64,000 bases of DNA from Wenyingzhuangia heitensis (lineage in GTDB: Bacteria; Bacteroidota; Bacteroidia; Flavobacteriales; Flavobacteriaceae): assembly GCF_011762155.1 (NCBI RefSeq), contig NZ_JAASQL010000001.1, forward strand, positions 930,001 to 994,000. Reading direction: 5' to 3'. Both the position numbers and the translations under genes were made by a program. The notes beneath the pieces were generated by a model, which saw nothing but the letters and a program-made list of their open reading frames with translations, was not told the DNA's origin and did no database searches. Within the stretch, counting starts at the first letter, position 1. The number at the start of each line of letters is the position of its first letter. Below, piece by piece: positions 1 through 64,000 of this stretch.

Positions 1-1512
1 ACCATTCTACCAGAAAGAGATTATATGTTGGCAGATTTTAGCTTGCGAAAGAAAAAAACCTCTATGGGAGTTTTTGGAAAAAGGACAACGTATTATGATG
101 CTTACAAATTTAACAACACTAAAAATGATGGTTTTTACAAAGTGAAATCAGATATTTTTGAAGACAGTATTTACAATGCAAATGAAAACTACTGGAAGGA
201 AAATAGGTTAGAGAAGTTAGACAAGAATGAAGAAGGTGTTTATACAATGTTAGATACTTTAAAAACCGTTCCTAAATTTAAACGGATATATAACTTAGGA
301 GTTATTTTAGCTACAGGTTATGTAGAATTTCCAAACTTTGATTATGGTCCTGTGTTTTCAACTTTTGACTTTAATGATGTTGAAGGAATTAGGGTTAGAG
401 TAGGGGGAAGAACCTATTTTGGAATTAACGATATGTGGAGACTACAAGGATATACCGCATATGGTTTTGGAGATCATAGGTTTAAATATGGAGTGTCTTA
501 TAAATACATGTTTAACAAACAAAAAAGATTGATTTTTGGGGCAGGTAGAAGAGATGATGTAGAACAAACAGGAGCAGGGTTAACCGTAAGTAATGATGTG
601 TTGGGAAGGAGTTTTGCCAGTTCAGGTTTGTTTTCTAGTGGAGCTTCTAACTTGTTAACAGATATTCAGTTGTCTAATGTTTTCTTTAGTGCAGAACCTG
701 TAGATAATATTAATTTTGAGGTGAGTTTTGTAAATCGACATTTAAAATCGGCTTCCACAGCTTTTAGTATGGCTTATATAGATGAAGCAGGAAATATAAA
801 AAACAAAACAAGAGAAACAGAAATTGGTTTTTCTGTAAAATATACTCCTAAAAGAAAGGTGTTTGGTAATGGGGTAGAACGCAAAGAGGTAAATGATAAT
901 TATCCTGTATTTTATCTAAGTTATGCAAACGGTTTAGGTGGGTTTTTAAGTAGTGACTTTGATTATCATAAATTTCAGTTGTATTATAAGCAACCCTTTT
1001 ATTTAGGACTACTAGGTAAAACAACAACAACTGTAGAGCTTGGTAAAACTTATGGAAAAGCTTCTTTAGGTTTGTTAAATGTAGTACCAGGAAATCAATC
1101 TTTCTTTAATATTCAAAATACTTTTGGCTTGTTAAATTATTATGAGTTTGTAACAGATACCTATGCATCTATGCATTTTGAACATAATTTTAATGGACGA
1201 ATTTTTGGTAAAATTCCTTTTTTAAGAAAATTGAATTTAAGAGAGGTTGTAGGTGTTAAAGGAATTTACGGTAGTATTTCTCAAGATAATGTAACGATGA
1301 ATGCTCCAGCATTAAACTCACTACCTTCTTTACAAGGAATAACCATTAACACAAAAACGGTTGCTCCTAGTGAAGTGTATTATGAATACAATGCAGCAAT
1401 CGCAAATATTTTTAAATTATTTAGAATGGATTTCTTTTGGAGAGGTAGTTACTTAGACCGACCAGGAGCAAATAAATTTGGAGTTAAAGGTTCTTTTGGA
1501 TTTACTTTTTAA
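1..1512 (+). CDS. DUF5686-family outer-membrane protein, C-terminal part (5' end outside window)
   Basis: The reading frame is open from the first base of the window, so this is the C-terminal portion of a larger gene. A methionine codon at 25 is probably internal. The residues are rich in alternating aromatic/hydrophobic strands (for example the closing GVKGSFGFTF, ending in Phe), as in an outer-membrane beta-barrel. The pattern matches flavobacterial DUF5686 proteins, which normally carry an N-terminal carboxypeptidase-regulatory-like (CarboxypepD_reg-like) domain before the barrel; that part would lie upstream of the window. The molecular function of the family is not established. It ends 70 bp before the pyrophosphatase gene. 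Family assignment is by resemblance; the barrel character is seen directly. Confidence 0.7.
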   Translation, partial: TILPERDYMLADFSLRKKKTSMGVFGKRTTYYDAYKFNNTKNDGFYKVKSDIFEDSIYNANENYWKENRLEKLDKNEEGVYTMLDTLKTVPKFKRIYNLGVILATGYVEFPNFDYGPVFSTFDFNDVEGIRVRVGGRTYFGINDMWRLQGYTAYGFGDHRFKYGVSYKYMFNKQKRLIFGAGRRDDVEQTGAGLTVSNDVLGRSFASSGLFSSGASNLLTDIQLSNVFFSAEPVDNINFEVSFVNRHLKSASTAFSMAYIDEAGNIKNKTRETEIGFSVKYTPKRKVFGNGVERKEVNDNYPVFYLSYANGLGGFLSSDFDYHKFQLYYKQPFYLGLLGKTTTTVELGKTYGKASLGLLNVVPGNQSFFNIQNTFGLLNYYEFVTDTYASMHFEHNFNGRIFGKIPFLRKLNLREVVGVKGIYGSISQDNVTMNAPALNSLPSLQGITINTKTVAPSEVYYEYNAAIANIFKLFRMDFFWRGSYLDRPGANKFGVKGSFGFTF

Positions 1513-1582
1513 CTTTCTTTTTATTTGTATTTTTGTTTCTGAAAAATAAAACTTTTCTTAGAAAAACGATAAAAATAAAATC

Positions 1583-2497
1583 ATGGCATTAAAAATTTTT
1601 GGACACAGATCTCCAGATACAGATGCAACAGCATCAGCAATTGTTTGGGCTTGGTATTTAAGTCAACAAGGAATTGAATCCACCCCATATGTGTTAGGAA
1701 CTCCTAATACCGAAGCACTTTTTGTATTAAAACATTGGGGGTATAATGTGCCTGAAATTTTAACTTCAGTTTCTGCGGAAGACGAGGTTGTTATTGTAGA
1801 TACCAATAATCCTGAGGAATTGTTTGACAATATTAATGAAACTGGAGTTGTTCAAATTATAGATCATCATAAATTGGTGGGAGGGATTCAAACAGCAGCT
1901 CCTATAGATATCACTATTAAGCCGTTAGCATCTACAGCATCAGTTATGTATTTAATGATGGGAGTTGATGAGGTTTCTGATTTGCCAAATGAAATTGCAG
2001 GATTAATGCTTTCTTGTATTATATCGGATACTTTGGAATTTCGTAGTCCAACCACTACGGAAGATGACAAAGCAATGGCTCAGCACTTAGCTCATAAATT
2101 AGACATAGATATAAATGAATATGCTACAAAAATGTTTGAAGCAAAATCTGATATATCTGTTTTTTCTGATGAGGAATTGATCAAGATGGATAGTAAAAAA
2201 TACGAAGCAAGCGGAAATAAATATCGTGTTTCTGTATTAGAAACGACAGCTCCAAATATTATTTTAGATAGAAAAGACAGTATTTTAGCTACAATGGAAC
2301 AAGTAAAAGCTAGAGAGGAGTTAGATGATGTTTTGTTGTTTGTTATAGATATTTTAAAGGAAGAGGCTACTTTGTTTGTTCCTAATAATGCTGTTAAAAT
2401 TATTGCAGAAACTAAGTTTAATGCAATTGTAAATGGAGATTTGGTCGTGTTGCCAGGAGTGGTATCTCGTAAAAAACAAATTATACCGGTATTGTAA
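1583..2497 (+). CDS. ppaC: manganese-dependent inorganic pyrophosphatase (DHH family)
   Basis: Cytoplasmic enzyme that hydrolyses pyrophosphate to phosphate and so pulls biosynthetic reactions forward. The 304-residue length is typical of family II pyrophosphatases. Metal-binding motifs are visible in order: GHRSPDTDA at residues 7-15, DTNN from Asp73, and DHH at 94-96. The C-terminal RKKQIIPVL supplies the substrate-binding Arg-Lys segment typical of the DHHA2 domain. The ATG start puts the GHRSPDTD motif at the expected extreme N-terminus. A strong bidirectional terminator follows and separates it from the convergent kinase gene. Nothing looks unusual. Confidence 0.95.
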   Translation: MALKIFGHRSPDTDATASAIVWAWYLSQQGIESTPYVLGTPNTEALFVLKHWGYNVPEILTSVSAEDEVVIVDTNNPEELFDNINETGVVQIIDHHKLVGGIQTAAPIDITIKPLASTASVMYLMMGVDEVSDLPNEIAGLMLSCIISDTLEFRSPTTTEDDKAMAQHLAHKLDIDINEYATKMFEAKSDISVFSDEELIKMDSKKYEASGNKYRVSVLETTAPNIILDRKDSILATMEQVKAREELDDVLLFVIDILKEEATLFVPNNAVKIIAETKFNAIVNGDLVVLPGVVSRKKQIIPVL

Positions 2498-2534
2498 TAA
2501 TTACAAGCTCTAAATATGGAGCAATTTATACTAT

Positions 2535-2567
2535 AAAAAAACTCAGCCAATTGGCTGAGTTTTTTTA
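2535..2567. terminator. bidirectional rho-independent terminator
   Basis: A perfect inverted repeat, ACTCAGCCAA/TTGGCTGAGT (2541-2560), is flanked by an A-run on the left and a T-run on the right. It can therefore terminate both the pyrophosphatase gene on the plus strand and the deoxynucleoside kinase gene arriving on the minus strand. Confidence 0.9.
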
Positions 2568-2577
2568 TGGATTGTCT

Positions 2578-3192
2578 TTAAAACAAACCGTGTATTTGTG
2601 CATCAATTCTATCAATAATTTCACCCAAATCTTCAGGGTTACTTACATAATCAAGATTGTCAATATCTATAATTAATTTTGGACCTTTGTCATAGGTACT
2701 AATCCAAGCTTCATAACGTTCGTTTAATCTACTTAAATAATCAATATTAATAGAGCTTTCATACTCACGTCCACGTTTGTGTATTTGTCCCACTAGTGTC
2801 TTAATATCAGCTCTTAGGTACACTAATAAGTCTGGTGGAGTAACTAAATTCTCCATCAATTCAAACAGTTTACTGTAATTCTGAAAATCTCTATTGGTAA
2901 GCAAGCCCATTGCGTGTAGGTTGGGAGCAAATATTTTGGCATCTTCATAAATAGTTCTGTCCTGAATAATGTCTTTACCGCTTTGCTGAATTTTTAGAAT
3001 TTGTTCAAACCTACTGTTTAAAAAATAAACCTGTAAATTAAAAGACCAACGTTCCATTTCGTTGTAAAAGTCATCTAAGTAAGGGTTGTCTTCTACACTT
3101 TCAAAATGAGCATCCCATTGGTAATGTTTTGCTAACAATTGTGTTAGTGTGGTTTTTCCAGCTCCAATATTTCCAGCAATAGCTATGTGCAT
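2578..3192 (-). CDS. deoxynucleoside kinase (deoxyadenosine/deoxyguanosine kinase type)
   Basis: Nucleotide salvage kinase of the dNK/thymidine-kinase-2-like P-loop family, which phosphorylates deoxynucleosides with ATP in the cytosol. The P-loop GNIGAGKTT sits at residues 7-15. A conserved ED-NPY motif follows, then the DRT catalytic/substrate motif (in IIQDRTIYED), then an arginine-rich lid segment (KRGREYE). The length of 204 residues is normal for bacterial members. Substrate preference (dA/dG versus dC/dT) cannot be read from the sequence. It is monocistronic and converges on the pyrophosphatase gene. Confidence 0.9.
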   Translation of the reverse strand: MHIAIAGNIGAGKTTLTQLLAKHYQWDAHFESVEDNPYLDDFYNEMERWSFNLQVYFLNSRFEQILKIQQSGKDIIQDRTIYEDAKIFAPNLHAMGLLTNRDFQNYSKLFELMENLVTPPDLLVYLRADIKTLVGQIHKRGREYESSINIDYLSRLNERYEAWISTYDKGPKLIIDIDNLDYVSNPEDLGEIIDRIDAQIHGLF

Positions 3193-3342
3193 AGGTTCAG
3201 AATTTGAAGTCTAAAAATAGTTATTTTTCGGGAATACCCATTGTTTATAAATTATCTTAATTAAAAATATATTTTAGATAAGATTTTTTGGGTAGCAAAC
3301 GGATGGTTGTTAACTTGTTGTTTGTTGTGTAAACTATAAATT

Positions 3343-4833
3343 ATGAAGAAAAATAAATTTATTTTGGTGTTGTTGGTTTCTGTTGTAGGGCTGTTTTACA
3401 TAGTACAAATTGGTGTTAATTATTTTTTAAAAAATAAGTTTTCTGAATTGATAGAGCAGCAAGAACTAAAGGTGAATTATACTGATTTAGATTATAATAT
3501 ATTTTTTAACGAACTACAGGTTAAGGAACTTAAAATAAGTAGTAATGTAAAAAAAAACGATCATATTAGTGTGGCTAAGATTCAATTAAATGGGTTTTGT
3601 TGGCTGGGCTTGATGTTTAAAAAACAACTCATTTTCTCTAAACTACTTATTACATCTCCCAAGGTTGATTATAGCCAGTTAGAAGACAAAAACGCATCAG
3701 CTAAAAAGTTTAGTTTGGGTAAAATAGCAGCTGTAATAATTGATGAAATAGAGATTGAAAATGCGGATTTGATGTTTAATACGAAAACAAAAAAAACATC
3801 GGGGATTTTTAATTTGGTTTTAAAAGAGTTTACGTTAAATAAAGAGACAATTACTGATGAGATTCCTTTTCAGTTTGAAAAATCAATCTATACAATTACT
3901 AATTTTTATACGGATTTGTCTGACTTGGAATTGTTAAAGTTTAAAGAGTTAAAAGGACAGGATGGCGAGGTTGTGTTGAGTGAAATGTGTATTAAGTCTA
4001 AAGATTCAAAAGATGAGTTTTCGAAAAAAATACTTGAAGAAAAGGAACATTTAGATCTGTTCTTTGAAAAAATAAAAATTGAGGAATTTTTTGTAAAATT
4101 CAACAATCATCAACAAAAAATAGGAGCTAAAAAGGTGGAGTTGTGTAAGCCTAAACTTCAGTTTTATAGAGATAAGCGTGTTCCTGATAATACTCAAAGA
4201 AAAGCTTTGTATAGTGAATCTATTACCAAACTTAAAACAGTTCTTGATTTTCCTATAATAGAAATTAAAGATGGATTGGTGGTGTATGAAATGTTAATGG
4301 ATGAGGGCGATGAAATAGGAAGTTTGGTTTTTGATAAGATAAATGGAGAGCTAAACGTATCTAGTGCAAAAGGAAAAGAGCAGTTAAGGTTGGAGACTCA
4401 ATCCTTGTTTATGAAAAAATCGCCTTTTTCCTTATCTATAAATTTTACAGATATAGAACACGATGTTTTTGTAAGCAAAGGAGTGCTTAAAAATTTTAAA
4501 ACCGATTACATAAATCCATTTTTATATAAGATTTTAAACACGGAATTAGAAGGTGAGATAGAGGAATTGTATTTTACTATTAGTGGCAATAATACAGTAG
4601 CAACAGGGGATGTTAAAATGAAATATGACAATTTAAAATTACGCATTAATAAATATAATTTTGTAAAAAGAACAGTACATGTATTGGGTAATTTAATTTT
4701 AAAAAATAGCTCTAACAAAGAACCAGAAAAATTTAGAGAAGGAATTATAAAAGAAGAAAGAGAGCCCACAAAATCGATGTTTAATTTTTTATGGATAAGT
4801 TTAAGAACGGGGATTGTAGATGTTGTTTCTTAA
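3343..4833 (+). CDS. AsmA-like membrane-anchored protein of unknown function
   Basis: A 496-residue protein with one N-terminal membrane segment (about residues 6-27, FILVLLVSVVGLFYIV) followed by a long beta-rich extracytoplasmic region with a short-period hydrophobic/polar pattern. This layout, including an early NYTDLDYNIF... segment describing a layered strand structure, resembles AsmA/DUF748-like proteins, which in other bacteria sit in the inner membrane and affect outer-membrane biogenesis or lipid transfer. I do not recognise a specific orthologue. It stops 4 bp from the end of the convergent next gene with no terminator hairpin between them. Function should be regarded as unknown. 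Confidence 0.55.
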   Translation: MKKNKFILVLLVSVVGLFYIVQIGVNYFLKNKFSELIEQQELKVNYTDLDYNIFFNELQVKELKISSNVKKNDHISVAKIQLNGFCWLGLMFKKQLIFSKLLITSPKVDYSQLEDKNASAKKFSLGKIAAVIIDEIEIENADLMFNTKTKKTSGIFNLVLKEFTLNKETITDEIPFQFEKSIYTITNFYTDLSDLELLKFKELKGQDGEVVLSEMCIKSKDSKDEFSKKILEEKEHLDLFFEKIKIEEFFVKFNNHQQKIGAKKVELCKPKLQFYRDKRVPDNTQRKALYSESITKLKTVLDFPIIEIKDGLVVYEMLMDEGDEIGSLVFDKINGELNVSSAKGKEQLRLETQSLFMKKSPFSLSINFTDIEHDVFVSKGVLKNFKTDYINPFLYKILNTELEGEIEELYFTISGNNTVATGDVKMKYDNLKLRINKYNFVKRTVHVLGNLILKNSSNKEPEKFREGIIKEEREPTKSMFNFLWISLRTGIVDVVS

Positions 4834-4837
4834 AAAA

Positions 4838-5551
4838 TTAAGGTTGTGTTAGAAATGTTTTGTAGATGCTGTTGTCTTTAAAATAATAGAAAATATTGTT
4901 TTGGACTTCAAAAGAAACAATGGATTTTGGAGTGTTGGTAATTTCCGATTTTTCTTTATAAAGTTTGTTGTTTTTTAACACATATAAATTACGCATAGAA
5001 ATAGAAAGCTGTGTGTCTTTTAATGGTGTAGAAGTTATTTTTCTAGCTACAAAATTATAAGTTTCTAGCTGGTTGTTTGTATTTGTTATAATGGCTTTGT
5101 TTAGGTCTCCTTTAAGCTGTGTTATTTTAGAGGTAATGAGAATAGAACGAATCTCTATTTTTTGAGTTTTTAAGTTGTAAACACTAATTGTTTTATGAAT
5201 ATTGTTGTATGTCCATATCTTATTTTCTCCGGCACTGGCTATTAAATCAGTACCAAAAGGAACTTGATATTCGGCAATAAAATTAAGCTTATTGTCTATA
5301 GATATTACTTTATTAAATAATTTATAAAGCAATAATACTTGTAAAGGATTACTGATGTCAACCACATCAGGAGTACCATATTTTATGTTTTTATAATCGT
5401 TGTTTAAACTGCTTTTGTGCAACGCACTGTTTTGCAAATAATAGTAGTTTTCATAAATATCTACACCTACAAAATCATCTACGTTTTTTACCAATGCATT
5501 TTGACAAAAGCAGTTTAAAGAACAAAAGAATAGAAAAGTAAAAAGTTTCAT
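4838..5551 (-). CDS. secreted hypothetical protein, possible beta-propeller
   Basis: A 237-residue protein with a clear signal peptide (MKLFTFLFFCSLNCFCQNA, cleavage probably after CFC-Q or nearby). The mature part has repeated short strand-turn units with Asn/Asp/Lys-rich turns, suggesting a WD/YVTN-like partial propeller, but no named motif is visible. It lies 15 bp downstream of putA on the same strand, so it is probably cotranscribed as the last gene of that unit. Flavobacteria often carry such a small exported protein beside housekeeping genes, but I cannot assign a function. Confidence 0.6.
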   Translation of the reverse strand: MKLFTFLFFCSLNCFCQNALVKNVDDFVGVDIYENYYYLQNSALHKSSLNNDYKNIKYGTPDVVDISNPLQVLLLYKLFNKVISIDNKLNFIAEYQVPFGTDLIASAGENKIWTYNNIHKTISVYNLKTQKIEIRSILITSKITQLKGDLNKAIITNTNNQLETYNFVARKITSTPLKDTQLSISMRNLYVLKNNKLYKEKSEITNTPKSIVSFEVQNNIFYYFKDNSIYKTFLTQP

Positions 5552-5566
5552 ATTCTCAAATATAAA

Positions 5567-8500
5567 CTAATAAACTTTAGGTTTTTCATTGGGGTTGTAT
5601 TCAATCCCCATTAAGTTTCCGTATCGGTGATAATTGTGCGAATAACTTTGTTCTATCAAATAATTCAGTAATTCAATACGTCCACTATTTCTAGGTTCAT
5701 CTTTGTAAACATGTATGGCATTTTGATGACATCTAATTAAAAAATGATCAGACAATACACCCAATGCTCTTACACAAGTAAAGTCTTTAGGATGATGTTT
5801 TAAAGCATTTCCACAAGTGTCTTTAATTATTGGAATATTTAAAAATTCAGCAATATATTCAACTTTGTCAATATGTTTTTGTGGAGTATGTACATCATAT
5901 AACAACAAAATCTCTTTGTAAGGAGTGTAGCTGCAAATATTGTATTGACCACGTAGGTTTACGTAATCTATTTTTTTACGAAACAATTCATTATGCCATT
6001 TTTTATAATCTTTTTTCCAATCTGTAGTTTTAGATTTAATATTGGTGAATTGTAATACATAGTTCACTCCACCCGCTTTCATTCCAGGTCCAAAACAAGA
6101 AGCTTTAATCCCTCCAAAAGGCTGTCTTTGTACAATCGCTCCTGTGGTAGATCTATTTACGTATTTATTACCTGCTTCTATGTTGTCATTCCAATATTCA
6201 ATTTCATGATTGTCTAAAGATTCTATTCCTGCTGTTAAACCATAAGCGACCTTATTTGCAATTTCAACAGCATCTTTTAAATTATTGGCTTTTAATACGG
6301 ATAGTATAGGGCCAAATAATTCATTTTGATAAGGATAATCATCTGTAGTTACATTCCAAATAACTCCTGGAGATAACATATGATTTCCATTTAATCTAGG
6401 TTTTACTAACCATTGATCGTCTGGGGTATTTTGAATTACGTGTTTTAGTTTTTCGGAGATAGGGACTGCTAATGGTCCAATTTCTGTAGAAAAATCCCAA
6501 GGATTACCAAAAATTTTACTTGTAGTAGCATCTTTTAATAAGGCTTTAAATTCTTTGTCGTTAAAAACATCTTCGGTCAAAATTAACAAAGAAGTAGCAG
6601 AACATTTTTGACCTGCATTTCCAAACGCTGATTGTACAATATTAATGGCTGCTTGTTCTTTATCGGCTAAACTAGTTACAATTGTATTGTTTTTACCACC
6701 TGTTTCTGCATATAAATTTAACTGCGGATTTCTTTCTAGTAAAAAGTGAGCAGTTTCTGTACCTCCTGTTAAAATTACAGCATCAAATATATTTCCTGTG
6801 CTTAAAAAATCATCTAAAATAGCTTCTTCACAAGGTAAAAAGTACAAAGCATCTTTAGGAATACCGGCTTCCCATAAACATTTGGAAATTAAATATGCAC
6901 AAGCGGATGCGTTGGTTGATGGTTTTAGAATCACTTTTTTTCCAGCAGCTAAAGAAGCCAATGCTCCACCAATAGGAATGGCAATAGGGAAATTCCAAGG
7001 AGATAATACTAAATTGACTCCTTCATCTTCGCTTGTAAATTCTTTGGCAATGTCTAGACTGCTTTCTGCGTAAAAATTAGCAAAGTCAATAGCTTCAGAA
7101 ACCTCTACATCTACTTCTTTTATTGTTTTTCCTAATTCTGCTACAGCAACACCAATTAAGTCTGCTCTGTTTTTTTCAATTTCTAAAGCTGCTTTTTTTA
7201 GCAAATTAGCTCTTTTTTCTACAGAATAATTTTGCCATTCAGAGGGAGTGTCAATGGCTTTTTGATAATCTTCTTTCACGGCCATTTCGTAATCCCAAGG
7301 CGGGGTTCCAGACCAGTTATTTACTTTAATGGTATACCTTTCGTTATTCTCTAATATCCCAACTACTGGAATTGTTTTTCCAATTATATTTTCAGGATTT
7401 TTCCAGTCTTCTTTAATTTTTTGAGCCCAAGCAATGTTTTGAGGTAAATTCCAATCTGTGTTTGGCACATTATGAAATTCTTGCATTGCTGCTTTTGGAA
7501 TTTGCTTATTTCTATCTTGTTTTCTGTTAGGAGTTGTGTTTAAAGTGTCAATTAAAGAAATAGAGGTTAAAAATTCATCTTTTAACATGTTCCATTTCTC
7601 GGAACCTACTTTTAAGTCATACCCTTCTTTTAAAAAGTTTCCATCTTGGGTACCTTCATCTAACCTTCGTACCAAATAGGCAATGGCTGCATTGTATTGA
7701 TTTTCTTTTACCGTTGGTGTGTATAGTAATAAGTGTACTTTTTCTTCTAACAAATTAGCAACGGTTTGGTTAGCCATTCCTTCTAACATTTCAAAATCTA
7801 CACAATCTTCTAATTTGTGTTCTTTAACCAATTGCAAAGCAAAGGAAATGTCAAAAATATTGTGAGATGCAACACCAACATTTACTACTCTAGCAGATTG
7901 TGGCGTTAACATTTCGGATAATATTTTTTTGTAATTGGCATCCGTTTCGGGTTTGGTGCTGTAGGTTGCCAATGGCCAATCTTCAATAGATGCTTCGGTC
8001 ATTTCCATTTCCATATTAGCCCCTTTTACCAATCTTACTTTTACAGAGGAACCACCGTTGTTTACACGTTCGTTGGCCCAAGTATATAATTTTCGGTAAT
8101 AGTGAATCATTTCGGGAATGTAAGCTTGTAATACAATTCCAGCTCTAATGTTTTTATATTTGGGTAAAGACAATGTTTTGATAAATACATCAAAAGTAAT
8201 TTCTAAATCTTTGTATTCTTCCATGTCCAAATTCACAAATTTTTGAACACCTGTTTCTTTTTCAATTTTTAAAATTTCATCATAAAACATGGCCAATCTG
8301 GTAGATAATTTATCTACGGTGTCTTGATGAGCAAGGGATGAAATTTGTGAAAAAATAGTAGAAATTTTAATAGAGATATAATTAACGTCTTTACGATTTA
8401 ACAAGGTTAAATAACCTAAAATTCTCTTTTGTGCTTCATCTTCTCCTATTAGAGCTTCTCCTATTAAGTTTACGTTTAAGGTAATGTTTTGTTCTTTTCT

Positions 8501-8905
8501 TTTTTGGGTGTGTTTATTAAACTTATTACTGTTAATAAAAAAGACAACATCACTAGAAGTGGCCTGAATTTTTTTAAGCATAATAGCCACACTTATAGAA
8601 GGGATGATTTTACCTACTATGATAAAACTTTTTAACAATGTGTTTTCTATTGGTGTAAAAAGAGCTTCGTAATTTTGATGTGTTTTTAATAAATGAATTA
8701 CATGATCTGCTACTTTTTTATAATTCTTAGATCTAAAAGCAACATCCATCATTTGGATTAAAAAATGTTTGGATTCGGGAATTTCAATAATTGTTTTTAA
8801 CCGATCTGCAAAAGGATTGCTTTCTGTTGCTTTGTTAGGGTCTTTGTTTTCTAACTTTTCTGCTAATTGTAATATTTCTGTTGTGTTTGTTTTCATAAGC
8901 TGCAT
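5567..8905 (-). CDS. putA: bifunctional proline dehydrogenase / L-glutamate-gamma-semialdehyde dehydrogenase
   Basis: Oxidises proline to glutamate in two steps within one polypeptide of 1112 residues. The N-terminal half carries the FAD-dependent proline dehydrogenase barrel, with RLVKGANMEMEM and FEMLEGMANQ motifs. The second half is an aldehyde dehydrogenase: SPWNFPIAIP, the NAD-binding KPS segment, ETGGKNN, and the catalytic cysteine in NAGQKCSATS (Cys768). There is no N-terminal ribbon-helix-helix DNA-binding domain, so this is a non-regulatory PutA. The start MQLMKTN leaves Met1 or Met4 as initiator. The cofactor acceptor is presumably membrane quinone, as known for the family. It is followed at 15 bp by a small exported protein gene. 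Confidence 0.95.
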   Translation of the reverse strand: MQLMKTNTTEILQLAEKLENKDPNKATESNPFADRLKTIIEIPESKHFLIQMMDVAFRSKNYKKVADHVIHLLKTHQNYEALFTPIENTLLKSFIIVGKIIPSISVAIMLKKIQATSSDVVFFINSNKFNKHTQKRKEQNITLNVNLIGEALIGEDEAQKRILGYLTLLNRKDVNYISIKISTIFSQISSLAHQDTVDKLSTRLAMFYDEILKIEKETGVQKFVNLDMEEYKDLEITFDVFIKTLSLPKYKNIRAGIVLQAYIPEMIHYYRKLYTWANERVNNGGSSVKVRLVKGANMEMEMTEASIEDWPLATYSTKPETDANYKKILSEMLTPQSARVVNVGVASHNIFDISFALQLVKEHKLEDCVDFEMLEGMANQTVANLLEEKVHLLLYTPTVKENQYNAAIAYLVRRLDEGTQDGNFLKEGYDLKVGSEKWNMLKDEFLTSISLIDTLNTTPNRKQDRNKQIPKAAMQEFHNVPNTDWNLPQNIAWAQKIKEDWKNPENIIGKTIPVVGILENNERYTIKVNNWSGTPPWDYEMAVKEDYQKAIDTPSEWQNYSVEKRANLLKKAALEIEKNRADLIGVAVAELGKTIKEVDVEVSEAIDFANFYAESSLDIAKEFTSEDEGVNLVLSPWNFPIAIPIGGALASLAAGKKVILKPSTNASACAYLISKCLWEAGIPKDALYFLPCEEAILDDFLSTGNIFDAVILTGGTETAHFLLERNPQLNLYAETGGKNNTIVTSLADKEQAAINIVQSAFGNAGQKCSATSLLILTEDVFNDKEFKALLKDATTSKIFGNPWDFSTEIGPLAVPISEKLKHVIQNTPDDQWLVKPRLNGNHMLSPGVIWNVTTDDYPYQNELFGPILSVLKANNLKDAVEIANKVAYGLTAGIESLDNHEIEYWNDNIEAGNKYVNRSTTGAIVQRQPFGGIKASCFGPGMKAGGVNYVLQFTNIKSKTTDWKKDYKKWHNELFRKKIDYVNLRGQYNICSYTPYKEILLLYDVHTPQKHIDKVEYIAEFLNIPIIKDTCGNALKHHPKDFTCVRALGVLSDHFLIRCHQNAIHVYKDEPRNSGRIELLNYLIEQSYSHNYHRYGNLMGIEYNPNEKPKVY

Positions 8906-9000
8906 ATTACTAATTATTGAATATTTTTTTGTTGACAGAGAACAACTTAAGAAAATTTATGCTGAATTTTAAGGAACTGTATTAAAAATATAGCAAAATA

Positions 9001-9046
9001 AAAAGCCTGCTATTATATAGCAGACTTTGATATGTTTTTAGAATGT
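9001..9046. repeat. direct repeat copy A / terminator downstream of the carrageenase-like gene
   Basis: Contains a hairpin (GCCTGCTAT...ATAGCAGAC) followed by A/T runs, placed just after the stop of the carrageenase-like gene on the minus strand, so it probably works as its terminator. The 46 bases match copy B at 12022-12068 at all but three aligned positions (two substitutions, one single-base gap). The match includes the non-hairpin tail TATGTTTTTAGAATGT, which has no obvious reason to be conserved in a terminator. Confidence 0.85.
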
Positions 9047-9074
9047 GAAAAATGTTTTTTACCCAAATTTAATA

Positions 9075-11900
9075 TTAAAATTTTTCTTTTAATTCTATAT
9101 CTATAAATCTAAATAAACCACAAGGGATGTCAATTATAGTGGTTTTTTGGGTTGTTTTAAATTCTTTTTTATCTAATACATCTGTTATTTTTACGGGAGA
9201 AACTGTGTGAAAATTAACTGTAGCTTTTCTGTTATCAGGGTTAATATATCCTCCATCTATCAGTGTCAGTCTAATATGTTTGTCATCGGTTTGTGCAGCA
9301 ACCCAAGCTACGTTTTCGCCTGTTACGGTTAATGGTAACTTTTTTGCACTGTTTTTTATATCTGCTTCTATTTTTTTGTAGTATTCATCTGCTTTGTAGG
9401 TTTGCTTTCCATCAGCAGAATAGTAATAATCACCATCTGTAATGTATTCTTTTATAATGTTTTTATACAAAGGATGTAAATGATTTTTTAAAGCTCCACG
9501 GGGTGCATTAGTGTCAGCAAAAATACCTTTTTGTGGTGGTGTTATAATAACCAAACCAGAGTTATAAGGTGCTAAAAAATTTAAACGTCTATCTTTTACT
9601 CCAGCAGCATAGCTAGAAAAATCCCAAGGAGTAACAGCAGCACCAGGCCAAGTACCGTTCATACGACTAAATACATATTTGTTTTCCGTTTCTTTTTTTT
9701 CATCATAAAATGTAGTCCATTTTACATTAGCTCCTTCGTTCATGTATCGTTCTGATGGATTTTTCATCCCGATATGTATTGGAGAAAAACTAACTATTTC
9801 TTCTGGTTTAGGTAAGTAAATAGCACCTTTAGCAATCAAATCATAAAAAACACTCATATAGTCTTGATCTACCGCAAAGTTGTTTAAAAACTTAGCACCG
9901 TAAGAGGTATGAAAAATTAACATTCTAAGAAAATGATTAGGAAGTCTTTGGTAGCCTATTTCACGAGAACGATCAAAACTAGCATTGTCCATAATTGCAC
10001 GAGTTCCCCAATTATTTACAGCCCCACTTGTCCATAAACCAACTCTTCCTGCAAGACTTAATTCCATAGTTTTATCTGTAGTTTCTTCCATAGATGGAAC
10101 AAAAACATTGGCATATTTACCAGAAATTAAATCGGACCAAATAGGTAGATATGCATGACCTAGCCAAAACACATTTTTAGATCTTATAAATAAGTTAAGA
10201 TTTTTGTCTTGTCCGTAGGTTGCTAATGGAGATATTAAATGTTCTGCAACGTATTTGAAAGGTTCTCCATGTCCTTCCATTTCAGGATAAATCAATACTG
10301 TTTTCTTTCCATTAGCATAATTAACTAAGTTTTTTAGAGTGCTAGGACTATAGTAAAAAGGATCGTTTCCATGACCTCCCCATGTTGCTAATCCTTTTGA
10401 GTTATACTCGGGTTCTAAAAGGTTTAAAACTTGTTGCTGAGTAAGGGTGTATTTTTTTCTTTTATCTCTGCTATCTCTAACCTCTGTGTTAGAAATAGTA
10501 TCTCTATTCCAGCTTTCTGAAGATTGCACTTTAGTCATGTGTTTACCTCCTAAGAAAACAGGACTGTTGTAGTTTTTAGTAATATTATCAGCTATTTTTT
10601 TAGACAAGGGTGTGTTTAAAACCTCTGTCATAAAATATAAAGGAAGTGGTTTTCTCTCGTGTTTAGGTGCTTTAAATTTTGCTAATTCATTTTTAATATT
10701 AGTAGTATTTTTTAAAATATTTTCTATTTTTCCAGTAGGTTTAAAATTGGTATATGCTTTTTTCCATTTAGAATCTTTTGTGTTTAAAATATGAACACAA
10801 CTACCACCACTTTGAATACTGGCCAAAATAATGTTTCCGTATTCATCGCTACATATGTCATTAAAAGCATATTTAATACTTAAGTTTTCAGCTTTATTAT
10901 AATCTAAATCTTGATTTAATAAAAACACATTATTTCCTGCTAATACAAAAAGTTGAGATTTTTTTGGAGTATTTAATTGTACTGCTTGTGTGATTAGGTA
11001 GCCTGTGGCTAATCTTTTTTTAACAGGGTGTATGGTGAATTTATTTGTAGCTTCATTATAAAGAGAAAAACCAGCATCGTTAGTATGCGCAGAGGTTCCT
11101 AAGAAAATTTCTTTAATTCCATCGTTATTTAAATCTATTTCTCTAAAGTCACCTAAAACTCTTTCAGATTTAACTTTTACTTTTTTAAAAGGCTGGTTTG
11201 CTAATGGTTCGAAAAAATACAATGTACCATTTACATTCATTTGATTATTTGTTCCATGTATAACAAGAGCTTGACTTCCATCAGCTTTTTGATAAGGACG
11301 AATAAAATTGGCGGTGCTTATGTTTTTTTTAGGGATAATTGCAGGGAATTTTGTCCACGGTTTTTCTACAGAAAAAGTAGATGTTGGTGTTTTTTTAATA
11401 AGTGTTCCTGTGGCAGAAAGGTAGTAGATGTTTGTGTCAAAATTACTACAAACAATATAAGGGGTTTTGTTTGCGTGTATAACTGTAACGGCATACATGG
11501 GGGTGTCATTTGGCTTAAATTCCCATAACTTTTTTCCTTTACTATTTAAACAATAAACAGTACCGTTTGCATTGGCTACTAAAATTTCATCAATCCCATC
11601 ACCTGTAATATCATCACACCACAAATCATGATTCATAATTCCTAATCCTAGATTGTTTTCCCATAAAATTTTACCATCATATGAGACAGCTATTACTATT
11701 CCTTCGTAACTAGACCCAATAATATAGTTGTCTTTTTTGTTTTTTGCTACTCTCACCTTTAAAATAGTATGCTTGGTGTCGATACTTTTTAGGGCAGTTT
11801 CTTTTTTTGGAGGAGTACTATTATGTAGTGTTCCAAAACTATTTAGACTGTTAAGGAATAAAATAAGAAGTAGGCTAAATAGTTTTTTTTGAATTTTCAT
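9075..11900 (-). CDS. lambda-carrageenase-like glycoside hydrolase (GH150-type)
   Basis: A 941-residue exported enzyme with a signal peptide of about 24 residues. The N-terminal part is a beta-propeller with repeated DG-x-LWE / SKGKKLWEF-type blades and calcium-type D-x-DGI-x-E loops (DITGDGIDEI, DLNNDGIKEI). A larger region follows with motifs such as WGGHGNDPFYYS, LIYPEMEGHGEPF, PSMEETTDKTMELS and FSRMNGTWPG. The length, propeller-first architecture and many of these motifs match what I recall of Pseudoalteromonas carrageenovora lambda-carrageenase (founding GH150 enzyme, about 942 residues). That enzyme cleaves beta-1,4 links of lambda-carrageenan in endo fashion. Sulfatase or SusCD partners are absent nearby. 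It has no C-terminal type IX secretion domain. A PQQ dehydrogenase was considered and rejected. Substrate is inferred. Confidence 0.75.
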   Translation of the reverse strand: MKIQKKLFSLLLILFLNSLNSFGTLHNSTPPKKETALKSIDTKHTILKVRVAKNKKDNYIIGSSYEGIVIAVSYDGKILWENNLGLGIMNHDLWCDDITGDGIDEILVANANGTVYCLNSKGKKLWEFKPNDTPMYAVTVIHANKTPYIVCSNFDTNIYYLSATGTLIKKTPTSTFSVEKPWTKFPAIIPKKNISTANFIRPYQKADGSQALVIHGTNNQMNVNGTLYFFEPLANQPFKKVKVKSERVLGDFREIDLNNDGIKEIFLGTSAHTNDAGFSLYNEATNKFTIHPVKKRLATGYLITQAVQLNTPKKSQLFVLAGNNVFLLNQDLDYNKAENLSIKYAFNDICSDEYGNIILASIQSGGSCVHILNTKDSKWKKAYTNFKPTGKIENILKNTTNIKNELAKFKAPKHERKPLPLYFMTEVLNTPLSKKIADNITKNYNSPVFLGGKHMTKVQSSESWNRDTISNTEVRDSRDKRKKYTLTQQQVLNLLEPEYNSKGLATWGGHGNDPFYYSPSTLKNLVNYANGKKTVLIYPEMEGHGEPFKYVAEHLISPLATYGQDKNLNLFIRSKNVFWLGHAYLPIWSDLISGKYANVFVPSMEETTDKTMELSLAGRVGLWTSGAVNNWGTRAIMDNASFDRSREIGYQRLPNHFLRMLIFHTSYGAKFLNNFAVDQDYMSVFYDLIAKGAIYLPKPEEIVSFSPIHIGMKNPSERYMNEGANVKWTTFYDEKKETENKYVFSRMNGTWPGAAVTPWDFSSYAAGVKDRRLNFLAPYNSGLVIITPPQKGIFADTNAPRGALKNHLHPLYKNIIKEYITDGDYYYSADGKQTYKADEYYKKIEADIKNSAKKLPLTVTGENVAWVAAQTDDKHIRLTLIDGGYINPDNRKATVNFHTVSPVKITDVLDKKEFKTTQKTTIIDIPCGLFRFIDIELKEKF

Positions 11901-12021
11901 TTTATAGAAAGGATTGAGATAATTTGCCTAATAAGGTACTTAAGTTATGGGTTTTGAATTAATTACATATTGATAATAACAAGTAGTATATTGATGTTTT
12001 TTGTTGAGGTTTATAAAAAAG

Positions 12022-12068
12022 AAAAGCCTGCTATATATATAGCAGGCTTTGGTATGTTTTTAGAATGT
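12022..12068. repeat. direct repeat copy B / terminator downstream of metK
   Basis: Starts 3 bp beyond the metK stop codon. The core is a perfect palindrome of 22 bp (GCCTGCTATATATATAGCAGGC, in two arms) with A/T runs outside, so it is a convincing terminator for metK. The sequence is a near-copy of 9001-9046, 3.02 kb away in the same orientation, and the two copies enclose only the carrageenase-like gene. Confidence 0.85.
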
Positions 12069-12071
12069 AAA

Positions 12072-13325
12072 CTATAGTTTAAAAGCTTGTTTTACTTTTT
12101 CTACGTAGTCTAGTTTTTCCCAAGTAAATGTTTCTACTTCTATTTCTTTGGTTCCTTCATAAGGAGATTCAAAGACTACAGTTTTAACTTCTGGAGTACG
12201 TCCCATGTGTCCGTAAGCAGCAGTTTCTGTATAAATAGGATTACGTAATTTTAATCTTTCTTCAATAGCAAAAGGTCTCATATCAAAAATAGAAGTAACT
12301 ATTTCGGCAATTTGTCCATCTGTTAAATCAATCTTACTAGTTCCGTAAGTGTTTACAAAAATCCCCATAGGCTCTACCACTCCAATAGCATAAGAAACCT
12401 GAACTAAAATTTCTGTGGCAACACCAGCCGCTACTAAGTTCTTAGCAATATGACGAGTTGCATATGCTGCAGAACGGTCTACTTTACTAGGATCTTTTCC
12501 AGAAAAAGCACCACCACCATGGGCACCTTTACCACCGTAAGTATCTACAATAATTTTACGACCTGTTAAACCAGCATCTCCGTGAGGACCCCCTATTACA
12601 AATTTTCCTGTTGGGTTAATATGGAATTTGATATCATCACCAAATAAAGTTTGAACTTCTTGGCTAAAAGTTGCTTTTACTCTAGGTACTAATATGTTAA
12701 TAATATCCGATTTGATTTTAGCTAACATAGTTTCGTCTTCATCAAAATCATCATGTTGTGTAGAAACTACAATCGCATCAATACGTTCAGGAACGTTGTT
12801 GTCAGAATACTGTAAAGTTACCTGTGCTTTAGCATCTGGACGTAAGTAAGGAATCTCTATTAATTCTCTACGTAAAGCAGCTAATTCTTTTAATAAACGA
12901 TGAGAAATTTCTAAAGCCAAAGGCATAAAGTTTTCTGTTTCGTTAGTTGCATAACCAAACATCATTCCTTGGTCACCTGCTCCTTGTTCTTCTTTACTCG
13001 CTCTATCAACTCCTTGGTTAATGTCCTGAGATTGTTCGTGAATAGCAGATAATACACCACAAGAATTTCCATCAAATTGGTATTCTCCTTTGGTATATCC
13101 TATTTTGTTGATGGTATCTCTAGCAATTTTTTGTACATCTAAATACGCTTTAGATTTTACTTCTCCTGCCAATACAACCTGACCTGTAGTCACTAATGTT
13201 TCACATGCTACTTTAGAATCAGCATCATATGCTAAAAAATGATCAATTAAAGCATCAGAAATTTGATCTGCAATTTTATCTGGATGTCCTTCTGAAACAG
13301 ACTCCGATGTAAATAAATATGACAT
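12072..13325 (-). CDS. metK: S-adenosylmethionine synthase
   Basis: Makes SAM from methionine and ATP in the cytosol. At 417 residues it has the normal length, and signature segments are present: [13 protein letters not shown] near the N-terminus, [12 protein letters not shown] (ATP-binding signature 1) and [16 protein letters not shown] (signature 2). Start ATG at 13325 gives the standard [17 protein letters not shown] opening. It stands alone on the minus strand. The 5' leader holds a SAM-II-type aptamer, so SAM should feed back on its expression. Downstream lies repeat copy B, which doubles as terminator. Divergent from metY. Confidence 0.97.
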
Positions 13326-13394
13326 ATCTATTTGTGTTTATGATTTTTAATATTCAGTGTGCTGAGTGCCTTGGTCGGCTAAAGGAGTAGAAGA

Positions 13395-13477
13395 TTACTG
13401 CTTTAGCACTTTTTTGTTTACAGATAAATAATGTTTACTGTAAAAGAGGTGGCAATCAGTTCAAATCTTTCCCCTTT
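13395..13477 (-). promoter_or_regulatory. SAM-II riboswitch in the metK leader
   Basis: On the minus strand the leader shows the SAM-II pseudoknot layout. P1 is AAAGGGG pairing with CCTCTTT. The loop contains the conserved ATTTGAACTGATTGCCA, and downstream GTGCTAAAGCAGT pairs through CAGT with ACTG in the first loop. The third loop is enlarged by its own hairpin (TTTACAG/CTGTAAA). The conserved GCTAAAG (13401-13407) is also perfectly complementary to CTTTAGC at 13378-13384, which could form an alternative hairpin when SAM is absent. The aptamer ends about 70 nt before the ATG, so it does not directly mask the start. Class call is from the motif; ligand binding is inferred. Confidence 0.8.
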
Positions 13478-13485
13478 GATGAGTA

Positions 13486-13493
13486 CAAAATTA
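13486..13493 (-). promoter_or_regulatory. metK promoter -7 element
   Basis: TAATTTTG on the minus strand fits the Bacteroidota TAnnTTTG box and lies 8 nt before the riboswitch P1 helix, so transcription would start right at the aptamer. A TTG -33 box is not evident. Confidence 0.6.
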
Positions 13494-13589
13494 TAAAAAA
13501 GAAATGGAATAGAAACTTTTAAAACGTCCTTTTATTTTTTAATTGATGATTTATCACAGCTATTATATGTGATGAAAATGTGTTTTTTA

Positions 13590-13597
13590 TATATTTG
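13590..13597 (+). promoter_or_regulatory. possible metY promoter -7 element
   Basis: TATATTTG fits TAnnTTTG and lies 36 bp upstream of the metY start. No good TTG -33 box was found at the expected distance, so confidence is low. The rest of the 307-bp divergent region holds the metK riboswitch and otherwise nothing recognisable. Confidence 0.35.
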
Positions 13598-13632
13598 TTA
13601 GCAGTATAAATAGAAACTATATAAAATATATT

Positions 13633-14907
13633 ATGGATATTCAAAGATTAGAAACGGCTGCCTTACATGCAGGGCACGATGTTACAAATACTCAAGGAAC
13701 AAGAGCTGTACCGATTTACCAAACATCATCTTATGTGTTTAACAATACAGAACATGCTGCCAATTTATTTGGATTAAAAGAATTAGGATTTATATATACT
13801 CGCTTAAACAATCCAACCAATCAAATTTTACAAGAGCGTTTAGCAGCTGTAGAAGGGGGAGTTGGAGCCGTTGTTTTTGCATCAGGAACTGCAGCTATTG
13901 CCACAGGGTTGATGACCTTGTTAAGAGCTGGAGACCATATTGTGGCTTCTAGTAGTTTGTATGGAGGAACTTTTACTTTGTTAAATGTTACCTTACCAAG
14001 ATTGGGAATTACAACTACATTTGTAGATGCATCTAACCCAGAAGAATTTAAAGCGGCTGTGCAAGACAATACACGTGCGTTTTTTGTAGAGTCTTTAGGA
14101 AATCCAAAATTAGATGTATTGGACCTAGAAGCAATTGCAGAACAAGCAAAAGCTGCTGAGGTTCCTTTTATTGTTGATAATACTGTGGCATCTCCAGCGT
14201 TGTTAAATCCTATTAAACACGGAGCAAACTTGGTAATTCACTCATTAACAAAATATATTGGAGGACAAGGAAACTCTTTAGGAGGAGCAATTGTGGATGC
14301 TGGAACATTTAACTGGGCAAACGGAAAATTCCCTGAATTTACTGAGCCATCTGCAGGATACCACGGTTTGGTATATCATGAAGCTTTAGGAGCTGCTGCA
14401 TTTACTTTTAAATTAATCTTAGAAGGATTGCGTGATTTTGGTGGAGCGTTAAGTCCAACCAATGCATTTAACATTATTCAAGGTTTAGAAACGTTGCCGG
14501 TAAGAATTAAGCAACATTCTGCCAATGCTTTAGAGTTAGCCACTTGGTTAGAGGCTAGAGATGAAGTAGCTTGGGTAAATTATCCTGGTTTAGAAAGTAG
14601 CAAGTATCACGAATTGGCTAAAAAATACTTGCCAAACGGACAAAGTGGTTTGTTAACCTTTGGTTTAAAAGGTGGTTTTGAAGCCGCTAAAAAGTTTACA
14701 GATGCTACTAAAATATTTTCTTTGTTAGCTAATATTGGAGATACTAAATCTTTAATTATTCACCCAGCAAGTACTACTCACCAACAATTAAGTGTAGAAG
14801 ATCAGGCAGGAGCAGGAGTTACTCAAGATTTAATTCGTTTGTCTGTAGGATTAGAAAATGTAGAAGATTTAAAAACAGATATTACCAATGCATTTTCAGC
14901 CTTGTAA
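13633..14907 (+). CDS. metY: O-acetylhomoserine aminocarboxypropyltransferase (sulfhydrylase)
   Basis: PLP enzyme of the Cys/Met metabolism family that joins O-acetylhomoserine and sulfide to give homocysteine. The 424 residues match MetY, which is longer than cystathionine enzymes. Motifs: TRLNNPT, ASGTAAI, the PLP lysine in HSLTKYIGGQGNSLGG (Lys207) and SLIIHPASTTHQQL near the C-terminus. It would use MetX product from the operon at 25.3 kb and sulfide from the sulfate pathway near 60 kb. It is divergent from metK and single on its strand, with its own terminator. A second, shorter sulfhydrylase lies at 28.9 kb, so substrate division between them is open. Confidence 0.92.
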   Translation: MDIQRLETAALHAGHDVTNTQGTRAVPIYQTSSYVFNNTEHAANLFGLKELGFIYTRLNNPTNQILQERLAAVEGGVGAVVFASGTAAIATGLMTLLRAGDHIVASSSLYGGTFTLLNVTLPRLGITTTFVDASNPEEFKAAVQDNTRAFFVESLGNPKLDVLDLEAIAEQAKAAEVPFIVDNTVASPALLNPIKHGANLVIHSLTKYIGGQGNSLGGAIVDAGTFNWANGKFPEFTEPSAGYHGLVYHEALGAAAFTFKLILEGLRDFGGALSPTNAFNIIQGLETLPVRIKQHSANALELATWLEARDEVAWVNYPGLESSKYHELAKKYLPNGQSGLLTFGLKGGFEAAKKFTDATKIFSLLANIGDTKSLIIHPASTTHQQLSVEDQAGAGVTQDLIRLSVGLENVEDLKTDITNAFSAL

Positions 14908-14925
14908 TTTACAATCTATATAATA

Positions 14926-14967
14926 TAAAAACTCGTTTTTGATAAAGATCAGAAACGAGTTTTTTTA
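14926..14967. terminator. terminator after metY
   Basis: Arms AAAACTCGTTTTTGAT and ATCAGAAACGAGTTTTTTT form a stem with a short AAAG-type loop followed by a T-run. It serves metY and, by its A-run, may also serve the convergent lipoprotein gene that stops at 14972. Confidence 0.85.
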
Positions 14968-14971
14968 TGTT

Positions 14972-15730
14972 TTACCTAATAGCGGTAATATTTGTGATGT
15001 TTATTCTAGAAACTTCTTTTAATTGTTCTGTTTCATAAAGAGAAGGTAATTCTGTCATTTTAGTTTCAAAAGGAGCTTTGTAGTTAATGTAATCCTGAAA
15101 TAAAATTCCATCAACATTTCTAGTATTGTAGGCACTTCTAAATCTAATTCCACCACCGTTTACTTCGTATTTATAAGCTATATATTCAACCGTGTTTGTT
15201 TGGTTGTTTATCCAGTAGTAAAAAATATCTTGATGATCTTCACCACCACCATTTTCATCAAAAGTAACTTTAACGGTGTGGTATTTTTTGTTTTTAATAG
15301 TTATTGTATCAATATAAGTTTTATGTACGGCTGCATCATTTAATTTATAAGGAAGCAAACTAAAATACAAGACAGAGTTTAAAGCTGCAGAATAGCTATT
15401 CCTTTTTTTAGGAGACAATTCTATAAGTTGACCTTGCTGGTAACGGGAGAAGTTTCCGTTTTCTAAAACATCTAAAATCTCTTTATTTTTTAAGGTGTAT
15501 TTAAATTCATCGCCTTTGTGAGTAAAAGAATATTCTTTCCCTCTAAAATCAAAAGAATAAGAGGCTGTTTTATACAAATCACCTCCGTGTGCTGCAATGG
15601 CTTTGTTAACTATCTCTTCTCCTTTTTTTATGTTTTTAGGAGTGTTAGTTATTTGTGGTTGTTTTTTGGGTTGACATGCAATAATGGTGATGAATAAACA
15701 TGTTATTGAAAGTGTTTTTATAAATTTCAT
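14972..15730 (-). CDS. lipoprotein, DUF6503-like
   Basis: A 252-residue lipoprotein: the leader ends in a lipobox (IIAC-Q, Cys19), so it is probably anchored to the outer or inner membrane facing the periplasm. A conserved-looking HGGDLYKTASYSFDFRGKEYSF segment near residues 48-70 and the overall beta-rich layout resemble the flavobacterial lipoproteins grouped as DUF6503, a fold similar to LolA/outer-membrane lipoprotein sorting proteins. Function unknown. It lies between the metY gene (convergent) and the divergent sigma factor gene, and marks the last gene before the phosphoester locus. Confidence 0.6.
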   Translation of the reverse strand: MKFIKTLSITCLFITIIACQPKKQPQITNTPKNIKKGEEIVNKAIAAHGGDLYKTASYSFDFRGKEYSFTHKGDEFKYTLKNKEILDVLENGNFSRYQQGQLIELSPKKRNSYSAALNSVLYFSLLPYKLNDAAVHKTYIDTITIKNKKYHTVKVTFDENGGGEDHQDIFYYWINNQTNTVEYIAYKYEVNGGGIRFRSAYNTRNVDGILFQDYINYKAPFETKMTELPSLYETEQLKEVSRINITNITAIR

Positions 15731-15890
15731 TTGATTCGTTTTTTAGGTAGTCAATAAAAAGTGAGATAACTAACTCAGATTTAAAAAAAAGACGGTTGTT
15801 TTGTCTAACAATTTTTACATAATAGTAATCCTGTTTTCACATTTAGAATAAACAATTGTCCTTTCTTTGTTTGCAAAAGTATTTTTAATC

Positions 15891-16436
15891 TTGACGACCA
15901 ACGAAGAATTTTTGCTAGAAGAACTCCAGAAAGGTAGCCAAGCAGCTTTAAACAAACTCTATCAATTATACTGGAAAAGACTGTATGCTTTTGCATATAA
16001 ATTTTCTGGTGGAGACGAGTCAACCTCAGAACGTGTGGTTCAAGATGTTTTTATTTATATATGGGAAAACAGGAATTCTCTTAATATTCATAACCTAAAG
16101 AGCTATCTTTTTCAGGCAGTAAAATATCAATTATTTAGCTATTATAACCAGCAAAACAACCAACAAACAATATACTTAGAAGAGCAGTTTGAGGAGTTTG
16201 TATTAGAATCGGTTGCTGATCAAAATAATGAGGCCATTTTTGAGCTTTTAAATCAGGCGATAGCATCTTTACCAGAACGAAGAAAAGAAATTGTTCAGCT
16301 AACTAAAATAAAAGGTTTGAGCATTGCTGAGGTTGCAGAGCAATTAGATATTGCTCCACAAACAGTAAAGAATCAATTATTAATAGCGATGAATCATTTA
16401 AAATCCGTTTTTAAAAAAGGAGGAGAAGAAGTATAG
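15891..16436 (+). CDS. ECF RNA polymerase sigma factor (FecI-like)
   Basis: A sigma-70 family ECF factor. Region 2 spans roughly the first 90 residues (LNKLYQLYWKRLYAFAYKFSG and ERVVQDVFIYIWENR), and region 4 is a helix-turn-helix near the C-terminus (SIAEVAEQLDIAPQTVKNQL). No ATG precedes region 2. I chose the TTG at 15891, which gives MTTNEEFLLEELQKGS; another TTG at 15867 is possible. The gene is followed by a FecR anti-sigma factor and a SusC with an N-terminal signalling domain, the classic layout for outer-membrane-to-cytoplasm signalling. It probably transcribes its downstream SusCD-phosphatase genes. Confidence 0.88.
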   Translation: MTTNEEFLLEELQKGSQAALNKLYQLYWKRLYAFAYKFSGGDESTSERVVQDVFIYIWENRNSLNIHNLKSYLFQAVKYQLFSYYNQQNNQQTIYLEEQFEEFVLESVADQNNEAIFELLNQAIASLPERRKEIVQLTKIKGLSIAEVAEQLDIAPQTVKNQLLIAMNHLKSVFKKGGEEV

Positions 16437-16553
16437 TTTTTCTTGTGTTTTTTTTTGAGATAATGTTTTGGTAACATATTGGTAACTTTTGTCAATAGTA
16501 CCAAAATAGCGTTTCTTTTACTTACTGATGAACAAATTAGTAATATCCATTTA

Positions 16554-17492
16554 GTGAAAAAGAAGAAACACATATTAAAAAAGATGGCTGACGGTTTTTT
16601 TAAAGGTAGCTTATCTATAAAAGAACAACAGTTAATGAATGATTTTGCTAAAGATCAATTCAATAAATCTGAAGAAAAACTACCTAAACACGTCGACTCA
16701 GAAGAGCTTTCTAAGCAGATATGGAAACAAATTGAAAAAGAAACCCGTCAACAATTATGGTTTGGTTTTTCAAGAAAAATGGTCTACACAGCTGCCGCTT
16801 GTGTTGTAGGGATTTTATTAATTCCTGTAGGGTTTTATAACTATACCTATAGAACAATTGAGTTTAAAACGGGGCAACAAATAGATTCTTTAAGTCTACC
16901 CGATGGTTCTAAAGTGTATTTGGCAACTAACAGTATATTTCAATATCCAGCTAAATTTAGTAAGAATAAAAGAGAGGTCTCTTTAATTAATGGAGCTGCA
17001 TTTTTTAAAGTAAAACGAAATGTTGTTAAGCCATTTCAAGTAGCATCAAACGATGTGCTAACAACTGTTTTGGGTACTTCATTTTTAATAAACTCACACA
17101 AAAATTGTACAGCAGTATCAGTTGCAACGGGAAAAGTAAGAGTGTCAAAAAACAAGTATTCAGTTGATTTGATTCCTTTTGAAAAAGCAATTGCAAAAAA
17201 CAAAACGATAAATAAAGTAAAAGAGAGTAATTCAAATTTTAAAAATTGGATGCTATCCGAAGTATATTTTAAAAATGCTACTCTAGAAGAAGTGGTAAAG
17301 TTTTTAGCAGTAAAATTTCAAGTAAATACAGAGTTTTCTAATGTTCAAATCGCAAGTCAAAAACTAAATTTTAAAATCCAACAGCAAACACCATTAAAAG
17401 AAATAGTAAGCAATCTAAAATTTATTACTCAATTAAATTACAAACTATATGATGAAAAACTGATAATTAGCAAAAACACAGAAACAAAATAA
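16554..17492 (+). CDS. FecR-family anti-sigma factor
   Basis: Anti-sigma factor that spans the inner membrane. There is a cytoplasmic N-terminal region, one membrane helix (around MVYTAAACVVGILLIPVGFY) and a periplasmic FecR domain (FKTGQQIDSLSLPDGSKVYL, then FFKVKRNVVKPFQVAS), with a C-terminal DUF4974-type STN-like module (LEEVVKFLAVKFQVNTEF). Start choice is uncertain: the frame opens with TTG at 16479, while GTG at 16554 (MKKKK...) and ATG at 16584 give lengths more usual for the family; I chose the GTG. It lies between the ECF sigma gene and susC. It should release the sigma factor when the SusC signalling domain reports substrate. Confidence 0.87.
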   Translation: MKKKKHILKKMADGFFKGSLSIKEQQLMNDFAKDQFNKSEEKLPKHVDSEELSKQIWKQIEKETRQQLWFGFSRKMVYTAAACVVGILLIPVGFYNYTYRTIEFKTGQQIDSLSLPDGSKVYLATNSIFQYPAKFSKNKREVSLINGAAFFKVKRNVVKPFQVASNDVLTTVLGTSFLINSHKNCTAVSVATGKVRVSKNKYSVDLIPFEKAIAKNKTINKVKESNSNFKNWMLSEVYFKNATLEEVVKFLAVKFQVNTEFSNVQIASQKLNFKIQQQTPLKEIVSNLKFITQLNYKLYDEKLIISKNTETK

Positions 17493-17570
17493 AAAAAAAT
17501 CCACAGTTGCTCCAACAACCATGGATCTAAAAATGTATTGACAATCTCAAAATAATTAATCAACACAAAA

Positions 17571-20500
17571 ATGAAAATTTATAAAAACTTTATGATGAAA
17601 CGCACGACTATATTGATGTTAGCGTTTTCATTATTAAAAAGTTATGCTTACGGTAATAATCCCGTAAATGTAACAATTAAACAGCAATCTATAACATTAA
17701 AGCAATTTTTTTCGGAGTTAGAAACTCAAACTTCATATACCTTTAATTACGGAGAAGATATTTTAAACGATCAAAAAACATACGATGTAAAGTATACAAA
17801 TAAAAAGGTTGAAACAGCTGTAAAAGATATTTCGGCACGTGCTAATTTAACATACAAATTAAGTAATCGTGTGTTTTTAATTCGTAAAAATAATAATATA
17901 CAAGAAAAATATCAACAAAGTGAGCTTAGAGGTTTGGTTGTTGATAAAGAAACTTCAGAGCCTTTAATTGGTGTTTCTATAGTAGTATCTGGAAGTAATA
18001 ATGGCTTAATGACTGATTTTTCGGGACAATTTGTTGTTAAAAATATAGACTATCCTGTAACTATTACGATTAGTTATTTAGGCTATAAAACAATTTCTAA
18101 AACATTTAACAAACCAGAGTCTAATCTTGTTATTTCTTTAGAACCCTCTAGTGAAATGTTAGATGCAGTTGTGGTAACTGCTTTAGGAATTTCTAGAAAA
18201 GAAAAAAGTTTAGGGTATTCTGTAGGAAAGGTAGCAGGAGAATCTGTAACAGAGACCAAGCGTGCAAATTTGTCAAATGCACTTTCGGCTAAAATGCCAG
18301 GGGTGCAAGTTACCAATGTAAGTTCAGATCCAGCTTCATCATCTTTAATTACCATTCGTGGAGAATCTTCTATTAGCGGAGACAACCAACCTTTGTTTGT
18401 TGTAGATGGAATTCCAGTAAGTTCTAACAATCGTAATGCAGATTCTTCAGGAGGTGCATATGTAGATTATGGAAATACAGCTATGGATATTAGCCCAGAC
18501 GATGTTCAAGATATTACAGTATTAAAAGGTGCAGCAGCTGCTTTGTATGGTTCTAGAGCTGCAAATGGGGTCATTTTAATTACTACCAAAAACGGAAAAA
18601 ATAAAAAACAAGGAATAGGAGTGAGTTACAATGCTTCTATTAAATTTGATACTCCTTGGTTGTTTCCTGAGTTTCAAAATGAATTTGCTGCGGGTTCTGA
18701 TATTATGGCAGTAAATGGAGATGGAGTGCCAATTGCAACAGGAGCTGCAAGTTGGGGGCCACGTATTACTCCAGGAGCAATGGCGGTTCAAAATTATCCC
18801 GGAGGAGAGACTAGAGTTGGAGAGTTAAAAGCTTATCCAGATAGACATAAAGATTTTTATGAAGTAGGTCAAACCTTAACAAATAATGTGTCTGTAACAG
18901 GAAATTATGATAAAGGTAGTTTTAGATTGTCTTATAACAATTTACAAAACACGGGTATTGTACCAAATACGGATTATAAAAAAAATAGTTACAACCTAAA
19001 CACAACTTATAAAATTAAAGATAATTTGTCGGTGTCTGCTATGGCAAATTTTAGTGTTGCAGAAAGTGATAACAGACCTGGTCAAGGAAAAAGTGATGAT
19101 GACAATACTACGGAAGTGGTGTACAGGTTAACACCAAATACAAATGTTAATGATTATCGTTCTTATTGGGAAGATGGTTTAGACGGTTTGCAGCAAAAAG
19201 AATTAGAAGGTGCAGACAACCCATTTTTTACAGCTTACGAACAGTTAAACGAATTTAAAAGAACTCGTTTGTTTGGAAAGTTACAACTGAATTATAAAAT
19301 AAACCCAACAATGAGTTTGCAATTGCGTTCAGGAATTGATACTTACCAAGAGCAACGTGTAACTAAAAGAGCATTTAGCAGTAACGAATTTCCTACAGGA
19401 GCTTATGGAAATAACATTATTGGTTTTACAGAAACAAATGTAGATGCCTTGTTTACTTACACACCTAAGTTAGATGAAATGTTTGATTTAACAGTGTCTT
19501 TAGGAGTAAATAGAATGGATCAAAACCAATATTATAACAAAGCAAATACTAGAAAATTAGAAATACCTAATTACTATAATATTTCTAATGCAGCAGCAGG
19601 AACTGTAAATAACACAGATGGTATTAGTAAAAAAAGAATAAACAGTCTTTACTCTTTGGCTTCTTTATCTTTTGATGATATGCTTTTCTTGGATTTGTCT
19701 GCAAGAAATGATTGGTCTAGTACCTTGCCAGAAGAACACAACTCTTATTTCTATCCTGCAGCTTCTTTAAGTTTTTTATTTTCTGATGCTTTTAATATGA
19801 AATCAAATGTGTTTTCTTTTGGAAAATTAAGGTTAAGTTGGTCCGAAGTTGGAAATGATACGTCTCCTTATCAGTTAACCAATACTTATGGATTTAGCGA
19901 TTGGGGAGATTTAAAATTAGCTAGTAATTCTCAGAACTTAAAGAATAATAATTTAAAACCTGAAAAAACCAGAAACTTAGAAGTTGGTTTTGATGTACGT
20001 TGGTTTAAAAATAGATTGGGGTTAGATGTGGCTTTGTATAAGAGTAATACGTATAATCAAATTATTAATTTACCAATTGCAATTAGCTCTGGAGGAACAT
20101 CAAAAGTAATCAATGCTGGAGAAATTCAGAACCAAGGTGTTGAGGTAGCTTTGCATGCAATCCCTTTAAAAACTCAAGATTTTAAGTGGATGTTAAATGC
20201 AAATTTCAGTAAAAACAAAAACAAAGTAATTTCATTACATCAAGATATAGAAAGTTATCAAGTAGCTTCTACTACAGGAATTTATCAATTGTTAGAAGTT
20301 GGTGGTTCTATGGGAGATTTTTACGATAAAAGAACACCGCTTACGGTTAAAGAAGGAGAGCATGCTGGTAGATATATTTTAGAAGACGGTATGTTTATTA
20401 GAGACAATACTTGGACAAAAACAGGGAGTAGGAATCCAGATTTTACGGTAGGTTTTACCAACACACTTACTTACAAAAACTTTAGAATGAATTTTACTTT

Positions 20501-21056
20501 AGACTGGAGACAAGGAGGACAGTTTTACAACTACACGGCTAAAAATTTAATGTCAGATGGTCGTACAACCTTTACTACTCAATTTAGAGATGCACAGTCT
20601 GGAGGGGTTTCTTTTGTACAAGACGGACAAACGCGTGTAGATGGTGGTATTATACCAGGAATAGTAGCTAACGGAGACGGAACTTATAGCGAAAACACTG
20701 TTGCTTTGGCCTCGGAACCTTATTATGGAGAATTATGGGATTATGAAGAGTTTCATATGTCTACAGCAACATATGTAAAACTTCGTGAAATGAGTATTGG
20801 TTATACATTTAACAAGTTAAAACCTTTTGATCGTCTAAGTATAGATTTAATTGGTAATGATTTGTTAAGCTGGTTTGCCTATAAAATTAAACGTAACAGA
20901 GATGGTTACATTACAGGGGATTATGATAAAGGATACGATCCAGAAACACAAAATTATTTGTCGAATAGTGGTTCTTTAGGAATCACGCAAGGTGTAGCTG
21001 CATGGCAACTTCCTGCAACTCGTAGTTTTGGTATAAAACTTAGTGCTAACTTTTAA
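17571..21056 (+). CDS. SusC/RagA-type TonB-dependent receptor with N-terminal signalling (STN) domain
   Basis: Outer-membrane TonB-dependent importer of 1161 residues. After a signal peptide it has an STN (secretin/TonB short N-terminal) domain at about residues 35-105, a carboxypeptidase-regulatory-like domain (ELRGLVVDKETSEPLIGVSI, about 118-195), a plug (PDDVQDITVLKGAAAALYGSRAANGVI) and a 22-strand-type barrel to the end. The STN domain is found only in receptors that talk to FecR anti-sigma factors, in agreement with the two genes upstream. Two in-frame ATGs (17571 and a methionine pair soon after) leave the exact start open. Paired with SusD 12 bp downstream. Cargo is inferred from the phosphatase genes that follow, to be a phosphoester. 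Confidence 0.92.
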   Translation: MKIYKNFMMKRTTILMLAFSLLKSYAYGNNPVNVTIKQQSITLKQFFSELETQTSYTFNYGEDILNDQKTYDVKYTNKKVETAVKDISARANLTYKLSNRVFLIRKNNNIQEKYQQSELRGLVVDKETSEPLIGVSIVVSGSNNGLMTDFSGQFVVKNIDYPVTITISYLGYKTISKTFNKPESNLVISLEPSSEMLDAVVVTALGISRKEKSLGYSVGKVAGESVTETKRANLSNALSAKMPGVQVTNVSSDPASSSLITIRGESSISGDNQPLFVVDGIPVSSNNRNADSSGGAYVDYGNTAMDISPDDVQDITVLKGAAAALYGSRAANGVILITTKNGKNKKQGIGVSYNASIKFDTPWLFPEFQNEFAAGSDIMAVNGDGVPIATGAASWGPRITPGAMAVQNYPGGETRVGELKAYPDRHKDFYEVGQTLTNNVSVTGNYDKGSFRLSYNNLQNTGIVPNTDYKKNSYNLNTTYKIKDNLSVSAMANFSVAESDNRPGQGKSDDDNTTEVVYRLTPNTNVNDYRSYWEDGLDGLQQKELEGADNPFFTAYEQLNEFKRTRLFGKLQLNYKINPTMSLQLRSGIDTYQEQRVTKRAFSSNEFPTGAYGNNIIGFTETNVDALFTYTPKLDEMFDLTVSLGVNRMDQNQYYNKANTRKLEIPNYYNISNAAAGTVNNTDGISKKRINSLYSLASLSFDDMLFLDLSARNDWSSTLPEEHNSYFYPAASLSFLFSDAFNMKSNVFSFGKLRLSWSEVGNDTSPYQLTNTYGFSDWGDLKLASNSQNLKNNNLKPEKTRNLEVGFDVRWFKNRLGLDVALYKSNTYNQIINLPIAISSGGTSKVINAGEIQNQGVEVALHAIPLKTQDFKWMLNANFSKNKNKVISLHQDIESYQVASTTGIYQLLEVGGSMGDFYDKRTPLTVKEGEHAGRYILEDGMFIRDNTWTKTGSRNPDFTVGFTNTLTYKNFRMNFTLDWRQGGQFYNYTAKNLMSDGRTTFTTQFRDAQSGGVSFVQDGQTRVDGGIIPGIVANGDGTYSENTVALASEPYYGELWDYEEFHMSTATYVKLREMSIGYTFNKLKPFDRLSIDLIGNDLLSWFAYKIKRNRDGYITGDYDKGYDPETQNYLSNSGSLGITQGVAAWQLPATRSFGIKLSANF

Positions 21057-21067
21057 TTATAAAAATC

Positions 21068-22555
21068 ATGTTTAAAAATATATATTATTTAGTTACAGCT
21101 AGTATTTTACTTTTTAGCTGTACTAACGACTTTGAAGAAATAAATGACAACCCAAACGCTCCAGTAAATGTGGATGCTCCTTATTTGTTAAGTTCTGTAG
21201 TTTTAAATACTGCCTACGATTTAACAAGTGAAAACATGAAAGGACTAATGGGGATTCCATGTAGATATATTACTAGGGCAGACAATAGCGTTAGAGATAA
21301 TTTTAAATGGGACGAAGAAAATTGGGATTATGTGTTTAAGGTTTTAATTGATAATGAAGATTTATTAAACAAAGCAATTAACGAGAATAATATGCATTTA
21401 CAAGCGGTTGCTTTAATAGTAAAAGGGTATTTGTTTGGAACGTTAACAGATGGGTATGGACAGGTTCCGTTTAAGGACGCTTTGAATGCAGAAAATGAAG
21501 ATTACACTGCAGTTTATAGTAATCAGGAAACAATTTATAACGCTGTTTTAGATTATTTTGATCAGGCAAATACTTTGTTAAGCCAAGAGGGGATTTTAGT
21601 ACAATTTAAAGATTTTGATCCTATGTTTGGTGGAGATGCTTTAAAATGGAGAAAATTGGCAAATTCTTTAAGATTAAGATATTTATTAAGATTGTCTAAT
21701 AAAAAGAGCGATGCTGTTTCACAAATTCAGACTCTTGTAAATAACAGTACAGAATACCCATTAATTTTAAATAATGAGGACAATGCTAAAGTTCCATATT
21801 TGGGAGTTAAAGATTCAGACTCGTCACCATTTGGTTCTTTTGATGGAGATTTTGAAAAAAGAAGACCTAGTAAAGTTTTAGTTGATTTTCTTTTAGAACG
21901 TAATGATCCAAGATTGCCTGTGTGGATTCGTGAAGTAGCAGATCCAGCTGCAGGAACCATTACCAATGATGCTTATGTAGGTTTACCATTAGCAACTTCT
22001 GGTTTGCCAACGTATAATGGAACTACAAATTATGAAAAATATGAAACTAGCAATATGTCTGAGTTCAATGCTGTATTTCATGATGATGAAAATGAGTTGT
22101 TTGCAGCTGTAATTTTTCAGGCAAGTGAAATGTATTTCAATTTGGCAGAATTGGTGTTAAATCACGGTTTAACTTATGAGGGTAAAACAGTAGAAGCGTT
22201 GTATTTAAAAGGTATTGAGACTTCTATGGAGCAATATCAAGTTGCTACAAAAGCAACAGCTGATAGTTATTACTCTCAGGCAAAAGTTTCGTACAACGGA
22301 ACCTTGGAGCAAATTATGGAGCAAAAATGGGTGAGTTTAATTTTTGTTGGTGGTGCAGAGGCTTGGTTTGATCATAGAAGAACAGGATTTCCAGATTTTC
22401 CTATAGGGTCTATGGCTATAGAAGATTCGTTTCCTACTCGTTTACCATATCCTGCATCGGAAGGAAGTTACAATGCCGAAAATTACCAAAATGCTATTGA
22501 TGCCCAAGGTTGGGCAAATGATGATAATTATGAATTAATGTGGTTATTAAAATAA
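21068..22555 (+). CDS. SusD/RagB-family outer-membrane lipoprotein
   Basis: Surface lipoprotein that forms the lid over SusC and captures substrate. Residues 1-18 are a lipoprotein signal (SILLFSC-T lipobox). The mature part opens with the typical NDFEEINDNPNAPVNVDAPYLLSS and continues as a TPR-rich helical protein; this shorter class of about 495 residues matches the SusD-like_2 group often found with non-carbohydrate cargo. It starts 12 bp after susC and ends 8 bp before the phosphatase gene, so the four genes form one operon. Ligand cannot be deduced from the protein itself. Confidence 0.9.
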   Translation: MFKNIYYLVTASILLFSCTNDFEEINDNPNAPVNVDAPYLLSSVVLNTAYDLTSENMKGLMGIPCRYITRADNSVRDNFKWDEENWDYVFKVLIDNEDLLNKAINENNMHLQAVALIVKGYLFGTLTDGYGQVPFKDALNAENEDYTAVYSNQETIYNAVLDYFDQANTLLSQEGILVQFKDFDPMFGGDALKWRKLANSLRLRYLLRLSNKKSDAVSQIQTLVNNSTEYPLILNNEDNAKVPYLGVKDSDSSPFGSFDGDFEKRRPSKVLVDFLLERNDPRLPVWIREVADPAAGTITNDAYVGLPLATSGLPTYNGTTNYEKYETSNMSEFNAVFHDDENELFAAVIFQASEMYFNLAELVLNHGLTYEGKTVEALYLKGIETSMEQYQVATKATADSYYSQAKVSYNGTLEQIMEQKWVSLIFVGGAEAWFDHRRTGFPDFPIGSMAIEDSFPTRLPYPASEGSYNAENYQNAIDAQGWANDDNYELMWLLK

Positions 22556-22562
22556 TAAATAC

Positions 22563-23975
22563 ATGAAATTAGTCATAAAATTAACAGGTATTGCAGCTCT
22601 AGTTTTCTGGAGCTGTACTACTAAAAAAGAAAGTAGTCCTACACATGCACATAGTGAAGGAGAGCACTATCATCATAATGTGTATAAAGCACAAGATTCG
22701 GTGTTGAATCATAAGTTGATTTTTCCAAGTAAAGTGCCAGATCGTGTAATATTGCATTTAACGGAACATCCAGAAAATAGTATTGCTGTTAACTGGAGAA
22801 CAAATGCTCAAGTTACAGAAGGATTTATTCAAATTGCTGTTGCTACTGATGGACCAGAATTTAGACAAAACGGAATAAAAAGGGTAAAAGCAGATACAGA
22901 GTATTTTCAAAATCAAAGTAAAAAAAACAATGAACCTTTGGTGGTTGCTAATTATCATTCTGTAAAAGTCGAAGGCTTACAACCCAATACCATTTATGCT
23001 TATCGCGTTGGAAATGGAGGAGAAGACAGTCGTTTATGGAGTGAATGGTACCATACAACTACAGCTTCTAATTTGGCTAATAAGGCTTTTAGTTTTATCT
23101 ATTTTGGAGATGCACAAAATGAGGTGAAGTCTATGTGGAGCCGTTTAATTCGTAGTTCATATCAACTGTTTCCTAAGGTAGATTTTATGTTGCATGCAGG
23201 AGACCTAATCAATAGTAGGGACAGTAATTTAGAATGGGGAGAATGGTTTCATGCAGGAAGTTTTATTCATGCAACAGTGCCAAGTGTTATGACCCCAGGA
23301 AATCATGAATATCGTAATGAAGTTTTAACGCCATTGTGGAGACCCCAATTTAATTTGCCTAAAAATGGTCCTTTAAAAGAGGTGGAAGAGACTACGTATG
23401 TTATCGATTATCAAGATTTAAAATTAATTTCATTAGATGCTGTTTCTTTTGATGATAAGGAGCACTCTAGAAATGCACAGGTAAAATGGTTAGATTCAAT
23501 ATTGTCTACAAATACCAAAAAATGGACAGCTTTGTTTTTACACTACCCTGTTCTATCGGTTGCAAAAAAACGAGATGAGGACAATTTATTAATGAAAAAA
23601 GCATTGCAACCTGTTATAGAAAAATATCAACTAGATTTAGTTTTAACAGGGCACGATCATACTTATGCACGTGGTTCTGTAAAGAATATTCCTACAGGTA
23701 TTACAGGGGTTTATGAAACAGGTACGGTGTATGCGGTTTCTGTAAGTGGTCCTAAAATGTACGAGTCTGAAGATAAAAAATGGATGGATAGACGAGGAGA
23801 AAACATCCAGTTGTTTCAAATTATAAGTATTGAAAATGACATTTTAAATTATAAAGCATTTACACCTATTGGAAACATATATGATGCTTTTGAAATGACA
23901 AAAGTTAACGGAAAAAAACAGGTGAGAAATAAAATTCCCAAAACACAAGAACGTTTAAAAAAAGATTTTAAATAA
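22563..23975 (+). CDS. purple acid phosphatase-like metallophosphoesterase lipoprotein
   Basis: Extracytoplasmic metallophosphatase. A lipobox (FWSC-T) at the N-terminus is followed by a His-rich linker (HAHSEGEHYHHN). A fibronectin-III-like N domain with RVILHLTEHPENSIAVNWRT is characteristic of purple acid phosphatases. The catalytic domain shows the metal-ligand motifs in order: FGDAQ, HAGDLINS, PGNHEYR and LTGHDHTYARG. The 470 residues fit the family. Reaction: release of phosphate from organic phosphoesters; specificity unknown. It lies in one operon with SusCD and next to a glycerophosphodiesterase, so the pair could remove phosphate from phosphodiesters stepwise. Confidence 0.88.
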   Translation: MKLVIKLTGIAALVFWSCTTKKESSPTHAHSEGEHYHHNVYKAQDSVLNHKLIFPSKVPDRVILHLTEHPENSIAVNWRTNAQVTEGFIQIAVATDGPEFRQNGIKRVKADTEYFQNQSKKNNEPLVVANYHSVKVEGLQPNTIYAYRVGNGGEDSRLWSEWYHTTTASNLANKAFSFIYFGDAQNEVKSMWSRLIRSSYQLFPKVDFMLHAGDLINSRDSNLEWGEWFHAGSFIHATVPSVMTPGNHEYRNEVLTPLWRPQFNLPKNGPLKEVEETTYVIDYQDLKLISLDAVSFDDKEHSRNAQVKWLDSILSTNTKKWTALFLHYPVLSVAKKRDEDNLLMKKALQPVIEKYQLDLVLTGHDHTYARGSVKNIPTGITGVYETGTVYAVSVSGPKMYESEDKKWMDRRGENIQLFQIISIENDILNYKAFTPIGNIYDAFEMTKVNGKKQVRNKIPKTQERLKKDFK

Positions 23976-24057
23976 ACAATATTAAAACCATCCTTGCTTC
24001 TTCTCATTTGTTTTTAATTGGAGGTTGAAGGGTGGTTTAAAAATAATTGGATTAGAC

Positions 24058-24924
24058 ATGAATAACAGAATAATAAGGAAAGCCTGTTTAGGGCTGGTTT
24101 TCTTTTTAATACAGCAATTTTCGGTTGTTGCACAACAAACCCAAGCCAGTAAAATTCTGGATGATTTTTACAATCATCCAGAATATAAGTTAGTAGCTGC
24201 GCATAGAGGTGCACATCAAAATTACCCTGAAAATTCTATTCCATCTATAGAAGAAGCCATCCGTTTAGGAGTAGATATTATTGAGTTAGATATTAGAGAA
24301 ACCAAAGATCATCACTTGGTGTTAATGCATGATTCAACAATTGATAGAACCACTACAGGGAAAGGAAAAATAAAAGACCTTACTTGGGAGGAGTTAAAAA
24401 AAGAACGTTTGTTGTTTAACGGAGTTCCAACAAATGAAACTGTTCCTTCTTTTAAGGATGCTCTAGATGCAATTAAAGATAAAATTGTGATGGATGTAGA
24501 TTTTAAATTAGAGCGTAAAAGAGCATTCAAAAAAGCATATAAAATTATTCAAACAAAAAAATGCCAAGATCAAGTGCTTTTCTTTATTTCTGATAGGAAA
24601 AAAATTAAAATGGGTTTAGAGTTAGATTCTACAATAGCTATTTTACCACGTGCTCACAGTTATAAACAAGTGAGAAAAATGCTGAAAAAGGAAAGTATAA
24701 AAGTAGTACACATAGATTTTTCTTTTTATAAAGAAGATTGGACAAAAGATTTAACAAGGAAAGGTTATAGAATTTGGGCAAATGCCCTAGGGAAATATGA
24801 TAACCTACAGGTTAAGAATCAAACAGGATATACAGAACTAAATAAAAAACACATTAATATTATACAAACAGATTATCCTAAAGAATTATTATATTTTTTG
24901 AAAAATAAAGGATTACATAGATAA
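24058..24924 (+). CDS. glycerophosphodiester phosphodiesterase, exported
   Basis: GDPD-family TIM-barrel enzyme that hydrolyses glycerophosphodiesters to glycerol-3-phosphate and an alcohol. Motifs: AHRGAHQNYPENS, ELDIRETKDHHLVLMHD (metal Glu-Asp and catalytic His) and DRTTTGKG. A signal peptide (RKACLGLVFFLIQQFSVVAQQ) precedes the mature enzyme, so it works outside the cytoplasm. I chose ATG 24058. A TTG at 24025 would add 11 residues that do not fit a signal peptide. An 82-bp gap separates it from the phosphatase gene. Together they would turn phospholipid headgroup esters into free phosphate. Confidence 0.88.
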   Translation: MNNRIIRKACLGLVFFLIQQFSVVAQQTQASKILDDFYNHPEYKLVAAHRGAHQNYPENSIPSIEEAIRLGVDIIELDIRETKDHHLVLMHDSTIDRTTTGKGKIKDLTWEELKKERLLFNGVPTNETVPSFKDALDAIKDKIVMDVDFKLERKRAFKKAYKIIQTKKCQDQVLFFISDRKKIKMGLELDSTIAILPRAHSYKQVRKMLKKESIKVVHIDFSFYKEDWTKDLTRKGYRIWANALGKYDNLQVKNQTGYTELNKKHINIIQTDYPKELLYFLKNKGLHR

Positions 24925-25018
24925 GTGTTATGGTATTTTGTCTACGTTAAATAGTAAGAATAAGGGATGCATAAAGTTGTTTCCCTTTTTTACGTATTAA
25001 AATGACTTTGGAATTAAA

Positions 25019-25049
25019 TTGGTAATCCATAATATAATTTATAACTTTG
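25019..25049 (+). promoter_or_regulatory. promoter of the SAM-I riboswitch/metX operon
   Basis: TTG (25019-25021), a 20-nt spacer and TAACTTTG (25042-25049) fit the Bacteroidota TTG-N20-TAnnTTTG promoter exactly. It is placed 26 bp before the aptamer P1 helix. Confidence 0.8.
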
Positions 25050-25075
25050 CCACAGCTCATTATGTATTGAAGTAT

Positions 25076-25194
25076 GTTATCATGAAAGGTAGAGGGAATA
25101 GACCCGTTGAAGCCTTAGCAACCCTTTTTAGCGAAAAACTAAATTTCTTAAAATGAAGGTGCTACGTTCTACCAACGTTTGTTGGATAGATAAC
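25076..25194 (+). promoter_or_regulatory. SAM-I riboswitch (S-box) upstream of metX
   Basis: Conserved S-box features in order: P1 GTTATC (25076-25081) pairing with GATAAC (25189-25194), then AGAGGGAATAGACCCG, TGAAGCCTTAGCAACC, and the downstream GGTGCTACGTTCTACC. A second GATAAC at 25222-25227 could compete with the P1 strand. Binds SAM by family; here it would control metX-thrA-metZ. Confidence 0.93.
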
Positions 25195-25244
25195 CCAAGA
25201 GCAATTCTCTTACAAAATCAAGATAACTTACAAAGACTACACAA

Positions 25245-25273
25245 TTTCATTCTACATTTGTTTAGAATAGAAA
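25245..25273 (+). promoter_or_regulatory. hairpin between SAM-I aptamer and metX start
   Basis: TTTCATTCTA (25245-25254) pairs with TAGAATAGAAA (25263-25273), with one bulged base. It is followed by no U-run, so it is not a standard terminator. It may be the expression platform, acting on translation or through an unrecognised mechanism. The remaining bases of the 24925-25301 intergenic region outside the promoter and aptamer hold nothing else I recognise. Confidence 0.45.
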
Positions 25274-25301
25274 CGGATGAGTTTTAAATGATTTTAAGAC
25301 A

Positions 25302-26276
25302 TTGAACAAAAGTTTACAACATAGAACCCTAAAAGATTACACTACATTGGTAGGTGTGTATTATGCGAGCTTAGAACTTTCTTATGAAGTTTTTGGACAG
25401 CCACTACACACAGCTCCTATTATTTTGGTAAATCATGCATTAACAGGAAATTCCGATGTTGCAGGAGAGCATACCGGTTGGTGGAAAGGAATTGTATCTA
25501 AAGGAAATTTAGTAGACACAGATAAGTATACCATTCTTTCTATTAATATTCCTGGAAATGGATATGATAACAAACCCGAGAATTTAATTGACGATGTAAA
25601 AAGTTTTACCGCTAGAGATGTTGCTCAATTGTTTGGATTGTTATTACAAGATTTAGAAATAACTAAATTACATTCTATTTTAGCAGGTTCTTTAGGTGGT
25701 GGAATTGCTTGGGAAATGGCTGTGTTATTTCCAAATTTAGCAGAATATATCATTCCAATAGCATCAGACTGGAAAGCTACCGATTGGATTTTGGCTCACA
25801 ACAAGGTACAGGAACAAATTTTGGTGAATTCTAAAAAACCAGTACACGATGCCCGTATGATGGCGATGTTGTTTTATAGAACAGCCGCTTCTTTTAAAGA
25901 AAAATTTAACCGAACGCAAAATGAGGCTTTGGGAATTTCTAATGTAGAAAGTTGGTTGTTACATCACGGATATAAATTAGAACAAAGGTTTGAATTAAAA
26001 GCTTATCAGATGGTAAATCATTTGTTAAGCACGTTAGATATTACCGAAGGAAGAGGAACTTTTGAAGAAGTTGCCAAAATTATCAATGCTAAAATTATTC
26101 AGATAGGAATAGATTCTGATTTCTTTTTTGTGCCTGAAGAAAATAGAGAAACACATCAATTGTTAACGCAAGCTGGAGTTTCATCGGTATATAAAGAAAT
26201 AAAGTCGATTCATGGTCATGATGGATTTTTAGTAGAAGATGAGCAGTTAAAAGTATTGTTAAAAGATGTGTTTTAA
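25302..26276 (+). CDS. metX: homoserine O-acetyltransferase (alpha/beta-hydrolase, MetX family)
   Basis: Acetylates homoserine with acetyl-CoA, the first committed step to methionine. It has 324 residues in an alpha/beta-hydrolase fold with LVNHALTGNSDVAGEHTGWW, the nucleophile Ser130 in AGSLGGGIAWEMA, the acid Asp in GIDSDFFFVPEE and the catalytic His in SIHGHDGFLVE. It is shorter than many MetX proteins, and succinyltransferase activity cannot be excluded by eye. The only start in frame is TTG 25302 (MNKSLQHRT); no ATG lies upstream in frame. Preceded by a SAM-I riboswitch and followed by thrA at 42 bp. Confidence 0.88.
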   Translation: MNKSLQHRTLKDYTTLVGVYYASLELSYEVFGQPLHTAPIILVNHALTGNSDVAGEHTGWWKGIVSKGNLVDTDKYTILSINIPGNGYDNKPENLIDDVKSFTARDVAQLFGLLLQDLEITKLHSILAGSLGGGIAWEMAVLFPNLAEYIIPIASDWKATDWILAHNKVQEQILVNSKKPVHDARMMAMLFYRTAASFKEKFNRTQNEALGISNVESWLLHHGYKLEQRFELKAYQMVNHLLSTLDITEGRGTFEEVAKIINAKIIQIGIDSDFFFVPEENRETHQLLTQAGVSSVYKEIKSIHGHDGFLVEDEQLKVLLKDVF

Positions 26277-26318
26277 GTAATTACACACTTTAACCCATAA
26301 ACAAATAAACCTCAAGAA

Positions 26319-28745
26319 ATGAAAGTATTAAAGTTTGGAGGAAAATCACTAGCTAACGGAGAAGGAATACAAAGCGTTATTTCTATTCTTTTAAATAAAA
26401 TACAAAACAAACAAGAAATGGTAATTGTAGTTTCTGCAAGAGGAACTGCAACAGATGATTTGTTAGATTTGTTAGAGAGTGCAAAAAAAGGAGAAGATTA
26501 TCAGGTTGCTTTTGAGATTTTTAAAAATTATCAAAAAGAACCATTGCCAACAATTGATTTTTCTGAAGAGTTTACTTTTCTAGAAAAAATATTTGAGGGA
26601 GTTCATTTGTTAGAAGATTACAGTCCCAAAATAAAAGACTTGGTAACTGCTTATGGAGAATTGTTGTCTGGTAAAATGATAACGGCTCTATTAGTAAACC
26701 AAAATATAAATGCTCAGTACACAGATTCTAGAAGTTTATTTAAAACAGATAATGTATACGGAGCTGCAACTTTGTTAGAAGAAATTACAGAAGAAAATGC
26801 TAAAAAGTATTTTTCAAGTATAAACTTATCGACTACGATTCCTGTAGTTACAGGATTTGTAGGAGCAAGTCTAGATGGAGAAACCACAACTATTGGATTA
26901 AATGGAAGTAATTATTCAGCATCTTTAATAGCAGGCTATTTAAATGCAGAAGAATTAGAGAATTACACTATTGTAAGTGGAATTTATACGGCCAATCCTA
27001 ATTTGGTTTCCAATGCACAAAAAATAAATCACTTGTCTTTTAATGAGGCAAATGAATTGGCAAATTTGGGTGATAATGTGTTAGATGCAAAAGCGATTAT
27101 TCCTTTGGTAAAAAAGAACATTTCTTTGCGTATTTTAAATACGTTTGAGCCAGAAAGTCAAGGAACTTTAATCAACGCAGAGCAAACATCTAAAAACGGA
27201 ATTAGAGCTATTTCTGTGCAAGAAAATATGGCTTTGGTAAGTTTAGAAGGTAGAGGTTTGTTAGGTAAAGTAGGGATCGATGCTCGTTTGTTTACCGCTT
27301 TGCAAAAAGAAAATGTAAGTGTGGGGATTATATCTCAAGGTTCCTCAGAACGTGGTATTAGTTTTGTGGTAAGTGGAACCGATGCTCACAAGGCCAAAGA
27401 TGCTTTAGGAAATGAATTTAATTTGGATTTTTTGAGTAATGATATCAATAAAATTACGATTACAAGAGGAGTTGCTGTGGTGTCTATTTTAGGGAACTCT
27501 TTAAGTTCCTTTAAAACAAGTTATACAGCATTGGTTAATAACAATATAAAACCGTTACTAATTAATAATACGGTTACAGGTAATAACGTTTGTTTGGTGA
27601 TAGATAATAAAGAGTTAAGAAAAGCAGTAAATGTAATGCATGGAGAGATTTTTGGAATTGCCAAAAAAATAAATGTAGCTGTTTTTGGAGTTGGTTTGGT
27701 TGGGGGTACGCTAATTAAGCAAATTTTAGAGAGTAAAAAGAATATTTTAAAACGTAAAGGAATAGACTTAAATGTTTTTGCAGTAGCAAACTCTAAAAAA
27801 GTTTATTTTAATGCGGATGGAATAGAAAAAACTTGGAAACAAGATTTAAAAGAAAACGGAATTCCATACAAAGGCATAGAAGCGATTGTTAAATATGCAA
27901 AAGAAAACCATTTAGGAAACTTAATTGCTGTTGATAATTCTGCCAGTGCAGGAATGACAGAAAATTATATTCCGTTGATAGAAAATGGATTTAACTTGGT
28001 GTCTTCTAATAAAATAGGAAATACAAAATCGTTAGCGTTTTACAACGATTTGCGTTTGGCTTTGCTACAAAACAGAAAACAATATTTGTACGAAACCAAT
28101 GTAGGAGCAGGTTTGCCTTTAATTGATACCATTAAATTGATGCACGCATCAGGAGAAAATATTACCAGAATTAAAGGAGTTTTCTCGGGGACATTAAGTT
28201 ATTTGTTTAATAATTTTTCTGCCAAAGATGTACAATTTAGCGAAGTGTTAAACCAAGCTGCAGAGCAAGGGTTTACAGAGCCAGATCCTAGAGAAGATTT
28301 AAACGGAAATGATGTAGGTAGAAAACTATTGATTTTAGCCCGTGAATTGGATTTAGAAAACGAGTTTGAAGATGTGCAAATTCACAATTTAATTCCAGAA
28401 CCTTTAAGAGAAGGAGATACCGCTTCTTTTTTAAGTCAGTTGACTGAATTGGATCCTGTTTATCAAGAAATAAAAGATAAACAAGAACCAAATCACGTAT
28501 TGCGTTATATTGGAGATTTACATGGGGATTTAGCTTCTGATAAAGGAGTTCTAGAGGTAAAATTAGTTTCAGTACCTAGTAATTCTGCTTTAGGGCAAGT
28601 AAAAGGAGCAGATTCTATTTTTGAAATTTATACGGAGTCTTATGGAGATCAACCTGTAGTTATTCAAGGAGCAGGAGCAGGAGCTAACGTAACTGCCCGT
28701 GGTGTGTTTGGAGATATTATGAGATTGACAGATTTAGAACTGTAG
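26319..28745 (+). CDS. thrA: bifunctional aspartate kinase / homoserine dehydrogenase
   Basis: 808-residue fusion feeding threonine and methionine synthesis. N-terminal aspartokinase begins with KVLKFGGKSLANGEG (the family usually has T in place of this K), with two ACT-like regulatory modules at about residues 300-450 (ISVQENMALVSLEGRGLLG; GVAVVSILGN). C-terminal homoserine dehydrogenase has a NAD-binding VAVFGVGLVGGTLI, then GAGLPLIDTI and GVFSGTLSYLFNNF, with AEQGFTEPDPREDLNGNDVGRKLLIL. It follows metX by 42 bp in the riboswitch-led operon. Effector specificity (Thr, Lys, Met) cannot be read from the sequence. Confidence 0.96.
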   Translation: MKVLKFGGKSLANGEGIQSVISILLNKIQNKQEMVIVVSARGTATDDLLDLLESAKKGEDYQVAFEIFKNYQKEPLPTIDFSEEFTFLEKIFEGVHLLEDYSPKIKDLVTAYGELLSGKMITALLVNQNINAQYTDSRSLFKTDNVYGAATLLEEITEENAKKYFSSINLSTTIPVVTGFVGASLDGETTTIGLNGSNYSASLIAGYLNAEELENYTIVSGIYTANPNLVSNAQKINHLSFNEANELANLGDNVLDAKAIIPLVKKNISLRILNTFEPESQGTLINAEQTSKNGIRAISVQENMALVSLEGRGLLGKVGIDARLFTALQKENVSVGIISQGSSERGISFVVSGTDAHKAKDALGNEFNLDFLSNDINKITITRGVAVVSILGNSLSSFKTSYTALVNNNIKPLLINNTVTGNNVCLVIDNKELRKAVNVMHGEIFGIAKKINVAVFGVGLVGGTLIKQILESKKNILKRKGIDLNVFAVANSKKVYFNADGIEKTWKQDLKENGIPYKGIEAIVKYAKENHLGNLIAVDNSASAGMTENYIPLIENGFNLVSSNKIGNTKSLAFYNDLRLALLQNRKQYLYETNVGAGLPLIDTIKLMHASGENITRIKGVFSGTLSYLFNNFSAKDVQFSEVLNQAAEQGFTEPDPREDLNGNDVGRKLLILARELDLENEFEDVQIHNLIPEPLREGDTASFLSQLTELDPVYQEIKDKQEPNHVLRYIGDLHGDLASDKGVLEVKLVSVPSNSALGQVKGADSIFEIYTESYGDQPVVIQGAGAGANVTARGVFGDIMRLTDLEL

Positions 28746-28752
28746 TTCTAAT

Positions 28753-28896
28753 TAGTACAAAGTACTGAGTAATCAGTATTAAGTTTTTAACAACTCAAGA
28801 GTTGGTACTGTACTTTATACTGCCTACTTGTTACTAAAATTATTTACGCAAAGTTGATAAGTCTCAGTACTTAATACTTTGTACTCATTACTAAAG
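28753..28896. repeat. TACT-rich inverted-repeat spacer, copy 1 (thrA-metZ)
   Basis: The gap opens with TAGTACAAAGTACTGAGTAA and closes with CTCAGTACTTAATACTTTG followed by TACTCATTACTAAAG, forming a loose inverted repeat over about 145 bp. Three similar spacers lie in the sulfate operon (60.0, 61.0, 62.4 kb). It has no coding potential or T-run. Confidence 0.7.
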
Positions 28897-28899
28897 TAA

Positions 28900-30078
28900 A
28901 TGAAAATGAACGAAAAAAAGAATTTTGAAACCCTAGCGGTAAGAACCCAAACAGAAACTACTCAGTTTTCTGAGCATTCTGTGCCTTTATATTTAACATC
29001 AGGTTTTGTTTTTGAGGATGCAGAAGAAATGAGAGCTTCTTTTGCAGAGGAAAAGCAACGTGATTTGTACAGTAGATACAGCAACCCGAACGTAAATGAG
29101 TTTGTAGACAAAATTTGTTTGATGGAAGGAGCAGAAGCTGGTTTTGCTTTTGCAAGTGGAATGGCAGCTATTTTTTCTACGTTTGGAGCCTTGTTAAGTG
29201 CAGGAGATCATGTGGTTTCTTGTCGTTCGGTATTTGGAGCTACGCATGGTTTGTTTACCAAATATTTTCCAAAATGGAACATTCAATCTTCTTATTTTGA
29301 TGTAAATGATGTTGAAAATGTAGAAAAGTTAATTCAGCCCAATACCAAATTTATTTATGCAGAAACTCCAACAAACCCAGGAGTAGATGTGTTGGATTTA
29401 GAAGTGTTGAGTAAGATTGCGAAAAAACATGGAATTCTATTAATTATTGATAATTGTTTTGCAACTCCTTATTTGCAACAGCCTATAAAGTTTGGGGCCG
29501 ATTTGGTCATTCACTCAGCAACCAAATTAATAGACGGACAAGGAAGAGTATTAGGAGGAATTACGGTAGGTAACAAAGACTTGATCCGTGAAATTTATTT
29601 ATTCTCGCGTTTAACAGGACCTTCGTTAAGTGCTTTTAATGCTTGGGTGTTGTCTAAATCTTTAGAAACATTGGCGGTTAGAGCCGATAGACAATGTGAC
29701 AATGCATTAAAGTTAGCAGAGTTTTTAGAAAGTCATCCTAAGGTAAAATGGGTGAAATATCCATTTTTAAAATCACACCCTCAGTACGAAATTGCTATTA
29801 AGCAAATGAAATTAGGAGGAACTATTGTTGCTTTTGAGGTAGAAGGTGGAGTTGATGGTGGAAGAAACTTTTTTGACAATATAAAAATGTGTTCTTTGTC
29901 TGCCAATTTAGGAGATACTAGAACTATTGTAACACATCCTGCAAGTACCACACATGCAAAAGTAGAACCAGAGGTTAAGTTAGCTGTAGGTATTACAGAT
30001 GGTATGGTGCGTTGTTCTTTAGGTTTAGAACATATAGACGATATTATTGCAGATATAAAACAAGCTTTAGAGGCTTAA
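28900..30078 (+). CDS. metZ: O-succinylhomoserine/O-acetylhomoserine sulfhydrylase (MetZ-like PLP enzyme)
   Basis: PLP enzyme of the trans-sulfuration family, 392 residues. Motifs: YSRYSNPN, FASGMAAIFSTF, and the PLP lysine in HSATKLIDGQGRVLGG, with THPASTTHAK near the C-terminus. The SATK-x-DGQGR form and the length resemble O-succinylhomoserine sulfhydrylases (MetZ) rather than MetY at 13.6 kb. The first codons ATGAAAATGAAC leave two candidate starts. The gene follows thrA across a TACT-rich repeat spacer and should be coregulated by the SAM-I riboswitch unless the spacer interferes. Its exact substrate is inferred; a cystathionine gamma-synthase/lyase role is less likely but not excluded. 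Confidence 0.8.
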   Translation: MKMNEKKNFETLAVRTQTETTQFSEHSVPLYLTSGFVFEDAEEMRASFAEEKQRDLYSRYSNPNVNEFVDKICLMEGAEAGFAFASGMAAIFSTFGALLSAGDHVVSCRSVFGATHGLFTKYFPKWNIQSSYFDVNDVENVEKLIQPNTKFIYAETPTNPGVDVLDLEVLSKIAKKHGILLIIDNCFATPYLQQPIKFGADLVIHSATKLIDGQGRVLGGITVGNKDLIREIYLFSRLTGPSLSAFNAWVLSKSLETLAVRADRQCDNALKLAEFLESHPKVKWVKYPFLKSHPQYEIAIKQMKLGGTIVAFEVEGGVDGGRNFFDNIKMCSLSANLGDTRTIVTHPASTTHAKVEPEVKLAVGITDGMVRCSLGLEHIDDIIADIKQALEA

Positions 30079-30084
30079 AAATTT

Positions 30085-30118
30085 AAAACCGAGTTTGTAT
30101 AAACTCGGTTTTTTTTAT
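30085..30118 (+). terminator. terminator after metZ
   Basis: Stem AAACCGAGTTT / AAACTCGGTTT with a GTAT-type loop followed by a T8 run, placed just after the metZ stop. Confidence 0.9.
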
Positions 30119-30130
30119 GTGTTTATTTTT

Positions 30131-30266
30131 GCATTAGGGATAGAGCTATTTGTTTGAGCTCTTTTAGATGCTGAACTTTTTTCAGTATCTAAAAAGCGAG
30201 TAGTGAAAGCCCGACCTATTTTAAATTGGAACAAAGTGGAAAATTAAAATAGGTAATGCCCTAATA
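30131..30266 (+). ncRNA. structured noncoding RNA, possible Flavo-1 class
   Basis: A 136-bp gene-free element with clear RNA structure. The closing stem is ATTAGGG (30133-30139) with CCCTAAT (30259-30265). Inside are hairpins GAGCT/AGCTC (30143-30161), a 12-bp TTTTAGAT-CTGA/TCAG-ATCTAAAA hairpin with one mismatch (30162-30194), a single-stranded GCGAGTAGTGAAAGCCCGAC, and a CCTATTTTAA/TTAAAATAGG hairpin (30215-30253), then GTAATGCC. The GTGAAAGCCCGAC core within an ATTAGGG/CCCTAAT closing stem is a pattern I associate with a recurrent flavobacterial RNA (Weinberg et al. Flavo-1), but I could not confirm that. A weak TTTACA/TGTAAA hairpin lies downstream near 30277-30292. Confidence 0.6.
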
Positions 30267-30364
30267 ACACGACTTTACAATGGTGTAAAAACAGCGAAAA
30301 AAATAGATGTTAAGATTGCAGTTTGATAAATTGCTTGTTAAATTTGAAATAAAAAATAAGAGAC

Positions 30365-31081
30365 ATGATAAGTTTAAAAGGTAAAAATGCATTAATTACA
30401 GGTGCAGGTAAGGGAATTGGGAAAGCAATAGCATTGGCTTTGGCTGCAGAGGGTGTAAACGTAGCTTTGTTGGCAAGAACAGAGAGCGATTTGTTAGAGG
30501 TTGCCAAAGAGGTTAGAGCTTTGGGAGTAAAAGCAATAACGGTAGTTACAGATGTGGCTTCTATAGAATCTGTAAACAAGGCCTCTGGAGCGGTGTTTAA
30601 CCAGTTTGATACCATTGATATTTTAATTAACAATGCGGGTGTTGGTGGTTTTGCTAAGTTTTTAGAAATGGAAGTGAAAAAATGGGAACAAATTATTCAG
30701 GTAAATTTAATGGGAACTTATTATGTAACCAGAGCATTTTTACCTCAAATGATTGAGAGAAATACAGGAGACATTATTAATATATCTTCTACAGCAGGTT
30801 TAAGAGGTGCAGCGGTAACAAGTGCTTATAGTGCATCTAAATTTGCAGTGTTAGGGTTGACAGAATCTTTAATGCAAGAGGTAAGAAAAAATAACATTAG
30901 AGTAACTGCGTTAACTCCTAGTACCACAGCTACAGATATGGCTATTGATATGGATTTAACGGATGGAAATCCTGAAACGGTGATGCAACCAGTAGATATT
31001 GCTGAGTTGATTGTAGCGCAATTAAAATTGAATAGAAGAGTGTTTGTAAAAGATGCAGGTATTTGGTCTACAAATCCTTAA
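30365..31081 (+). CDS. SDR-family 3-oxoacyl-ACP-reductase-like oxidoreductase
   Basis: A classical short-chain dehydrogenase/reductase of 238 residues. NAD(P)-binding [14 protein letters not shown] at about residues 12-25, the NNAGVGGF structural motif, then the Ser-Tyr-Lys active site ([15 protein letters not shown]). It resembles FabG-like reductases, but many SDRs share these motifs, so the substrate is unknown. Stand-alone gene: preceded by the structured RNA and followed by its own terminator. The start ATG at 30365 sits immediately before the [12 protein letters not shown] motif, as expected. Confidence 0.85.
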
Positions 31082-31101
31082 GAATTAAATTATTGGAACA
31101 A

Positions 31102-31134
31102 AAAATCCCATCATTTTTATGATGGGATTTTTTG
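31102..31134 (+). terminator. terminator after the SDR gene
   Basis: AAAAATCCCATCA / TGATGGGATTTTTT perfect stem with a TTTTTA loop followed by T-rich sequence. The A-rich left side may also serve the convergent DUF975 gene. Confidence 0.9.
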
Positions 31135-31151
31135 TTTTAGTTGTTATGGAA

Positions 31152-31742
31152 TTAATTGTTCACTTCAATTCCTATTTCTTGTAACGGATCTGTTTTTAAA
31201 TCTTCATAAAATTTAGCATTGGTAACGTACATGTAGGGAACTAACCAAAGAAAACCAATACCCAAAGTTAAGATACATAATAAAGACCATCCCATAAAAC
31301 GTAGAGTAAGTCTAAAGTATTTCATTTTATAGCCATCCATCATTTCTTGACTTTTTTTCATGGCTTGCTGCGGACTTAATTCAGGTTCGTCTATCATAAT
31401 AAAATAGGTCATAGCATACGAAAAAGCTTTGATGATTCCAGGAATTATAAATAGTAATGCCCACAAGAACACATTTAGTAAAATTAATAGATAGGCAATT
31501 AATCCATCAACAAATCTATTAAACCCCTGAAAAATTTGTTCTATTTTAAGTTCTTTGCCTCTACTTATGTTTAAAGAAAATAAGGCAAGTCCTAAGGCAA
31601 AAGGTCCTGCAATAACAATAGCCGCATAAGAACCAACAGATATAATAATTGTATAAATAAGAAAAGTAATAATGGCAATCCCCCAATTATTTTCTAAAGA
31701 TTTTCTTGCCGATTGCATTAAAGTTGTATTTTCTGTAGCCAT
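31152..31742 (-). CDS. DUF975-like integral membrane protein
   Basis: 196 residues with four to five hydrophobic membrane segments (for example IAIITFLIYTIIISVGSYAA; LIAYLLILLNVFLWALLFIIPGI; WSLLCILTLGIGFLWLVPYMYV). The short SPQQAMKKSQEMMDGYK loop between helices with PGIIKAFSYAMTYFIM before it is typical of the DUF975 family. Function is unknown. Convergent with the SDR gene and divergent from the aminotransferase gene. No further clue from neighbours. Confidence 0.75.
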   Translation of the reverse strand: MATENTTLMQSARKSLENNWGIAIITFLIYTIIISVGSYAAIVIAGPFALGLALFSLNISRGKELKIEQIFQGFNRFVDGLIAYLLILLNVFLWALLFIIPGIIKAFSYAMTYFIMIDEPELSPQQAMKKSQEMMDGYKMKYFRLTLRFMGWSLLCILTLGIGFLWLVPYMYVTNAKFYEDLKTDPLQEIGIEVNN

Positions 31743-31872
31743 TTTTTTAGTTTAAAATTTAAAGAGCGAAAATTAATTATAATAATTGAGAAATTGATGA
31801 ACATGGGTTTTAAATACAACTGTGTTTATTATCACATTTGCTTTTTTACTACCTTAGCTAAAAACCTAGTCG

Positions 31873-32985
31873 TTGAAAGAAAAAATATACCTATCTCCTC
31901 CAGATTTAAGAGGAAATGAGCAAAAATTAATACAAGACGTTATTACAAGTAATTGGATTGCTCCTTTGGGGCCTATGCTAGATTTGTTTGAAGAGAAATT
32001 GTTAGACTCTGTAAATTCTACTTATGCCGTAGCATTAAACTCTGCAACGTCTGCTATTCATTTAGGTTTGCAGGTTTTAGGAATTTCTAAAGGAGATAAG
32101 GTTTTGTGCCCCACATTTACATTTGTAGCTTCTGTAAACCCCATTACCTATTTAGGAGCTACTCCTGTTTTTGTAGATGCTGAGGTAGATACTTGGAATG
32201 TATGTCCTGTTTTGTTAGAAAAAGCCATTAAAGAGGAAATTAAAAAAGGAGATAAGCCTAAGGCAATGGTGTTGGTTCACGGTTATGGAACTCCTGCAAA
32301 ATTAAAAGAAATTTTAGCTATTGTAAAAAAATATGACTTGTTGATTTTAGAAGATGCAGCTTCTGCTTTGGGAGCTACTTGTGATAAAAAAAGTGTGGGT
32401 ACTTTTGGAGATGTTGGTGTGTATTCTTTTAATGGAAATAAAATTATAACTACGTCTGGTGGAGGGATGTTGGTGTCTAATAACAAAAAATATATAGACA
32501 AAGCAAAATATTTAGCGAGTCAAGCAAAAGAAAATACTCCAGATTATCAACATAATTTTATTGGATATAACTATAGATTGAGCAATGTTTTAGCAGCTAT
32601 TGGTTTGGCTCAATTAGATGTGTTACCCAAATTTTTAGAAATTAGAAAACAGAATTACTTATATTATAAAGAAGCTTTAAAAGAAATAAGCATTACTTTT
32701 TTAGAACCTGAAAACAATACTGAAAGTAATTATTGGCTAACGTGTGTTTTGTTTGAATCTAATATTTTAAAAGAAAAAGTAAGACTTGCTTTGGAGGTTG
32801 AAAATATAGAGAGTAGATCTTTATGGAAACCCATGCATCAACAAACAATTTACAACACAGCTTCTTTTTACAGTAACGGAATTAGTGATGATTTGTTTAA
32901 TAGAGGATTGTGTTTGCCTAGTGGTTCTTCTTTAACAGAAAAACAGTTAGATAGAGTCTGTCAAGTGATTTTAGCACAATTCTAA
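31873..32985 (+). CDS. DegT/DnrJ/EryC1/StrS-family PLP aminotransferase
   Basis: A 370-residue PLP-dependent aminotransferase acting on nucleotide-sugar or related keto substrates. Motifs: SATSAIHLGLQVLGI, DTWNVCP, EDAASALGA, the PLP lysine in FNGNKIITTSGGGML, and the C-terminal substrate-binding region. The start is TTG at 31873 (MKEKIYLSPPDLRG), a typical DegT opening PPDLRGNE. It is a lone gene without the usual sugar-biosynthesis neighbours, and its last 4 bp overlap the corA stop region on the opposite strand. The product of the reaction is unknown. Confidence 0.85.
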   Translation: MKEKIYLSPPDLRGNEQKLIQDVITSNWIAPLGPMLDLFEEKLLDSVNSTYAVALNSATSAIHLGLQVLGISKGDKVLCPTFTFVASVNPITYLGATPVFVDAEVDTWNVCPVLLEKAIKEEIKKGDKPKAMVLVHGYGTPAKLKEILAIVKKYDLLILEDAASALGATCDKKSVGTFGDVGVYSFNGNKIITTSGGGMLVSNNKKYIDKAKYLASQAKENTPDYQHNFIGYNYRLSNVLAAIGLAQLDVLPKFLEIRKQNYLYYKEALKEISITFLEPENNTESNYWLTCVLFESNILKEKVRLALEVENIESRSLWKPMHQQTIYNTASFYSNGISDDLFNRGLCLPSGSSLTEKQLDRVCQVILAQF

Positions 32986-33962
32986 AACCACTTTTTCTTT
33001 TTAAATAAATAAATAGATACTAAGGTTACAATTAGCATAACACCTAACAAAATAAAATATCCGTATTCTGTGTCTAGTTCAGGAATGTTTTTAAAATTCA
33101 TTCCATAAATACCTGCTAAAAAAGTTAGGGGAATAAAAATCACAGAAAAAATAGTCAAGGTTTTCATAACTTCATTTAGTCTGTGTCCTTGAATACTAAA
33201 AATCATATTGATTTTACTCTCTAACTCTTGTAAATCAAAATCTATGGTGTTGATTAAGTTATTGACCTGTGTGTTTAATTCGCTATAGAATTTTTTATTT
33301 ACTTTTTGTTGTTCTGTTTTTTCTAGTTTGGTAATAATATCTCTTAAACTGTTTGCCGCTCTTTTAAAAGTAATAATAGTATTCTTTTCTTTTTCTACAT
33401 TTTGCGTAAACTCAGGAGTTGGTTTTACATCACTGGTTTCATTTAATATAGTCATAGAATCAGAAATATCATCATAAGTGTCTTCATAATTGTCGATGAT
33501 AGATTCTAAAATTAAAAATAATAAATAATCTGTTTTTTTAGATCTAACAATTCCTTTGTTTTCTCTGATTCGCTCTCTAATCCATTCAAAATAATCTCCT
33601 TTTTGCTCCTGAATACTCCATAAATAATGTGGAGTTAGGATAAAAAACATTTGTTCTGTATCAAAGTTTTCGGTTTCGGTTTTTAACACTTTAATAGCTA
33701 CAAAAATAACATTGTCTAATTCTAAAACTTTGTTAGGATGTTTGTCATTGCTAATTAATTTTAACAAAAAATCATCTAAAGCTGTAGAAGAAATAATCTG
33801 TTTAAACTCTTTAGTATGGTAGGTTCCATAGGTGTTTAACCAAAAAATAGACTTGTCTTTACTGTTAAAGTGAATATCATCAATATTTGTGATAGGATCA
33901 CAGTTGTAAATTTCTTTAGAGTAATTAATTAAAGAAGTGCTGTTTAAAAAAGTATTTCTCAT
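32982..33962 (-). CDS. corA: CorA-type magnesium/cobalt channel
   Basis: 326 residues: a cytoplasmic N-terminal domain, a long helix, and two C-terminal membrane segments joined by the CorA signature AGIYGMNFKNIPE with GMN intact, ending in a Lys-rich cytoplasmic tail (KKKKW). The GMN motif identifies a CorA/Mrs2 superfamily divalent cation channel. Start overlaps the stop of the mscS gene by one base (TAATG), indicating cotranscription. The ion could be Mg2+, Co2+, Ni2+ or Zn2+; the motif does not decide. It converges with the aminotransferase gene. Confidence 0.9.
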   Translation of the reverse strand: MRNTFLNSTSLINYSKEIYNCDPITNIDDIHFNSKDKSIFWLNTYGTYHTKEFKQIISSTALDDFLLKLISNDKHPNKVLELDNVIFVAIKVLKTETENFDTEQMFFILTPHYLWSIQEQKGDYFEWIRERIRENKGIVRSKKTDYLLFLILESIIDNYEDTYDDISDSMTILNETSDVKPTPEFTQNVEKEKNTIITFKRAANSLRDIITKLEKTEQQKVNKKFYSELNTQVNNLINTIDFDLQELESKINMIFSIQGHRLNEVMKTLTIFSVIFIPLTFLAGIYGMNFKNIPELDTEYGYFILLGVMLIVTLVSIYLFKKKKWF

Positions 33963-34792
33963 TAGGCTTCTTTTATAACGTGAAGATCCAATTGGTTAAA
34001 AGGAACTGTAATGTTGTTTTCTTTAAATGCTTTGGCAATGTTTATTCTAATTTCGCTTTTTATTCTTTCGGCTGCAAATATATTTCTTGTATAAAATAAC
34101 AGAGTAAAATCTAAAGAAGAAGCTCCAAAATCTGAAAAACGAACATCTGTCTCTTGCTCCTTTATAATTTCTGTATGTTGATTGGCACAGTCTTTTAAGG
34201 TTTTAATCACTAAGTCTATATCGGAGCCATAAGCTACTCCAACTTTTACTGTAAATAATGTTTTGGTTTCGTGATGACTCCAGTTGATTACTTTGTTTGT
34301 GGTAATTAAAGAGTTTGGAATAATTACAGAAATATCAAAACGATTGATGGCTTTAGAAGTTCTTAGTCCAATTTCTTGAATCCTAACAATATCTCCATCT
34401 ACTTCTAAAATATCGCCAACTCTAGTAGTTCCTTCAAATAATAAAATTAATCCAGAAATAAAATCATTAAACGTTTGTTGCAACCCTAAACCAATACCTA
34501 CTAATAGGGCTGCTGAACCTGCTAGAATTAATTTTACATCAATACTTAAACTTTCTAACATAAACACAATAGAGAGTGTCCAAAAAAAGTAGGCACTTAT
34601 TTGCACCATTGCGTAGGTGTTAGAGTGGTTGTCGTTTAATGTGTTTCTTTTTTTTATAAGTTTAGAAACAACCCAAAGAATAATTTTGGTAAAGATAAAA
34701 ATGAGAGCTACCAGTAAAAGATTGTAGATTTTTATAGTATGTTCTCCTATAGAGAGTAAATTAATATCTAAAAAATGACCAATTGAATTCAT
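33962..34792 (-). CDS. mechanosensitive ion channel, MscS family
   Basis: 276 residues with N-terminal membrane helices and the MscS pore-lining helix region (ILAGSAALLVGIGLGLQQTFNDFISGLILLF) followed by the beta-domain with GDILEVDGDIVRIQEIGLRTSK and the C-terminal soluble vestibule. Family members relieve osmotic stress by opening on membrane tension; a small MscS of this size is normal. It is the first gene of a two-gene unit with corA. A 63-bp gap separates it from moaA upstream, so readthrough from the molybdenum operon is possible. Confidence 0.9.
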   Translation of the reverse strand: MNSIGHFLDINLLSIGEHTIKIYNLLLVALIFIFTKIILWVVSKLIKKRNTLNDNHSNTYAMVQISAYFFWTLSIVFMLESLSIDVKLILAGSAALLVGIGLGLQQTFNDFISGLILLFEGTTRVGDILEVDGDIVRIQEIGLRTSKAINRFDISVIIPNSLITTNKVINWSHHETKTLFTVKVGVAYGSDIDLVIKTLKDCANQHTEIIKEQETDVRFSDFGASSLDFTLLFYTRNIFAAERIKSEIRINIAKAFKENNITVPFNQLDLHVIKEA

Positions 34793-34855
34793 TTAAATTG
34801 TTTTTGATAAATGTATAAAAAAGGAATGTTAAAACAGAAAAGTAATTTAGATTAT

Positions 34856-35812
34856 CTATCCGCCAATAGCAATCATACTACGGTTGTTTAGTCGTAGGTT
34901 GTCTGATGTGAATTTGTCTTGTGTATCCATTCCTCCACGTACTTTCTTTTTAGATTGTACGGCAATATTTATAGGTTTTTCTATACTGCCACCAGCTCTT
35001 AAGGTTTCTAATAAGTTAGTTTCGCCTCCAGAAAACAAACAGTTTTTAAGCATTCCGTTGGCGGTTAGTCTAATTCTATTACAGCTGTCACAAAACGGAT
35101 TGGTAACGGTACTGATTACGGCAAAGCTACCCGTTGCTCCTTTTATTTGGTAGTTTTTAGAGGTGTCGTTTGGGGCATCTTGGAGTTTGATAATATGATC
35201 ATTTCCAAAATGGTTTGTTGCCATTTGAGTAATTGTTTCTAAAGAAACTAATTTGTCTAAATTCCATTTGTTTCCATCAAAAGGCATAAACTCAATAAAA
35301 CGTAAGTTTAAGTTGTTGTAACGAGTGTATTCAATAAAATCAATAATTTCATCATCATTGGTTTCCTTCATCAAAACACAATTCAGTTTTACTTTAAAAA
35401 AAGGATCATTGGTAAATAGTTGAATGTTGTTCATTACCTTTTCAAAATCTTTTCTTCTAGTGATAGAATTAAATTTAGTAGGATTTAAAGAATCAATACT
35501 AATGTTTATTTTTTGAAGATTACATTCCTTAAAAATGGCTATATATTTGTCAATTAAAACTCCGTTGGTTGTTATAGATAATTCTACAGGTAAGGTGGCT
35601 AATTTTTTTAAAACAATTTCAACATCTTTTCTAACCAAAGGCTCTCCACCTGTAATTCTTATTTTAGTTACTCCAAGATCTACAAACTTTTTAGCAACCG
35701 TATAAATTTCATCATAGGTCATAATATGACTTTTTGGAGATAATTGTATTCCTTGTGCAGGCATACAATAAGTACATCTAAAATTGCATCTTTCTGTAAT
35801 AGAAATACGCAA
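34856..35812 (-). CDS. moaA: GTP 3',8-cyclase (radical SAM, molybdopterin step 1)
   Basis: Radical SAM enzyme that starts molybdopterin synthesis by rearranging GTP. The SAM/[4Fe-4S] motif CNFRCTYC is near the N-terminus, ITGGEPL follows, and the C-terminal second cluster site CDSCNRIR-x-ANG-x-LKNCLF is present. The only conventional start is TTG 35812, but the frame continues upstream with LVDKFEREHTYLRIS, which is conserved in MoaA and should belong to the protein. No ATG, GTG or TTG precedes it before the stop; an ATA at 35878 (I-KKRINTKSN) is where a start would be expected. Last gene of the Mo-cofactor set; followed by mscS 63 bp later. Confidence 0.9.
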   Translation of the reverse strand: MRISITERCNFRCTYCMPAQGIQLSPKSHIMTYDEIYTVAKKFVDLGVTKIRITGGEPLVRKDVEIVLKKLATLPVELSITTNGVLIDKYIAIFKECNLQKINISIDSLNPTKFNSITRRKDFEKVMNNIQLFTNDPFFKVKLNCVLMKETNDDEIIDFIEYTRYNNLNLRFIEFMPFDGNKWNLDKLVSLETITQMATNHFGNDHIIKLQDAPNDTSKNYQIKGATGSFAVISTVTNPFCDSCNRIRLTANGMLKNCLFSGGETNLLETLRAGGSIEKPINIAVQSKKKVRGGMDTQDKFTSDNLRLNNRSMIAIGG

Positions 35813-35918
35813 GTAGGTGTGTTCTCTTTCAAACTTATCGACTAATATGTTGCTTTTTGTATTGATACGCTTTTTTATTTTTTGTTGATGAGCTTTATTG
35901 ATTTAATCCCTATTGAAA

Positions 35919-36827
35919 TTAATGTCTTTCTCCTTTTAATACTCCATAGATATGTAAAATAGCTGGAAAAATAGCTTCCATAGATTCTTCTGCTCCTTTG
36001 GTAGACCCTGGTAATGCAATCACCAATGTGTTGTTAATTACACCTGCTACACTTCTAGATAACATTGCATAGGGGGTTCTTTCTTGTCCGTAACTTCTAA
36101 TGGCCTCTTCTATTCCTGGAATTCTTCTTTCTAGCAAAGGAAGTAACGCTTCTGGAGTCACATCTCTTTTAGACAACCCTGTTCCTCCGGTATATATAAT
36201 CAAGTCAAAATCTTTTTGACTGTTGGTAATCGCTTTGTCTTGAATGATTTCTTTTTCATCAGGAATAATAGTGTATTCACCAATACTCACTTCGCATTCC
36301 TTTAGTTTTTTTATAATTGCTTTTCCAGCCTTGTCTTCTTTAGTCCCTGCAGAAATAGTATCAGAACACACAATAACAGAGGCTTTTAAACCAGCTCCGT
36401 TTTTTTTGTGAAATGTAGATTTGCCTCCTCTTTTTTCTAACAATTTAATGCTTCCTATTTCCACATTTTTGTCAATAGGTTTTAACATATCATACATGTT
36501 TAAAGCAATAACACTTGCTCCATGCATAGCTTCAACTTCAACCCCTGTTTTGTAAATAGTTTTAACCGTCATTAAAATGGTGATTTCCAAACCATTTATG
36601 TTGTATTCTACTCCTGTAAATTCAATAGGTAACGGATGGCAGTCAGGTAATAAATACGGAGTTTGTTTAATTCCCAACAATCCCGCAGCTCTACTCATTT
36701 CAAAAACATCTCCTTTAGGAACCGTTTTGTTGTTAAGGGCATCTATGGTTTCTTGTTTGCTAACTTTTACAATTGCTTGCGCTGTAGCGGTTCTAAGAGT
36801 ATTGTTTTTGTGTGTAATGTCTACCAT
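35919..36827 (-). CDS. moaCB: bifunctional MoaC-MoaB/MogA molybdopterin protein
   Basis: 302-residue fusion. The first ~155 residues are MoaC (MVDITHKNNTLRTATA, PDCHPLPIEF, GVEVEAMHGASVIALNMYDMLK), which with MoaA yields cyclic pyranopterin phosphate. Residues ~160-302 are MoaB/MogA-type molybdopterin adenylyltransferase (IVCSDTISAGTKEDKAG, IYTGGTGLSKRDVTPEAL, LPGSTKGAEESMEAI). Such moaCB fusions are known in Bacteroidota. Upstream in the same operon: moaE, moaD, mobA, moeA; downstream: moaA. A four-helix-bundle gene is inserted 27 bp before it. Confidence 0.93.
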   Translation of the reverse strand: MVDITHKNNTLRTATAQAIVKVSKQETIDALNNKTVPKGDVFEMSRAAGLLGIKQTPYLLPDCHPLPIEFTGVEYNINGLEITILMTVKTIYKTGVEVEAMHGASVIALNMYDMLKPIDKNVEIGSIKLLEKRGGKSTFHKKNGAGLKASVIVCSDTISAGTKEDKAGKAIIKKLKECEVSIGEYTIIPDEKEIIQDKAITNSQKDFDLIIYTGGTGLSKRDVTPEALLPLLERRIPGIEEAIRSYGQERTPYAMLSRSVAGVINNTLVIALPGSTKGAEESMEAIFPAILHIYGVLKGERH

Positions 36828-36854
36828 ATTCTTTGTGTGTATTCGTGGAATGGT

Positions 36855-37217
36855 TTAGTTGTTTAGTTGAGTTTTACGTAATGCATTAATTTTATTAGAG
36901 ATCATTTCTATAAGAGCTCTTATATTTTCATACTTCTGAATAGTGATATAATCTAATTCATACGCTATGATAATTTGATTTAAAACTTCAATTAAAGAAC
37001 TATAGGCTATTGTGGAAAAATTAGCTTTGTCTTTGTTCGTTTTTCTTGAGCTTCCTTCTGCCAAATTAGATGATACTGAAATAGATGCTCTTCTTAGTTG
37101 AGATGATAATCCATAAGTTTCAGATTTAGGAAAATCGTTAGTGATCTTGTAAATCTCTTTGACCAATTCTTTAGAATCTTGCCAAACAATTAATTTTTCA
37201 AAGGAAAATTTATGCAT
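36855..37217 (-). CDS. four-helix-bundle (S23 / 23S rRNA intervening-sequence-like) protein
   Basis: 120 residues from ATG 37217 (a GTG at 37226 is also possible). Motif FEKLIVWQDSKELVKEIYKITNDFP, then YGLSSQLRRASISVSSNLAEGSSR and a C-terminal helical region is the signature of the S23/avd-like four-helix-bundle family. Members are encoded in 23S rRNA intervening sequences or, as here, as orphan genes in operons, and some act as nucleic-acid-binding accessory proteins. It is embedded between moaE and moaCB on the same strand, in the middle of the molybdopterin operon. Its role there is unknown; a passenger gene is the simplest reading. Confidence 0.85.
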   Translation of the reverse strand: MHKFSFEKLIVWQDSKELVKEIYKITNDFPKSETYGLSSQLRRASISVSSNLAEGSSRKTNKDKANFSTIAYSSLIEVLNQIIIAYELDYITIQKYENIRALIEMISNKINALRKTQLNN

Positions 37218-37257
37218 ATTTAACACCTAATCGATTAAACAAAAAACAAATAAACAA

Positions 37258-37692
37258 CTAGTTGTTTACTTTCCACTGATGTGTCTCGTCTTCAAAAATT
37301 TCTTTGCCAAAAATAGGGCTTTCTGCTTTTATAACTTCTACTAAATGTTCCATAGCTTTAATTGCTTGTTTTCTTCTTGGTGACGATACAAAAACAAACA
37401 AACAAATTTCTCCTGCTTTTACGGCACCTAAACTGTGGTAAATGTGCATGCAGGTTAAATCGAATTTGTCAAAAGTAGCTTCTCTAATTTCGTCAAATTT
37501 AGTATTGGCCATTTCTTCATAAGCAGTGTATTCTATTGCAGTCACAGTTTTTCCATCAATTTCATCGGCTCTTACTTGTCCTAAAAAAATATCATGAGCA
37601 CCAATGGTGGTTTTGGTTTGGTGTTTTGCTATTGAATTTGCAATAAAATCTGGAGTGATAGCTCCTTTTATAAATACATTTTTTTTCTTCAT
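37258..37692 (-). CDS. moaE: molybdopterin synthase catalytic subunit
   Basis: 144 residues: GQVRADEIDGKTVTAIEYTAYEEMA, then HSLGAVKAGEICLFVFVSSPRRKQAI and the active-site region SPIFGKEIFEDETHQWK. Transfers sulfur from MoaD thiocarboxylate to cPMP to make molybdopterin. Lies 39 bp downstream of moaD on the same strand, its obligate partner; the S23-like gene follows it. Confidence 0.93.
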   Translation of the reverse strand: MKKKNVFIKGAITPDFIANSIAKHQTKTTIGAHDIFLGQVRADEIDGKTVTAIEYTAYEEMANTKFDEIREATFDKFDLTCMHIYHSLGAVKAGEICLFVFVSSPRRKQAIKAMEHLVEVIKAESPIFGKEIFEDETHQWKVNN

Positions 37693-37731
37693 AATCCTTT
37701 AGCTAAATTTAAAGATGAGTCACAAATATAA

Positions 37732-37974
37732 TCAACCTCCTGCAAATGGAGGTAAAAAAGCAAGTTCATCTCCGTTGTTTAAACGTTGTTTTTTGTCTGC
37801 AATTTTCTGATTTTGGGCAATGTTGTAGGTGCTGTTTTGTAACGTAGGATATTTAACCAAAACTATGTTTTCTAAATCTTGAATAGTAGTTGTGTCTGTA
37901 GAAATGTTAATGGTTTCTTGGGTGAGTTTGGTAGACTCTACCAACATTCCAAAATATTTAATAGTTACTAGCAT
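37732..37974 (-). CDS. moaD: molybdopterin synthase sulfur-carrier subunit
   Basis: 80-residue ubiquitin-like protein ending in the required Gly-Gly (LPPFAGG), which becomes the thiocarboxylate donor to MoaE. The start ATG lies inside the 3' end of mobA (7-bp overlap), suggesting translational coupling. Adenylating partner MoeB/HesA was not found in the window. Confidence 0.93.
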   Translation of the reverse strand: MLVTIKYFGMLVESTKLTQETINISTDTTTIQDLENIVLVKYPTLQNSTYNIAQNQKIADKKQRLNNGDELAFLPPFAGG

Positions 37975-38537
37975 ATATTGTGTCTCTCTAAGTCTTTAGG
38001 TGTGTTTATATTTACAATTTTATCTTTAATATGATCAGGAGTTACAAGTGTTTTATCATCTAACTGTTTTATAACAAAACGTAACTTCTGAATTTTATTT
38101 TTTAAAGCTAGTTTAAAAATTCCTAAACATTTTCTATTGTATAGAGCTGTTAAAGGAGTTGTTCTAGAGTTGCAAATGTATTGAACAATATCGTATTTAT
38201 TATTTCTGTGTTCTAGTAAAGGTTTAAAAACATCAATATCTACTTTGGGAGCATCGCAACTTATAATAAGGCTATAATCCGTTTTGCTTTCTTTTAGTCC
38301 TGTGTAAACCGCTGCAACAGGACCGTAGTCTTGTACGTTGTCCGAAATTCTTTTGACTCCGAATTGGTCGTAACTTTCTTGATTGCTAACAATAATAATT
38401 TCATCAACAATAGGTCTTAAGTTATTGATGATATGTTGAGTAAATGTTATGTCATTAAGTAATAAAGTTCCTTTATCGGTACCCATTCGTGAGCTTTTTC
38501 CTCCTGCTAGAATTATTCCTGTAATGTTTTTTTGCAT
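37968..38537 (-). CDS. mobA: molybdenum cofactor guanylyltransferase
   Basis: 189-residue nucleotidyltransferase: N-terminal LAGGKSSRMGTDKG GTP-binding loop, and DYGPVAAVYTGLKES, SCDAPKVD motifs. Attaches GMP to Mo-molybdopterin to give the bis-MGD used by the nitrate reductase encoded upstream, in keeping with a DMSO-reductase-type enzyme. Overlaps moaD by 7 bp and follows moeA by 12 bp. Confidence 0.92.
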   Translation of the reverse strand: MQKNITGIILAGGKSSRMGTDKGTLLLNDITFTQHIINNLRPIVDEIIIVSNQESYDQFGVKRISDNVQDYGPVAAVYTGLKESKTDYSLIISCDAPKVDIDVFKPLLEHRNNKYDIVQYICNSRTTPLTALYNRKCLGIFKLALKNKIQKLRFVIKQLDDKTLVTPDHIKDKIVNINTPKDLERHNIC

Positions 38538-38549
38538 AACAATTTAGTT

Positions 38550-39743
38550 TTAATCAATAATATATGTGGTCACAATTTGGTTTTTAGAAATGGTTCCTAC
38601 ACCTTCTTCTAAGTAAATTAAAGCGTTAGCATTGGCAAAAGTATTAAGCATGGCAGAACTTTGGCTTCCTAAAATTTCTACTTCTTTTCCTGTAACTTTT
38701 GCTTTTAAAAACTCTCCTCTAATTCCTTTTTTGATGTATTCGTTTTGTAGTGTTAAGCGTACTGTTTGTTTTTTGTAATTGGGGTTTCCTATAAACTTTT
38801 GCAAAGCAGTTTCTATATAAATATAATAACAAGTAAGTGCCGATGCAGGGTTGCCTGGTAATGCAAAAATGTTGGCGTTTCCGTTTGTTCCGTAAAATAA
38901 AGGCTTACCTGGTTTTTGTTTGATTTTATAAAAATGTTGTTGGGTGTTTAGTTCTAAAAGAGCTTTTCCAACAAAATCATAATCACCTACAGATATACCT
39001 CCAGAGATTAATACAAAATCACTTTGTAGAATGGCTTTTTGTAAACTGTCTTTGGTTGCGTTATAATTGTCTTTTACTTTTAAAATGGTAATGTTATCAA
39101 TTCCTTTTTTTAACAAAGCAGCTTGTAGCATAATGGCATTGCTCTCATAAATTTGTCCAAATTCTAAGGAGGTTCCAGCCTCAGCTAATTCGTTTCCAGT
39201 TACTACAATGGTAAAAGTTGGCTTTTTGTAAATATCAACCGTTGTAATTCCCAAAGTGGCTAAAAATCCTATAGCTGCAGGGTTTAATTTTTCTCCTTTT
39301 CTAAGAGCTGTTTCGTTCTGTTTGATTTGTTCTCCTGTTAAACGAATGTTTTTGTTTGGAGTTAAAACATCATCAATTAGCAAAATATTATTTTTTACCG
39401 ATGTGTTTTCTTGCATAATAACCGCATTGGCATTGGTTGGAGTAGGGGCTCCAGTAAAAATTCTTACCGCCTGACCAGCTTGTAAGGTTCTGTTATTGTT
39501 GTCTCCTGCTTTAATTTCATCTACCAAAATAAAATTATTCTGATGATTGTCATCATATAAAACCGCATAACCATCCATAGCAGATTGGTTAAACGGTGGC
39601 ATGTTTATAGGAGAAAAAACATCTTTTGCTAAAAATAAATCTAAAGCATTTAAGAGCAATTTACGAGTAGGTGCACTCACATGTGTGTGTGTGTGTACCA
39701 GCTCAATTGCTTCTGTTATGCTTACCATATAATTATTGTCCAT
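38550..39743 (-). CDS. moeA: molybdopterin molybdenumtransferase
   Basis: 397 residues. MoeA inserts molybdate into adenylated molybdopterin. Conserved segments: MPPFNQSAMDGYA, KAGDNNNRTLQAGQAVRIFTGAP, GNELAEAGTSLEFGQIYESN, ISGGISVGDYDFVGKAL and FALPGNPASAL. A short (AC)7-type dinucleotide run in the coding strand near codons 16-21 encodes VHTHTH. First of the Mo-cofactor genes after the rubredoxin-like gene; 40 bp gap. Confidence 0.94.
   Translation of the reverse strand: MDNNYMVSITEAIELVHTHTHVSAPTRKLLLNALDLFLAKDVFSPINMPPFNQSAMDGYAVLYDDNHQNNFILVDEIKAGDNNNRTLQAGQAVRIFTGAPTPTNANAVIMQENTSVKNNILLIDDVLTPNKNIRLTGEQIKQNETALRKGEKLNPAAIGFLATLGITTVDIYKKPTFTIVVTGNELAEAGTSLEFGQIYESNAIMLQAALLKKGIDNITILKVKDNYNATKDSLQKAILQSDFVLISGGISVGDYDFVGKALLELNTQQHFYKIKQKPGKPLFYGTNGNANIFALPGNPASALTCYYIYIETALQKFIGNPNYKKQTVRLTLQNEYIKKGIRGEFLKAKVTGKEVEILGSQSSAMLNTFANANALIYLEEGVGTISKNQIVTTYIID
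39682..39696 (-). repeat. dinucleotide tract inside moeA
   Basis: (TG)7T on the plus strand, (AC)7-type in moeA coding sense, near the 5' end of the gene where slippage would frameshift the protein. It is just long enough to be unstable in some bacteria, but the frame is intact here. Confidence 0.6.
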
Positions 39744-39783
39744 ATACTCTAAAAATAAGAGACTAAAATTAGGGTTTATTCTT

Positions 39784-41232
39784 TTAAAGCATTGCTTCTA
39801 TAAATTCTTTTTTAGGAGCCTCGCATAAACTACAAACATAGTCTGCAGGCAATTCGTTAAAAGAAGTTCCTGCTTTTATGTTCGCTTCTTCGTCTCCAAT
39901 AGTTTCGTCATAAACTGTCATACAGTTTTTACATTGATGAATTTGATGTTTGGAAAGTCCTGTATCTTTGTTTTCTTTTGGTTTTGCTACATTTTCTGCA
40001 CTTGTGTCTAGTTGATCAAAATACAATTGACTCAGTTTCATTAACAAACCAGGTAGTTCAATTTCTTCTACATTTTGTGCATACTGAATATATTCTCCTG
40101 TGTTAGGGTCAAAGTTTTTACAGTATAAAACATTGTAAGAATTAATGGTTTCAAACTCATTTGCTATTTTAGGTGATGGATTTTTTTCTATAATCATAGA
40201 AGTAAAATATCTAGGAGATTCACTTCTTTCATGATAGCCAATGGTTAATCCATAAGTACTAATATCATTCTGATCAAAAGATTTTACAATAAAACGTTTT
40301 AATTTTAAGGCTTCTGAATCGTTTACAGGTAAATGCCAGTTTAATTCTAAAGAGGAGTGACGAACGTTAATACCTCTTTGACCTAAAAACTTTTCTAGCA
40401 TAAATTTGTATTCCTTTTCAATCCCTTTTACAATAAAAGATTTCCAAGGAGTAATACAAATTCTACTAATTTTATAATCCATACAAAAATCACAAAATTC
40501 TTCTAAAAATTGAATGTCGTATTTGTTGTTTCTCCAATACAGTCCTAGCCAATATTGATTAATCCCCATCTTATTCATTCCTTCATAATAAGGGAACGGT
40601 CTAAAAGGAATAGACAAAGGTTCTGAAATTACTTTGTTGTTAGAGTCTACCAATTCGTTTACACGGTTGTATAAATCTTGAATGTTATCAAAGTTTTGAT
40701 ATTCTTCTTCTACCGCTTTTGCTACTTTAGAAATGTTCCATGTGTAGACTAAAACAGGGTAAGATGTGTGTTTGTCCCAGCCAGGTAAATTTAAGTTTAA
40801 ATACCAGTAATCTTCATTTTTAGAAGCAATAAAATTTAATTGTCCGTTGTAAATAGGAACTAAATTTTGTTGTGGATCTACAATGTTTATTTTTAAAGAA
40901 GGATTGTATTTAAATTCTTCGTGTAAATACAAATAAGTAGTGGCACTTAACCAAGATGTTTGTGGAAATACATCAGCACAAACATAAGAGGAGACAATGT
41001 TTTGAAACTTAAGACTCTCTTCTATATCTTGTTTAAACTGTGGGAAATAGGTTTTTAATAAATGTTCTTGATTTTGCTGAACAGGTAGTAAAATATCTTG
41101 CCTAGATCCAAAACTAATAGTTTTTAAGTTGAGTGCTTTTGCTAACTGAATTACTTGTTTTAATTCGTTAGGTGATATAACTCCTCCTTTTATAAATATT
41201 CTTTTTAATGTTTCTACCATCTTGTTAAGCAT
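39784..41232 (-). CDS. nitrite/sulfite-reductase-like protein with C-terminal rubredoxin domain
   Basis: 482 residues. The N-terminal part has two nitrite/sulfite reductase ferredoxin-like half-domains (GGVISPNELKQVIQLAKAL; SIPFRPFPYYEGMNKMGIN; RICITPWKSFIVKGI) but neither the C-x5-C nor the C-x3-C cluster motifs that hold siroheme and [4Fe-4S]. After a linker (about residues 410-430) comes a complete rubredoxin: CKNC and CSLC with the usual aromatic residues (MTVYDE, ADYVC). It overlaps the nitrate reductase gene by 8 bp. Likely role: electron carrier or accessory domain for the nitrate/nitrite pathway, with the reductase-like part acting as a non-catalytic scaffold. That role is inferred. 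Confidence 0.8.
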   Translation of the reverse strand: MLNKMVETLKRIFIKGGVISPNELKQVIQLAKALNLKTISFGSRQDILLPVQQNQEHLLKTYFPQFKQDIEESLKFQNIVSSYVCADVFPQTSWLSATTYLYLHEEFKYNPSLKINIVDPQQNLVPIYNGQLNFIASKNEDYWYLNLNLPGWDKHTSYPVLVYTWNISKVAKAVEEEYQNFDNIQDLYNRVNELVDSNNKVISEPLSIPFRPFPYYEGMNKMGINQYWLGLYWRNNKYDIQFLEEFCDFCMDYKISRICITPWKSFIVKGIEKEYKFMLEKFLGQRGINVRHSSLELNWHLPVNDSEALKLKRFIVKSFDQNDISTYGLTIGYHERSESPRYFTSMIIEKNPSPKIANEFETINSYNVLYCKNFDPNTGEYIQYAQNVEEIELPGLLMKLSQLYFDQLDTSAENVAKPKENKDTGLSKHQIHQCKNCMTVYDETIGDEEANIKAGTSFNELPADYVCSLCEAPKKEFIEAML

Positions 41233-44200
41233 TAATAGTCATTAATTCCTCTTTTAAAATATCTCTAACTTCGGGTTTACAACTTCCGCAACCCAAACCA
41301 GCACCTGTGGTTTTACAAAGCTCAGCAAAGTCTGTACAACCACCTGCAATTTTTTGTTTTAAGTTTCCATCTCCAACTTGACTACAAGAACAAACTAATT
41401 TTCCTATAACGGGTTCTCCGCCACCGCTACCACGTAATAATTCGTCACGTTTGTCAGACAGTTCTACTCGATCTTCTATCAAAGCTTTAAACTCTGCAAA
41501 TTCTTTTTTATCTCCCATTAAAACGGCACCTACCAAAATATCGTCTTTTACCACACATTTTTTATAATAGCGTTTGCGTTCATCGGTTAAAATAATTTGT
41601 TCGTAAGATTTGTCTCCTTTAGGAACTTCTATGTTACCAATGCTACACAGGTCTAGGTTTTCAAATTTTAGGATATTCATCAATACAGAACCATCATAAA
41701 CACTTCCTAAATCTCCTAAAATAAATTTAGCAGCAATATCTGCTTGTTGTTCTGCGGCAGAGGTAATTCCAAAAAGCCATCCGTTGTATTGTGCAATTTC
41801 TCCTAAAGCAAAAATAGCAGGATCACTAGATTGTAAATGTTGATTAACTTCTACACCTCTACCACAATTTAATTTAATAGCTCTACCTAATTCAACATTC
41901 GGAATGGTACCAATAGCATATACAATTGCATTGGTTTTTATTATTTTTCCTGTTTTTAAACGAACTTCTAATTCGGTTTCTTTTTCAGTTTCAAAAACAG
42001 TATCTACTTCGTTATTGTAATGAACTTGGATTCCTCTTTCGGCAACATCTTGCCCTAATAATCTACTAGATATTAAATCTAATTGACGTTCCATTAGTCT
42101 GTTGGCACGTTGTATAATACTGGACTGAATGTTAATTTTAGAAAGCGATGCAGCTAGTTCTAATCCTAACAGACCTCCACCTACAATAGTTACGTGTTGT
42201 TCTTTTTCTGGCAATCCTGTTTTTGCCAAATGAGATTTTAAATCGTCAGCATCTTTTTTGGTACGCATGGTAAAAGCACCAGGCATGTCTAGTCTAAAAT
42301 CTTTAGGAACAAAAGCTCTACTTCCTGTAGCCATAATTAAAATATCATAAGCGTGTGTTTTTCCGTTGCTATCTACAATGGTTTTTGCTTCTCTATTTAT
42401 TTTGGTAATGCTACAGTTTGCGTGAAGCGAAACTTTTAATTTTTCTAATTCACCTTGTTTTATTTTTTGTAATTGTTCCCAAGTCATTTCTTCGTTAATG
42501 TATTCGGGTAACATTACTCTGTTGTAAAATGGATAGGGTTCTAAAGAGAATACATCCAATTCATCTTCTGTATTGTGTTCTCTGTAGGTTTGTATAAATC
42601 TATACGATGCAGAACCAGCACCAATTAAACATATTTTTTGTTTTTCTTTTTTAAACTTTGTTACTTGTGCAACAGCGTGTTTAAAATCGGGTTCGCTAGA
42701 TATAGGATCAATTAATTCATTGGTTAAATTATTGGCTCTACCAAAATCATTGTCAGATATTTTACCAAAATGCATTGGCATAAAAATAGCTCCTTTTCTA
42801 ATATCTTTATTAATAACAGCTTTTACTCTAGTAGTTCCTCTGTTATTTTTAACAACCACAATGGTTCCCTCTTCTATATTTCTTTCTTTTGCATCGTCTG
42901 GATGTATTTCTACATAAGGACCATCAATATGGGTTAGCAAACGTTTTACTTTTCCTGTTTTGGTACGTGTGTGCCATTGGTCACGAATTCTACCAGTATT
43001 TAAAATTAACGGAAACTCTTCTGTGGGTTGTTCCGATTGATTGTAAATGTGTTGAGGAACATTAAAGTTTGCTTTTCCATCTGGAGTATAAAACTTTTTA
43101 TCTGTAAATAATCGTGAAGTTCCTTGGCTGTCTTCGTTTGGAAATGGCCATTGTACCGTTCCTAATTCTTTTAATTTTTGATAAGATAAACCAGAAATAT
43201 CAATATTAGTTCCTTTGGTCATCCTACAGTATTCCTGATAAACTTCTTCGGTGTTATTATAATCAAAACCTCTGTAGTTCATCGCTTGTGCAAATCTCCA
43301 TAAAATTTCAGCATCTGGTAAAGCTTCTGCTGGAGGTTCAATTCCTTTTTCTAGGTAAGAAATTCTACGTTCGGAATTAGACATGGTTCCCTCTTTTTCT
43401 AACCAACCCGCAGCGGGTAATAACAAATCGGCAAATTTGGTAGTTTCTGCGTTGTGAGAAATATCTTGAACTACTACAAATTTAGCTTTTTTTAGAGCTC
43501 TTTCTATTTTGTTAGAATTGGGTAAACTTACCACAGGGTTGGTGCAAATAATCCAAATAGCTTTTAAATCTCCTTTGTCTAAGGCATCAAACATTTTGGT
43601 AGCTGTGTAACCCGGTTTTGGGTTGATGGGATTGCTTCCCCAAAAATCTGAAACTTCTTTTCTGTGTTCTGGATTGTTTAAGTCTTTGTGTACAGCTAAC
43701 AAGTTTGCCATTCCTCCAACTTCACGACCTCCCATTGCATTAGGTTGTCCTGTTAAAGAAAAAGGTCCAGAACCAGGTTTACCAATTTGTCCGGTTACCA
43801 AAGAAATATTTAATAACGATACATTTTTATCTACTCCAATAATACTTTGGTTTAGTCCCATAGTCCACATGCTTATCAATCCTTTGGAATTTCCTATGTA
43901 TTTGGCAGCTAATTTAATTTCATCAGCAGGAATATCACAAATTTTAGCAGCTTCTTCTAAAGAGGTTTCAAAGACTTGTTTTTTTACATCTTCAAAATTA
44001 TTGGTGTGATTTAAAATAAAATCCAAATCAATTTTATCTGTTTCAATCAATTCACGAACAATGGCATTGTTTAAAATAACATCGGTTCCTTGTTGAATTT
44101 GCAAATGTAAATCTGCAATAGCAGCAGTTTGTGTTTTACGTGGGTCTACCACAATAAACTTAGTATCTGGATTGGCTTCTTTATGAGCTTCTAATCTTCT

Positions 44201-44755
44201 GTATAAAATTGGGTGGCACCAAGCAGGATTTGCTCCTGTAATTAAAAAAGTATCGGCCAATTCAATATCAGCATAGGCAATAGGAACAGAATCTTCACCT
44301 AGTGCTTTTTTATATCCCACTACTGCAGAACTCATACATAACCTAGAGTTGGTATCTATATTGTTGGTTCCTATAAAACCTTTGGTTAGTTTGTTAACTA
44401 AGTAGTATTCTTCGGTTAAACATTGTCCAGATACGTAAAAACCAACACTGTCTGGTCCGTGTTTTTTAATAATGGATTTAAAAACCGCAGCAGCTCTTTC
44501 AAAAGCGGTATCCCAAGAAACTCTTTTTAATGGATGATTTTTACTCCATTTCATTTCAGGATATAAAATACGATCGGTAGTGTCTTGTGCAACATAATGG
44601 AGATTCATCCCTTTAGAACAAAGCATTCCTTTGTTTACAGGATGTTCTGTGTCTCCTGTAACTTTTAAAGTTCCGTTATTATCTTTATTAACTATAATTC
44701 CACAACCGACTCCACAGTAAGAACAAGTTGTTTTGTATGATTTATTTGCAGACAT
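41225..44755 (-). CDS. nasC: assimilatory nitrate reductase with fused FAD/NAD(P)H domain and BFD-type [2Fe-2S] tail
   Basis: 1176 residues in three blocks. Residues 1-700: molybdopterin oxidoreductase with the [4Fe-4S] motif CSYCGVGC...MLCSKG and Mo-ligand-region DTNSRLCMSSAV, plus the C-terminal molybdopterin-dinucleotide-binding domain (GRIRDQWHTRTKTGKVKRL). Residues ~705-1095: pyridine nucleotide-disulfide reductase-like FAD/NAD domain (ICLIGAGSASYRFI; THAYDILIMATGSRAF; VGGGLLGLELA) as in NirB. C-terminus: BFD-type [2Fe-2S] domain (LVCSCSQVGDG...CKTTGAGLGCGSCKP). The arrangement would let a single chain take electrons from NAD(P)H to nitrate. It is the first gene of a run through moeA-moaA. 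Confidence 0.92.
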   Translation of the reverse strand: MSANKSYKTTCSYCGVGCGIIVNKDNNGTLKVTGDTEHPVNKGMLCSKGMNLHYVAQDTTDRILYPEMKWSKNHPLKRVSWDTAFERAAAVFKSIIKKHGPDSVGFYVSGQCLTEEYYLVNKLTKGFIGTNNIDTNSRLCMSSAVVGYKKALGEDSVPIAYADIELADTFLITGANPAWCHPILYRRLEAHKEANPDTKFIVVDPRKTQTAAIADLHLQIQQGTDVILNNAIVRELIETDKIDLDFILNHTNNFEDVKKQVFETSLEEAAKICDIPADEIKLAAKYIGNSKGLISMWTMGLNQSIIGVDKNVSLLNISLVTGQIGKPGSGPFSLTGQPNAMGGREVGGMANLLAVHKDLNNPEHRKEVSDFWGSNPINPKPGYTATKMFDALDKGDLKAIWIICTNPVVSLPNSNKIERALKKAKFVVVQDISHNAETTKFADLLLPAAGWLEKEGTMSNSERRISYLEKGIEPPAEALPDAEILWRFAQAMNYRGFDYNNTEEVYQEYCRMTKGTNIDISGLSYQKLKELGTVQWPFPNEDSQGTSRLFTDKKFYTPDGKANFNVPQHIYNQSEQPTEEFPLILNTGRIRDQWHTRTKTGKVKRLLTHIDGPYVEIHPDDAKERNIEEGTIVVVKNNRGTTRVKAVINKDIRKGAIFMPMHFGKISDNDFGRANNLTNELIDPISSEPDFKHAVAQVTKFKKEKQKICLIGAGSASYRFIQTYREHNTEDELDVFSLEPYPFYNRVMLPEYINEEMTWEQLQKIKQGELEKLKVSLHANCSITKINREAKTIVDSNGKTHAYDILIMATGSRAFVPKDFRLDMPGAFTMRTKKDADDLKSHLAKTGLPEKEQHVTIVGGGLLGLELAASLSKINIQSSIIQRANRLMERQLDLISSRLLGQDVAERGIQVHYNNEVDTVFETEKETELEVRLKTGKIIKTNAIVYAIGTIPNVELGRAIKLNCGRGVEVNQHLQSSDPAIFALGEIAQYNGWLFGITSAAEQQADIAAKFILGDLGSVYDGSVLMNILKFENLDLCSIGNIEVPKGDKSYEQIILTDERKRYYKKCVVKDDILVGAVLMGDKKEFAEFKALIEDRVELSDKRDELLRGSGGGEPVIGKLVCSCSQVGDGNLKQKIAGGCTDFAELCKTTGAGLGCGSCKPEVRDILKEELMTINA

Positions 44756-44783
44756 TGGTTTCTGGTTTAGAAGCTACTAGTCG

Positions 44784-44825
44784 CAAAGATATAAAAAATA
44801 CGTATATATTAAGTATATATACGTA
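44784..44825 (-). promoter_or_regulatory. nasC promoter and TACGTA-type operator
   Basis: On the minus strand TATCTTTG (44784-44791) fits the -7 box, but there is no TTG -33 box. Instead an inverted repeat TACGTATATA...TATATACGTA covers 44799-44825, with TACGTA cores exactly 21 bp apart, in the position where an activator would substitute for the -33 element. Confidence 0.6.
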
Positions 44826-44896
44826 GTTTTATCCGTAAATCTTATCAATAAGTTTTTAAAGAATAATAATGGGAGGTTTCTGATTTTTAAAAGGCT

Positions 44897-45610
44897 TTAT
44901 TTTTTAAGATATTTTTTGATCCATTCTTGTTCTGATAGAGCTTTAAATTTTTTGATTCCTTTGTAAGGATCGTCTCCTCCTTTAAAGTAAGCCTTAATTT
45001 TTTTCAGGGGAATAGTATCTTTCATTAAAAGAGCAGCTTCTGCTTGATGATTTCCGTGAAAATCATGACATTGTAAGCAGGTTGTCCATAGCCCTTTTTT
45101 GAACAATTCTGAATGAGGAACGTCTATAGGGTCGTCTTTAATTTTGGTATCGCTGTGGCAGTTTATACAATAGTTGCCTTGTGTTAAACTAACTCTAATT
45201 CCGTTGTGTTCGTTATGGCACGTAGCACAATTAGTAGCATCAATTTTTTGAATGGCTTTTAGGTGTTTAGGTTCTAAAAAACGATGTGTAGGATGTCTGT
45301 CATTATCTCTATCGTGACAAGAAAGACATTTTTTGGTGTTTACAGGAAGAGATCCAAATTCTACCATTTTTTTTCGTAATCCAAGTGCGTGTTCAGAATT
45401 GGATTGAATTTGTTGTAGCCAATTTCCTCTAGCATCTGCATGACAGGTGTTGCAAGAAAATCCTTCATGACCAGTATTCATAGGGCCAATGCTTAGGTAT
45501 TCTTCTGCGGGTTTTACAAATAGCAAGCATAAAATAGCAGTAATAGCTATTGTAGTACCAATTAGTATTCCAAAAAATTGTCTTTTTCTAAGCGGATTAA
45601 TTTCAAACAT
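44897..45610 (-). CDS. membrane-anchored pentahaem cytochrome c
   Basis: 237 residues. An N-terminal membrane helix (about 11-33) anchors a periplasmic domain with five CxxCH haem c motifs: CNTCH53-57, CLSCH95-99, CATCH128-132, CINCH148-152, CLQCH178-182. Further His residues (HLKAI, HNGIR, HGNHQ) can serve as distal ligands. It loosely resembles cytochrome c3/NapC-type electron carriers but no family was recognised. It is the last gene of the globin-led five-gene unit, 3 bp after the flavoprotein gene, and 141 bp separates it from nasC. Probable job: periplasmic electron transfer; partner unknown. Confidence 0.85.
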   Translation of the reverse strand: MFEINPLRKRQFFGILIGTTIAITAILCLLFVKPAEEYLSIGPMNTGHEGFSCNTCHADARGNWLQQIQSNSEHALGLRKKMVEFGSLPVNTKKCLSCHDRDNDRHPTHRFLEPKHLKAIQKIDATNCATCHNEHNGIRVSLTQGNYCINCHSDTKIKDDPIDVPHSELFKKGLWTTCLQCHDFHGNHQAEAALLMKDTIPLKKIKAYFKGGDDPYKGIKKFKALSEQEWIKKYLKK

Positions 45611-45612
45611 AA

Positions 45613-46638
45613 TTAGGCGATTTTAATCGTTACATTTTCGCTATTAGGATACGTAATACAGGTTAAAACCTCTCCATCGTTTACTTGTTCATCACTAAGT
45701 AGATGGCCTTTACTCATAATAGTTTCTCCATCTATACAATTGCCTTTGCAGGTACTACACATTCCTGATCTACAAGAATAGGGAAGAGGTATGTTTTTAG
45801 ACATGGCTTGTTGTAGTATGGTTTTGTTACCGGGTACTTCTAGTTGATACGTTTCTTTGTTGTAGTGAATGGTTACGTTACTAACCAAGTTTTTTCTATC
45901 TATTTTAATGGTAGGAGCTTTAAAAGCCTCTAGCATTATTTGTTTTCTTTCAACACCTTTATTTTTTAGGATCTGAACGGTGTTGTCCATAAAACCTGTT
46001 GGGCCACACATCATGTATTTGTGATTGCTAAAAGTTAGGTTGTATTTGTTAAAAATGATTTCTAGAATTTCTTGTGTTAAAAAACCGGTATGATGTTTAG
46101 GGTCTAGATTCTCGCTAAGAATATGCTCTACATATAGTTGATTAGCGTTTTCTTGTTCTAATTTTTTTAACTCATTGTAAAAAATAATATTCTCCTTGTC
46201 GTGATTCGCATAAATCAAAAGTATTTTAGATTTAGGCTCTTTGGCTATTACGGATTTTAGAATTGAATACACAGGAGTGATACCGCTACCAGCTCCAAAA
46301 AGGATATATTGTGTACTGTTTTCTTTATTAGGGGTAATGTTAAAAGTTCCCATCGCAATATCTACCTTTACTTTGTCTCCAACTTTTAATACATTATTTA
46401 TGTAGTTAGAAACGTAGCCGCTCTTTACTTTTTTTACTGTAATTTTTAGGTCTTTGTCTGTGTCTGGGCTACTGCTAAAAGAATAGGCTCTTTTTACGGT
46501 GTCTTTTCCTATTTTAAAATCTAACATGATGAATTGACCAGGTAAATATTTAATCTTTCTAAAAAAATTACCATTTTTAAAACACACAGTTACTGCTTCT
46601 GGAGTTTCTTTAATTATATGTGTTACTTTTAATATCAT
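45613..46638 (-). CDS. FAD/NAD(P)H oxidoreductase with C-terminal plant-type [2Fe-2S] ferredoxin domain
   Basis: 341 residues from ATG 46638 (an upstream in-frame methionine at 46740 lies inside the neighbouring gene and is unlikely). N-terminal ferredoxin-NADP reductase-type FAD domain (LPGQFIMLDFKIG, VKRAYSFSSSPD), NAD-binding GSGITPVYSILKS, MMCGPTGFMDN, and the C-terminal ferredoxin with SCRSGMCSTCKGNC and a final Cys (TCITYP). This is the reductase arrangement of class IB/phenol-hydroxylase- or NO-dioxygenase-type reductases. Upstream gene encodes a haem-b-like membrane protein (17 bp), downstream gene the pentahaem cytochrome. Electron acceptor unknown. Confidence 0.9.
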   Translation of the reverse strand: MILKVTHIIKETPEAVTVCFKNGNFFRKIKYLPGQFIMLDFKIGKDTVKRAYSFSSSPDTDKDLKITVKKVKSGYVSNYINNVLKVGDKVKVDIAMGTFNITPNKENSTQYILFGAGSGITPVYSILKSVIAKEPKSKILLIYANHDKENIIFYNELKKLEQENANQLYVEHILSENLDPKHHTGFLTQEILEIIFNKYNLTFSNHKYMMCGPTGFMDNTVQILKNKGVERKQIMLEAFKAPTIKIDRKNLVSNVTIHYNKETYQLEVPGNKTILQQAMSKNIPLPYSCRSGMCSTCKGNCIDGETIMSKGHLLSDEQVNDGEVLTCITYPNSENVTIKIA

Positions 46639-46655
46639 TGTTGTAGTTCCTGCGG

Positions 46656-47135
46656 TTATTTGTAGTAAAATACAGTTCCTATATGAAGAAATAGAATTAC
46701 TGTAATAAGCATAGATAGGCTTACATGTGCTATCATCCATCCTTTAAAAATCCACTCTTTATGAGATTTTATCACATCAAGGTTAATGGTGCCAAGTAGC
46801 ATATTTGCAAAAAAGACATAGCTTAATAGAGCTAGGTATCCGTATCCGTAACTTGTTGCGTGTATGTAGAATAGTATAGGACTAAAAGCTCCTATCCATT
46901 TGTGAATTTTGGTGAATGTTACAGCGTGTTTTTTTAGTTTGGTAATAATTCTAGTAAACGTTAAAAACCATTGAAAGGCTATAAATAACGCTATAGCAAA
47001 CCCACTCCATCTTTTAAATAATTCTTGAGATTGGAGATTTTCTAAAAAAGGTATTTTTAAGCCAAGTATATCCTGTAGAATGTAGCTACAGAATAATACT
47101 AGACTTATAAAAGTTATAGCTTTTTGATTTTTCAA
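46656..47135 (-). CDS. ferric-reductase-like haem b membrane protein
   Basis: 159 residues, about five hydrophobic membrane helices. Two His pairs with the H-x13-H spacing typical of bis-haem b domains are present: His78/His92 (HKWIGAFSPILFYIH) and His137/His151 (HVSLSMLITVILFLH). This spacing is the hallmark of ferric reductase/NOX-type transmembrane domains, which carry electrons from a cytosolic flavoprotein across the membrane. Here the flavoprotein is a separate adjacent gene. No database match was made; the assignment rests on His spacing and gene context. Confidence 0.7.
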   Translation of the reverse strand: MKNQKAITFISLVLFCSYILQDILGLKIPFLENLQSQELFKRWSGFAIALFIAFQWFLTFTRIITKLKKHAVTFTKIHKWIGAFSPILFYIHATSYGYGYLALLSYVFFANMLLGTINLDVIKSHKEWIFKGWMIAHVSLSMLITVILFLHIGTVFYYK

Positions 47136-47143
47136 GATGTTTC

Positions 47144-47962
47144 TTATTTCATTAATGAAGACATGGTAATGTAGGCAGATAGTTTTCTTACACTATCAAT
47201 AAATACTTCTGGTGCAGGTAGGTATTTACCATTTGATGGCCATTTTTTTCCAACTTCTGGTTTCTCACTTTCTTTAAAGTTCTTAATTTCCTCTAAGTAA
47301 TCGTTGTAAACAGCAGTAGTACCATCTCTATAAGCTTTTAAAACACTCATTGCTTCGGTGTAGCTTAGTGAATCTGCCGGATATTGCCAAGTGGTTGTTC
47401 CCATAACATCTCCTAATTTCCAGTCGGTTTTAGTCGTTTTTGGGTGTTTGTTATGGCAGCTTACACAGGCTGGTGCTCCTGCAACATCTGCAAACATAGC
47501 GGTGTATAGTTTTGTGTCTTCGTCAAAAAAATGTTTAGGTTTTCTGTTTTCCTTAATATCTTTATATAAATCGGCTTGTTTACCTTCTAATTGGTTAGAT
47601 GCGTTAATAGGGAAATCAGAACTTAAATAAAGTCCTAAAGGAACATCTCCTTTGCGAATGTCGTTAGCAATACCTCTTAAAAATAAAGCGGGTAATGGAC
47701 CTGCTTCTACTTTTTCATCTTGCCAATCTTCGTCAAATTTAAAACCTTGTTTTTTACCACCTCCTACAATTGCTTTGGTGTAAAGAGTTCTTGTTATGTC
47801 GTTTTCATGGGCTACCATCGTTAAAACATCCGCTACAGAAAAAGATTTTTTTTCAGAGTTGGTTGATGATGTTTCCTCGGGTACACCTCCACAGGAAATA
47901 AGGATTAAAGACAGTGTTATAAAAGAGAATAATTTTTTTAAAAGGAATATAAAGGTTTTCAT
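47144..47962 (-). CDS. DUF3365/Tll0287-like haem lipoprotein
   Basis: 272 residues from ATG 47962, which gives a proper lipoprotein signal (FSFITLSLILISC-G); a longer in-frame start at 48040 lies inside the globin gene. The mature protein contains a single haem c motif, CVSCHNKHP, placed after ...MFADVAGAPA, characteristic of DUF3365 (Tll0287-like) haem sensor/periplasmic domains, with WPSNGKYLPAPE near the end. Second gene of the module. Possible role as periplasmic redox or ligand sensor, or as electron carrier; neither is shown. Confidence 0.82.
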   Translation of the reverse strand: MKTFIFLLKKLFSFITLSLILISCGGVPEETSSTNSEKKSFSVADVLTMVAHENDITRTLYTKAIVGGGKKQGFKFDEDWQDEKVEAGPLPALFLRGIANDIRKGDVPLGLYLSSDFPINASNQLEGKQADLYKDIKENRKPKHFFDEDTKLYTAMFADVAGAPACVSCHNKHPKTTKTDWKLGDVMGTTTWQYPADSLSYTEAMSVLKAYRDGTTAVYNDYLEEIKNFKESEKPEVGKKWPSNGKYLPAPEVFIDSVRKLSAYITMSSLMK

Positions 47963-47985
47963 GTTGATTATTTTTAGGGTTAAGT

Positions 47986-48471
47986 TTAATAAGCTGCTTC
48001 TATCATTACAGATGCCATTAGTCCGTAAACATCGGTCCAAGCTTGTTTAACTTCTGGGGTAAAATCATCTCCCAAACCAACGGCTAAAGTACCAATTAAT
48101 GCGGCTCCAACAGTGTCATAATGTGATTTTTCAACACGATAAGCAATGTGTCTTTTTCCTAAGTCTTGTAATACAGGAATTAAGGCTTCAATGTTAGAGA
48201 GTCCTGCAACTGCGGCAGAAAGCATTGTCATTAATTTGTTTCCTTGTTCTTTCATTTTGTCTTTGTCAGCAGCGGGAAACATAGGTTTAAGTTTAGGGTC
48301 TAATTCAAACAATTTTGAATAAAAAATATCTGCTGCTGTGGCTGCAATCGGTTTTACGGCTTCAAAAGAAACTTGAACCAATTCTATGGTTTTTGCGGGG
48401 ATAATTTCTTCTTTTTCAGCTACGGTTTCTGTCTTCTTTTTGCCAAATAATTTGGATAAAAATGAGCTCAT
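47986..48471 (-). CDS. single-domain globin (flavohaemoglobin-type globin fold)
   Basis: 161 residues: TIELVQVSFEAVKPIAATAADIFYSKLFELDPKLKPMF, and proximal His in GKRHIAYRVEKSHYDTVGAALIGTL. A single-domain haemoglobin of the FHb/SDgb lineage, without its own flavin domain. It begins with a Lys-rich segment (FGKKKTETVAEKEEI) before the globin. First gene of the five-gene module, which provides a separate reductase of the type that flavohaemoglobins carry fused. Possible NO dioxygenase, O2 sensor or electron sink. Upstream 48480-48635 shows no obvious promoter box or TACGTA motif. Confidence 0.9.
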   Translation of the reverse strand: MSSFLSKLFGKKKTETVAEKEEIIPAKTIELVQVSFEAVKPIAATAADIFYSKLFELDPKLKPMFPAADKDKMKEQGNKLMTMLSAAVAGLSNIEALIPVLQDLGKRHIAYRVEKSHYDTVGAALIGTLAVGLGDDFTPEVKQAWTDVYGLMASVMIEAAY

Positions 48472-48635
48472 AATTTTAGGGTTTTAGTTTGTTGATTTTT
48501 CTTTTTTAAAAATAAGATGAAACTTTCGTTTAAAGACTGTTAATCAGTTGTGTATCTGTTGTTTTATGATGGCTTTGTAAATGTGTTTTGTCAGTTTAAA
48601 AAATGATCAAAACTCTTGTGTTTACAGGTCTTTAC

Positions 48636-48668
48636 GAAAAAAGCCCGAACAAAATGCTCGGGCTTTTA
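48636..48668 (-). terminator. terminator downstream of the porin gene
   Basis: AAAAGCCCGA (48639-48648) pairs with TCGGGCTTTT (48658-48667), with a loop of ACAAAATGC type. The run of A on the left side, read on the minus strand, is the T-run following the stem for the porin gene. Confidence 0.85.
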
Positions 48669-48705
48669 ACACTGAATAATTAAGGCTTAAGGATTCCTTA
48701 ATTTT

Positions 48706-49896
48706 TTATAAAAATTTTGGTTTAATTACTAACATAAGCCAAGCCCAGTTTTGAGAGTCTTTTGCTCCTGAAACTGCATCTGGTTCAAAAAATTGAGAAT
48801 AACCTCCTACTAGAGAATATCCTTTAAATTTTTTGGCAACAACTAAATCTAATTCTGTTCCTAAATTGTCTTTTCCTAGGGATTCTTCAGAAAAGTGGTG
48901 TCCTTTTACTTTTACAGCATATCCTTTAATATTTGTAGCAATTCCTAAGTTTAAATCTACCAATCCACCAGCGTTTGCATGGTTTCCTACGTAAAATCTA
49001 TCCATCAAGCCATTAAATGCGTGGTTGGTTCCGTACAAAGGAAAGAATGCAGCGGAATCATCTTTTTTTCCCGAGATAAATTCGGCTCCAGCGCTAATAC
49101 TTGTTTTTTCGGTGGCTTTAATACTTGCATCTAAACTAGCTAAGTAAGCTCCTTTAACATCTAAATCTCCAATTCTTTTACCATCCTGAATATAAGCGTT
49201 AGCTTTTAAGGTAACAATGTCAATTTTATAATCAGCGTGTAAACCAGCTGTTAATAATGTTGATTTGTTTTCTGTAGCGGCTTGGTATGTGTTTGCTAAA
49301 ATTAACGCGCTTATGTTAAAGTTGTTGTATTTTTTGTTAGCGTGAACAAAGGCCATTTCTCTATATGAAAATAAAGAAGCGGTATCGTAAATAGAACTGT
49401 CAGGAGTGTTTAAAGCACCACCAATATTTAAAGAGTATCCTTCTTTGTTGTATTTAAAAACACCTGCATCGTGAGTTCTTGCTTGTTGTGCCCAACCAAG
49501 TCCTCCTAAAATTCTTTGATCATCATAAGATAAAGGTTGGCGACCAATTTTAAAAGTTGAGGTTTCGCTTAATTTAATGTCTGCCCAAGCTTCTTGTACT
49601 CTAAAGTTTCCGTTTCCAGTTGCTGATATTTGAGGACGATCTCCAAACTTGAATACTTCTTGAATCCCTAAGTAGGTTGTGTAACTTTCTGTTTTGTAAG
49701 TTGCGTTTAAAGCTGCTCTAACACTTGTAGAAACATAACCATCTGTTCCTGTTGCTGCTGTTTTAGATTGTCCGTGACCAAACCATTCTGAACGGGGTCT
49801 AAATTCTCCTTCTAAAGAAAAGCTTGGGGTTTCTTGTGCGTTTGCAATTGCTGTAAATGCAAAAGTAGCAGCTAATAATGATTTAGTTAATTTCAT
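48706..49896 (-). CDS. alginate-export-family-like outer-membrane porin
   Basis: 396 residues with a signal peptide (LLAATFAFTAIANAQ) and an antiparallel-barrel composition ending in Phe-Leu (IKPKFL). The opening FSLEGEFRPRSEWFGHG and repeated short beta strands match the alginate-export (AlgE/OprD-like) family of general substrate porins. It lies directly downstream of the nitrate-type ABC transporter genes on the same strand, 80 bp after the last ATPase gene, so the natural reading is a nitrate-permeable outer-membrane pore. The substrate is inferred from that context only. Confidence 0.75.
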   Translation of the reverse strand: MKLTKSLLAATFAFTAIANAQETPSFSLEGEFRPRSEWFGHGQSKTAATGTDGYVSTSVRAALNATYKTESYTTYLGIQEVFKFGDRPQISATGNGNFRVQEAWADIKLSETSTFKIGRQPLSYDDQRILGGLGWAQQARTHDAGVFKYNKEGYSLNIGGALNTPDSSIYDTASLFSYREMAFVHANKKYNNFNISALILANTYQAATENKSTLLTAGLHADYKIDIVTLKANAYIQDGKRIGDLDVKGAYLASLDASIKATEKTSISAGAEFISGKKDDSAAFFPLYGTNHAFNGLMDRFYVGNHANAGGLVDLNLGIATNIKGYAVKVKGHHFSEESLGKDNLGTELDLVVAKKFKGYSLVGGYSQFFEPDAVSGAKDSQNWAWLMLVIKPKFL

Positions 49897-49976
49897 AATT
49901 ATAAATATTTAAGTTATTTGTTTTGTTGCTAATATTAAGGTTGTTGATTTTTAATTCAAATGATTTACATCATGTT

Positions 49977-50789
49977 TTAGTGTTCTAAAAAGTCAATCAA
50001 ATGTTTTCTGTATTTATAGTAATCATCATGTTCTAAGATTGCTTTACGTGTTCTAGGTCTTTCAAATTCAATAGGTAAAACATCTCCAATTTTTGCTCTG
50101 GGTCCACTCGTCATCATTACGACTCTGTCTGCTAAGAAAATAGCTTCATCCACATCGTGAGTAATCATAACGGCTGTAATTTTTTCTTTGTTCCAAACAT
50201 CAATCAATACATCTTGTAATTGACCTCTGGTTAAAGAATCTAACATTCCAAAAGGTTCGTCTAATAATAGTACTTTAGGTTTAATAGCAAAAGCCCTTGC
50301 AATACCTACACGCTGTTGTTCTCCTTGGGAAATATCTGAAGCTCTTTTGTGAAAAGAACTTTCCATTCCTACTTTGTGTAGATAGTATTTACAGATGTCT
50401 TCCTTTTGCTTTTTACTAGCATGAGGATATACTTTTTTTACACCTAGCATTACGTTTTCCATTGTGGTTAACCATGGCATTAAGCTTGGTGCTTGAAAAA
50501 TAACACCTCTATCAGGTCCTGGTCCTTTTATGCTAGTTCCTAGTACGGAAATTTTTCCACCAGAAATTTCATTCAAACCAGCCATCATAGAAAGCATGGT
50601 TGTTTTTCCGCAACCAGAGTGACCAATAATGGTGATGAATTCTTCTTTTTTAATTTGAAGGTTTAGGTTTTCTAAAACCACATAATCACCTTTGGGTGTT
50701 GGGTATACTTTTTTTAAGTCTATTAAATCTAGCATTACTTCGTTAGAAGGAAAGCGTTCTATTTTAGGGTTGTTGGTAATAAGAGTCAT
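49977..50789 (-). CDS. nrtD: ABC transporter ATP-binding protein (nitrate type)
   Basis: 270 residues: Walker A GHSGCGKTTM, signature SQGEQQRVGIARA, Walker B KVLLLDEP and switch His (MMITHD-type, AVMITHDVDEA). Homologous to NrtD/SsuB. Second ATPase of the transporter. The stop of the preceding ATPase gene is 12 bp upstream. Its N-terminal residues (LITNNPKIERFP) are a short extension. Confidence 0.9.
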   Translation of the reverse strand: MTLITNNPKIERFPSNEVMLDLIDLKKVYPTPKGDYVVLENLNLQIKKEEFITIIGHSGCGKTTMLSMMAGLNEISGGKISVLGTSIKGPGPDRGVIFQAPSLMPWLTTMENVMLGVKKVYPHASKKQKEDICKYYLHKVGMESSFHKRASDISQGEQQRVGIARAFAIKPKVLLLDEPFGMLDSLTRGQLQDVLIDVWNKEKITAVMITHDVDEAIFLADRVVMMTSGPRAKIGDVLPIEFERPRTRKAILEHDDYYKYRKHLIDFLEH

Positions 50790-50801
50790 AGTTACAGTTT
50801 T

Positions 50802-51653
50802 TTAATTAGCATCCCATCTAAAGTCTTTTGGCTGAATTTCTGGCAACTCATAAGTTGCTGTGCTTTCTGCTGCTTGGGCATCACCTAAATTCATTAAATA
50901 TTCAATAATCTGATTACGAGTTTTTTTGTATTCAGGATCATCGTTTAATGCTGTTTTATTTCTGGGTCTTTCTATGTTTACTTTAAATTCTGGTCCTAAA
51001 GTAGCTTTAGGTCCTGGCTTTAATGGAATAATTCTATCAGCCATGTAAAGTGCTTCGTCAACATCGTTGGTAATTAATAAAGCCGTGCGCTTGTTTCTTT
51101 CCCAAATTTTAAGAATTTCATCTTGTAAATTTCCACGAGTTAAAGCATCTAGCGCTCCAAGAGGTTCGTCCATAATAATCATTTCAGGATCCATGGCCAA
51201 TGCTCTGGCTACAGAAACACGTTGTCTCATTCCTCCGGAAAGTTCTTTAGGTCTTTTGTTGGTAGCGTGTGTTAGTCCTACCATTTCTATATATTCTTTT
51301 ACTCTAACGTCTTTTTCTTTTTTAGAAGCTTTTGGAAATGCTTCTTGGATTGCCATATCTATATTTTGATAAACCGTTAGCCAAGGTAGTAGTGAGTAGT
51401 TTTGAAAAATAACTCCACGTTCGTGACTTGTGTCTTCTACAGTGTTTCCTTTAAAAATAACTTTACCTTCTGTTGGTTTTAACAGACCATTAATTAGGTT
51501 GACTAAGGTTGTTTTTCCACTTCCTGAAAAGCCAACAATAGCTACAAACTCTCCTTCTTCAATAGTTAGGTTGATATTGTCAAGAATCTCTCCTTTGTCT
51601 TCCTTTGCAGGATTGTAGGTTTTATAGATGTTTTTTAGTTCTAATATTGCCAT
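50802..51653 (-). CDS. nrtC: ABC transporter ATP-binding protein (nitrate type)
   Basis: 283 residues: Walker A GFSGSGKTTL, signature LSGGMRQRVSVARA, Walker B MIIMDEP, and LLITNDVDEA in the switch region (Asn instead of the usual His). It lacks the NrtA-like C-terminal substrate-sensing domain that cyanobacterial NrtC carries, ending after a short tail (ELPEIQPKDFRWDAN). Two separate ATPases for one permease fit an NrtC/NrtD pair. Lies 20 bp after the permease gene. Confidence 0.88.
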   Translation of the reverse strand: MAILELKNIYKTYNPAKEDKGEILDNINLTIEEGEFVAIVGFSGSGKTTLVNLINGLLKPTEGKVIFKGNTVEDTSHERGVIFQNYSLLPWLTVYQNIDMAIQEAFPKASKKEKDVRVKEYIEMVGLTHATNKRPKELSGGMRQRVSVARALAMDPEMIIMDEPLGALDALTRGNLQDEILKIWERNKRTALLITNDVDEALYMADRIIPLKPGPKATLGPEFKVNIERPRNKTALNDDPEYKKTRNQIIEYLMNLGDAQAAESTATYELPEIQPKDFRWDAN

Positions 51654-51673
51654 AATATTGTGTTTAAGGATTC

Positions 51674-52771
51674 TTAAATTGTTTCTTTTTCGAATGAAAT
51701 CAAGTTTTGAATAAATAACATGATTCTATCTAGAGCGAAACCAATCATACCAATAATAAACATGGCTACAATAATTTTTGAGTTAGAATCCATGGCTCCA
51801 TTTTGAAACTCTTCCCAGACAAATGATCCTAATCCTGGTGATTGTGCTAATAGTTCTATAGCAATTAATACCATCCAGGCTACAGATAAAGTAATACGTA
51901 ATCCTGTAAAAATTAAAGGTAAAGATGCAGGTAGTATCACTTTAAATATTTTTTGCATTGGTCTTAGTCTTAATATTTTTGCTACGTTTATATAATCTGT
52001 GTTAACAGAGGCAACTCCCATTGCTGTGTTTACTAATGTTGCCCACATAGAACAAAGTCCTACAGAAATAAATGAGATGATAAACGCGCTATCTCCTTCT
52101 GAGTTTTTAGTCAATGTTTTTACAATCATAAAAACTAATAACAGCCATACAACGGGAGATACAGGTTTAAGAATTTGAATAACCCAGTTAATAGAACCTC
52201 TTAAGGTGGAACTCAGTCCAATTACAATTCCAATAGGAACAGCAATAAATAAAGCCAATAAAAAACCTGCAAATACAGTTTTTAAACTTGTTTTGATTTG
52301 ATCTACAAATGAAGGTCTACCTGTGTAGGTAATAATTGATTTTCCTTGTTTTACACGTTTTTTATTCAATTCAAAAGTCTTTTCTTTAAAAGCTTTTTTA
52401 TCAGCAGCAATTGTTTTGTGGTCTTTTAAAAGTGTTAAATAAGAAGCGTACACCTGAGCAGGTGAGGGTAGTGTGTTTGGCTGACAGCTAGGGTCTCCAG
52501 ACTCCATACATTCTTTTACTTTTTGAGCTTCTGCTTCTCCTTGACTTTTTAACGTTGCTTCAATCTTATAATCAGCTTCTATATTGTACAAAGCTGTTGA
52601 TCCTAATTGCCAAAGTCCTACAAAAATGAAAACGGATGCTATAGGAGCAACTATTTTTCTAAATACTTCTTTGATGTTTTTTTTAGGTTCTTCTTTGTTG
52701 ATTAAACGTATTAATGGTTCTAAAAAACCAAGTCCAATAAACTTAATTACTCTGATGATTGAATCTTTCAT
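51674..52771 (-). CDS. nrtB: ABC transporter permease (nitrate type)
   Basis: 365 residues. Binding-protein-dependent transporter inner-membrane component with the EAA-type loop in the second half (VASVNTDYINVAKILRLRPMQKIFKVILPASLPLIFTGLRI). Unlike most NrtB proteins it has an extra ~110-residue segment between membrane helix 1 (KIVAPIASVFIFVGLWQLG) and helix 2 (about residue 170), with a cysteine pair CMESGDPSC and a basic stretch. This probably forms a periplasmic loop. The start is 101 bp after the nrtA stop, across an intercistronic hairpin. Confidence 0.88.
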   Translation of the reverse strand: MKDSIIRVIKFIGLGFLEPLIRLINKEEPKKNIKEVFRKIVAPIASVFIFVGLWQLGSTALYNIEADYKIEATLKSQGEAEAQKVKECMESGDPSCQPNTLPSPAQVYASYLTLLKDHKTIAADKKAFKEKTFELNKKRVKQGKSIITYTGRPSFVDQIKTSLKTVFAGFLLALFIAVPIGIVIGLSSTLRGSINWVIQILKPVSPVVWLLLVFMIVKTLTKNSEGDSAFIISFISVGLCSMWATLVNTAMGVASVNTDYINVAKILRLRPMQKIFKVILPASLPLIFTGLRITLSVAWMVLIAIELLAQSPGLGSFVWEEFQNGAMDSNSKIIVAMFIIGMIGFALDRIMLFIQNLISFEKETI

Positions 52772-52820
52772 GATGTATTGTGTTTTCCTTAATGTGCTCT
52801 TAAATATTCAGTAGTTTTAA

Positions 52821-52853
52821 AATAAGGAGCGCTAAGAGTTAGTGCTCCTTATT
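52821..52853 (-). promoter_or_regulatory. intercistronic hairpin between nrtA and nrtB
   Basis: AATAAGGAGC (52821-52830) and GCTCCTTATT (52844-52853) form a 10-bp stem in the gap after the nrtA stop. Read on the minus strand it is followed by TTTTAAAA. It may partly terminate or protect the mRNA, making more binding protein than permease. Confidence 0.7.
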
Positions 52854-52872
52854 TTGTAATCTTTTAAGTAGA

Positions 52873-54246
52873 TTAGTCTTTGTTACCAATTTTAAATGAA
52901 TTGATGTATCCTATTGGATCTTTACCATCATATTTGTTACCATCAATAAAATCTGTAGTTGCAGGTTTGTAACCGTCTGTTGCAGGAATGTCCGTTGCAG
53001 GTATTTTACCTTCTGTAACTAAAATATCTGCTGCTTTTTTCCAGATATCAGGTCTGTAAATTTTAGCGGCTGTTTCAGCATACCATTCAGCTGATTTAGT
53101 TTCAGGAATTTGTCCCCATCTTCTCATTTGAGTTAAGAACCAAACTGCATCAGAATAAAATGGATAAGTTGCGTTGTAACGGTAGAATACGTTAAAATCA
53201 GGCATTTCACGTTTGTCACCTTTTTCAAATTCAAACGTACCAGTCATAGAGTTTGCAAGTACTGTTTCATCTGCTCCAACATATTGTGGCATAGATAATA
53301 TTTTTACTGCTTCGGTTCTGTTTCCTGGAGCATCTAGCCATTGTCCTGCTCTAATTAATGCTTTGGTTACAGCAACAGTGGTGTTTGGATATTTTTCTGT
53401 AAATTCTTTCGTCATTACAAATACTTTTTCTGGATTGTTTTTCCAAATATCGTAGTTGGTAGTAACTGGTACACCAATTCCTTTAGCAACTGCTTGTTGG
53501 TTCCAAGGTTCACCTACACAATATCCATAAATAGTTCCTGCTTCTAATGTAGCTGGCATTTGTGGTGGAGGAGTTACAGATAACAATACTTCAGCATCAA
53601 TTTGACCTTGAATATTGTCTGCAGAATACATACCGGGTTTAATTCCGGCAGCAGCTAACCAATATCTAATTTCGTAGTTGTGTGTAGATACAGGAAAAAC
53701 CATTCCCATTTTAAAAGGCTTACCTTCGTTTTTGTATTGGGTAATAACCGGTTTTAATGCATCAGCACTGATAGGGTGAATTGGTTTTCCGTTTTCGTCC
53801 TTTTTAACGTGTGGTTTCATTCCTTCCCATACTTTGTTAGATACGGTAATTCCGTTTCCGTTTAAGTCCATAGAAAAAGCCGTTACTAATTCTGCCTGAC
53901 GACCGAACCCTGCTCCTGCGGCAATAGGTTGTCCTGCTAACATGTGAGATCCGTCTAATTGACCATCAATAACTCTGTCTAAAATATTTTTCCAGTTAGA
54001 TTGTGCTTCTACAGAAACAAATAAACCTTCGTCTTCAAAAAAACCTTTCTCTTTTGCAATTGCTAAAGGAGCCATATCGGTTAGTTTGATGAATCCAAAT
54101 GTTAATTGTGGTTTTTCAATTTCTAAACTAGTAACAGCAGGTGTGGTTGTTTCTACTGTTTTAGTTTCTTTTTTCTTTCCTCCACAAGATGCTAACATAA
54201 TAGCAGCTGCAAACAGTGTAGAAGCTTTTAAAAATGTAATTTTCAT
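52873..54246 (-). CDS. nrtA: ABC transporter nitrate-binding lipoprotein (NrtA-like)
   Basis: 457 residues. The leader ends in a lipobox (IMLASC-GG), so it is tethered to a membrane. The mature domain has the NrtA/CmpA/SsuA fold with [55 protein letters not shown] and an [20 protein letters not shown] region. Nitrate is the preferred ligand by context (nitrate reductase, NirBD and molybdopterin genes on either side), but bicarbonate or sulfonate binders share the fold. First gene of the ABC set, with its own TACGTA-flanked promoter. Confidence 0.88.
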
Positions 54247-54289
54247 ATTAAGTGATTTTAGTTAATTACGTATTGATACTTACTTTTAG

Positions 54290-54318
54290 CAAAGATATGT
54301 ACGTAGTTTAATTACGTA
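54290..54318 (-). promoter_or_regulatory. nrtA promoter with tandem TACGTA operator
   Basis: On the minus strand the -7 box TATCTTTG (54290-54297) is preceded by two TACGTA cores (54300-54305 and 54313-54318, 13 bp apart); the sequence between them is CTACGTAATTAAACTACGTA-like. A third core at 54267-54272 lies downstream of the -7 box. The -33 TTG is absent. Confidence 0.55.
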
Positions 54319-54355
54319 GTTGTTGAATAGACACGTTAATATGAGTTTTTAGGCA

Positions 54356-54384
54356 TAAAAAAAACTGCCTATAGGCAGTTTTTT
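54356..54384. terminator. terminator after the crp/fnr-type gene
   Basis: The perfect palindrome ACTGCCTATAGGCAGT (54363-54378) is flanked by A-run and T-run, so it can act in both directions. It lies between the regulator gene stop (54413) and the nrtA promoter. Confidence 0.85.
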
Positions 54385-54412
54385 GTTGATTGTATTGAGG
54401 GTTACGTAGTTT

Positions 54413-55126
54413 TTAACTATCTAAGAAGAAGTTGTGTTCAGAGATTTCCTTCTTTAGTTTACTGATATTTAATATTTTAATTATTTTTGATTTCGTGTAT
54501 ATTAAATTTTCTTTCTTAAGGGCAGATAGAATACGTATTACTTGTTCGTCTGTTGTACCTGCGTAATCTGCTAGTTCTTTTCTAGATAGTTCTAATCCTA
54601 AAGTACCGTCTTCAGAGTTTCCAAACTTTCTATATATGTATAATAGCATGTCTATAACTTTTTCCCTTACCGTCATCTGAGACATTGTCTTTACTTTGGT
54701 TTCACTACGGTTAAGTTCTTCGGCATAAAAATGCATAAAATCAAAAGTTACTTTTGGTTCTGCTAAAAGTATTTCTTTTAGTAGAGCTGTAGAAAAGTTA
54801 CATAGTATAGTGTCTTCAATAGCTGTGGCTCCTATCTTGTAGGTTTCTCCCATTCCAAAACCTCTATGGCCAATAACCTCACTGTCTTTAGATAGTCTTA
54901 GTATTTGTTCTTTTCCGTTGTAACCTGTTTTTATCACTTTTACTTTTCCGCTGTATATAAAATAGAGTCCGTTTACAGGAGCACCTTCCATAATAAACTG
55001 TCTAGATTTTTTACACTGTATAGTGTGTTTCTGATTGGTGATATCGGAATTTAGGTTGTTTATATGTACTAAGTTTTTTTTAATTAAGCACTTTTCGTTT
55101 GTGCATTCTGAACAGCTGTAATTCAT
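54413..55126 (-). CDS. Crp/Fnr-family regulator with N-terminal cysteine cluster (FNR-like)
   Basis: 237 residues: cyclic-nucleotide-binding-type beta-roll, dimer helix (FDFMHFYAEELNRSETKVKTMSQM) and a C-terminal helix-turn-helix (LSRKELADYAGTTDEQVIRILSALKKE). N-terminal Cys5, Cys8 and Cys13 (CSECTNEKC) and Cys109 (AIEDTILCNFST), in the place of the fourth ligand of E. coli FNR (Cys122), suggest an oxygen- or NO-sensitive [4Fe-4S] cluster. The recognition helix DEQVIRIL has the E..-IR form rather than FNR's E..-SR, which fits a different operator. It lies between nrtA and nirB, divergent from nirB; no TACGTA core was found outside these promoters and the gene's own 3' side. Confidence 0.9.
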   Translation of the reverse strand: MNYSCSECTNEKCLIKKNLVHINNLNSDITNQKHTIQCKKSRQFIMEGAPVNGLYFIYSGKVKVIKTGYNGKEQILRLSKDSEVIGHRGFGMGETYKIGATAIEDTILCNFSTALLKEILLAEPKVTFDFMHFYAEELNRSETKVKTMSQMTVREKVIDMLLYIYRKFGNSEDGTLGLELSRKELADYAGTTDEQVIRILSALKKENLIYTKSKIIKILNISKLKKEISEHNFFLDS

Positions 55127-55131
55127 GTTTC

Positions 55132-55189
55132 TACGTATTTAAAGAACAAATATACTTATTAATTTTGTTAATCTAAGTATTACTACGTA
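55132..55189 (+). promoter_or_regulatory. TACGTA operators in the crp-nirB divergent region
   Basis: TACGTA cores at 55132-55137 and 55184-55189 flank an inverted repeat ATACTTA (55152-55158) ... TAAGTAT (55174-55180), 15 bp apart. The second core overlaps the nirB -7 box. Confidence 0.5.
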
Positions 55190-55195
55190 TATTTG
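55165..55195 (+). promoter_or_regulatory. nirB promoter
   Basis: TTG (55165-55167), 20-nt spacer and TATATTTG (55188-55195) make a textbook Bacteroidota promoter 35 bp before the nirB start. Confidence 0.8.
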
Positions 55196-55230
55196 CCATG
55201 TAGTACAAAGTAAAACAAACTTATTTATAT

Positions 55231-57744
55231 ATGAAAACAATTTTAGTAATAGGTAACGGAATGGTAGGTTATAAGTTTTGTGAAAAGCTTATGGCTAAGA
55301 GTGAAAGTGATAATTATAAAGTAATTGTCTTTGGTGAAGAGCCAAGGCCTGCTTATGATAGAGTTCACTTAAGTGAGTATTTTGCAGATCAGAATGCGGA
55401 GCGTTTGAGTATGGCTCCTAGATCTTGGTACGAGGAAAATAATATTGAATTAATTACGAATGAACGTGTAACTGATGTTCATAGAGCAAGTAAAACAATT
55501 ACAACTATTAATGATAAGGAGTATATTTATGATTACTTAGTGTTAGCAACAGGGTCTTCAGCTTTTGTTCCTCCTATTCCAGGAGTAGAAAAAGAGGGGG
55601 TGTTTGTATATAGAACCATTGAGGATTTAGATGCTACCATGGCTTATGTGGCAAAAATTAAAAGTCAAAAACCAGATGGTAAGGCTGCTATTTTAGGAGG
55701 TGGGTTGTTAGGGTTAGAAGCTGGTAAGGCTATTATAGATATGGGACTTGAAACTTCTGTAGTGGAGTTTGCTCCTAGATTAATGCCGAGGCAGTTGGAT
55801 AATGAAGCTAGTCAGGTTTTACAAAATAAATTAGAAGCTTTAGGGATTGATATTCTTTTAAATAAAGGAACTCAAAATATAGAAGGAGATAAGGCAATTA
55901 CAGGGATGAAGTTTTCTGAAAACGAAACATTGCCTGTTGATATGTTGTTGGTTTCGGCAGGAATTCGTCCTAGAGATGAATTGGCTAAAACTTGTGGGTT
56001 GGAAGTGGGAACTCGTGGGGGGATTTTGGTAACAAATAACATGAAAACTTCTGATGATAGTATTTATGCTATTGGAGAATGTGCTTTGTTAAACCAGATG
56101 ATATATGGTTTGGTAGCTCCTGGGTACGATATGGCAGGTGTTGCGGTTGATAATATATTAGGAGATGAAGCGTTAATGCCAAGTGCAATAGATATGTCTA
56201 CCAAATTAAAATTAAGTGGTATTGATGTTGCTAGTTTTGGTGATGCTTTAAACGAAGCGAAAGAAAGCGAATCTATTGTTTATGAAAATAAATTTCAAGG
56301 GATTTATAAAAAGATAAATGTTTCTAAAGATGGTAAAAAATTACTAGGAGGGATTTTAGTTGGTGATGCAAGTGATTATAATATGTTGCACCAAATTTTC
56401 TTAAACGGAATGGCTATTCCAGAAAATCCTGAAGATTTAATTTTAGGAGCTAGAGGTGGAGAAGAAGCTAGTTTTGGTTCTGCTCTAGATTTACCAGATT
56501 CTGCAGTGGTTTGTTCTTGTGAAGCTGTTACAAAAGGGCAAATTTGTTGCTCTGTTACAGAAGATGGTAATGAAGATCTTGCAAGTGTTGTTGCTGCTAC
56601 CAAAGCAACTACAGGTTGTGGTGGGTGTAAGCCAATGGTAACAGATTTAGTTACAGAGACATTAAAGTCTATGGGGAAGGTTGTAAAAGATGTTATTTGT
56701 GATCACTTTCAATATTCTAGACAAGAATTGTATTCTATTCTAAAAGTAAAAAAGGTTACTTCTTTTGATGAGGCTTTAGATGCTTGTGGAGAAGGAAAAG
56801 GATGTGAGCTTTGTCAGCCAGCTGTTTCTTCTATTTTAGCAAGTTTATACAATCATACTCCAAATAAAGAAGACGTTTCTCAAGACTCCAATGATAAGTT
56901 CTTAGCAAATATTCAAAGAAATGGAACCTATTCAGTTGTGCCAAGAATTGCTGGAGGAGAAGTTACACCAGAACAATTAATTGTTTTAGGTCAAATAGGA
57001 AAAAAATATAATTTATATACTAAGATTACAGGAGGGGCAAGAATCGATTTCTTTGGTGCTGAACTAAATGATTTACCTGCAATTTGGACAGAGTTAATTG
57101 CAGAAGGTTTTGAATCGGGGCATGCTTATGGTAAATCTTTACGTACTGTTAAGTCTTGTGTAGGGTCTACATGGTGTCGTTATGGTATGGATGAGTCTAT
57201 TACTTTCGCTATTGAGTTAGAAAACAGATACAAAGGATTGCGCTCGCCTCATAAAATTAAAGGTGGTGTTTCTGGTTGTATTCGTGAATGTGCAGAGGCT
57301 AGAGGAAAGGATTTTGGAATTATTGCTGTAGAAGGAGGTTGGAACTTATATGTGTGTGGTAATGGTGGAGCTACGCCTAGGCATGCTGAGTTATTAGCTG
57401 AGCAAATAGATAACGAAACTGTAGTAAAATACTTAGATAGATTCTTAATTTATTATATAGAAACAGCAGCACCATTAATGCGTACTGCGGCTTGGTTAGA
57501 TAAACTAGAAGGGGGTATTGAACAACTTAAAAAAGTTGTTGTAGAAGATAGCCTAGGGATTAATGCTGAGTTGGAGGCTCAAATGGATTTATTGGTAGAT
57601 GCTTATGAATGTGAGTGGAAACAAGTAGTGGAAAGTGATACAATGAAAGATCGTTTCTCTCACTTTGTAAACTCAGACGATAGAGATGATAACATAGCAT
57701 TTGTGCCAATGAGAGATCAAAAAATGCCAGAACTTTGGAAGTAA
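55231..57744 (+). CDS. nirB: NAD(P)H nitrite reductase large subunit
   Basis: 837 residues. N-terminal FAD/NAD domains (LVIGNGMVGYKFCEKL, LATGSSAFVPP, LGGGLLGLEAGKA), two BFD-type [2Fe-2S] regions (CSCEAVTKGQIC; CCxP-type CGGCKPMV and GCELCQPAV), then the sulfite-reductase-type catalytic domain with siroheme/[4Fe-4S] cysteines in CVGSTWCRYG and SGCIRECAEARGKDFG. Reduces nitrite to ammonium in the cytoplasm using NADH. Divergent from the crp/fnr-type gene, followed by nirD 50 bp away. Confidence 0.97.
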   Translation: MKTILVIGNGMVGYKFCEKLMAKSESDNYKVIVFGEEPRPAYDRVHLSEYFADQNAERLSMAPRSWYEENNIELITNERVTDVHRASKTITTINDKEYIYDYLVLATGSSAFVPPIPGVEKEGVFVYRTIEDLDATMAYVAKIKSQKPDGKAAILGGGLLGLEAGKAIIDMGLETSVVEFAPRLMPRQLDNEASQVLQNKLEALGIDILLNKGTQNIEGDKAITGMKFSENETLPVDMLLVSAGIRPRDELAKTCGLEVGTRGGILVTNNMKTSDDSIYAIGECALLNQMIYGLVAPGYDMAGVAVDNILGDEALMPSAIDMSTKLKLSGIDVASFGDALNEAKESESIVYENKFQGIYKKINVSKDGKKLLGGILVGDASDYNMLHQIFLNGMAIPENPEDLILGARGGEEASFGSALDLPDSAVVCSCEAVTKGQICCSVTEDGNEDLASVVAATKATTGCGGCKPMVTDLVTETLKSMGKVVKDVICDHFQYSRQELYSILKVKKVTSFDEALDACGEGKGCELCQPAVSSILASLYNHTPNKEDVSQDSNDKFLANIQRNGTYSVVPRIAGGEVTPEQLIVLGQIGKKYNLYTKITGGARIDFFGAELNDLPAIWTELIAEGFESGHAYGKSLRTVKSCVGSTWCRYGMDESITFAIELENRYKGLRSPHKIKGGVSGCIRECAEARGKDFGIIAVEGGWNLYVCGNGGATPRHAELLAEQIDNETVVKYLDRFLIYYIETAAPLMRTAAWLDKLEGGIEQLKKVVVEDSLGINAELEAQMDLLVDAYECEWKQVVESDTMKDRFSHFVNSDDRDDNIAFVPMRDQKMPELWK

Positions 57745-57794
57745 TTTCTTTATAATAACTAAGAGTATTTTAAAATTTAAATTCGAGAAACATT

Positions 57795-58169
57795 ATGGAT
57801 ACATTACAATCTAAATATAAAACGGTAAAAGTAGATGAGGTAAAAGAGTGGTTTAAAGCTGCTCCGATAAGTGCTTTTTCTGTAAATGGTGGGGCATGTG
57901 TTAAATATAAAGACCTACAAATTGCAGTGTTTAATTTTGAGAGATTTAATAATTGGTATGCATGCCAAAATTTATCGCCAGCAAAAAACGAAATGGTGTT
58001 GTCAAGAGGGATGTTGGGAGATCATAAAGGGGTTCCAAAAATTGCTTGTCCATTGTTGAAAAATACATTTTCATTAGAAACAGGTGAGAATTTAAATGGG
58101 GATTTAGAACCTATTGCAATTTATCCTGTAAAAATTAAAGACGGATTCGTCTATATCGGTACTCATTAG
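57795..58169 (+). CDS. nirD: nitrite reductase small subunit
   Basis: 124 residues with the NirD fold (Rieske-like). The Rieske cysteine-histidine pairs are not conserved (YACQNLSP; KIACPLLKNTF, no His), as known for NirD-type subunits that do not bind a cluster. Pairs with NirB 50 bp upstream. Ends in DGFVYIGTH; a terminator follows. Confidence 0.93.
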   Translation: MDTLQSKYKTVKVDEVKEWFKAAPISAFSVNGGACVKYKDLQIAVFNFERFNNWYACQNLSPAKNEMVLSRGMLGDHKGVPKIACPLLKNTFSLETGENLNGDLEPIAIYPVKIKDGFVYIGTH

Positions 58170-58211
58170 TAAAATGTATTTTTATTAATAAGTTTGTTTT
58201 ATACTCAACTA

Positions 58212-58239
58212 AGCTCGATGGTCACATCGGGCTTTTTTA
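58212..58239 (+). terminator. terminator after nirBD
   Basis: AGCTCGATG (58212-58220) pairs with CATCGGGCT (58225-58233), with one G-T wobble, followed by a T6 run. Confidence 0.85.
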
Positions 58240-58266
58240 TTGTTTTTTTAAGAATTATATTTAAAT

Positions 58267-58295
58267 CTACTATGTCAGTAGGATTTGTATATTTG
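58267..58295 (+). promoter_or_regulatory. rrf2 promoter -7 box with candidate autoregulatory motif
   Basis: TATATTTG (58288-58295) lies only 5 nt before the start codon. Upstream a CTACTA-N6-TAG motif (58267-58281, containing CTACT...AGTAG) sits where RNA polymerase would bind. The mRNA would have almost no leader. Confidence 0.5.
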
Positions 58296-58300
58296 TTTTT

Positions 58301-58714
58301 ATGTTATCAAAGAAAACAAAATACGGTATTAAGGCTTTGACTTATTTGGCTAAAACAAATAAAAATTGCCCTGTCCAGATTTCAGAAATTGCAGAGAGTG
58401 AAAACATATCTGTTAAGTTTTTAGAAAGAATTCTTTTGGAATTAAGAAAAGCTGGAGTGTTAGATTCTAAAAAAGGAAAAGGAGGAGGTTATTTTTTGGC
58501 TCGTTTGCCAAAAGATATCCTAATGACAGATATTATTCGTACTTTAGAAGGCCCCATTGCTATGGTTCCTTGTGTTTCTTTAAATTTTTATAAGAAGTGT
58601 GATGATTGCCCTGATGAAACTGTTTGTGCGGTTAATAAATTAATGATTCAGGTTAGAGATAGTTCTTTAGCAGTGTTTAGAAATAATTCTTTAGAAGATT
58701 TAATCACTTATTAA
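58301..58714 (+). CDS. Rrf2-family transcriptional regulator
   Basis: 137 residues: N-terminal winged helix MLSKKTKYGIKALTYLAKT, the RILLELRKAGVL recognition region, the K-GKGGGYFLARLP wing, and C-terminal cysteines in C-x9-C-x2-C-x5-C (PCVSLNFYKKCDDCPDETVC). Four cysteines could hold an [Fe-S] cluster as in IscR/RsrR, or this may be a CymR-type cysteine-metabolism regulator. Neighbours are sulfate assimilation genes. The start sits 5 nt after the promoter -7 element. The gene is followed by the DUF2007-like gene with a 2-bp gap. Confidence 0.88.
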   Translation: MLSKKTKYGIKALTYLAKTNKNCPVQISEIAESENISVKFLERILLELRKAGVLDSKKGKGGGYFLARLPKDILMTDIIRTLEGPIAMVPCVSLNFYKKCDDCPDETVCAVNKLMIQVRDSSLAVFRNNSLEDLITY

Positions 58715-58716
58715 TT

Positions 58717-58926
58717 ATGTCATACGTTAAAGTGTTTTCAGGTAGTTTGGTAGAAGTAGAGCATATAAAACAATTGTTGCAAGAAAAAGGAATTGAACCT
58801 GTAATAAAAGATAATAATCATTCTGCCTCTATGGCTGGTTTTGGTGCTGTAATGCCAAATTTTCAAGAACTTTTTGTTCACTCTGATGAACAAGCTGTCG
58901 TTCTTGGTTTTTTAAAAACTCTCTAA
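58717..58926 (+). CDS. small DUF2007-like protein
   Basis: 69 residues, MSYVKVFSGSLVEVEHIKQLLQEKGI then ELFVHSDEQAVVLGFLKTL: two short alpha-beta units of the DUF2007 (putative signal-transducing) family. Starts 2 bp after the rrf2 stop, so probably cotranscribed with the regulator. Function unknown. Confidence 0.75.
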   Translation: MSYVKVFSGSLVEVEHIKQLLQEKGIEPVIKDNNHSASMAGFGAVMPNFQELFVHSDEQAVVLGFLKTL

Positions 58927-58993
58927 GCTTACTATTTACTTTGTCAATTTTTTAACTAGCTAGAGCTCTTGCTCAGTAGTTTTGTTCAGTACC

Positions 58994-59008
58994 CTACTAA
59001 ATTTGTAG
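58994..59008 (+). promoter_or_regulatory. candidate operator upstream of the sulfate operon
   Basis: CTACTA-N6-TAG, the same order and spacing as the motif inside the rrf2 promoter. It lies 17 nt upstream of the TTG box of the sulfate promoter, a position suited to an activator. Confidence 0.4.
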
Positions 59009-59024
59009 ATTTTTATTTTTTTTA

Positions 59025-59055
59025 TTGTGTGCATGTAATTAAAACTATATCTTTG
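59025..59055 (+). promoter_or_regulatory. promoter of the sulfate assimilation operon
   Basis: TTG (59025-59027), exactly 20 nt, then TATCTTTG (59048-59055): a canonical Bacteroidota promoter. The leader contains a direct repeat CCTACTTATTG (from 59059 and 59077) and a short hairpin CTTATT/AATAAG that overlaps the possible GTG start. Confidence 0.8.
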
Positions 59056-59120
59056 CGACCTACTTATTGTTATTTCCTACTTATTGAGTGGGGTAATAAG
59101 TGAAAAGAATAAAAAGAAGA

Positions 59121-59384
59121 ATGATAACAGAAAAGATTTTAGGGAATAAATCAGATGCTAGCTTTAAAGAGTCTACGTCATCAGATAAGCCAATTCGTAG
59201 TGTTGTAAAAGCAGTGAGTTGGAGAGTAGTGGGAACATTAGATACTTTATTGGTATCTTGGTATGCTACCGGAAATCTTTCAATGGCATCATCAATAGCT
59301 TCTATTGATTTTGTAACAAAAATGATATTATACTTTTTTCATGAACGTGCGTGGAACGCAATAAAATGGGGTAAAAATGAGTAA
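59121..59384 (+). CDS. DUF2061 small membrane protein heading the sulfate operon
   Basis: 87 residues from ATG 59121 (a GTG at 59100 could add 7). DUF2061 core: IRSVVKAVSWRVVGTLDTLLVSW with two membrane segments and the HERAWNAIKWG end. It overlaps cysH by 8 bp, so translation is probably coupled, and it heads the cys operon. Unknown function; such proteins recur beside sulfate assimilation genes in Bacteroidota, as I recall, which suggests a link. Confidence 0.85.
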   Translation: MITEKILGNKSDASFKESTSSDKPIRSVVKAVSWRVVGTLDTLLVSWYATGNLSMASSIASIDFVTKMILYFFHERAWNAIKWGKNE

Positions 59385-60006
59385 GAAATTCACAGATGAG
59401 CAAGTCGCTCAATTCAATCAAGAGTTAGAAGGAAAATCTCCTGCACAAATTATAGCATGGGCTATAATTCACGCTAAAAAACCAGTAATTACAACCAATT
59501 TTAGACCTTATGAAGGAGCAATTCTTCACGCGGTTACAAATGTGAAACCAGGTATTGATGTTGTTTGGTGTGATACAGGTTACAATACTCGTAATACATA
59601 CAAGCACGCAGAGGAGTTGATTAAATTATTGGATTTAAATATAGATTTATATGTGCCAAAACAAACATCTTCTCATAGAGATGCTGTTATGGGAATTCCA
59701 CAAATAGACGATCCAATGCACAAGGTGTTTACAGAACAAGTAAAGTTAGAGCCGTTTAAAAGAGCAATGGATGCTCATCAACCAGATGTTTGGTTTACTA
59801 ATTTAAGAAAAGGACAAACTGCTTTTAGAGATTCTATTAGTATTGTGTCTCAAGGAGCAGATGGAATATTAAAAGTAAGTCCGTTTTACAATTATTCTGA
59901 CGAGCAATTAGATGCTTATTTAGAAGAAAATAAGATCCCAAACGAGCACAAATATTTTGATCCTACTAAAGTTTTAGGAAATAGAGAGTGCGGATTGCAT
60001 GCTTAA
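59377..60006 (+). CDS. cysH: phosphoadenylyl-sulfate (PAPS) reductase, thioredoxin-type
   Basis: 209 residues, PP-loop ATP-pyrophosphatase fold (CDTGYNTRNTYKHAEEL; DVWFTNLRKGQTAFRDS), ending in the redox-active Cys motif ECGLHA. Only two cysteines are present and there is no CC...CxxC [4Fe-4S] site, which places it with PAPS reductases (CysH of E. coli) rather than APS reductases. If that is right an APS kinase must supply PAPS, and none is visible in the window. Overlaps the DUF2061 gene by 8 bp. Confidence 0.9.
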   Translation: MSKKFTDEQVAQFNQELEGKSPAQIIAWAIIHAKKPVITTNFRPYEGAILHAVTNVKPGIDVVWCDTGYNTRNTYKHAEELIKLLDLNIDLYVPKQTSSHRDAVMGIPQIDDPMHKVFTEQVKLEPFKRAMDAHQPDVWFTNLRKGQTAFRDSISIVSQGADGILKVSPFYNYSDEQLDAYLEENKIPNEHKYFDPTKVLGNRECGLHA

Positions 60007-60130
60007 TTAGTACTGAGTACAAAATATTAAGTAGTAAGAATTAAAGCTTTGATGTTTAGGCATCAATAAAAATATAAAACATACGTAGCAGTTGTAGTCT
60101 TAGTACTCTGTACTAACTACTAAATACTAA
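60007..60130. repeat. TACT-rich inverted-repeat spacer, copy 2 (cysH-cysD)
   Basis: Opens with TTAGTACTGAGTACAAAATA one base after the cysH stop and closes with CTTAGTACTCTGTACTAACT followed by ACTAAATACTA near cysD. Opposing TACT words give a loose inverted repeat. Confidence 0.7.
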
Positions 60131-60135
60131 AATAA

Positions 60136-61035
60136 ATGAACGATTTAAGAGTAAATACATTAGAAAGTGAAGCAATCTATATCTTAAGAGAGGTGGCAGC
60201 ACAATTTGAAAAACCAGTGTTGTTATTTTCTGGAGGTAAAGATTCTATTACTTTGGTAAGATTGGCTCAAAAAGCTTTCTGGCCAGCTAAAATTCCTTTT
60301 CCTTTTTTACATGTAGACACAGGACATAACTTTCCAGAAACGATTGAGTTTAGAGATCGTTTGGCAAAAGAATTAGGGATTGAGTTGATTGTACGTAATG
60401 TACAAGACAATATAGATTCTGGTAAAGTGGTTGAAGAAACAGGAAAGTATGCTTCTCGTAACATGTTACAAACCGAAACATTGTTAGATGCAATTGAGGA
60501 GTTTGGTTTTGATGCAGCTATTGGAGGTGCACGTAGAGATGAAGAAAAGGCACGTGCAAAAGAACGTATTTTTTCAGTTCGTTCTGATTTTGGAGAATGG
60601 GATGAAAAAAACCAACGTCCAGAATTATTCGATTTATTAAACGGTAAAATTGAATTAGGACAAAACGTACGTTGTTTTCCTATTTCTAACTGGACAGAAT
60701 TAGATGTTTGGTCTTATATAGAAAGAGAAGAAATTGAAATTCCATCAATTTACTTTGCACACAAACGTAACGTGTTTTTAAGAGATGGAATGATTTGGTC
60801 TGCAGAAGATGATGTTGTGTTCCGTGCAGAAGATGAAGAAGTAAAAGAAATGATGGTTCGTTTTAGAACTGTAGGAGATATGAGCTGTACAGCAGCTGTA
60901 TTGTCTGATGCTGTTTCTATAGGTAAAGTTGTTCAAGAAATTAGAGATTCTTCTATCTCAGAACGTGGTGCTCGTATAGATGATAAACGTTCTGAAGCAG
61001 CCATGGAAAAACGTAAACAACAAGGGTACTTTTAA
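60136..61035 (+). CDS. cysD: sulfate adenylyltransferase subunit 2
   Basis: 299 residues. PP-loop sequence SGGKDSITLVRLAQKAF, with DAAIGGARRDEEKARAKERIFS and the terminal region SEAAMEKRKQQGYF. Forms ATP sulfurylase with CysN (next gene), making APS from sulfate and ATP. Preceded and followed by TACT-rich repeat spacers. Confidence 0.96.
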   Translation: MNDLRVNTLESEAIYILREVAAQFEKPVLLFSGGKDSITLVRLAQKAFWPAKIPFPFLHVDTGHNFPETIEFRDRLAKELGIELIVRNVQDNIDSGKVVEETGKYASRNMLQTETLLDAIEEFGFDAAIGGARRDEEKARAKERIFSVRSDFGEWDEKNQRPELFDLLNGKIELGQNVRCFPISNWTELDVWSYIEREEIEIPSIYFAHKRNVFLRDGMIWSAEDDVVFRAEDEEVKEMMVRFRTVGDMSCTAAVLSDAVSIGKVVQEIRDSSISERGARIDDKRSEAAMEKRKQQGYF

Positions 61036-61142
61036 TAGTACAAAGTAGTTCGTACAAAGTACATAGATAAAAGAATTAAAAAACACAGAAAGTACACGAA
61101 GTCACTGAAACTTAATACTCAGTACTCAGTACTTAATACTAT
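61035..61142. repeat. TACT-rich inverted-repeat spacer, copy 3 (cysD-cysN)
   Basis: TAGTACAAAGTAGTTCGTACAAAGTA at the cysD stop; CTTAATACTCAGTACTCAG then TACTTAATACTAT before cysN. Fills nearly the whole 114-bp gap. Confidence 0.7.
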
Positions 61143-61149
61143 AAGTAAA

Positions 61150-62391
61150 ATGGAAGTTTTAAAAATAGCAACAGCAGGAAGTGTAGATGATGGAAAAAGT
61201 ACGTTGATAGGACGTATTTTATACGATACACGTTCTTTAACAGACGATAAATTAGAAGCAATTGAGCGCACTAGTAAGCAAAAAGGATTTGATTATTTAG
61301 ATTTTTCTTTAGCTACAGATGGTTTGGTTGCAGAAAGAGAGCAAGGAATTACAATTGATGTAGCGCATATTTACTTTTCTACTGCCAAGAAAAGTTACAT
61401 TATTGCAGATACTCCAGGACACGTAGAATATACTCGTAACATGGTTACTGGTGCTTCTACATCACAAGCAGCTATTATTTTAGTAGATGCTCGTAACGGA
61501 GTTATAGAACAAACATATCGTCACTTTTTTATCAATAACTTGTTAAAAGTGAAAGATATTATTGTAGCAGTGAACAAAATGGATTTGGTGGATTTTGCTC
61601 AAGATAATTTTGATGCAATTAAAGCTGAAATTACAGCTTTGGCAAAAAGAGCAGGTTCTACTCAAAACATTACTTTTATTCCAGTATCTGCTTTGCAAGG
61701 AGATAATGTAGTAAATAGATCAGAAAACACACCTTGGTATACAGGTACTACATTGTTAGAACATTTTGAGAAATTAGAAGCTCAAGATGTTTACGAAGAA
61801 TCTGTAGCACGTTTGCCAGTTCAAACAGTAGTTCGTCCTAAAACAGATGAGTTTCATGATTTTAGAGGGTATGCTGGTAAATTGTATGGAGGTAATTTAG
61901 CTGTAGGTGATGAGGTAACAGTATTGCCATCAAAAACAGCTTCTAAAGTAAAAGATATTTACTTTTTTGATAAAAAGTATAAAGTTGCAGAAAGAGGAAC
62001 TTCTATCAATGTAACTTTAGAGAATGATATCAATATTTCTCGAGGAGATATTATTGTAAAATCATCAGAGTTGCCAAAAGAAACAAAAGCATTAAATGCT
62101 AAGATTTGTTGGATGGATAGTACTAATTTAGTTGTTGGTAAAAAATATTTATTACAACAAGGTGCAAATGTAATTGCTGCAAAAGTAGCTTCTATAGATG
62201 CTGTAATTGCTACAGATTTTTCAGGAGAAGCAGCAGCTACAGAATTAAAAATTAATGAGATAGGAAAAGTATCTTTTAAGTTAGCTAAAACATTGTTTTA
62301 CGACACATATGAAGTTAACAAAACAACAGGATCTTTTATTTTAATAGACCCTCAAACAAATAATACATCGGGAGCTGGATTTATACAATAA
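61150..62391 (+). CDS. cysN: sulfate adenylyltransferase subunit 1 (GTPase)
   Basis: 413 residues, an EF-Tu-like GTPase: GSVDDGKSTL P-loop, DTPGHVEYTRNM, NKMD. No C-terminal APS kinase fusion is present (family members with CysC are about 600 residues). Couples GTP hydrolysis to APS synthesis with CysD. Between two TACT-rich spacers. Confidence 0.95.
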   Translation: MEVLKIATAGSVDDGKSTLIGRILYDTRSLTDDKLEAIERTSKQKGFDYLDFSLATDGLVAEREQGITIDVAHIYFSTAKKSYIIADTPGHVEYTRNMVTGASTSQAAIILVDARNGVIEQTYRHFFINNLLKVKDIIVAVNKMDLVDFAQDNFDAIKAEITALAKRAGSTQNITFIPVSALQGDNVVNRSENTPWYTGTTLLEHFEKLEAQDVYEESVARLPVQTVVRPKTDEFHDFRGYAGKLYGGNLAVGDEVTVLPSKTASKVKDIYFFDKKYKVAERGTSINVTLENDINISRGDIIVKSSELPKETKALNAKICWMDSTNLVVGKKYLLQQGANVIAAKVASIDAVIATDFSGEAAATELKINEIGKVSFKLAKTLFYDTYEVNKTTGSFILIDPQTNNTSGAGFIQ

Positions 62392-62516
62392 ATAGTACAG
62401 AGTATAAAGTTTACTCGTTGAGAAGTAAATATTAATAAAATATGATTTAAAGTTAGAGTTTTAATTTGTGTAGTAAGATTATCTTAATACTCAGTACTCT
62501 ATACTTAATACTAAAA
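62392..62516. repeat. TACT-rich inverted-repeat spacer, copy 4 (cysN-sulfite reductase)
   Basis: TAGTACAGAGTATAAAGTTT at the cysN stop; AATACTCAGTACTCTATACT then TAATACTA near the next start. The left end pairs partly with the reverse complement of the right (TAGTATTAAGTATAGAGTA). Confidence 0.7.
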
Positions 62517-62531
62517 ACAAAGTTTTTGACC

Positions 62532-64000
62532 ATGCAAAGTTTTAGATCAGAAATAGAAAATCCTATTGTTCAAAAAGATATTATTGAATTAGGAGATAAA
62601 ATTCAACAGTTTTACGATGGTAAAATTGATGAAGAAAAATTTAGAAGTTTACGTTTAGCTCGTGGTGTATACGGTCAACGTCAGTTTGGTGTACAAATGA
62701 TTCGTATTAAATTACCATACGGTAAAGTAACTTCAGATCAATTATTAAGAATTTGTAACGTTTCAGAAGAATATTCAAGAGGACGTTTGCATATTACCAC
62801 TCGTCAAGACATTCAAATTCACTATGTGAGTTTAGATAGAACTCCTGAGTTGTGGGCAGAATTAGAAAAAAGTGATATTACTTTGCGTGAAGCTTGTGGT
62901 AACGCAGTACGTAACGTAACCGCATCACCAGATGCAGGAATCAATCCAGAGGAACCATTTGATGTAACTCCTTATGCAGATGCTGTATTTAAATTTTTCT
63001 TGCGTAACCCAATCTGTCAAGAATTAGGACGTAAGTTTAAAGTTTCTTTCTCATCAGCAGAAGATGACACCGCGTTGTCTTACATGCATGATATAGGTTT
63101 TATTGCAAAAATTAAAGTTATTGATGGTAAACTTGTTTTAGGATTTAAAGTAATGTTAGCAGGAGGATTAGGTTCTCAGCCTCGTTTAGCAGATGTAGCT
63201 TTTGATTTCTTAGAAGCAGATAAAATTATTCCTTATATGGAATCTATTTTACGTGTTTTTGATAGGTACGGAGAGCGTTCTAAAAGAGCAAAAGCTCGTC
63301 TAAAATTCTTGGTAAAAGATTTAGGTTTAGAAGCTTTTAATGAAATAGTTGCTAAAGAGCAATTGGCATTATCTAATCAAACGGTTGCTATTGTAACAGA
63401 AGGATTTAATAACAATCCAGATGTATCTAAAATTACAGCTCCAGAAGTAGTTATTGATGATGTTGCAGGATATGAAGCTTGGAAAGCAAACAATGTATTT
63501 GCACAAAAACAAGATGGGTTATTTGCGATTGGAATTAAAGTAAATATTGGAGATTTTTACTTGCCAGAAGCAAGAGCTTTGGCTGCATTAATTAAAGAAT
63601 ACGCAGCAGATGAATTAAGATTCACGCTACGTCAAAATATATTAGTTCGTCACGTACGTGAGGATTTATTACCATTCTTTTATACAAAATTAAAGGAATT
63701 AGGATTTACTGAATTAGGTTATGAAGCAATTGCTGATATTACAGCATGTCCTGGTACAGATACTTGTAACTTAGGAATTGCATCTTCTACAGGAGCAGCG
63801 GTTGAATTAGAGAAAGTATTAAGAGCAGAATACCCTGAGTTTGCAACAGAATCAGATTTGGTGATTAAGATTTCTGGATGTATGAACGCTTGTGGACAAC
63901 ACAACTTGTGTAATATTGGTTTTCAAGGAATGTCTGTTAAAGCAGGTAAGTATGTCGCTCCAGCTTTACAAGTATTATTAGGTGGTGGAACTTTAGGTGA
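62532..64000 (+). CDS. ferredoxin-type nitrite/sulfite reductase (3' end outside window)
   Basis: Starts with MQSFRSEIENPIVQKDIIEL and stays open to the last base. Two half-domains (RLARGVYGQRQFGVQMIRIKLP; RGRLHITTRQDIQIHYV) and, at about residues 400-410, the siroheme/[4Fe-4S] cysteines ACPGTDTCNLGIAS and SGCMNACGQHN are present. Plant/NirA-type one-electron-donor reductase; by operon context it reduces sulfite to sulfide. Confidence 0.93.
   Translation, partial: MQSFRSEIENPIVQKDIIELGDKIQQFYDGKIDEEKFRSLRLARGVYGQRQFGVQMIRIKLPYGKVTSDQLLRICNVSEEYSRGRLHITTRQDIQIHYVSLDRTPELWAELEKSDITLREACGNAVRNVTASPDAGINPEEPFDVTPYADAVFKFFLRNPICQELGRKFKVSFSSAEDDTALSYMHDIGFIAKIKVIDGKLVLGFKVMLAGGLGSQPRLADVAFDFLEADKIIPYMESILRVFDRYGERSKRAKARLKFLVKDLGLEAFNEIVAKEQLALSNQTVAIVTEGFNNNPDVSKITAPEVVIDDVAGYEAWKANNVFAQKQDGLFAIGIKVNIGDFYLPEARALAALIKEYAADELRFTLRQNILVRHVREDLLPFFYTKLKELGFTELGYEAIADITACPGTDTCNLGIASSTGAAVELEKVLRAEYPEFATESDLVIKISGCMNACGQHNLCNIGFQGMSVKAGKYVAPALQVLLGGGTLG

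Follow-up and report, generated by a model that had tools for sequence, protein, structure and literature searches.

A conserved gene cassette for a globin, haem proteins and a flavin reductase tied to nitrate uptake in Flavobacteriaceae, with a possible role in nitrosative stress

Five genes situated in a nitrate island of Wenyingzhuangia heitensis form a genuine unit. The composition of this unit suggests a nitrosative-stress cassette in which a cytosolic NO dioxygenase is combined with a haem wire running from NAD(P)H to the periplasm, a reading that is given about an even chance of being correct, together with the electron direction and substrate that it predicts. The window examined was a stretch of 64,000 nucleotides, and the cassette is transcribed from its minus strand in the order globin, DUF3365 lipoprotein, transmembrane (TM) protein, reductase and cytochrome, with intergenic gaps of 23, 8, 17 and 2 bp (Table 1). 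The initial annotation had described five closely spaced genes of these identities at 44897-48471; the coordinates are right, and the identities were mostly borne out by Pfam matches and CXXCH counts. The mechanical open reading frame of the reductase runs from 46740, but its relatives begin at the ATG at 46638; TM starts with TTG, the same point at which the TM proteins of relatives begin.

Table 1. Positions in the window of the cassette genes, the neighboring nitrate genes and the palindrome variants.
Feature	Position	Strand	Basis
Globin, single-domain, 161 aa (P0005)	47986..48471	-	PF00042, 69.5 bits (cut-off 22)
DUF3365/Tll0287-like haem c lipoprotein, 272 aa (P0004)	47144..47962	-	PF11845, 30.1 bits (cut-off 24.1)
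TM protein, ferric-reductase-like, two H-x13-H pairs, 159 aa (P0001)	46656..47135	-	
FAD/NAD(P)H/[2Fe-2S] reductase, 341 aa (P0002)	45613..46638	-	PF00970, PF00175, PF00111
Pentahaem cytochrome c, membrane-anchored, 237 aa (P0003)	44897..45610	-	cytochrome c3-type Pfam matches
Assimilatory nitrate reductase (NasA) with own FAD/NAD and BFD domains	41225..44755	-	
Palindrome variant before NasA gene	44810..44825	.	11 of 12 positions
Porin-like outer-membrane protein	48706..49896	-	sub-threshold match, PF13372 Alginate_exp
NrtA-like binding protein, permease and two ATPases	49977..54246	-	PF13379 for binding protein; nitrate uptake label from context
Palindrome variant before NrtA gene	54267..54282	.	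11 of 12 positions
Crp/FNR-family regulator, candidate palindrome reader	54413..55126	-	PF00027, PF13545
Palindrome variant between Crp and NirB genes	55174..55189	.	11 of 12 positions
NirB and NirD, assimilatory nitrite reductase	55231..58169	+	

The initial annotation had allowed that the genes might not be conserved together in relatives; instead, their order was identical in all 15 relatives and was kept at 68 of 80 named loci, which include 10 of those 15. At the remaining 12 loci, either only the adjacent globin was missing or the locus was cut. TM was encoded in 16 of 199 genomes of the family and the lipoprotein in exactly the same 16, all of which fall within the 38 genomes that encode the nitrate-binding protein NrtA (P = 1.4e-13 if the genomes are assumed to be independent, which they are not). 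NrtA-type transport genes adjoin the cassette in relatives as well as in the window. The five genes are thus kept together far more often than chance would allow, and the suspected tie to nitrate genes was upheld. As 22 of the 38 NrtA genomes lack the cassette, nitrate use alone does not require it. Other long globin-bearing frames were present in 3 of the 16 cassette genomes, 2 of the 22 NrtA genomes without it and 6 of the 161 others, and a pattern in which such frames replace the cassette was sought among the 199 genomes and not found. A TM profile search of 395 genomes of the phylum returned its own genome and two weak matches, both TM-decahaem clusters. No strong homology to a described complex was found in the Pfam, NCBIfam and Protein Data Bank searches made, and literature searches on the gene combination returned nothing beyond one paper on Bacillus.

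In most relatives, a palindrome, TAAGTA-N4-TACTTA, lies upstream of the genes for globin, NrtA, Crp, NasA and NirB. Across the 80 loci, 118 of 129 exact palindromes were upstream of cassette or nitrate genes, whereas 59 alternative half-sites made up of these letters averaged 0.56, with a maximum of 10. The case for nitrate co-regulation of the globin, as read from sequence, is that the palindrome precedes the globin at 51 of the 80 loci; it was absent from the globin promoter in the window's own clade (the window and L033-L038), where the best candidates matched 7-9 of 12 positions. At L062, L063 and L066, it was present at a detached globin and, separately, at the lipoprotein operon. FNR, CRP and TTGAC/GTCAA boxes were found upstream of the globin at none of 68 loci. 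The candidate reader of the palindrome is the Crp/FNR-family regulator, for which the top NCBIfam model was Fnr, with a score under the cut-off; its Cys 5, 8 and 13, an FNR-like pattern, were kept in 53 of 53 sequences. In the window, a terminator-like hairpin was seen by eye between the globin and the gene upstream of it.

The predicted cytosolic arm consists of the globin and its source of electrons. The protein has a globin fold, with 3s1i, 3ubc and 3wfw as the nearest solved structures, followed by Vitreoscilla haemoglobin and flavohaemoglobins. Its proximal His, its Tyr at position B10 and its Gln at position E7 were invariant in 16 of 16 globins. As a predicted NO dioxygenase, it would oxidise to nitrate the NO that arises incidentally when nitrate and nitrite are reduced, and an NAD(P)H flavoprotein, which may be the adjoining reductase, would return its iron to the reduced state. 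The globin and the FAD/NAD domains of the reductase are each related to one half of flavohaemoglobin (Hmp), but here they are separate proteins and the reductase has an extra [2Fe-2S] domain. As TM adjoins the reductase at 80 of 80 loci and the globin is next to the set at 68, the wire is more likely than the globin to be the main client of the reductase.

The two H-x13-H pairs reported for TM (H78/H92 and H137/H151) were invariant in two alignments of TM sequences, in 16 of 16 and in 50 of 50. They lie on two helices and fit two b haems, with which TM is predicted to be loaded. Together with the separate FAD/NAD reductase alongside, this arrangement had been likened to a split NOX/ferric reductase, and the likeness was upheld in part: 46 of the 50 TM members matched PF01794 at E<=0.1 (best 6.3e-6), so TM appears to be remotely related to ferric reductases. 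This is better described as a resemblance than as membership of that family. The window TM scored 15.5 bits, under the curated cut-off of 28 bits. Its model has five predicted long helices; the transmembrane domain of ferric reductases and NOX is a six-helix fold. When the model was searched with Foldseek, no structure matched at E<=0.001, and the TM profile found nothing at E<=10 among Protein Data Bank sequences. Also unlike ferric reductases, the cassette has a separate PaaE-like reductase that carries a [2Fe-2S] domain at its C-terminus (the closest NCBIfam models, PaaE and PRK10684 NADH oxidoreductase, scored under cut-off), and TM would hand its electrons on to the anchored pentahaem cytochrome.

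The cytochrome has an N-terminal hydrophobic stretch and five CXXCH motifs, which were invariant, along with His 48, 106, 135, 166, 185 and 188, in the 27 of 80 cytochromes that the alignment took in; it is weakly similar to decahaem families. In the clusters L154 and L155, from other members of the phylum, remote homologues of TM and of the anchored multihaem (there decahaem) cytochrome likewise adjoin each other. However, the input protein in these clusters is a cNMP-binding 4Fe-4S protein, unlike the cassette reductase, and no DUF3365, globin or nitrate gene was present within the 14-15 kb fetched.

The lipoprotein has a lipobox Cys (Cys24) and one CXXCH, which was invariant in 45 of 45 aligned sequences. 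The top Foldseek match of its model (pLDDT 87.8) was Tll0287 (5b82), with a probability of 1.00 and a TM-score of 0.62 on the target, but an E of 1.7e-3; single-sequence and profile searches of Protein Data Bank sequences gave nothing useful. The PF11845 match, the Cache-like fold, the single CXXCH and the stand-alone form are shared with the DUF3365/Tll0287 proteins, or sCache_heme (PMC12889525). The cassette protein differs from these in being a lipoprotein, in its C-terminal extension of about 80 residues, in its fixed partner genes and in lacking the axial Cys. The axial-Cys motif region reads GPLPALFLR96 in the window and GPxPAxxxR in 79 of 79 cassette lipoproteins, with an invariant Arg in place of Cys. 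None of these 79 has a Cys 20-100 residues before the CXXCH, whereas all 18 stand-alone PF11845 proteins do, at the motif or close by. The Cys-to-Arg reading rests on the motif, because an HMM built from 17 stand-alone DUF3365 proteins failed to align to the lipoprotein across the Cys motif and the Pfam register is accurate to only about 3 residues; a first alignment with PF11845 relatives was off register before the CXXCH, and the motif comparison was used instead. As the motif reads Arg throughout, the lipoprotein haem is suggested to be open and ligand-binding and, without the usual axial Cys, is probably able to bind NO or nitrite. Met156 and His173 are also invariant, and either could be a sixth haem ligand. 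A DUF3365 protein without the axial Cys binds NO tightly, and a redox role rather than NO binding is assigned to stand-alone DUF3365 proteins in a preprint (PMC12889525).

In the proposed membrane arm, the FAD/[2Fe-2S] reductase would hand NAD(P)H electrons to the two b haems of TM, which would conduct them through the inner membrane to reach the pentahaem cytochrome and then, through predicted partner contacts, to the lipoprotein, whose haem would probably bind NO or nitrite and then reduce or scavenge it. It is possible, but doubtful, that these four proteins constitute a transmembrane reductase of a new kind, driven by NAD(P)H and acting on periplasmic NO or nitrite, with a catalytic site formed by a Cache-fold haem protein that was opened by loss of the axial Cys and gained a distal Arg.

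The closest known system, going by the accessible part of its description, is the narK-bjgb-flp-nasC operon of Bradyrhizobium japonicum, in which a globin and a flavoprotein co-expressed with the assimilatory nitrate reductase on nitrate detoxify NO (PMC4724949). NO defence, a role suggested in the initial annotation, fits both the globin and this precedent. In both systems, as far as that part of the source extends, genes for a single-domain globin and an NAD(P)H flavoprotein lie beside those for an assimilatory nitrate reductase and an ABC nitrate transporter. However, the cassette has a membrane haem protein, a multihaem cytochrome and a DUF3365 protein, none of which is named in that part; there, Flp is also proposed to feed the nitrate reductase as well, whereas the enzyme in the window has its own FAD/BFD domains (PMC4724949).

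Other functions were also weighed. The wire might feed NAD(P)H electrons to periplasmic Nap or Nrf, with the lipoprotein as a carrier or docking partner and the globin as a separate NO safeguard. The palindrome common to nitrate and cassette genes is consistent with this, as are NapA-like genes in the same stretch at 8 of 80 loci and NrfA-like genes at 5. However, within the fetched stretches one or the other is present at only 13 loci, against 27 with cytoplasmic NasA; Nap clusters come with FeS, NrfD-like and multihaem proteins of their own, and Nap occurs in the absence of the cassette at L146 and L147. Such a supply role is unlikely. Alternatively, the globin alone, fed by the reductase, might detoxify NO while TM, cytochrome and lipoprotein act as a redox-balancing valve that vents excess electrons from NAD(P)H into the periplasm. 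The globin and wire are indeed separable, with a lone globin at L151 and no globin adjoining the wire at 12 of 80 loci (7 of which have one elsewhere in the stretch), and the FNR-like Cys pattern of the regulator points the same way. This valve is nonetheless distinctly unlikely, as most loci encode no terminal acceptor besides the lipoprotein and the open haem would be left unexplained.

A role in c-type cytochrome assembly, in which the wire would keep periplasmic haem or CXXCH thiols reduced under nitrite or NO stress, draws on the impairment of cytochrome c maturation by nitrite and NO in Shewanella, as given in the accessible part of PMC9697910, on CcsA-type genes in 28 of 80 stretches and on a CcmF-like gene within the L112 operon. 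It was considered highly improbable and dropped because the other 52 stretches, including the window's among relatives of that type, have no CcsA-type gene; the CcsA association is equally explained by maturation of the cassette's own haems. Extracellular metal reduction was dropped for want of positive support and is hardly credible; metal reduction, in the periplasm, had been raised in the initial annotation. The likeness of the cytochrome to decahaem families would be compatible with it, but the only other multihaem genes noticed beside the cassette encode nitrate- and nitrite-reductase cytochromes (there is also one single-haem cytochrome), no outer-membrane haem conduit was noticed in the listed gene neighbourhoods, to which this observation applies, and 20 of 25 palindrome sites in five genomes precede nitrate or cassette genes.

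No description of NO and nitrite handling by nitrate-using marine Flavobacteriaceae was found in the literature searched, and the nitrosative-stress cassette offers a directly testable answer. It may also be an instance in which a haem protein with a sensor fold was converted to a redox end-point that draws its electrons from NAD(P)H in the cytoplasm, and its predicted regulatory site marks a small nitrate regulon. The pairing of TM and cytochrome, which occurs with two different cytoplasmic inputs, may be a general inner-membrane conduit.

The five genes listed by the initial annotation, encoding a globin, a DUF3365 haem lipoprotein, a small membrane protein (TM), a reductase and a pentahaem cytochrome c, were present and closely spaced, and their types were matched by Pfam/NCBIfam. 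This cassette is flanked by the binding protein (NrtA), permease and two ATPases of a nitrate-type transporter, for which the name Nrt was given from context. Also around it are genes for a porin-like protein, NirB, NirD, a Crp/FNR-family regulator (Crp), an Rrf2 regulator and molybdenum-cofactor synthesis. As the nitrate reductase (NasA) carries its own FAD/NAD and BFD domains, a separate reductase is probably superfluous for it. The gene following it, in relatives also, encodes a 482-aa protein with a match to a nitrite/sulphite-reductase ferredoxin-like half domain and a C-terminal rubredoxin.

Cassette genes and nitrate reductase genes in the window
Feature	Position	Strand	Description
Five-gene cassette	48471-44897	minus	intergenic gaps 23, 8, 17 and 2 bp
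Globin	first cassette gene	minus	Pfam/NCBIfam match
Lipoprotein	second cassette gene	minus	PF11845 (DUF3365/Tll0287-like), lipobox
TM	third cassette gene	minus	membrane protein, Ferric_reduct match below threshold
Reductase	fourth cassette gene	minus	FAD/NAD/[2Fe-2S]; nearest models PaaE, PRK10684
Cytochrome	fifth cassette gene	minus	multihaem cytochrome c (Pfam/NCBIfam)
Nitrate reductase	41225-44755		fused to NirB-like FAD/NAD and BFD domain
482-aa protein	39784-41232		half domain, rubredoxin

TM was found in 16 of 199 sampled Flavobacteriaceae genomes, and the lipoprotein in the identical 16. All of these fall among the 38 genomes with NrtA (E<=1e-50), in line with a link to nitrate genes; the probability of this overlap by chance is 1.4e-13 if genomes are independent, which, as they are related, serves as an indication only. 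The same gene set was also recovered elsewhere: its order was kept in all 15 relatives fetched. In 13 of them the globin is immediately preceded by the Crp/FNR-family gene, and in 14 the 20 kb include a gene for nitrate transport or reduction; in locus L029, NrtA sits on a different contig. A scan of named genomes gave 96 TM relatives, the best 80 of which were kept as loci (ten shared with the 15 relatives); their titles name Flavobacteriaceae, other Bacteroidota and once just 'bacterium', and as the search patterns derived from Flavobacteriaceae, distant relatives would be missed. Among these best 80 of 96, the reductase immediately follows TM in 80, the cytochrome lies within three genes in 80 (a CcmF-like gene intervenes in L112), DUF3365 directly precedes TM in 79 (L070 begins at a contig end) and the globin directly precedes DUF3365, giving the full order, in 68. 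Seven of the 12 loci without an adjacent globin have one elsewhere in the stretch. No listed nitrate gene was found within the stretch in six of the 80 (L057, L064, L070, L077, L081, L098); two of these are contigs of <8 kb; Crp and molybdenum-cofactor genes are present in L081 and L098. A TM profile search of 395 phylum genomes returned nothing beyond the own gene and two remote matches. Two tandem globin frames stand just upstream of DUF3365 in L035, L036 and L037, and downstream of the cassette in Aquimarina loci (L042, 12297-15887, and others) lie a single-haem cytochrome lipoprotein-like gene and CcsB/CcsA-like genes.

In the 22 genomes that have NrtA but lack the cassette, up to 20 kb each was inspected. 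As in carriers, the transporter genes are accompanied in most of them by Crp, nitrate/nitrite reductase or molybdenum-cofactor genes. The sole globin in these stretches, in a close relative (L151; Crp 88% identical), occurs without the rest of the cassette, with porin and nitrate reductase genes on its two sides. Because these 22 genomes lack the cassette and L151 has the globin alone, gene content indicates that the cassette is dispensable for nitrate uptake and that the globin can be separated from the putative wire of reductase, TM, cytochrome and lipoprotein. Globin-like matches (E<=1e-4) were obtained in 27 of the 199 genomes; those >45% identical are from the 16 carriers, the L151 genome (G180) and G035, the last with no recognisable nitrate or cassette gene in the vicinity. 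One family genome without the cassette (G185, contig C55, 10939-11802) has two globin matches within one 607-codon frame.

Of the 68 loci whose globin is on the plus strand, 46 have the palindrome TAAGTA-N4-TACTTA, frequently as TAAGTATTAATACTTA, upstream of that gene. Exact copies number 129 across all 80 loci (1.54 Mb), against a mean of 0.56 and a maximum of 10 for 59 alternative half-sites of identical letter composition. A gene of the cassette or nitrate island starts no more than 140 bp from 118 of the 129 (globin 52, in 51 loci; NrtA 31; Crp 15; NasA 8; DUF3365 6; porin 5; NirB 1); nine others precede unlabelled frames and two no frame. Whole-genome counts in six genomes were 0 (own), 5, 8, 5, 3 and 4, and those of a reversed control 3, 1, 1, 2, 1 and 1; 20 of the 25 sites in the five non-own genomes precede cassette, NrtA, Crp, NasA, NarK-like or NirB genes, and five precede others. 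Cys 5, 8 and 13 of the regulator are conserved in 53 of 53 sequences, Cys 38 is in 52 of them and Cys 109 in 48. The pattern is FNR-like, and we infer that the regulator reads the palindrome. In the window, variants with 11 of 12 positions precede NrtA, Crp/NirB and NasA, and the globin promoter matches at best 8 of 12 (7 to 9 in L033-L038). Across the window as a whole, the number of sites allowing up to two mismatches does not exceed chance (10 observed, 11.15 expected), so the case there depends on where the sites lie and on the relatives.

The initial annotation had likened TM plus the reductase to a split ferric reductase/NOX. The two H-x13-H pairs of TM are invariant; a structure model (pLDDT 89) with five long helices puts them in the third and the fifth, which is the ferric-reductase/NOX arrangement. 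PF01794 is matched at E<=0.1 by 46 of 50 TM proteins, with 6.3e-6 as the best value; the match of the window's TM is sub-threshold. The cytochrome has five CXXCH motifs and six further His, all invariant, which by number would be enough for bis-His haems. In two other phylum genomes (L154, L155) a longer TM protein likewise adjoins a multihaem cytochrome, there with ten CXXCH; in a test set of six proteins, the TM profile matched the former at E 1.3e-7 and 2.4e-7, with similarity limited to the last helix, and the cytochrome profile the latter at 7.7e-7 and 7.1e-5. The input differs, a cNMP-binding 4Fe-4S protein preceding the pair, and we read TM and cytochrome as a putative older conduit with exchangeable cytoplasmic input. 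Judged from the reductase, electrons would flow outward through the wire. In L154/L155, TM is di-haem-type, and the decahaem cytochrome is followed by two proteins that, judged by eye, are FHA-like and kinase-like.

The best solved match of the lipoprotein model (pLDDT 87.8) is Tll0287 (5b82). According to a preprint (PMC12889525), DUF3365 domains bear haem c; in a stand-alone protein it is ligated by Cys and His, with weak NO binding, in a HAMP-joined domain the Cys is missing and NO binding is tight, and redox roles are proposed for stand-alone proteins. PF11845 matches were found in 65 of 198 phylum genomes. Among 30 such loci fetched, a Cys 20-100 residues before CXXCH is present in 18 of 18 proteins of <300 aa, mostly within GPxxAIxVC or RVC motifs, and in one of 12 of at least 300 aa. 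In contrast to the short stand-alone type, none of 79 cassette lipoproteins has such a Cys, the sequence reading GPxPAxxxR; because of this absence their haem is likely open or differently ligated, with Met156 and His173 as possible ligands. At P0004 residues 24-29 (window about 47893-47876), following the lipid Cys, the stretch CGGVPE is almost invariant in 45 sequences, unusual for a linker, and is perhaps a sorting signal.

The closest solved relatives of the globin are the bacterial globins 3s1i, 3ubc and 3wfw, from Methylacidiphilum, followed by Vitreoscilla haemoglobin and flavohaemoglobins among others. No second globin was found in the own genome at E<=1e-4. According to one study, assimilatory nitrate reductase can produce NO, which is countered by a co-expressed single-domain globin and flavoprotein (PMC4724949). 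No paper describing the five-gene combination was found in the literature searched, most subscription journals lying outside it, and it may be published elsewhere. With moderate confidence, we favour a nitrosative-stress function for the cassette, which would have two arms, the globin in the cytosol and a haem arm spanning membrane and periplasm.
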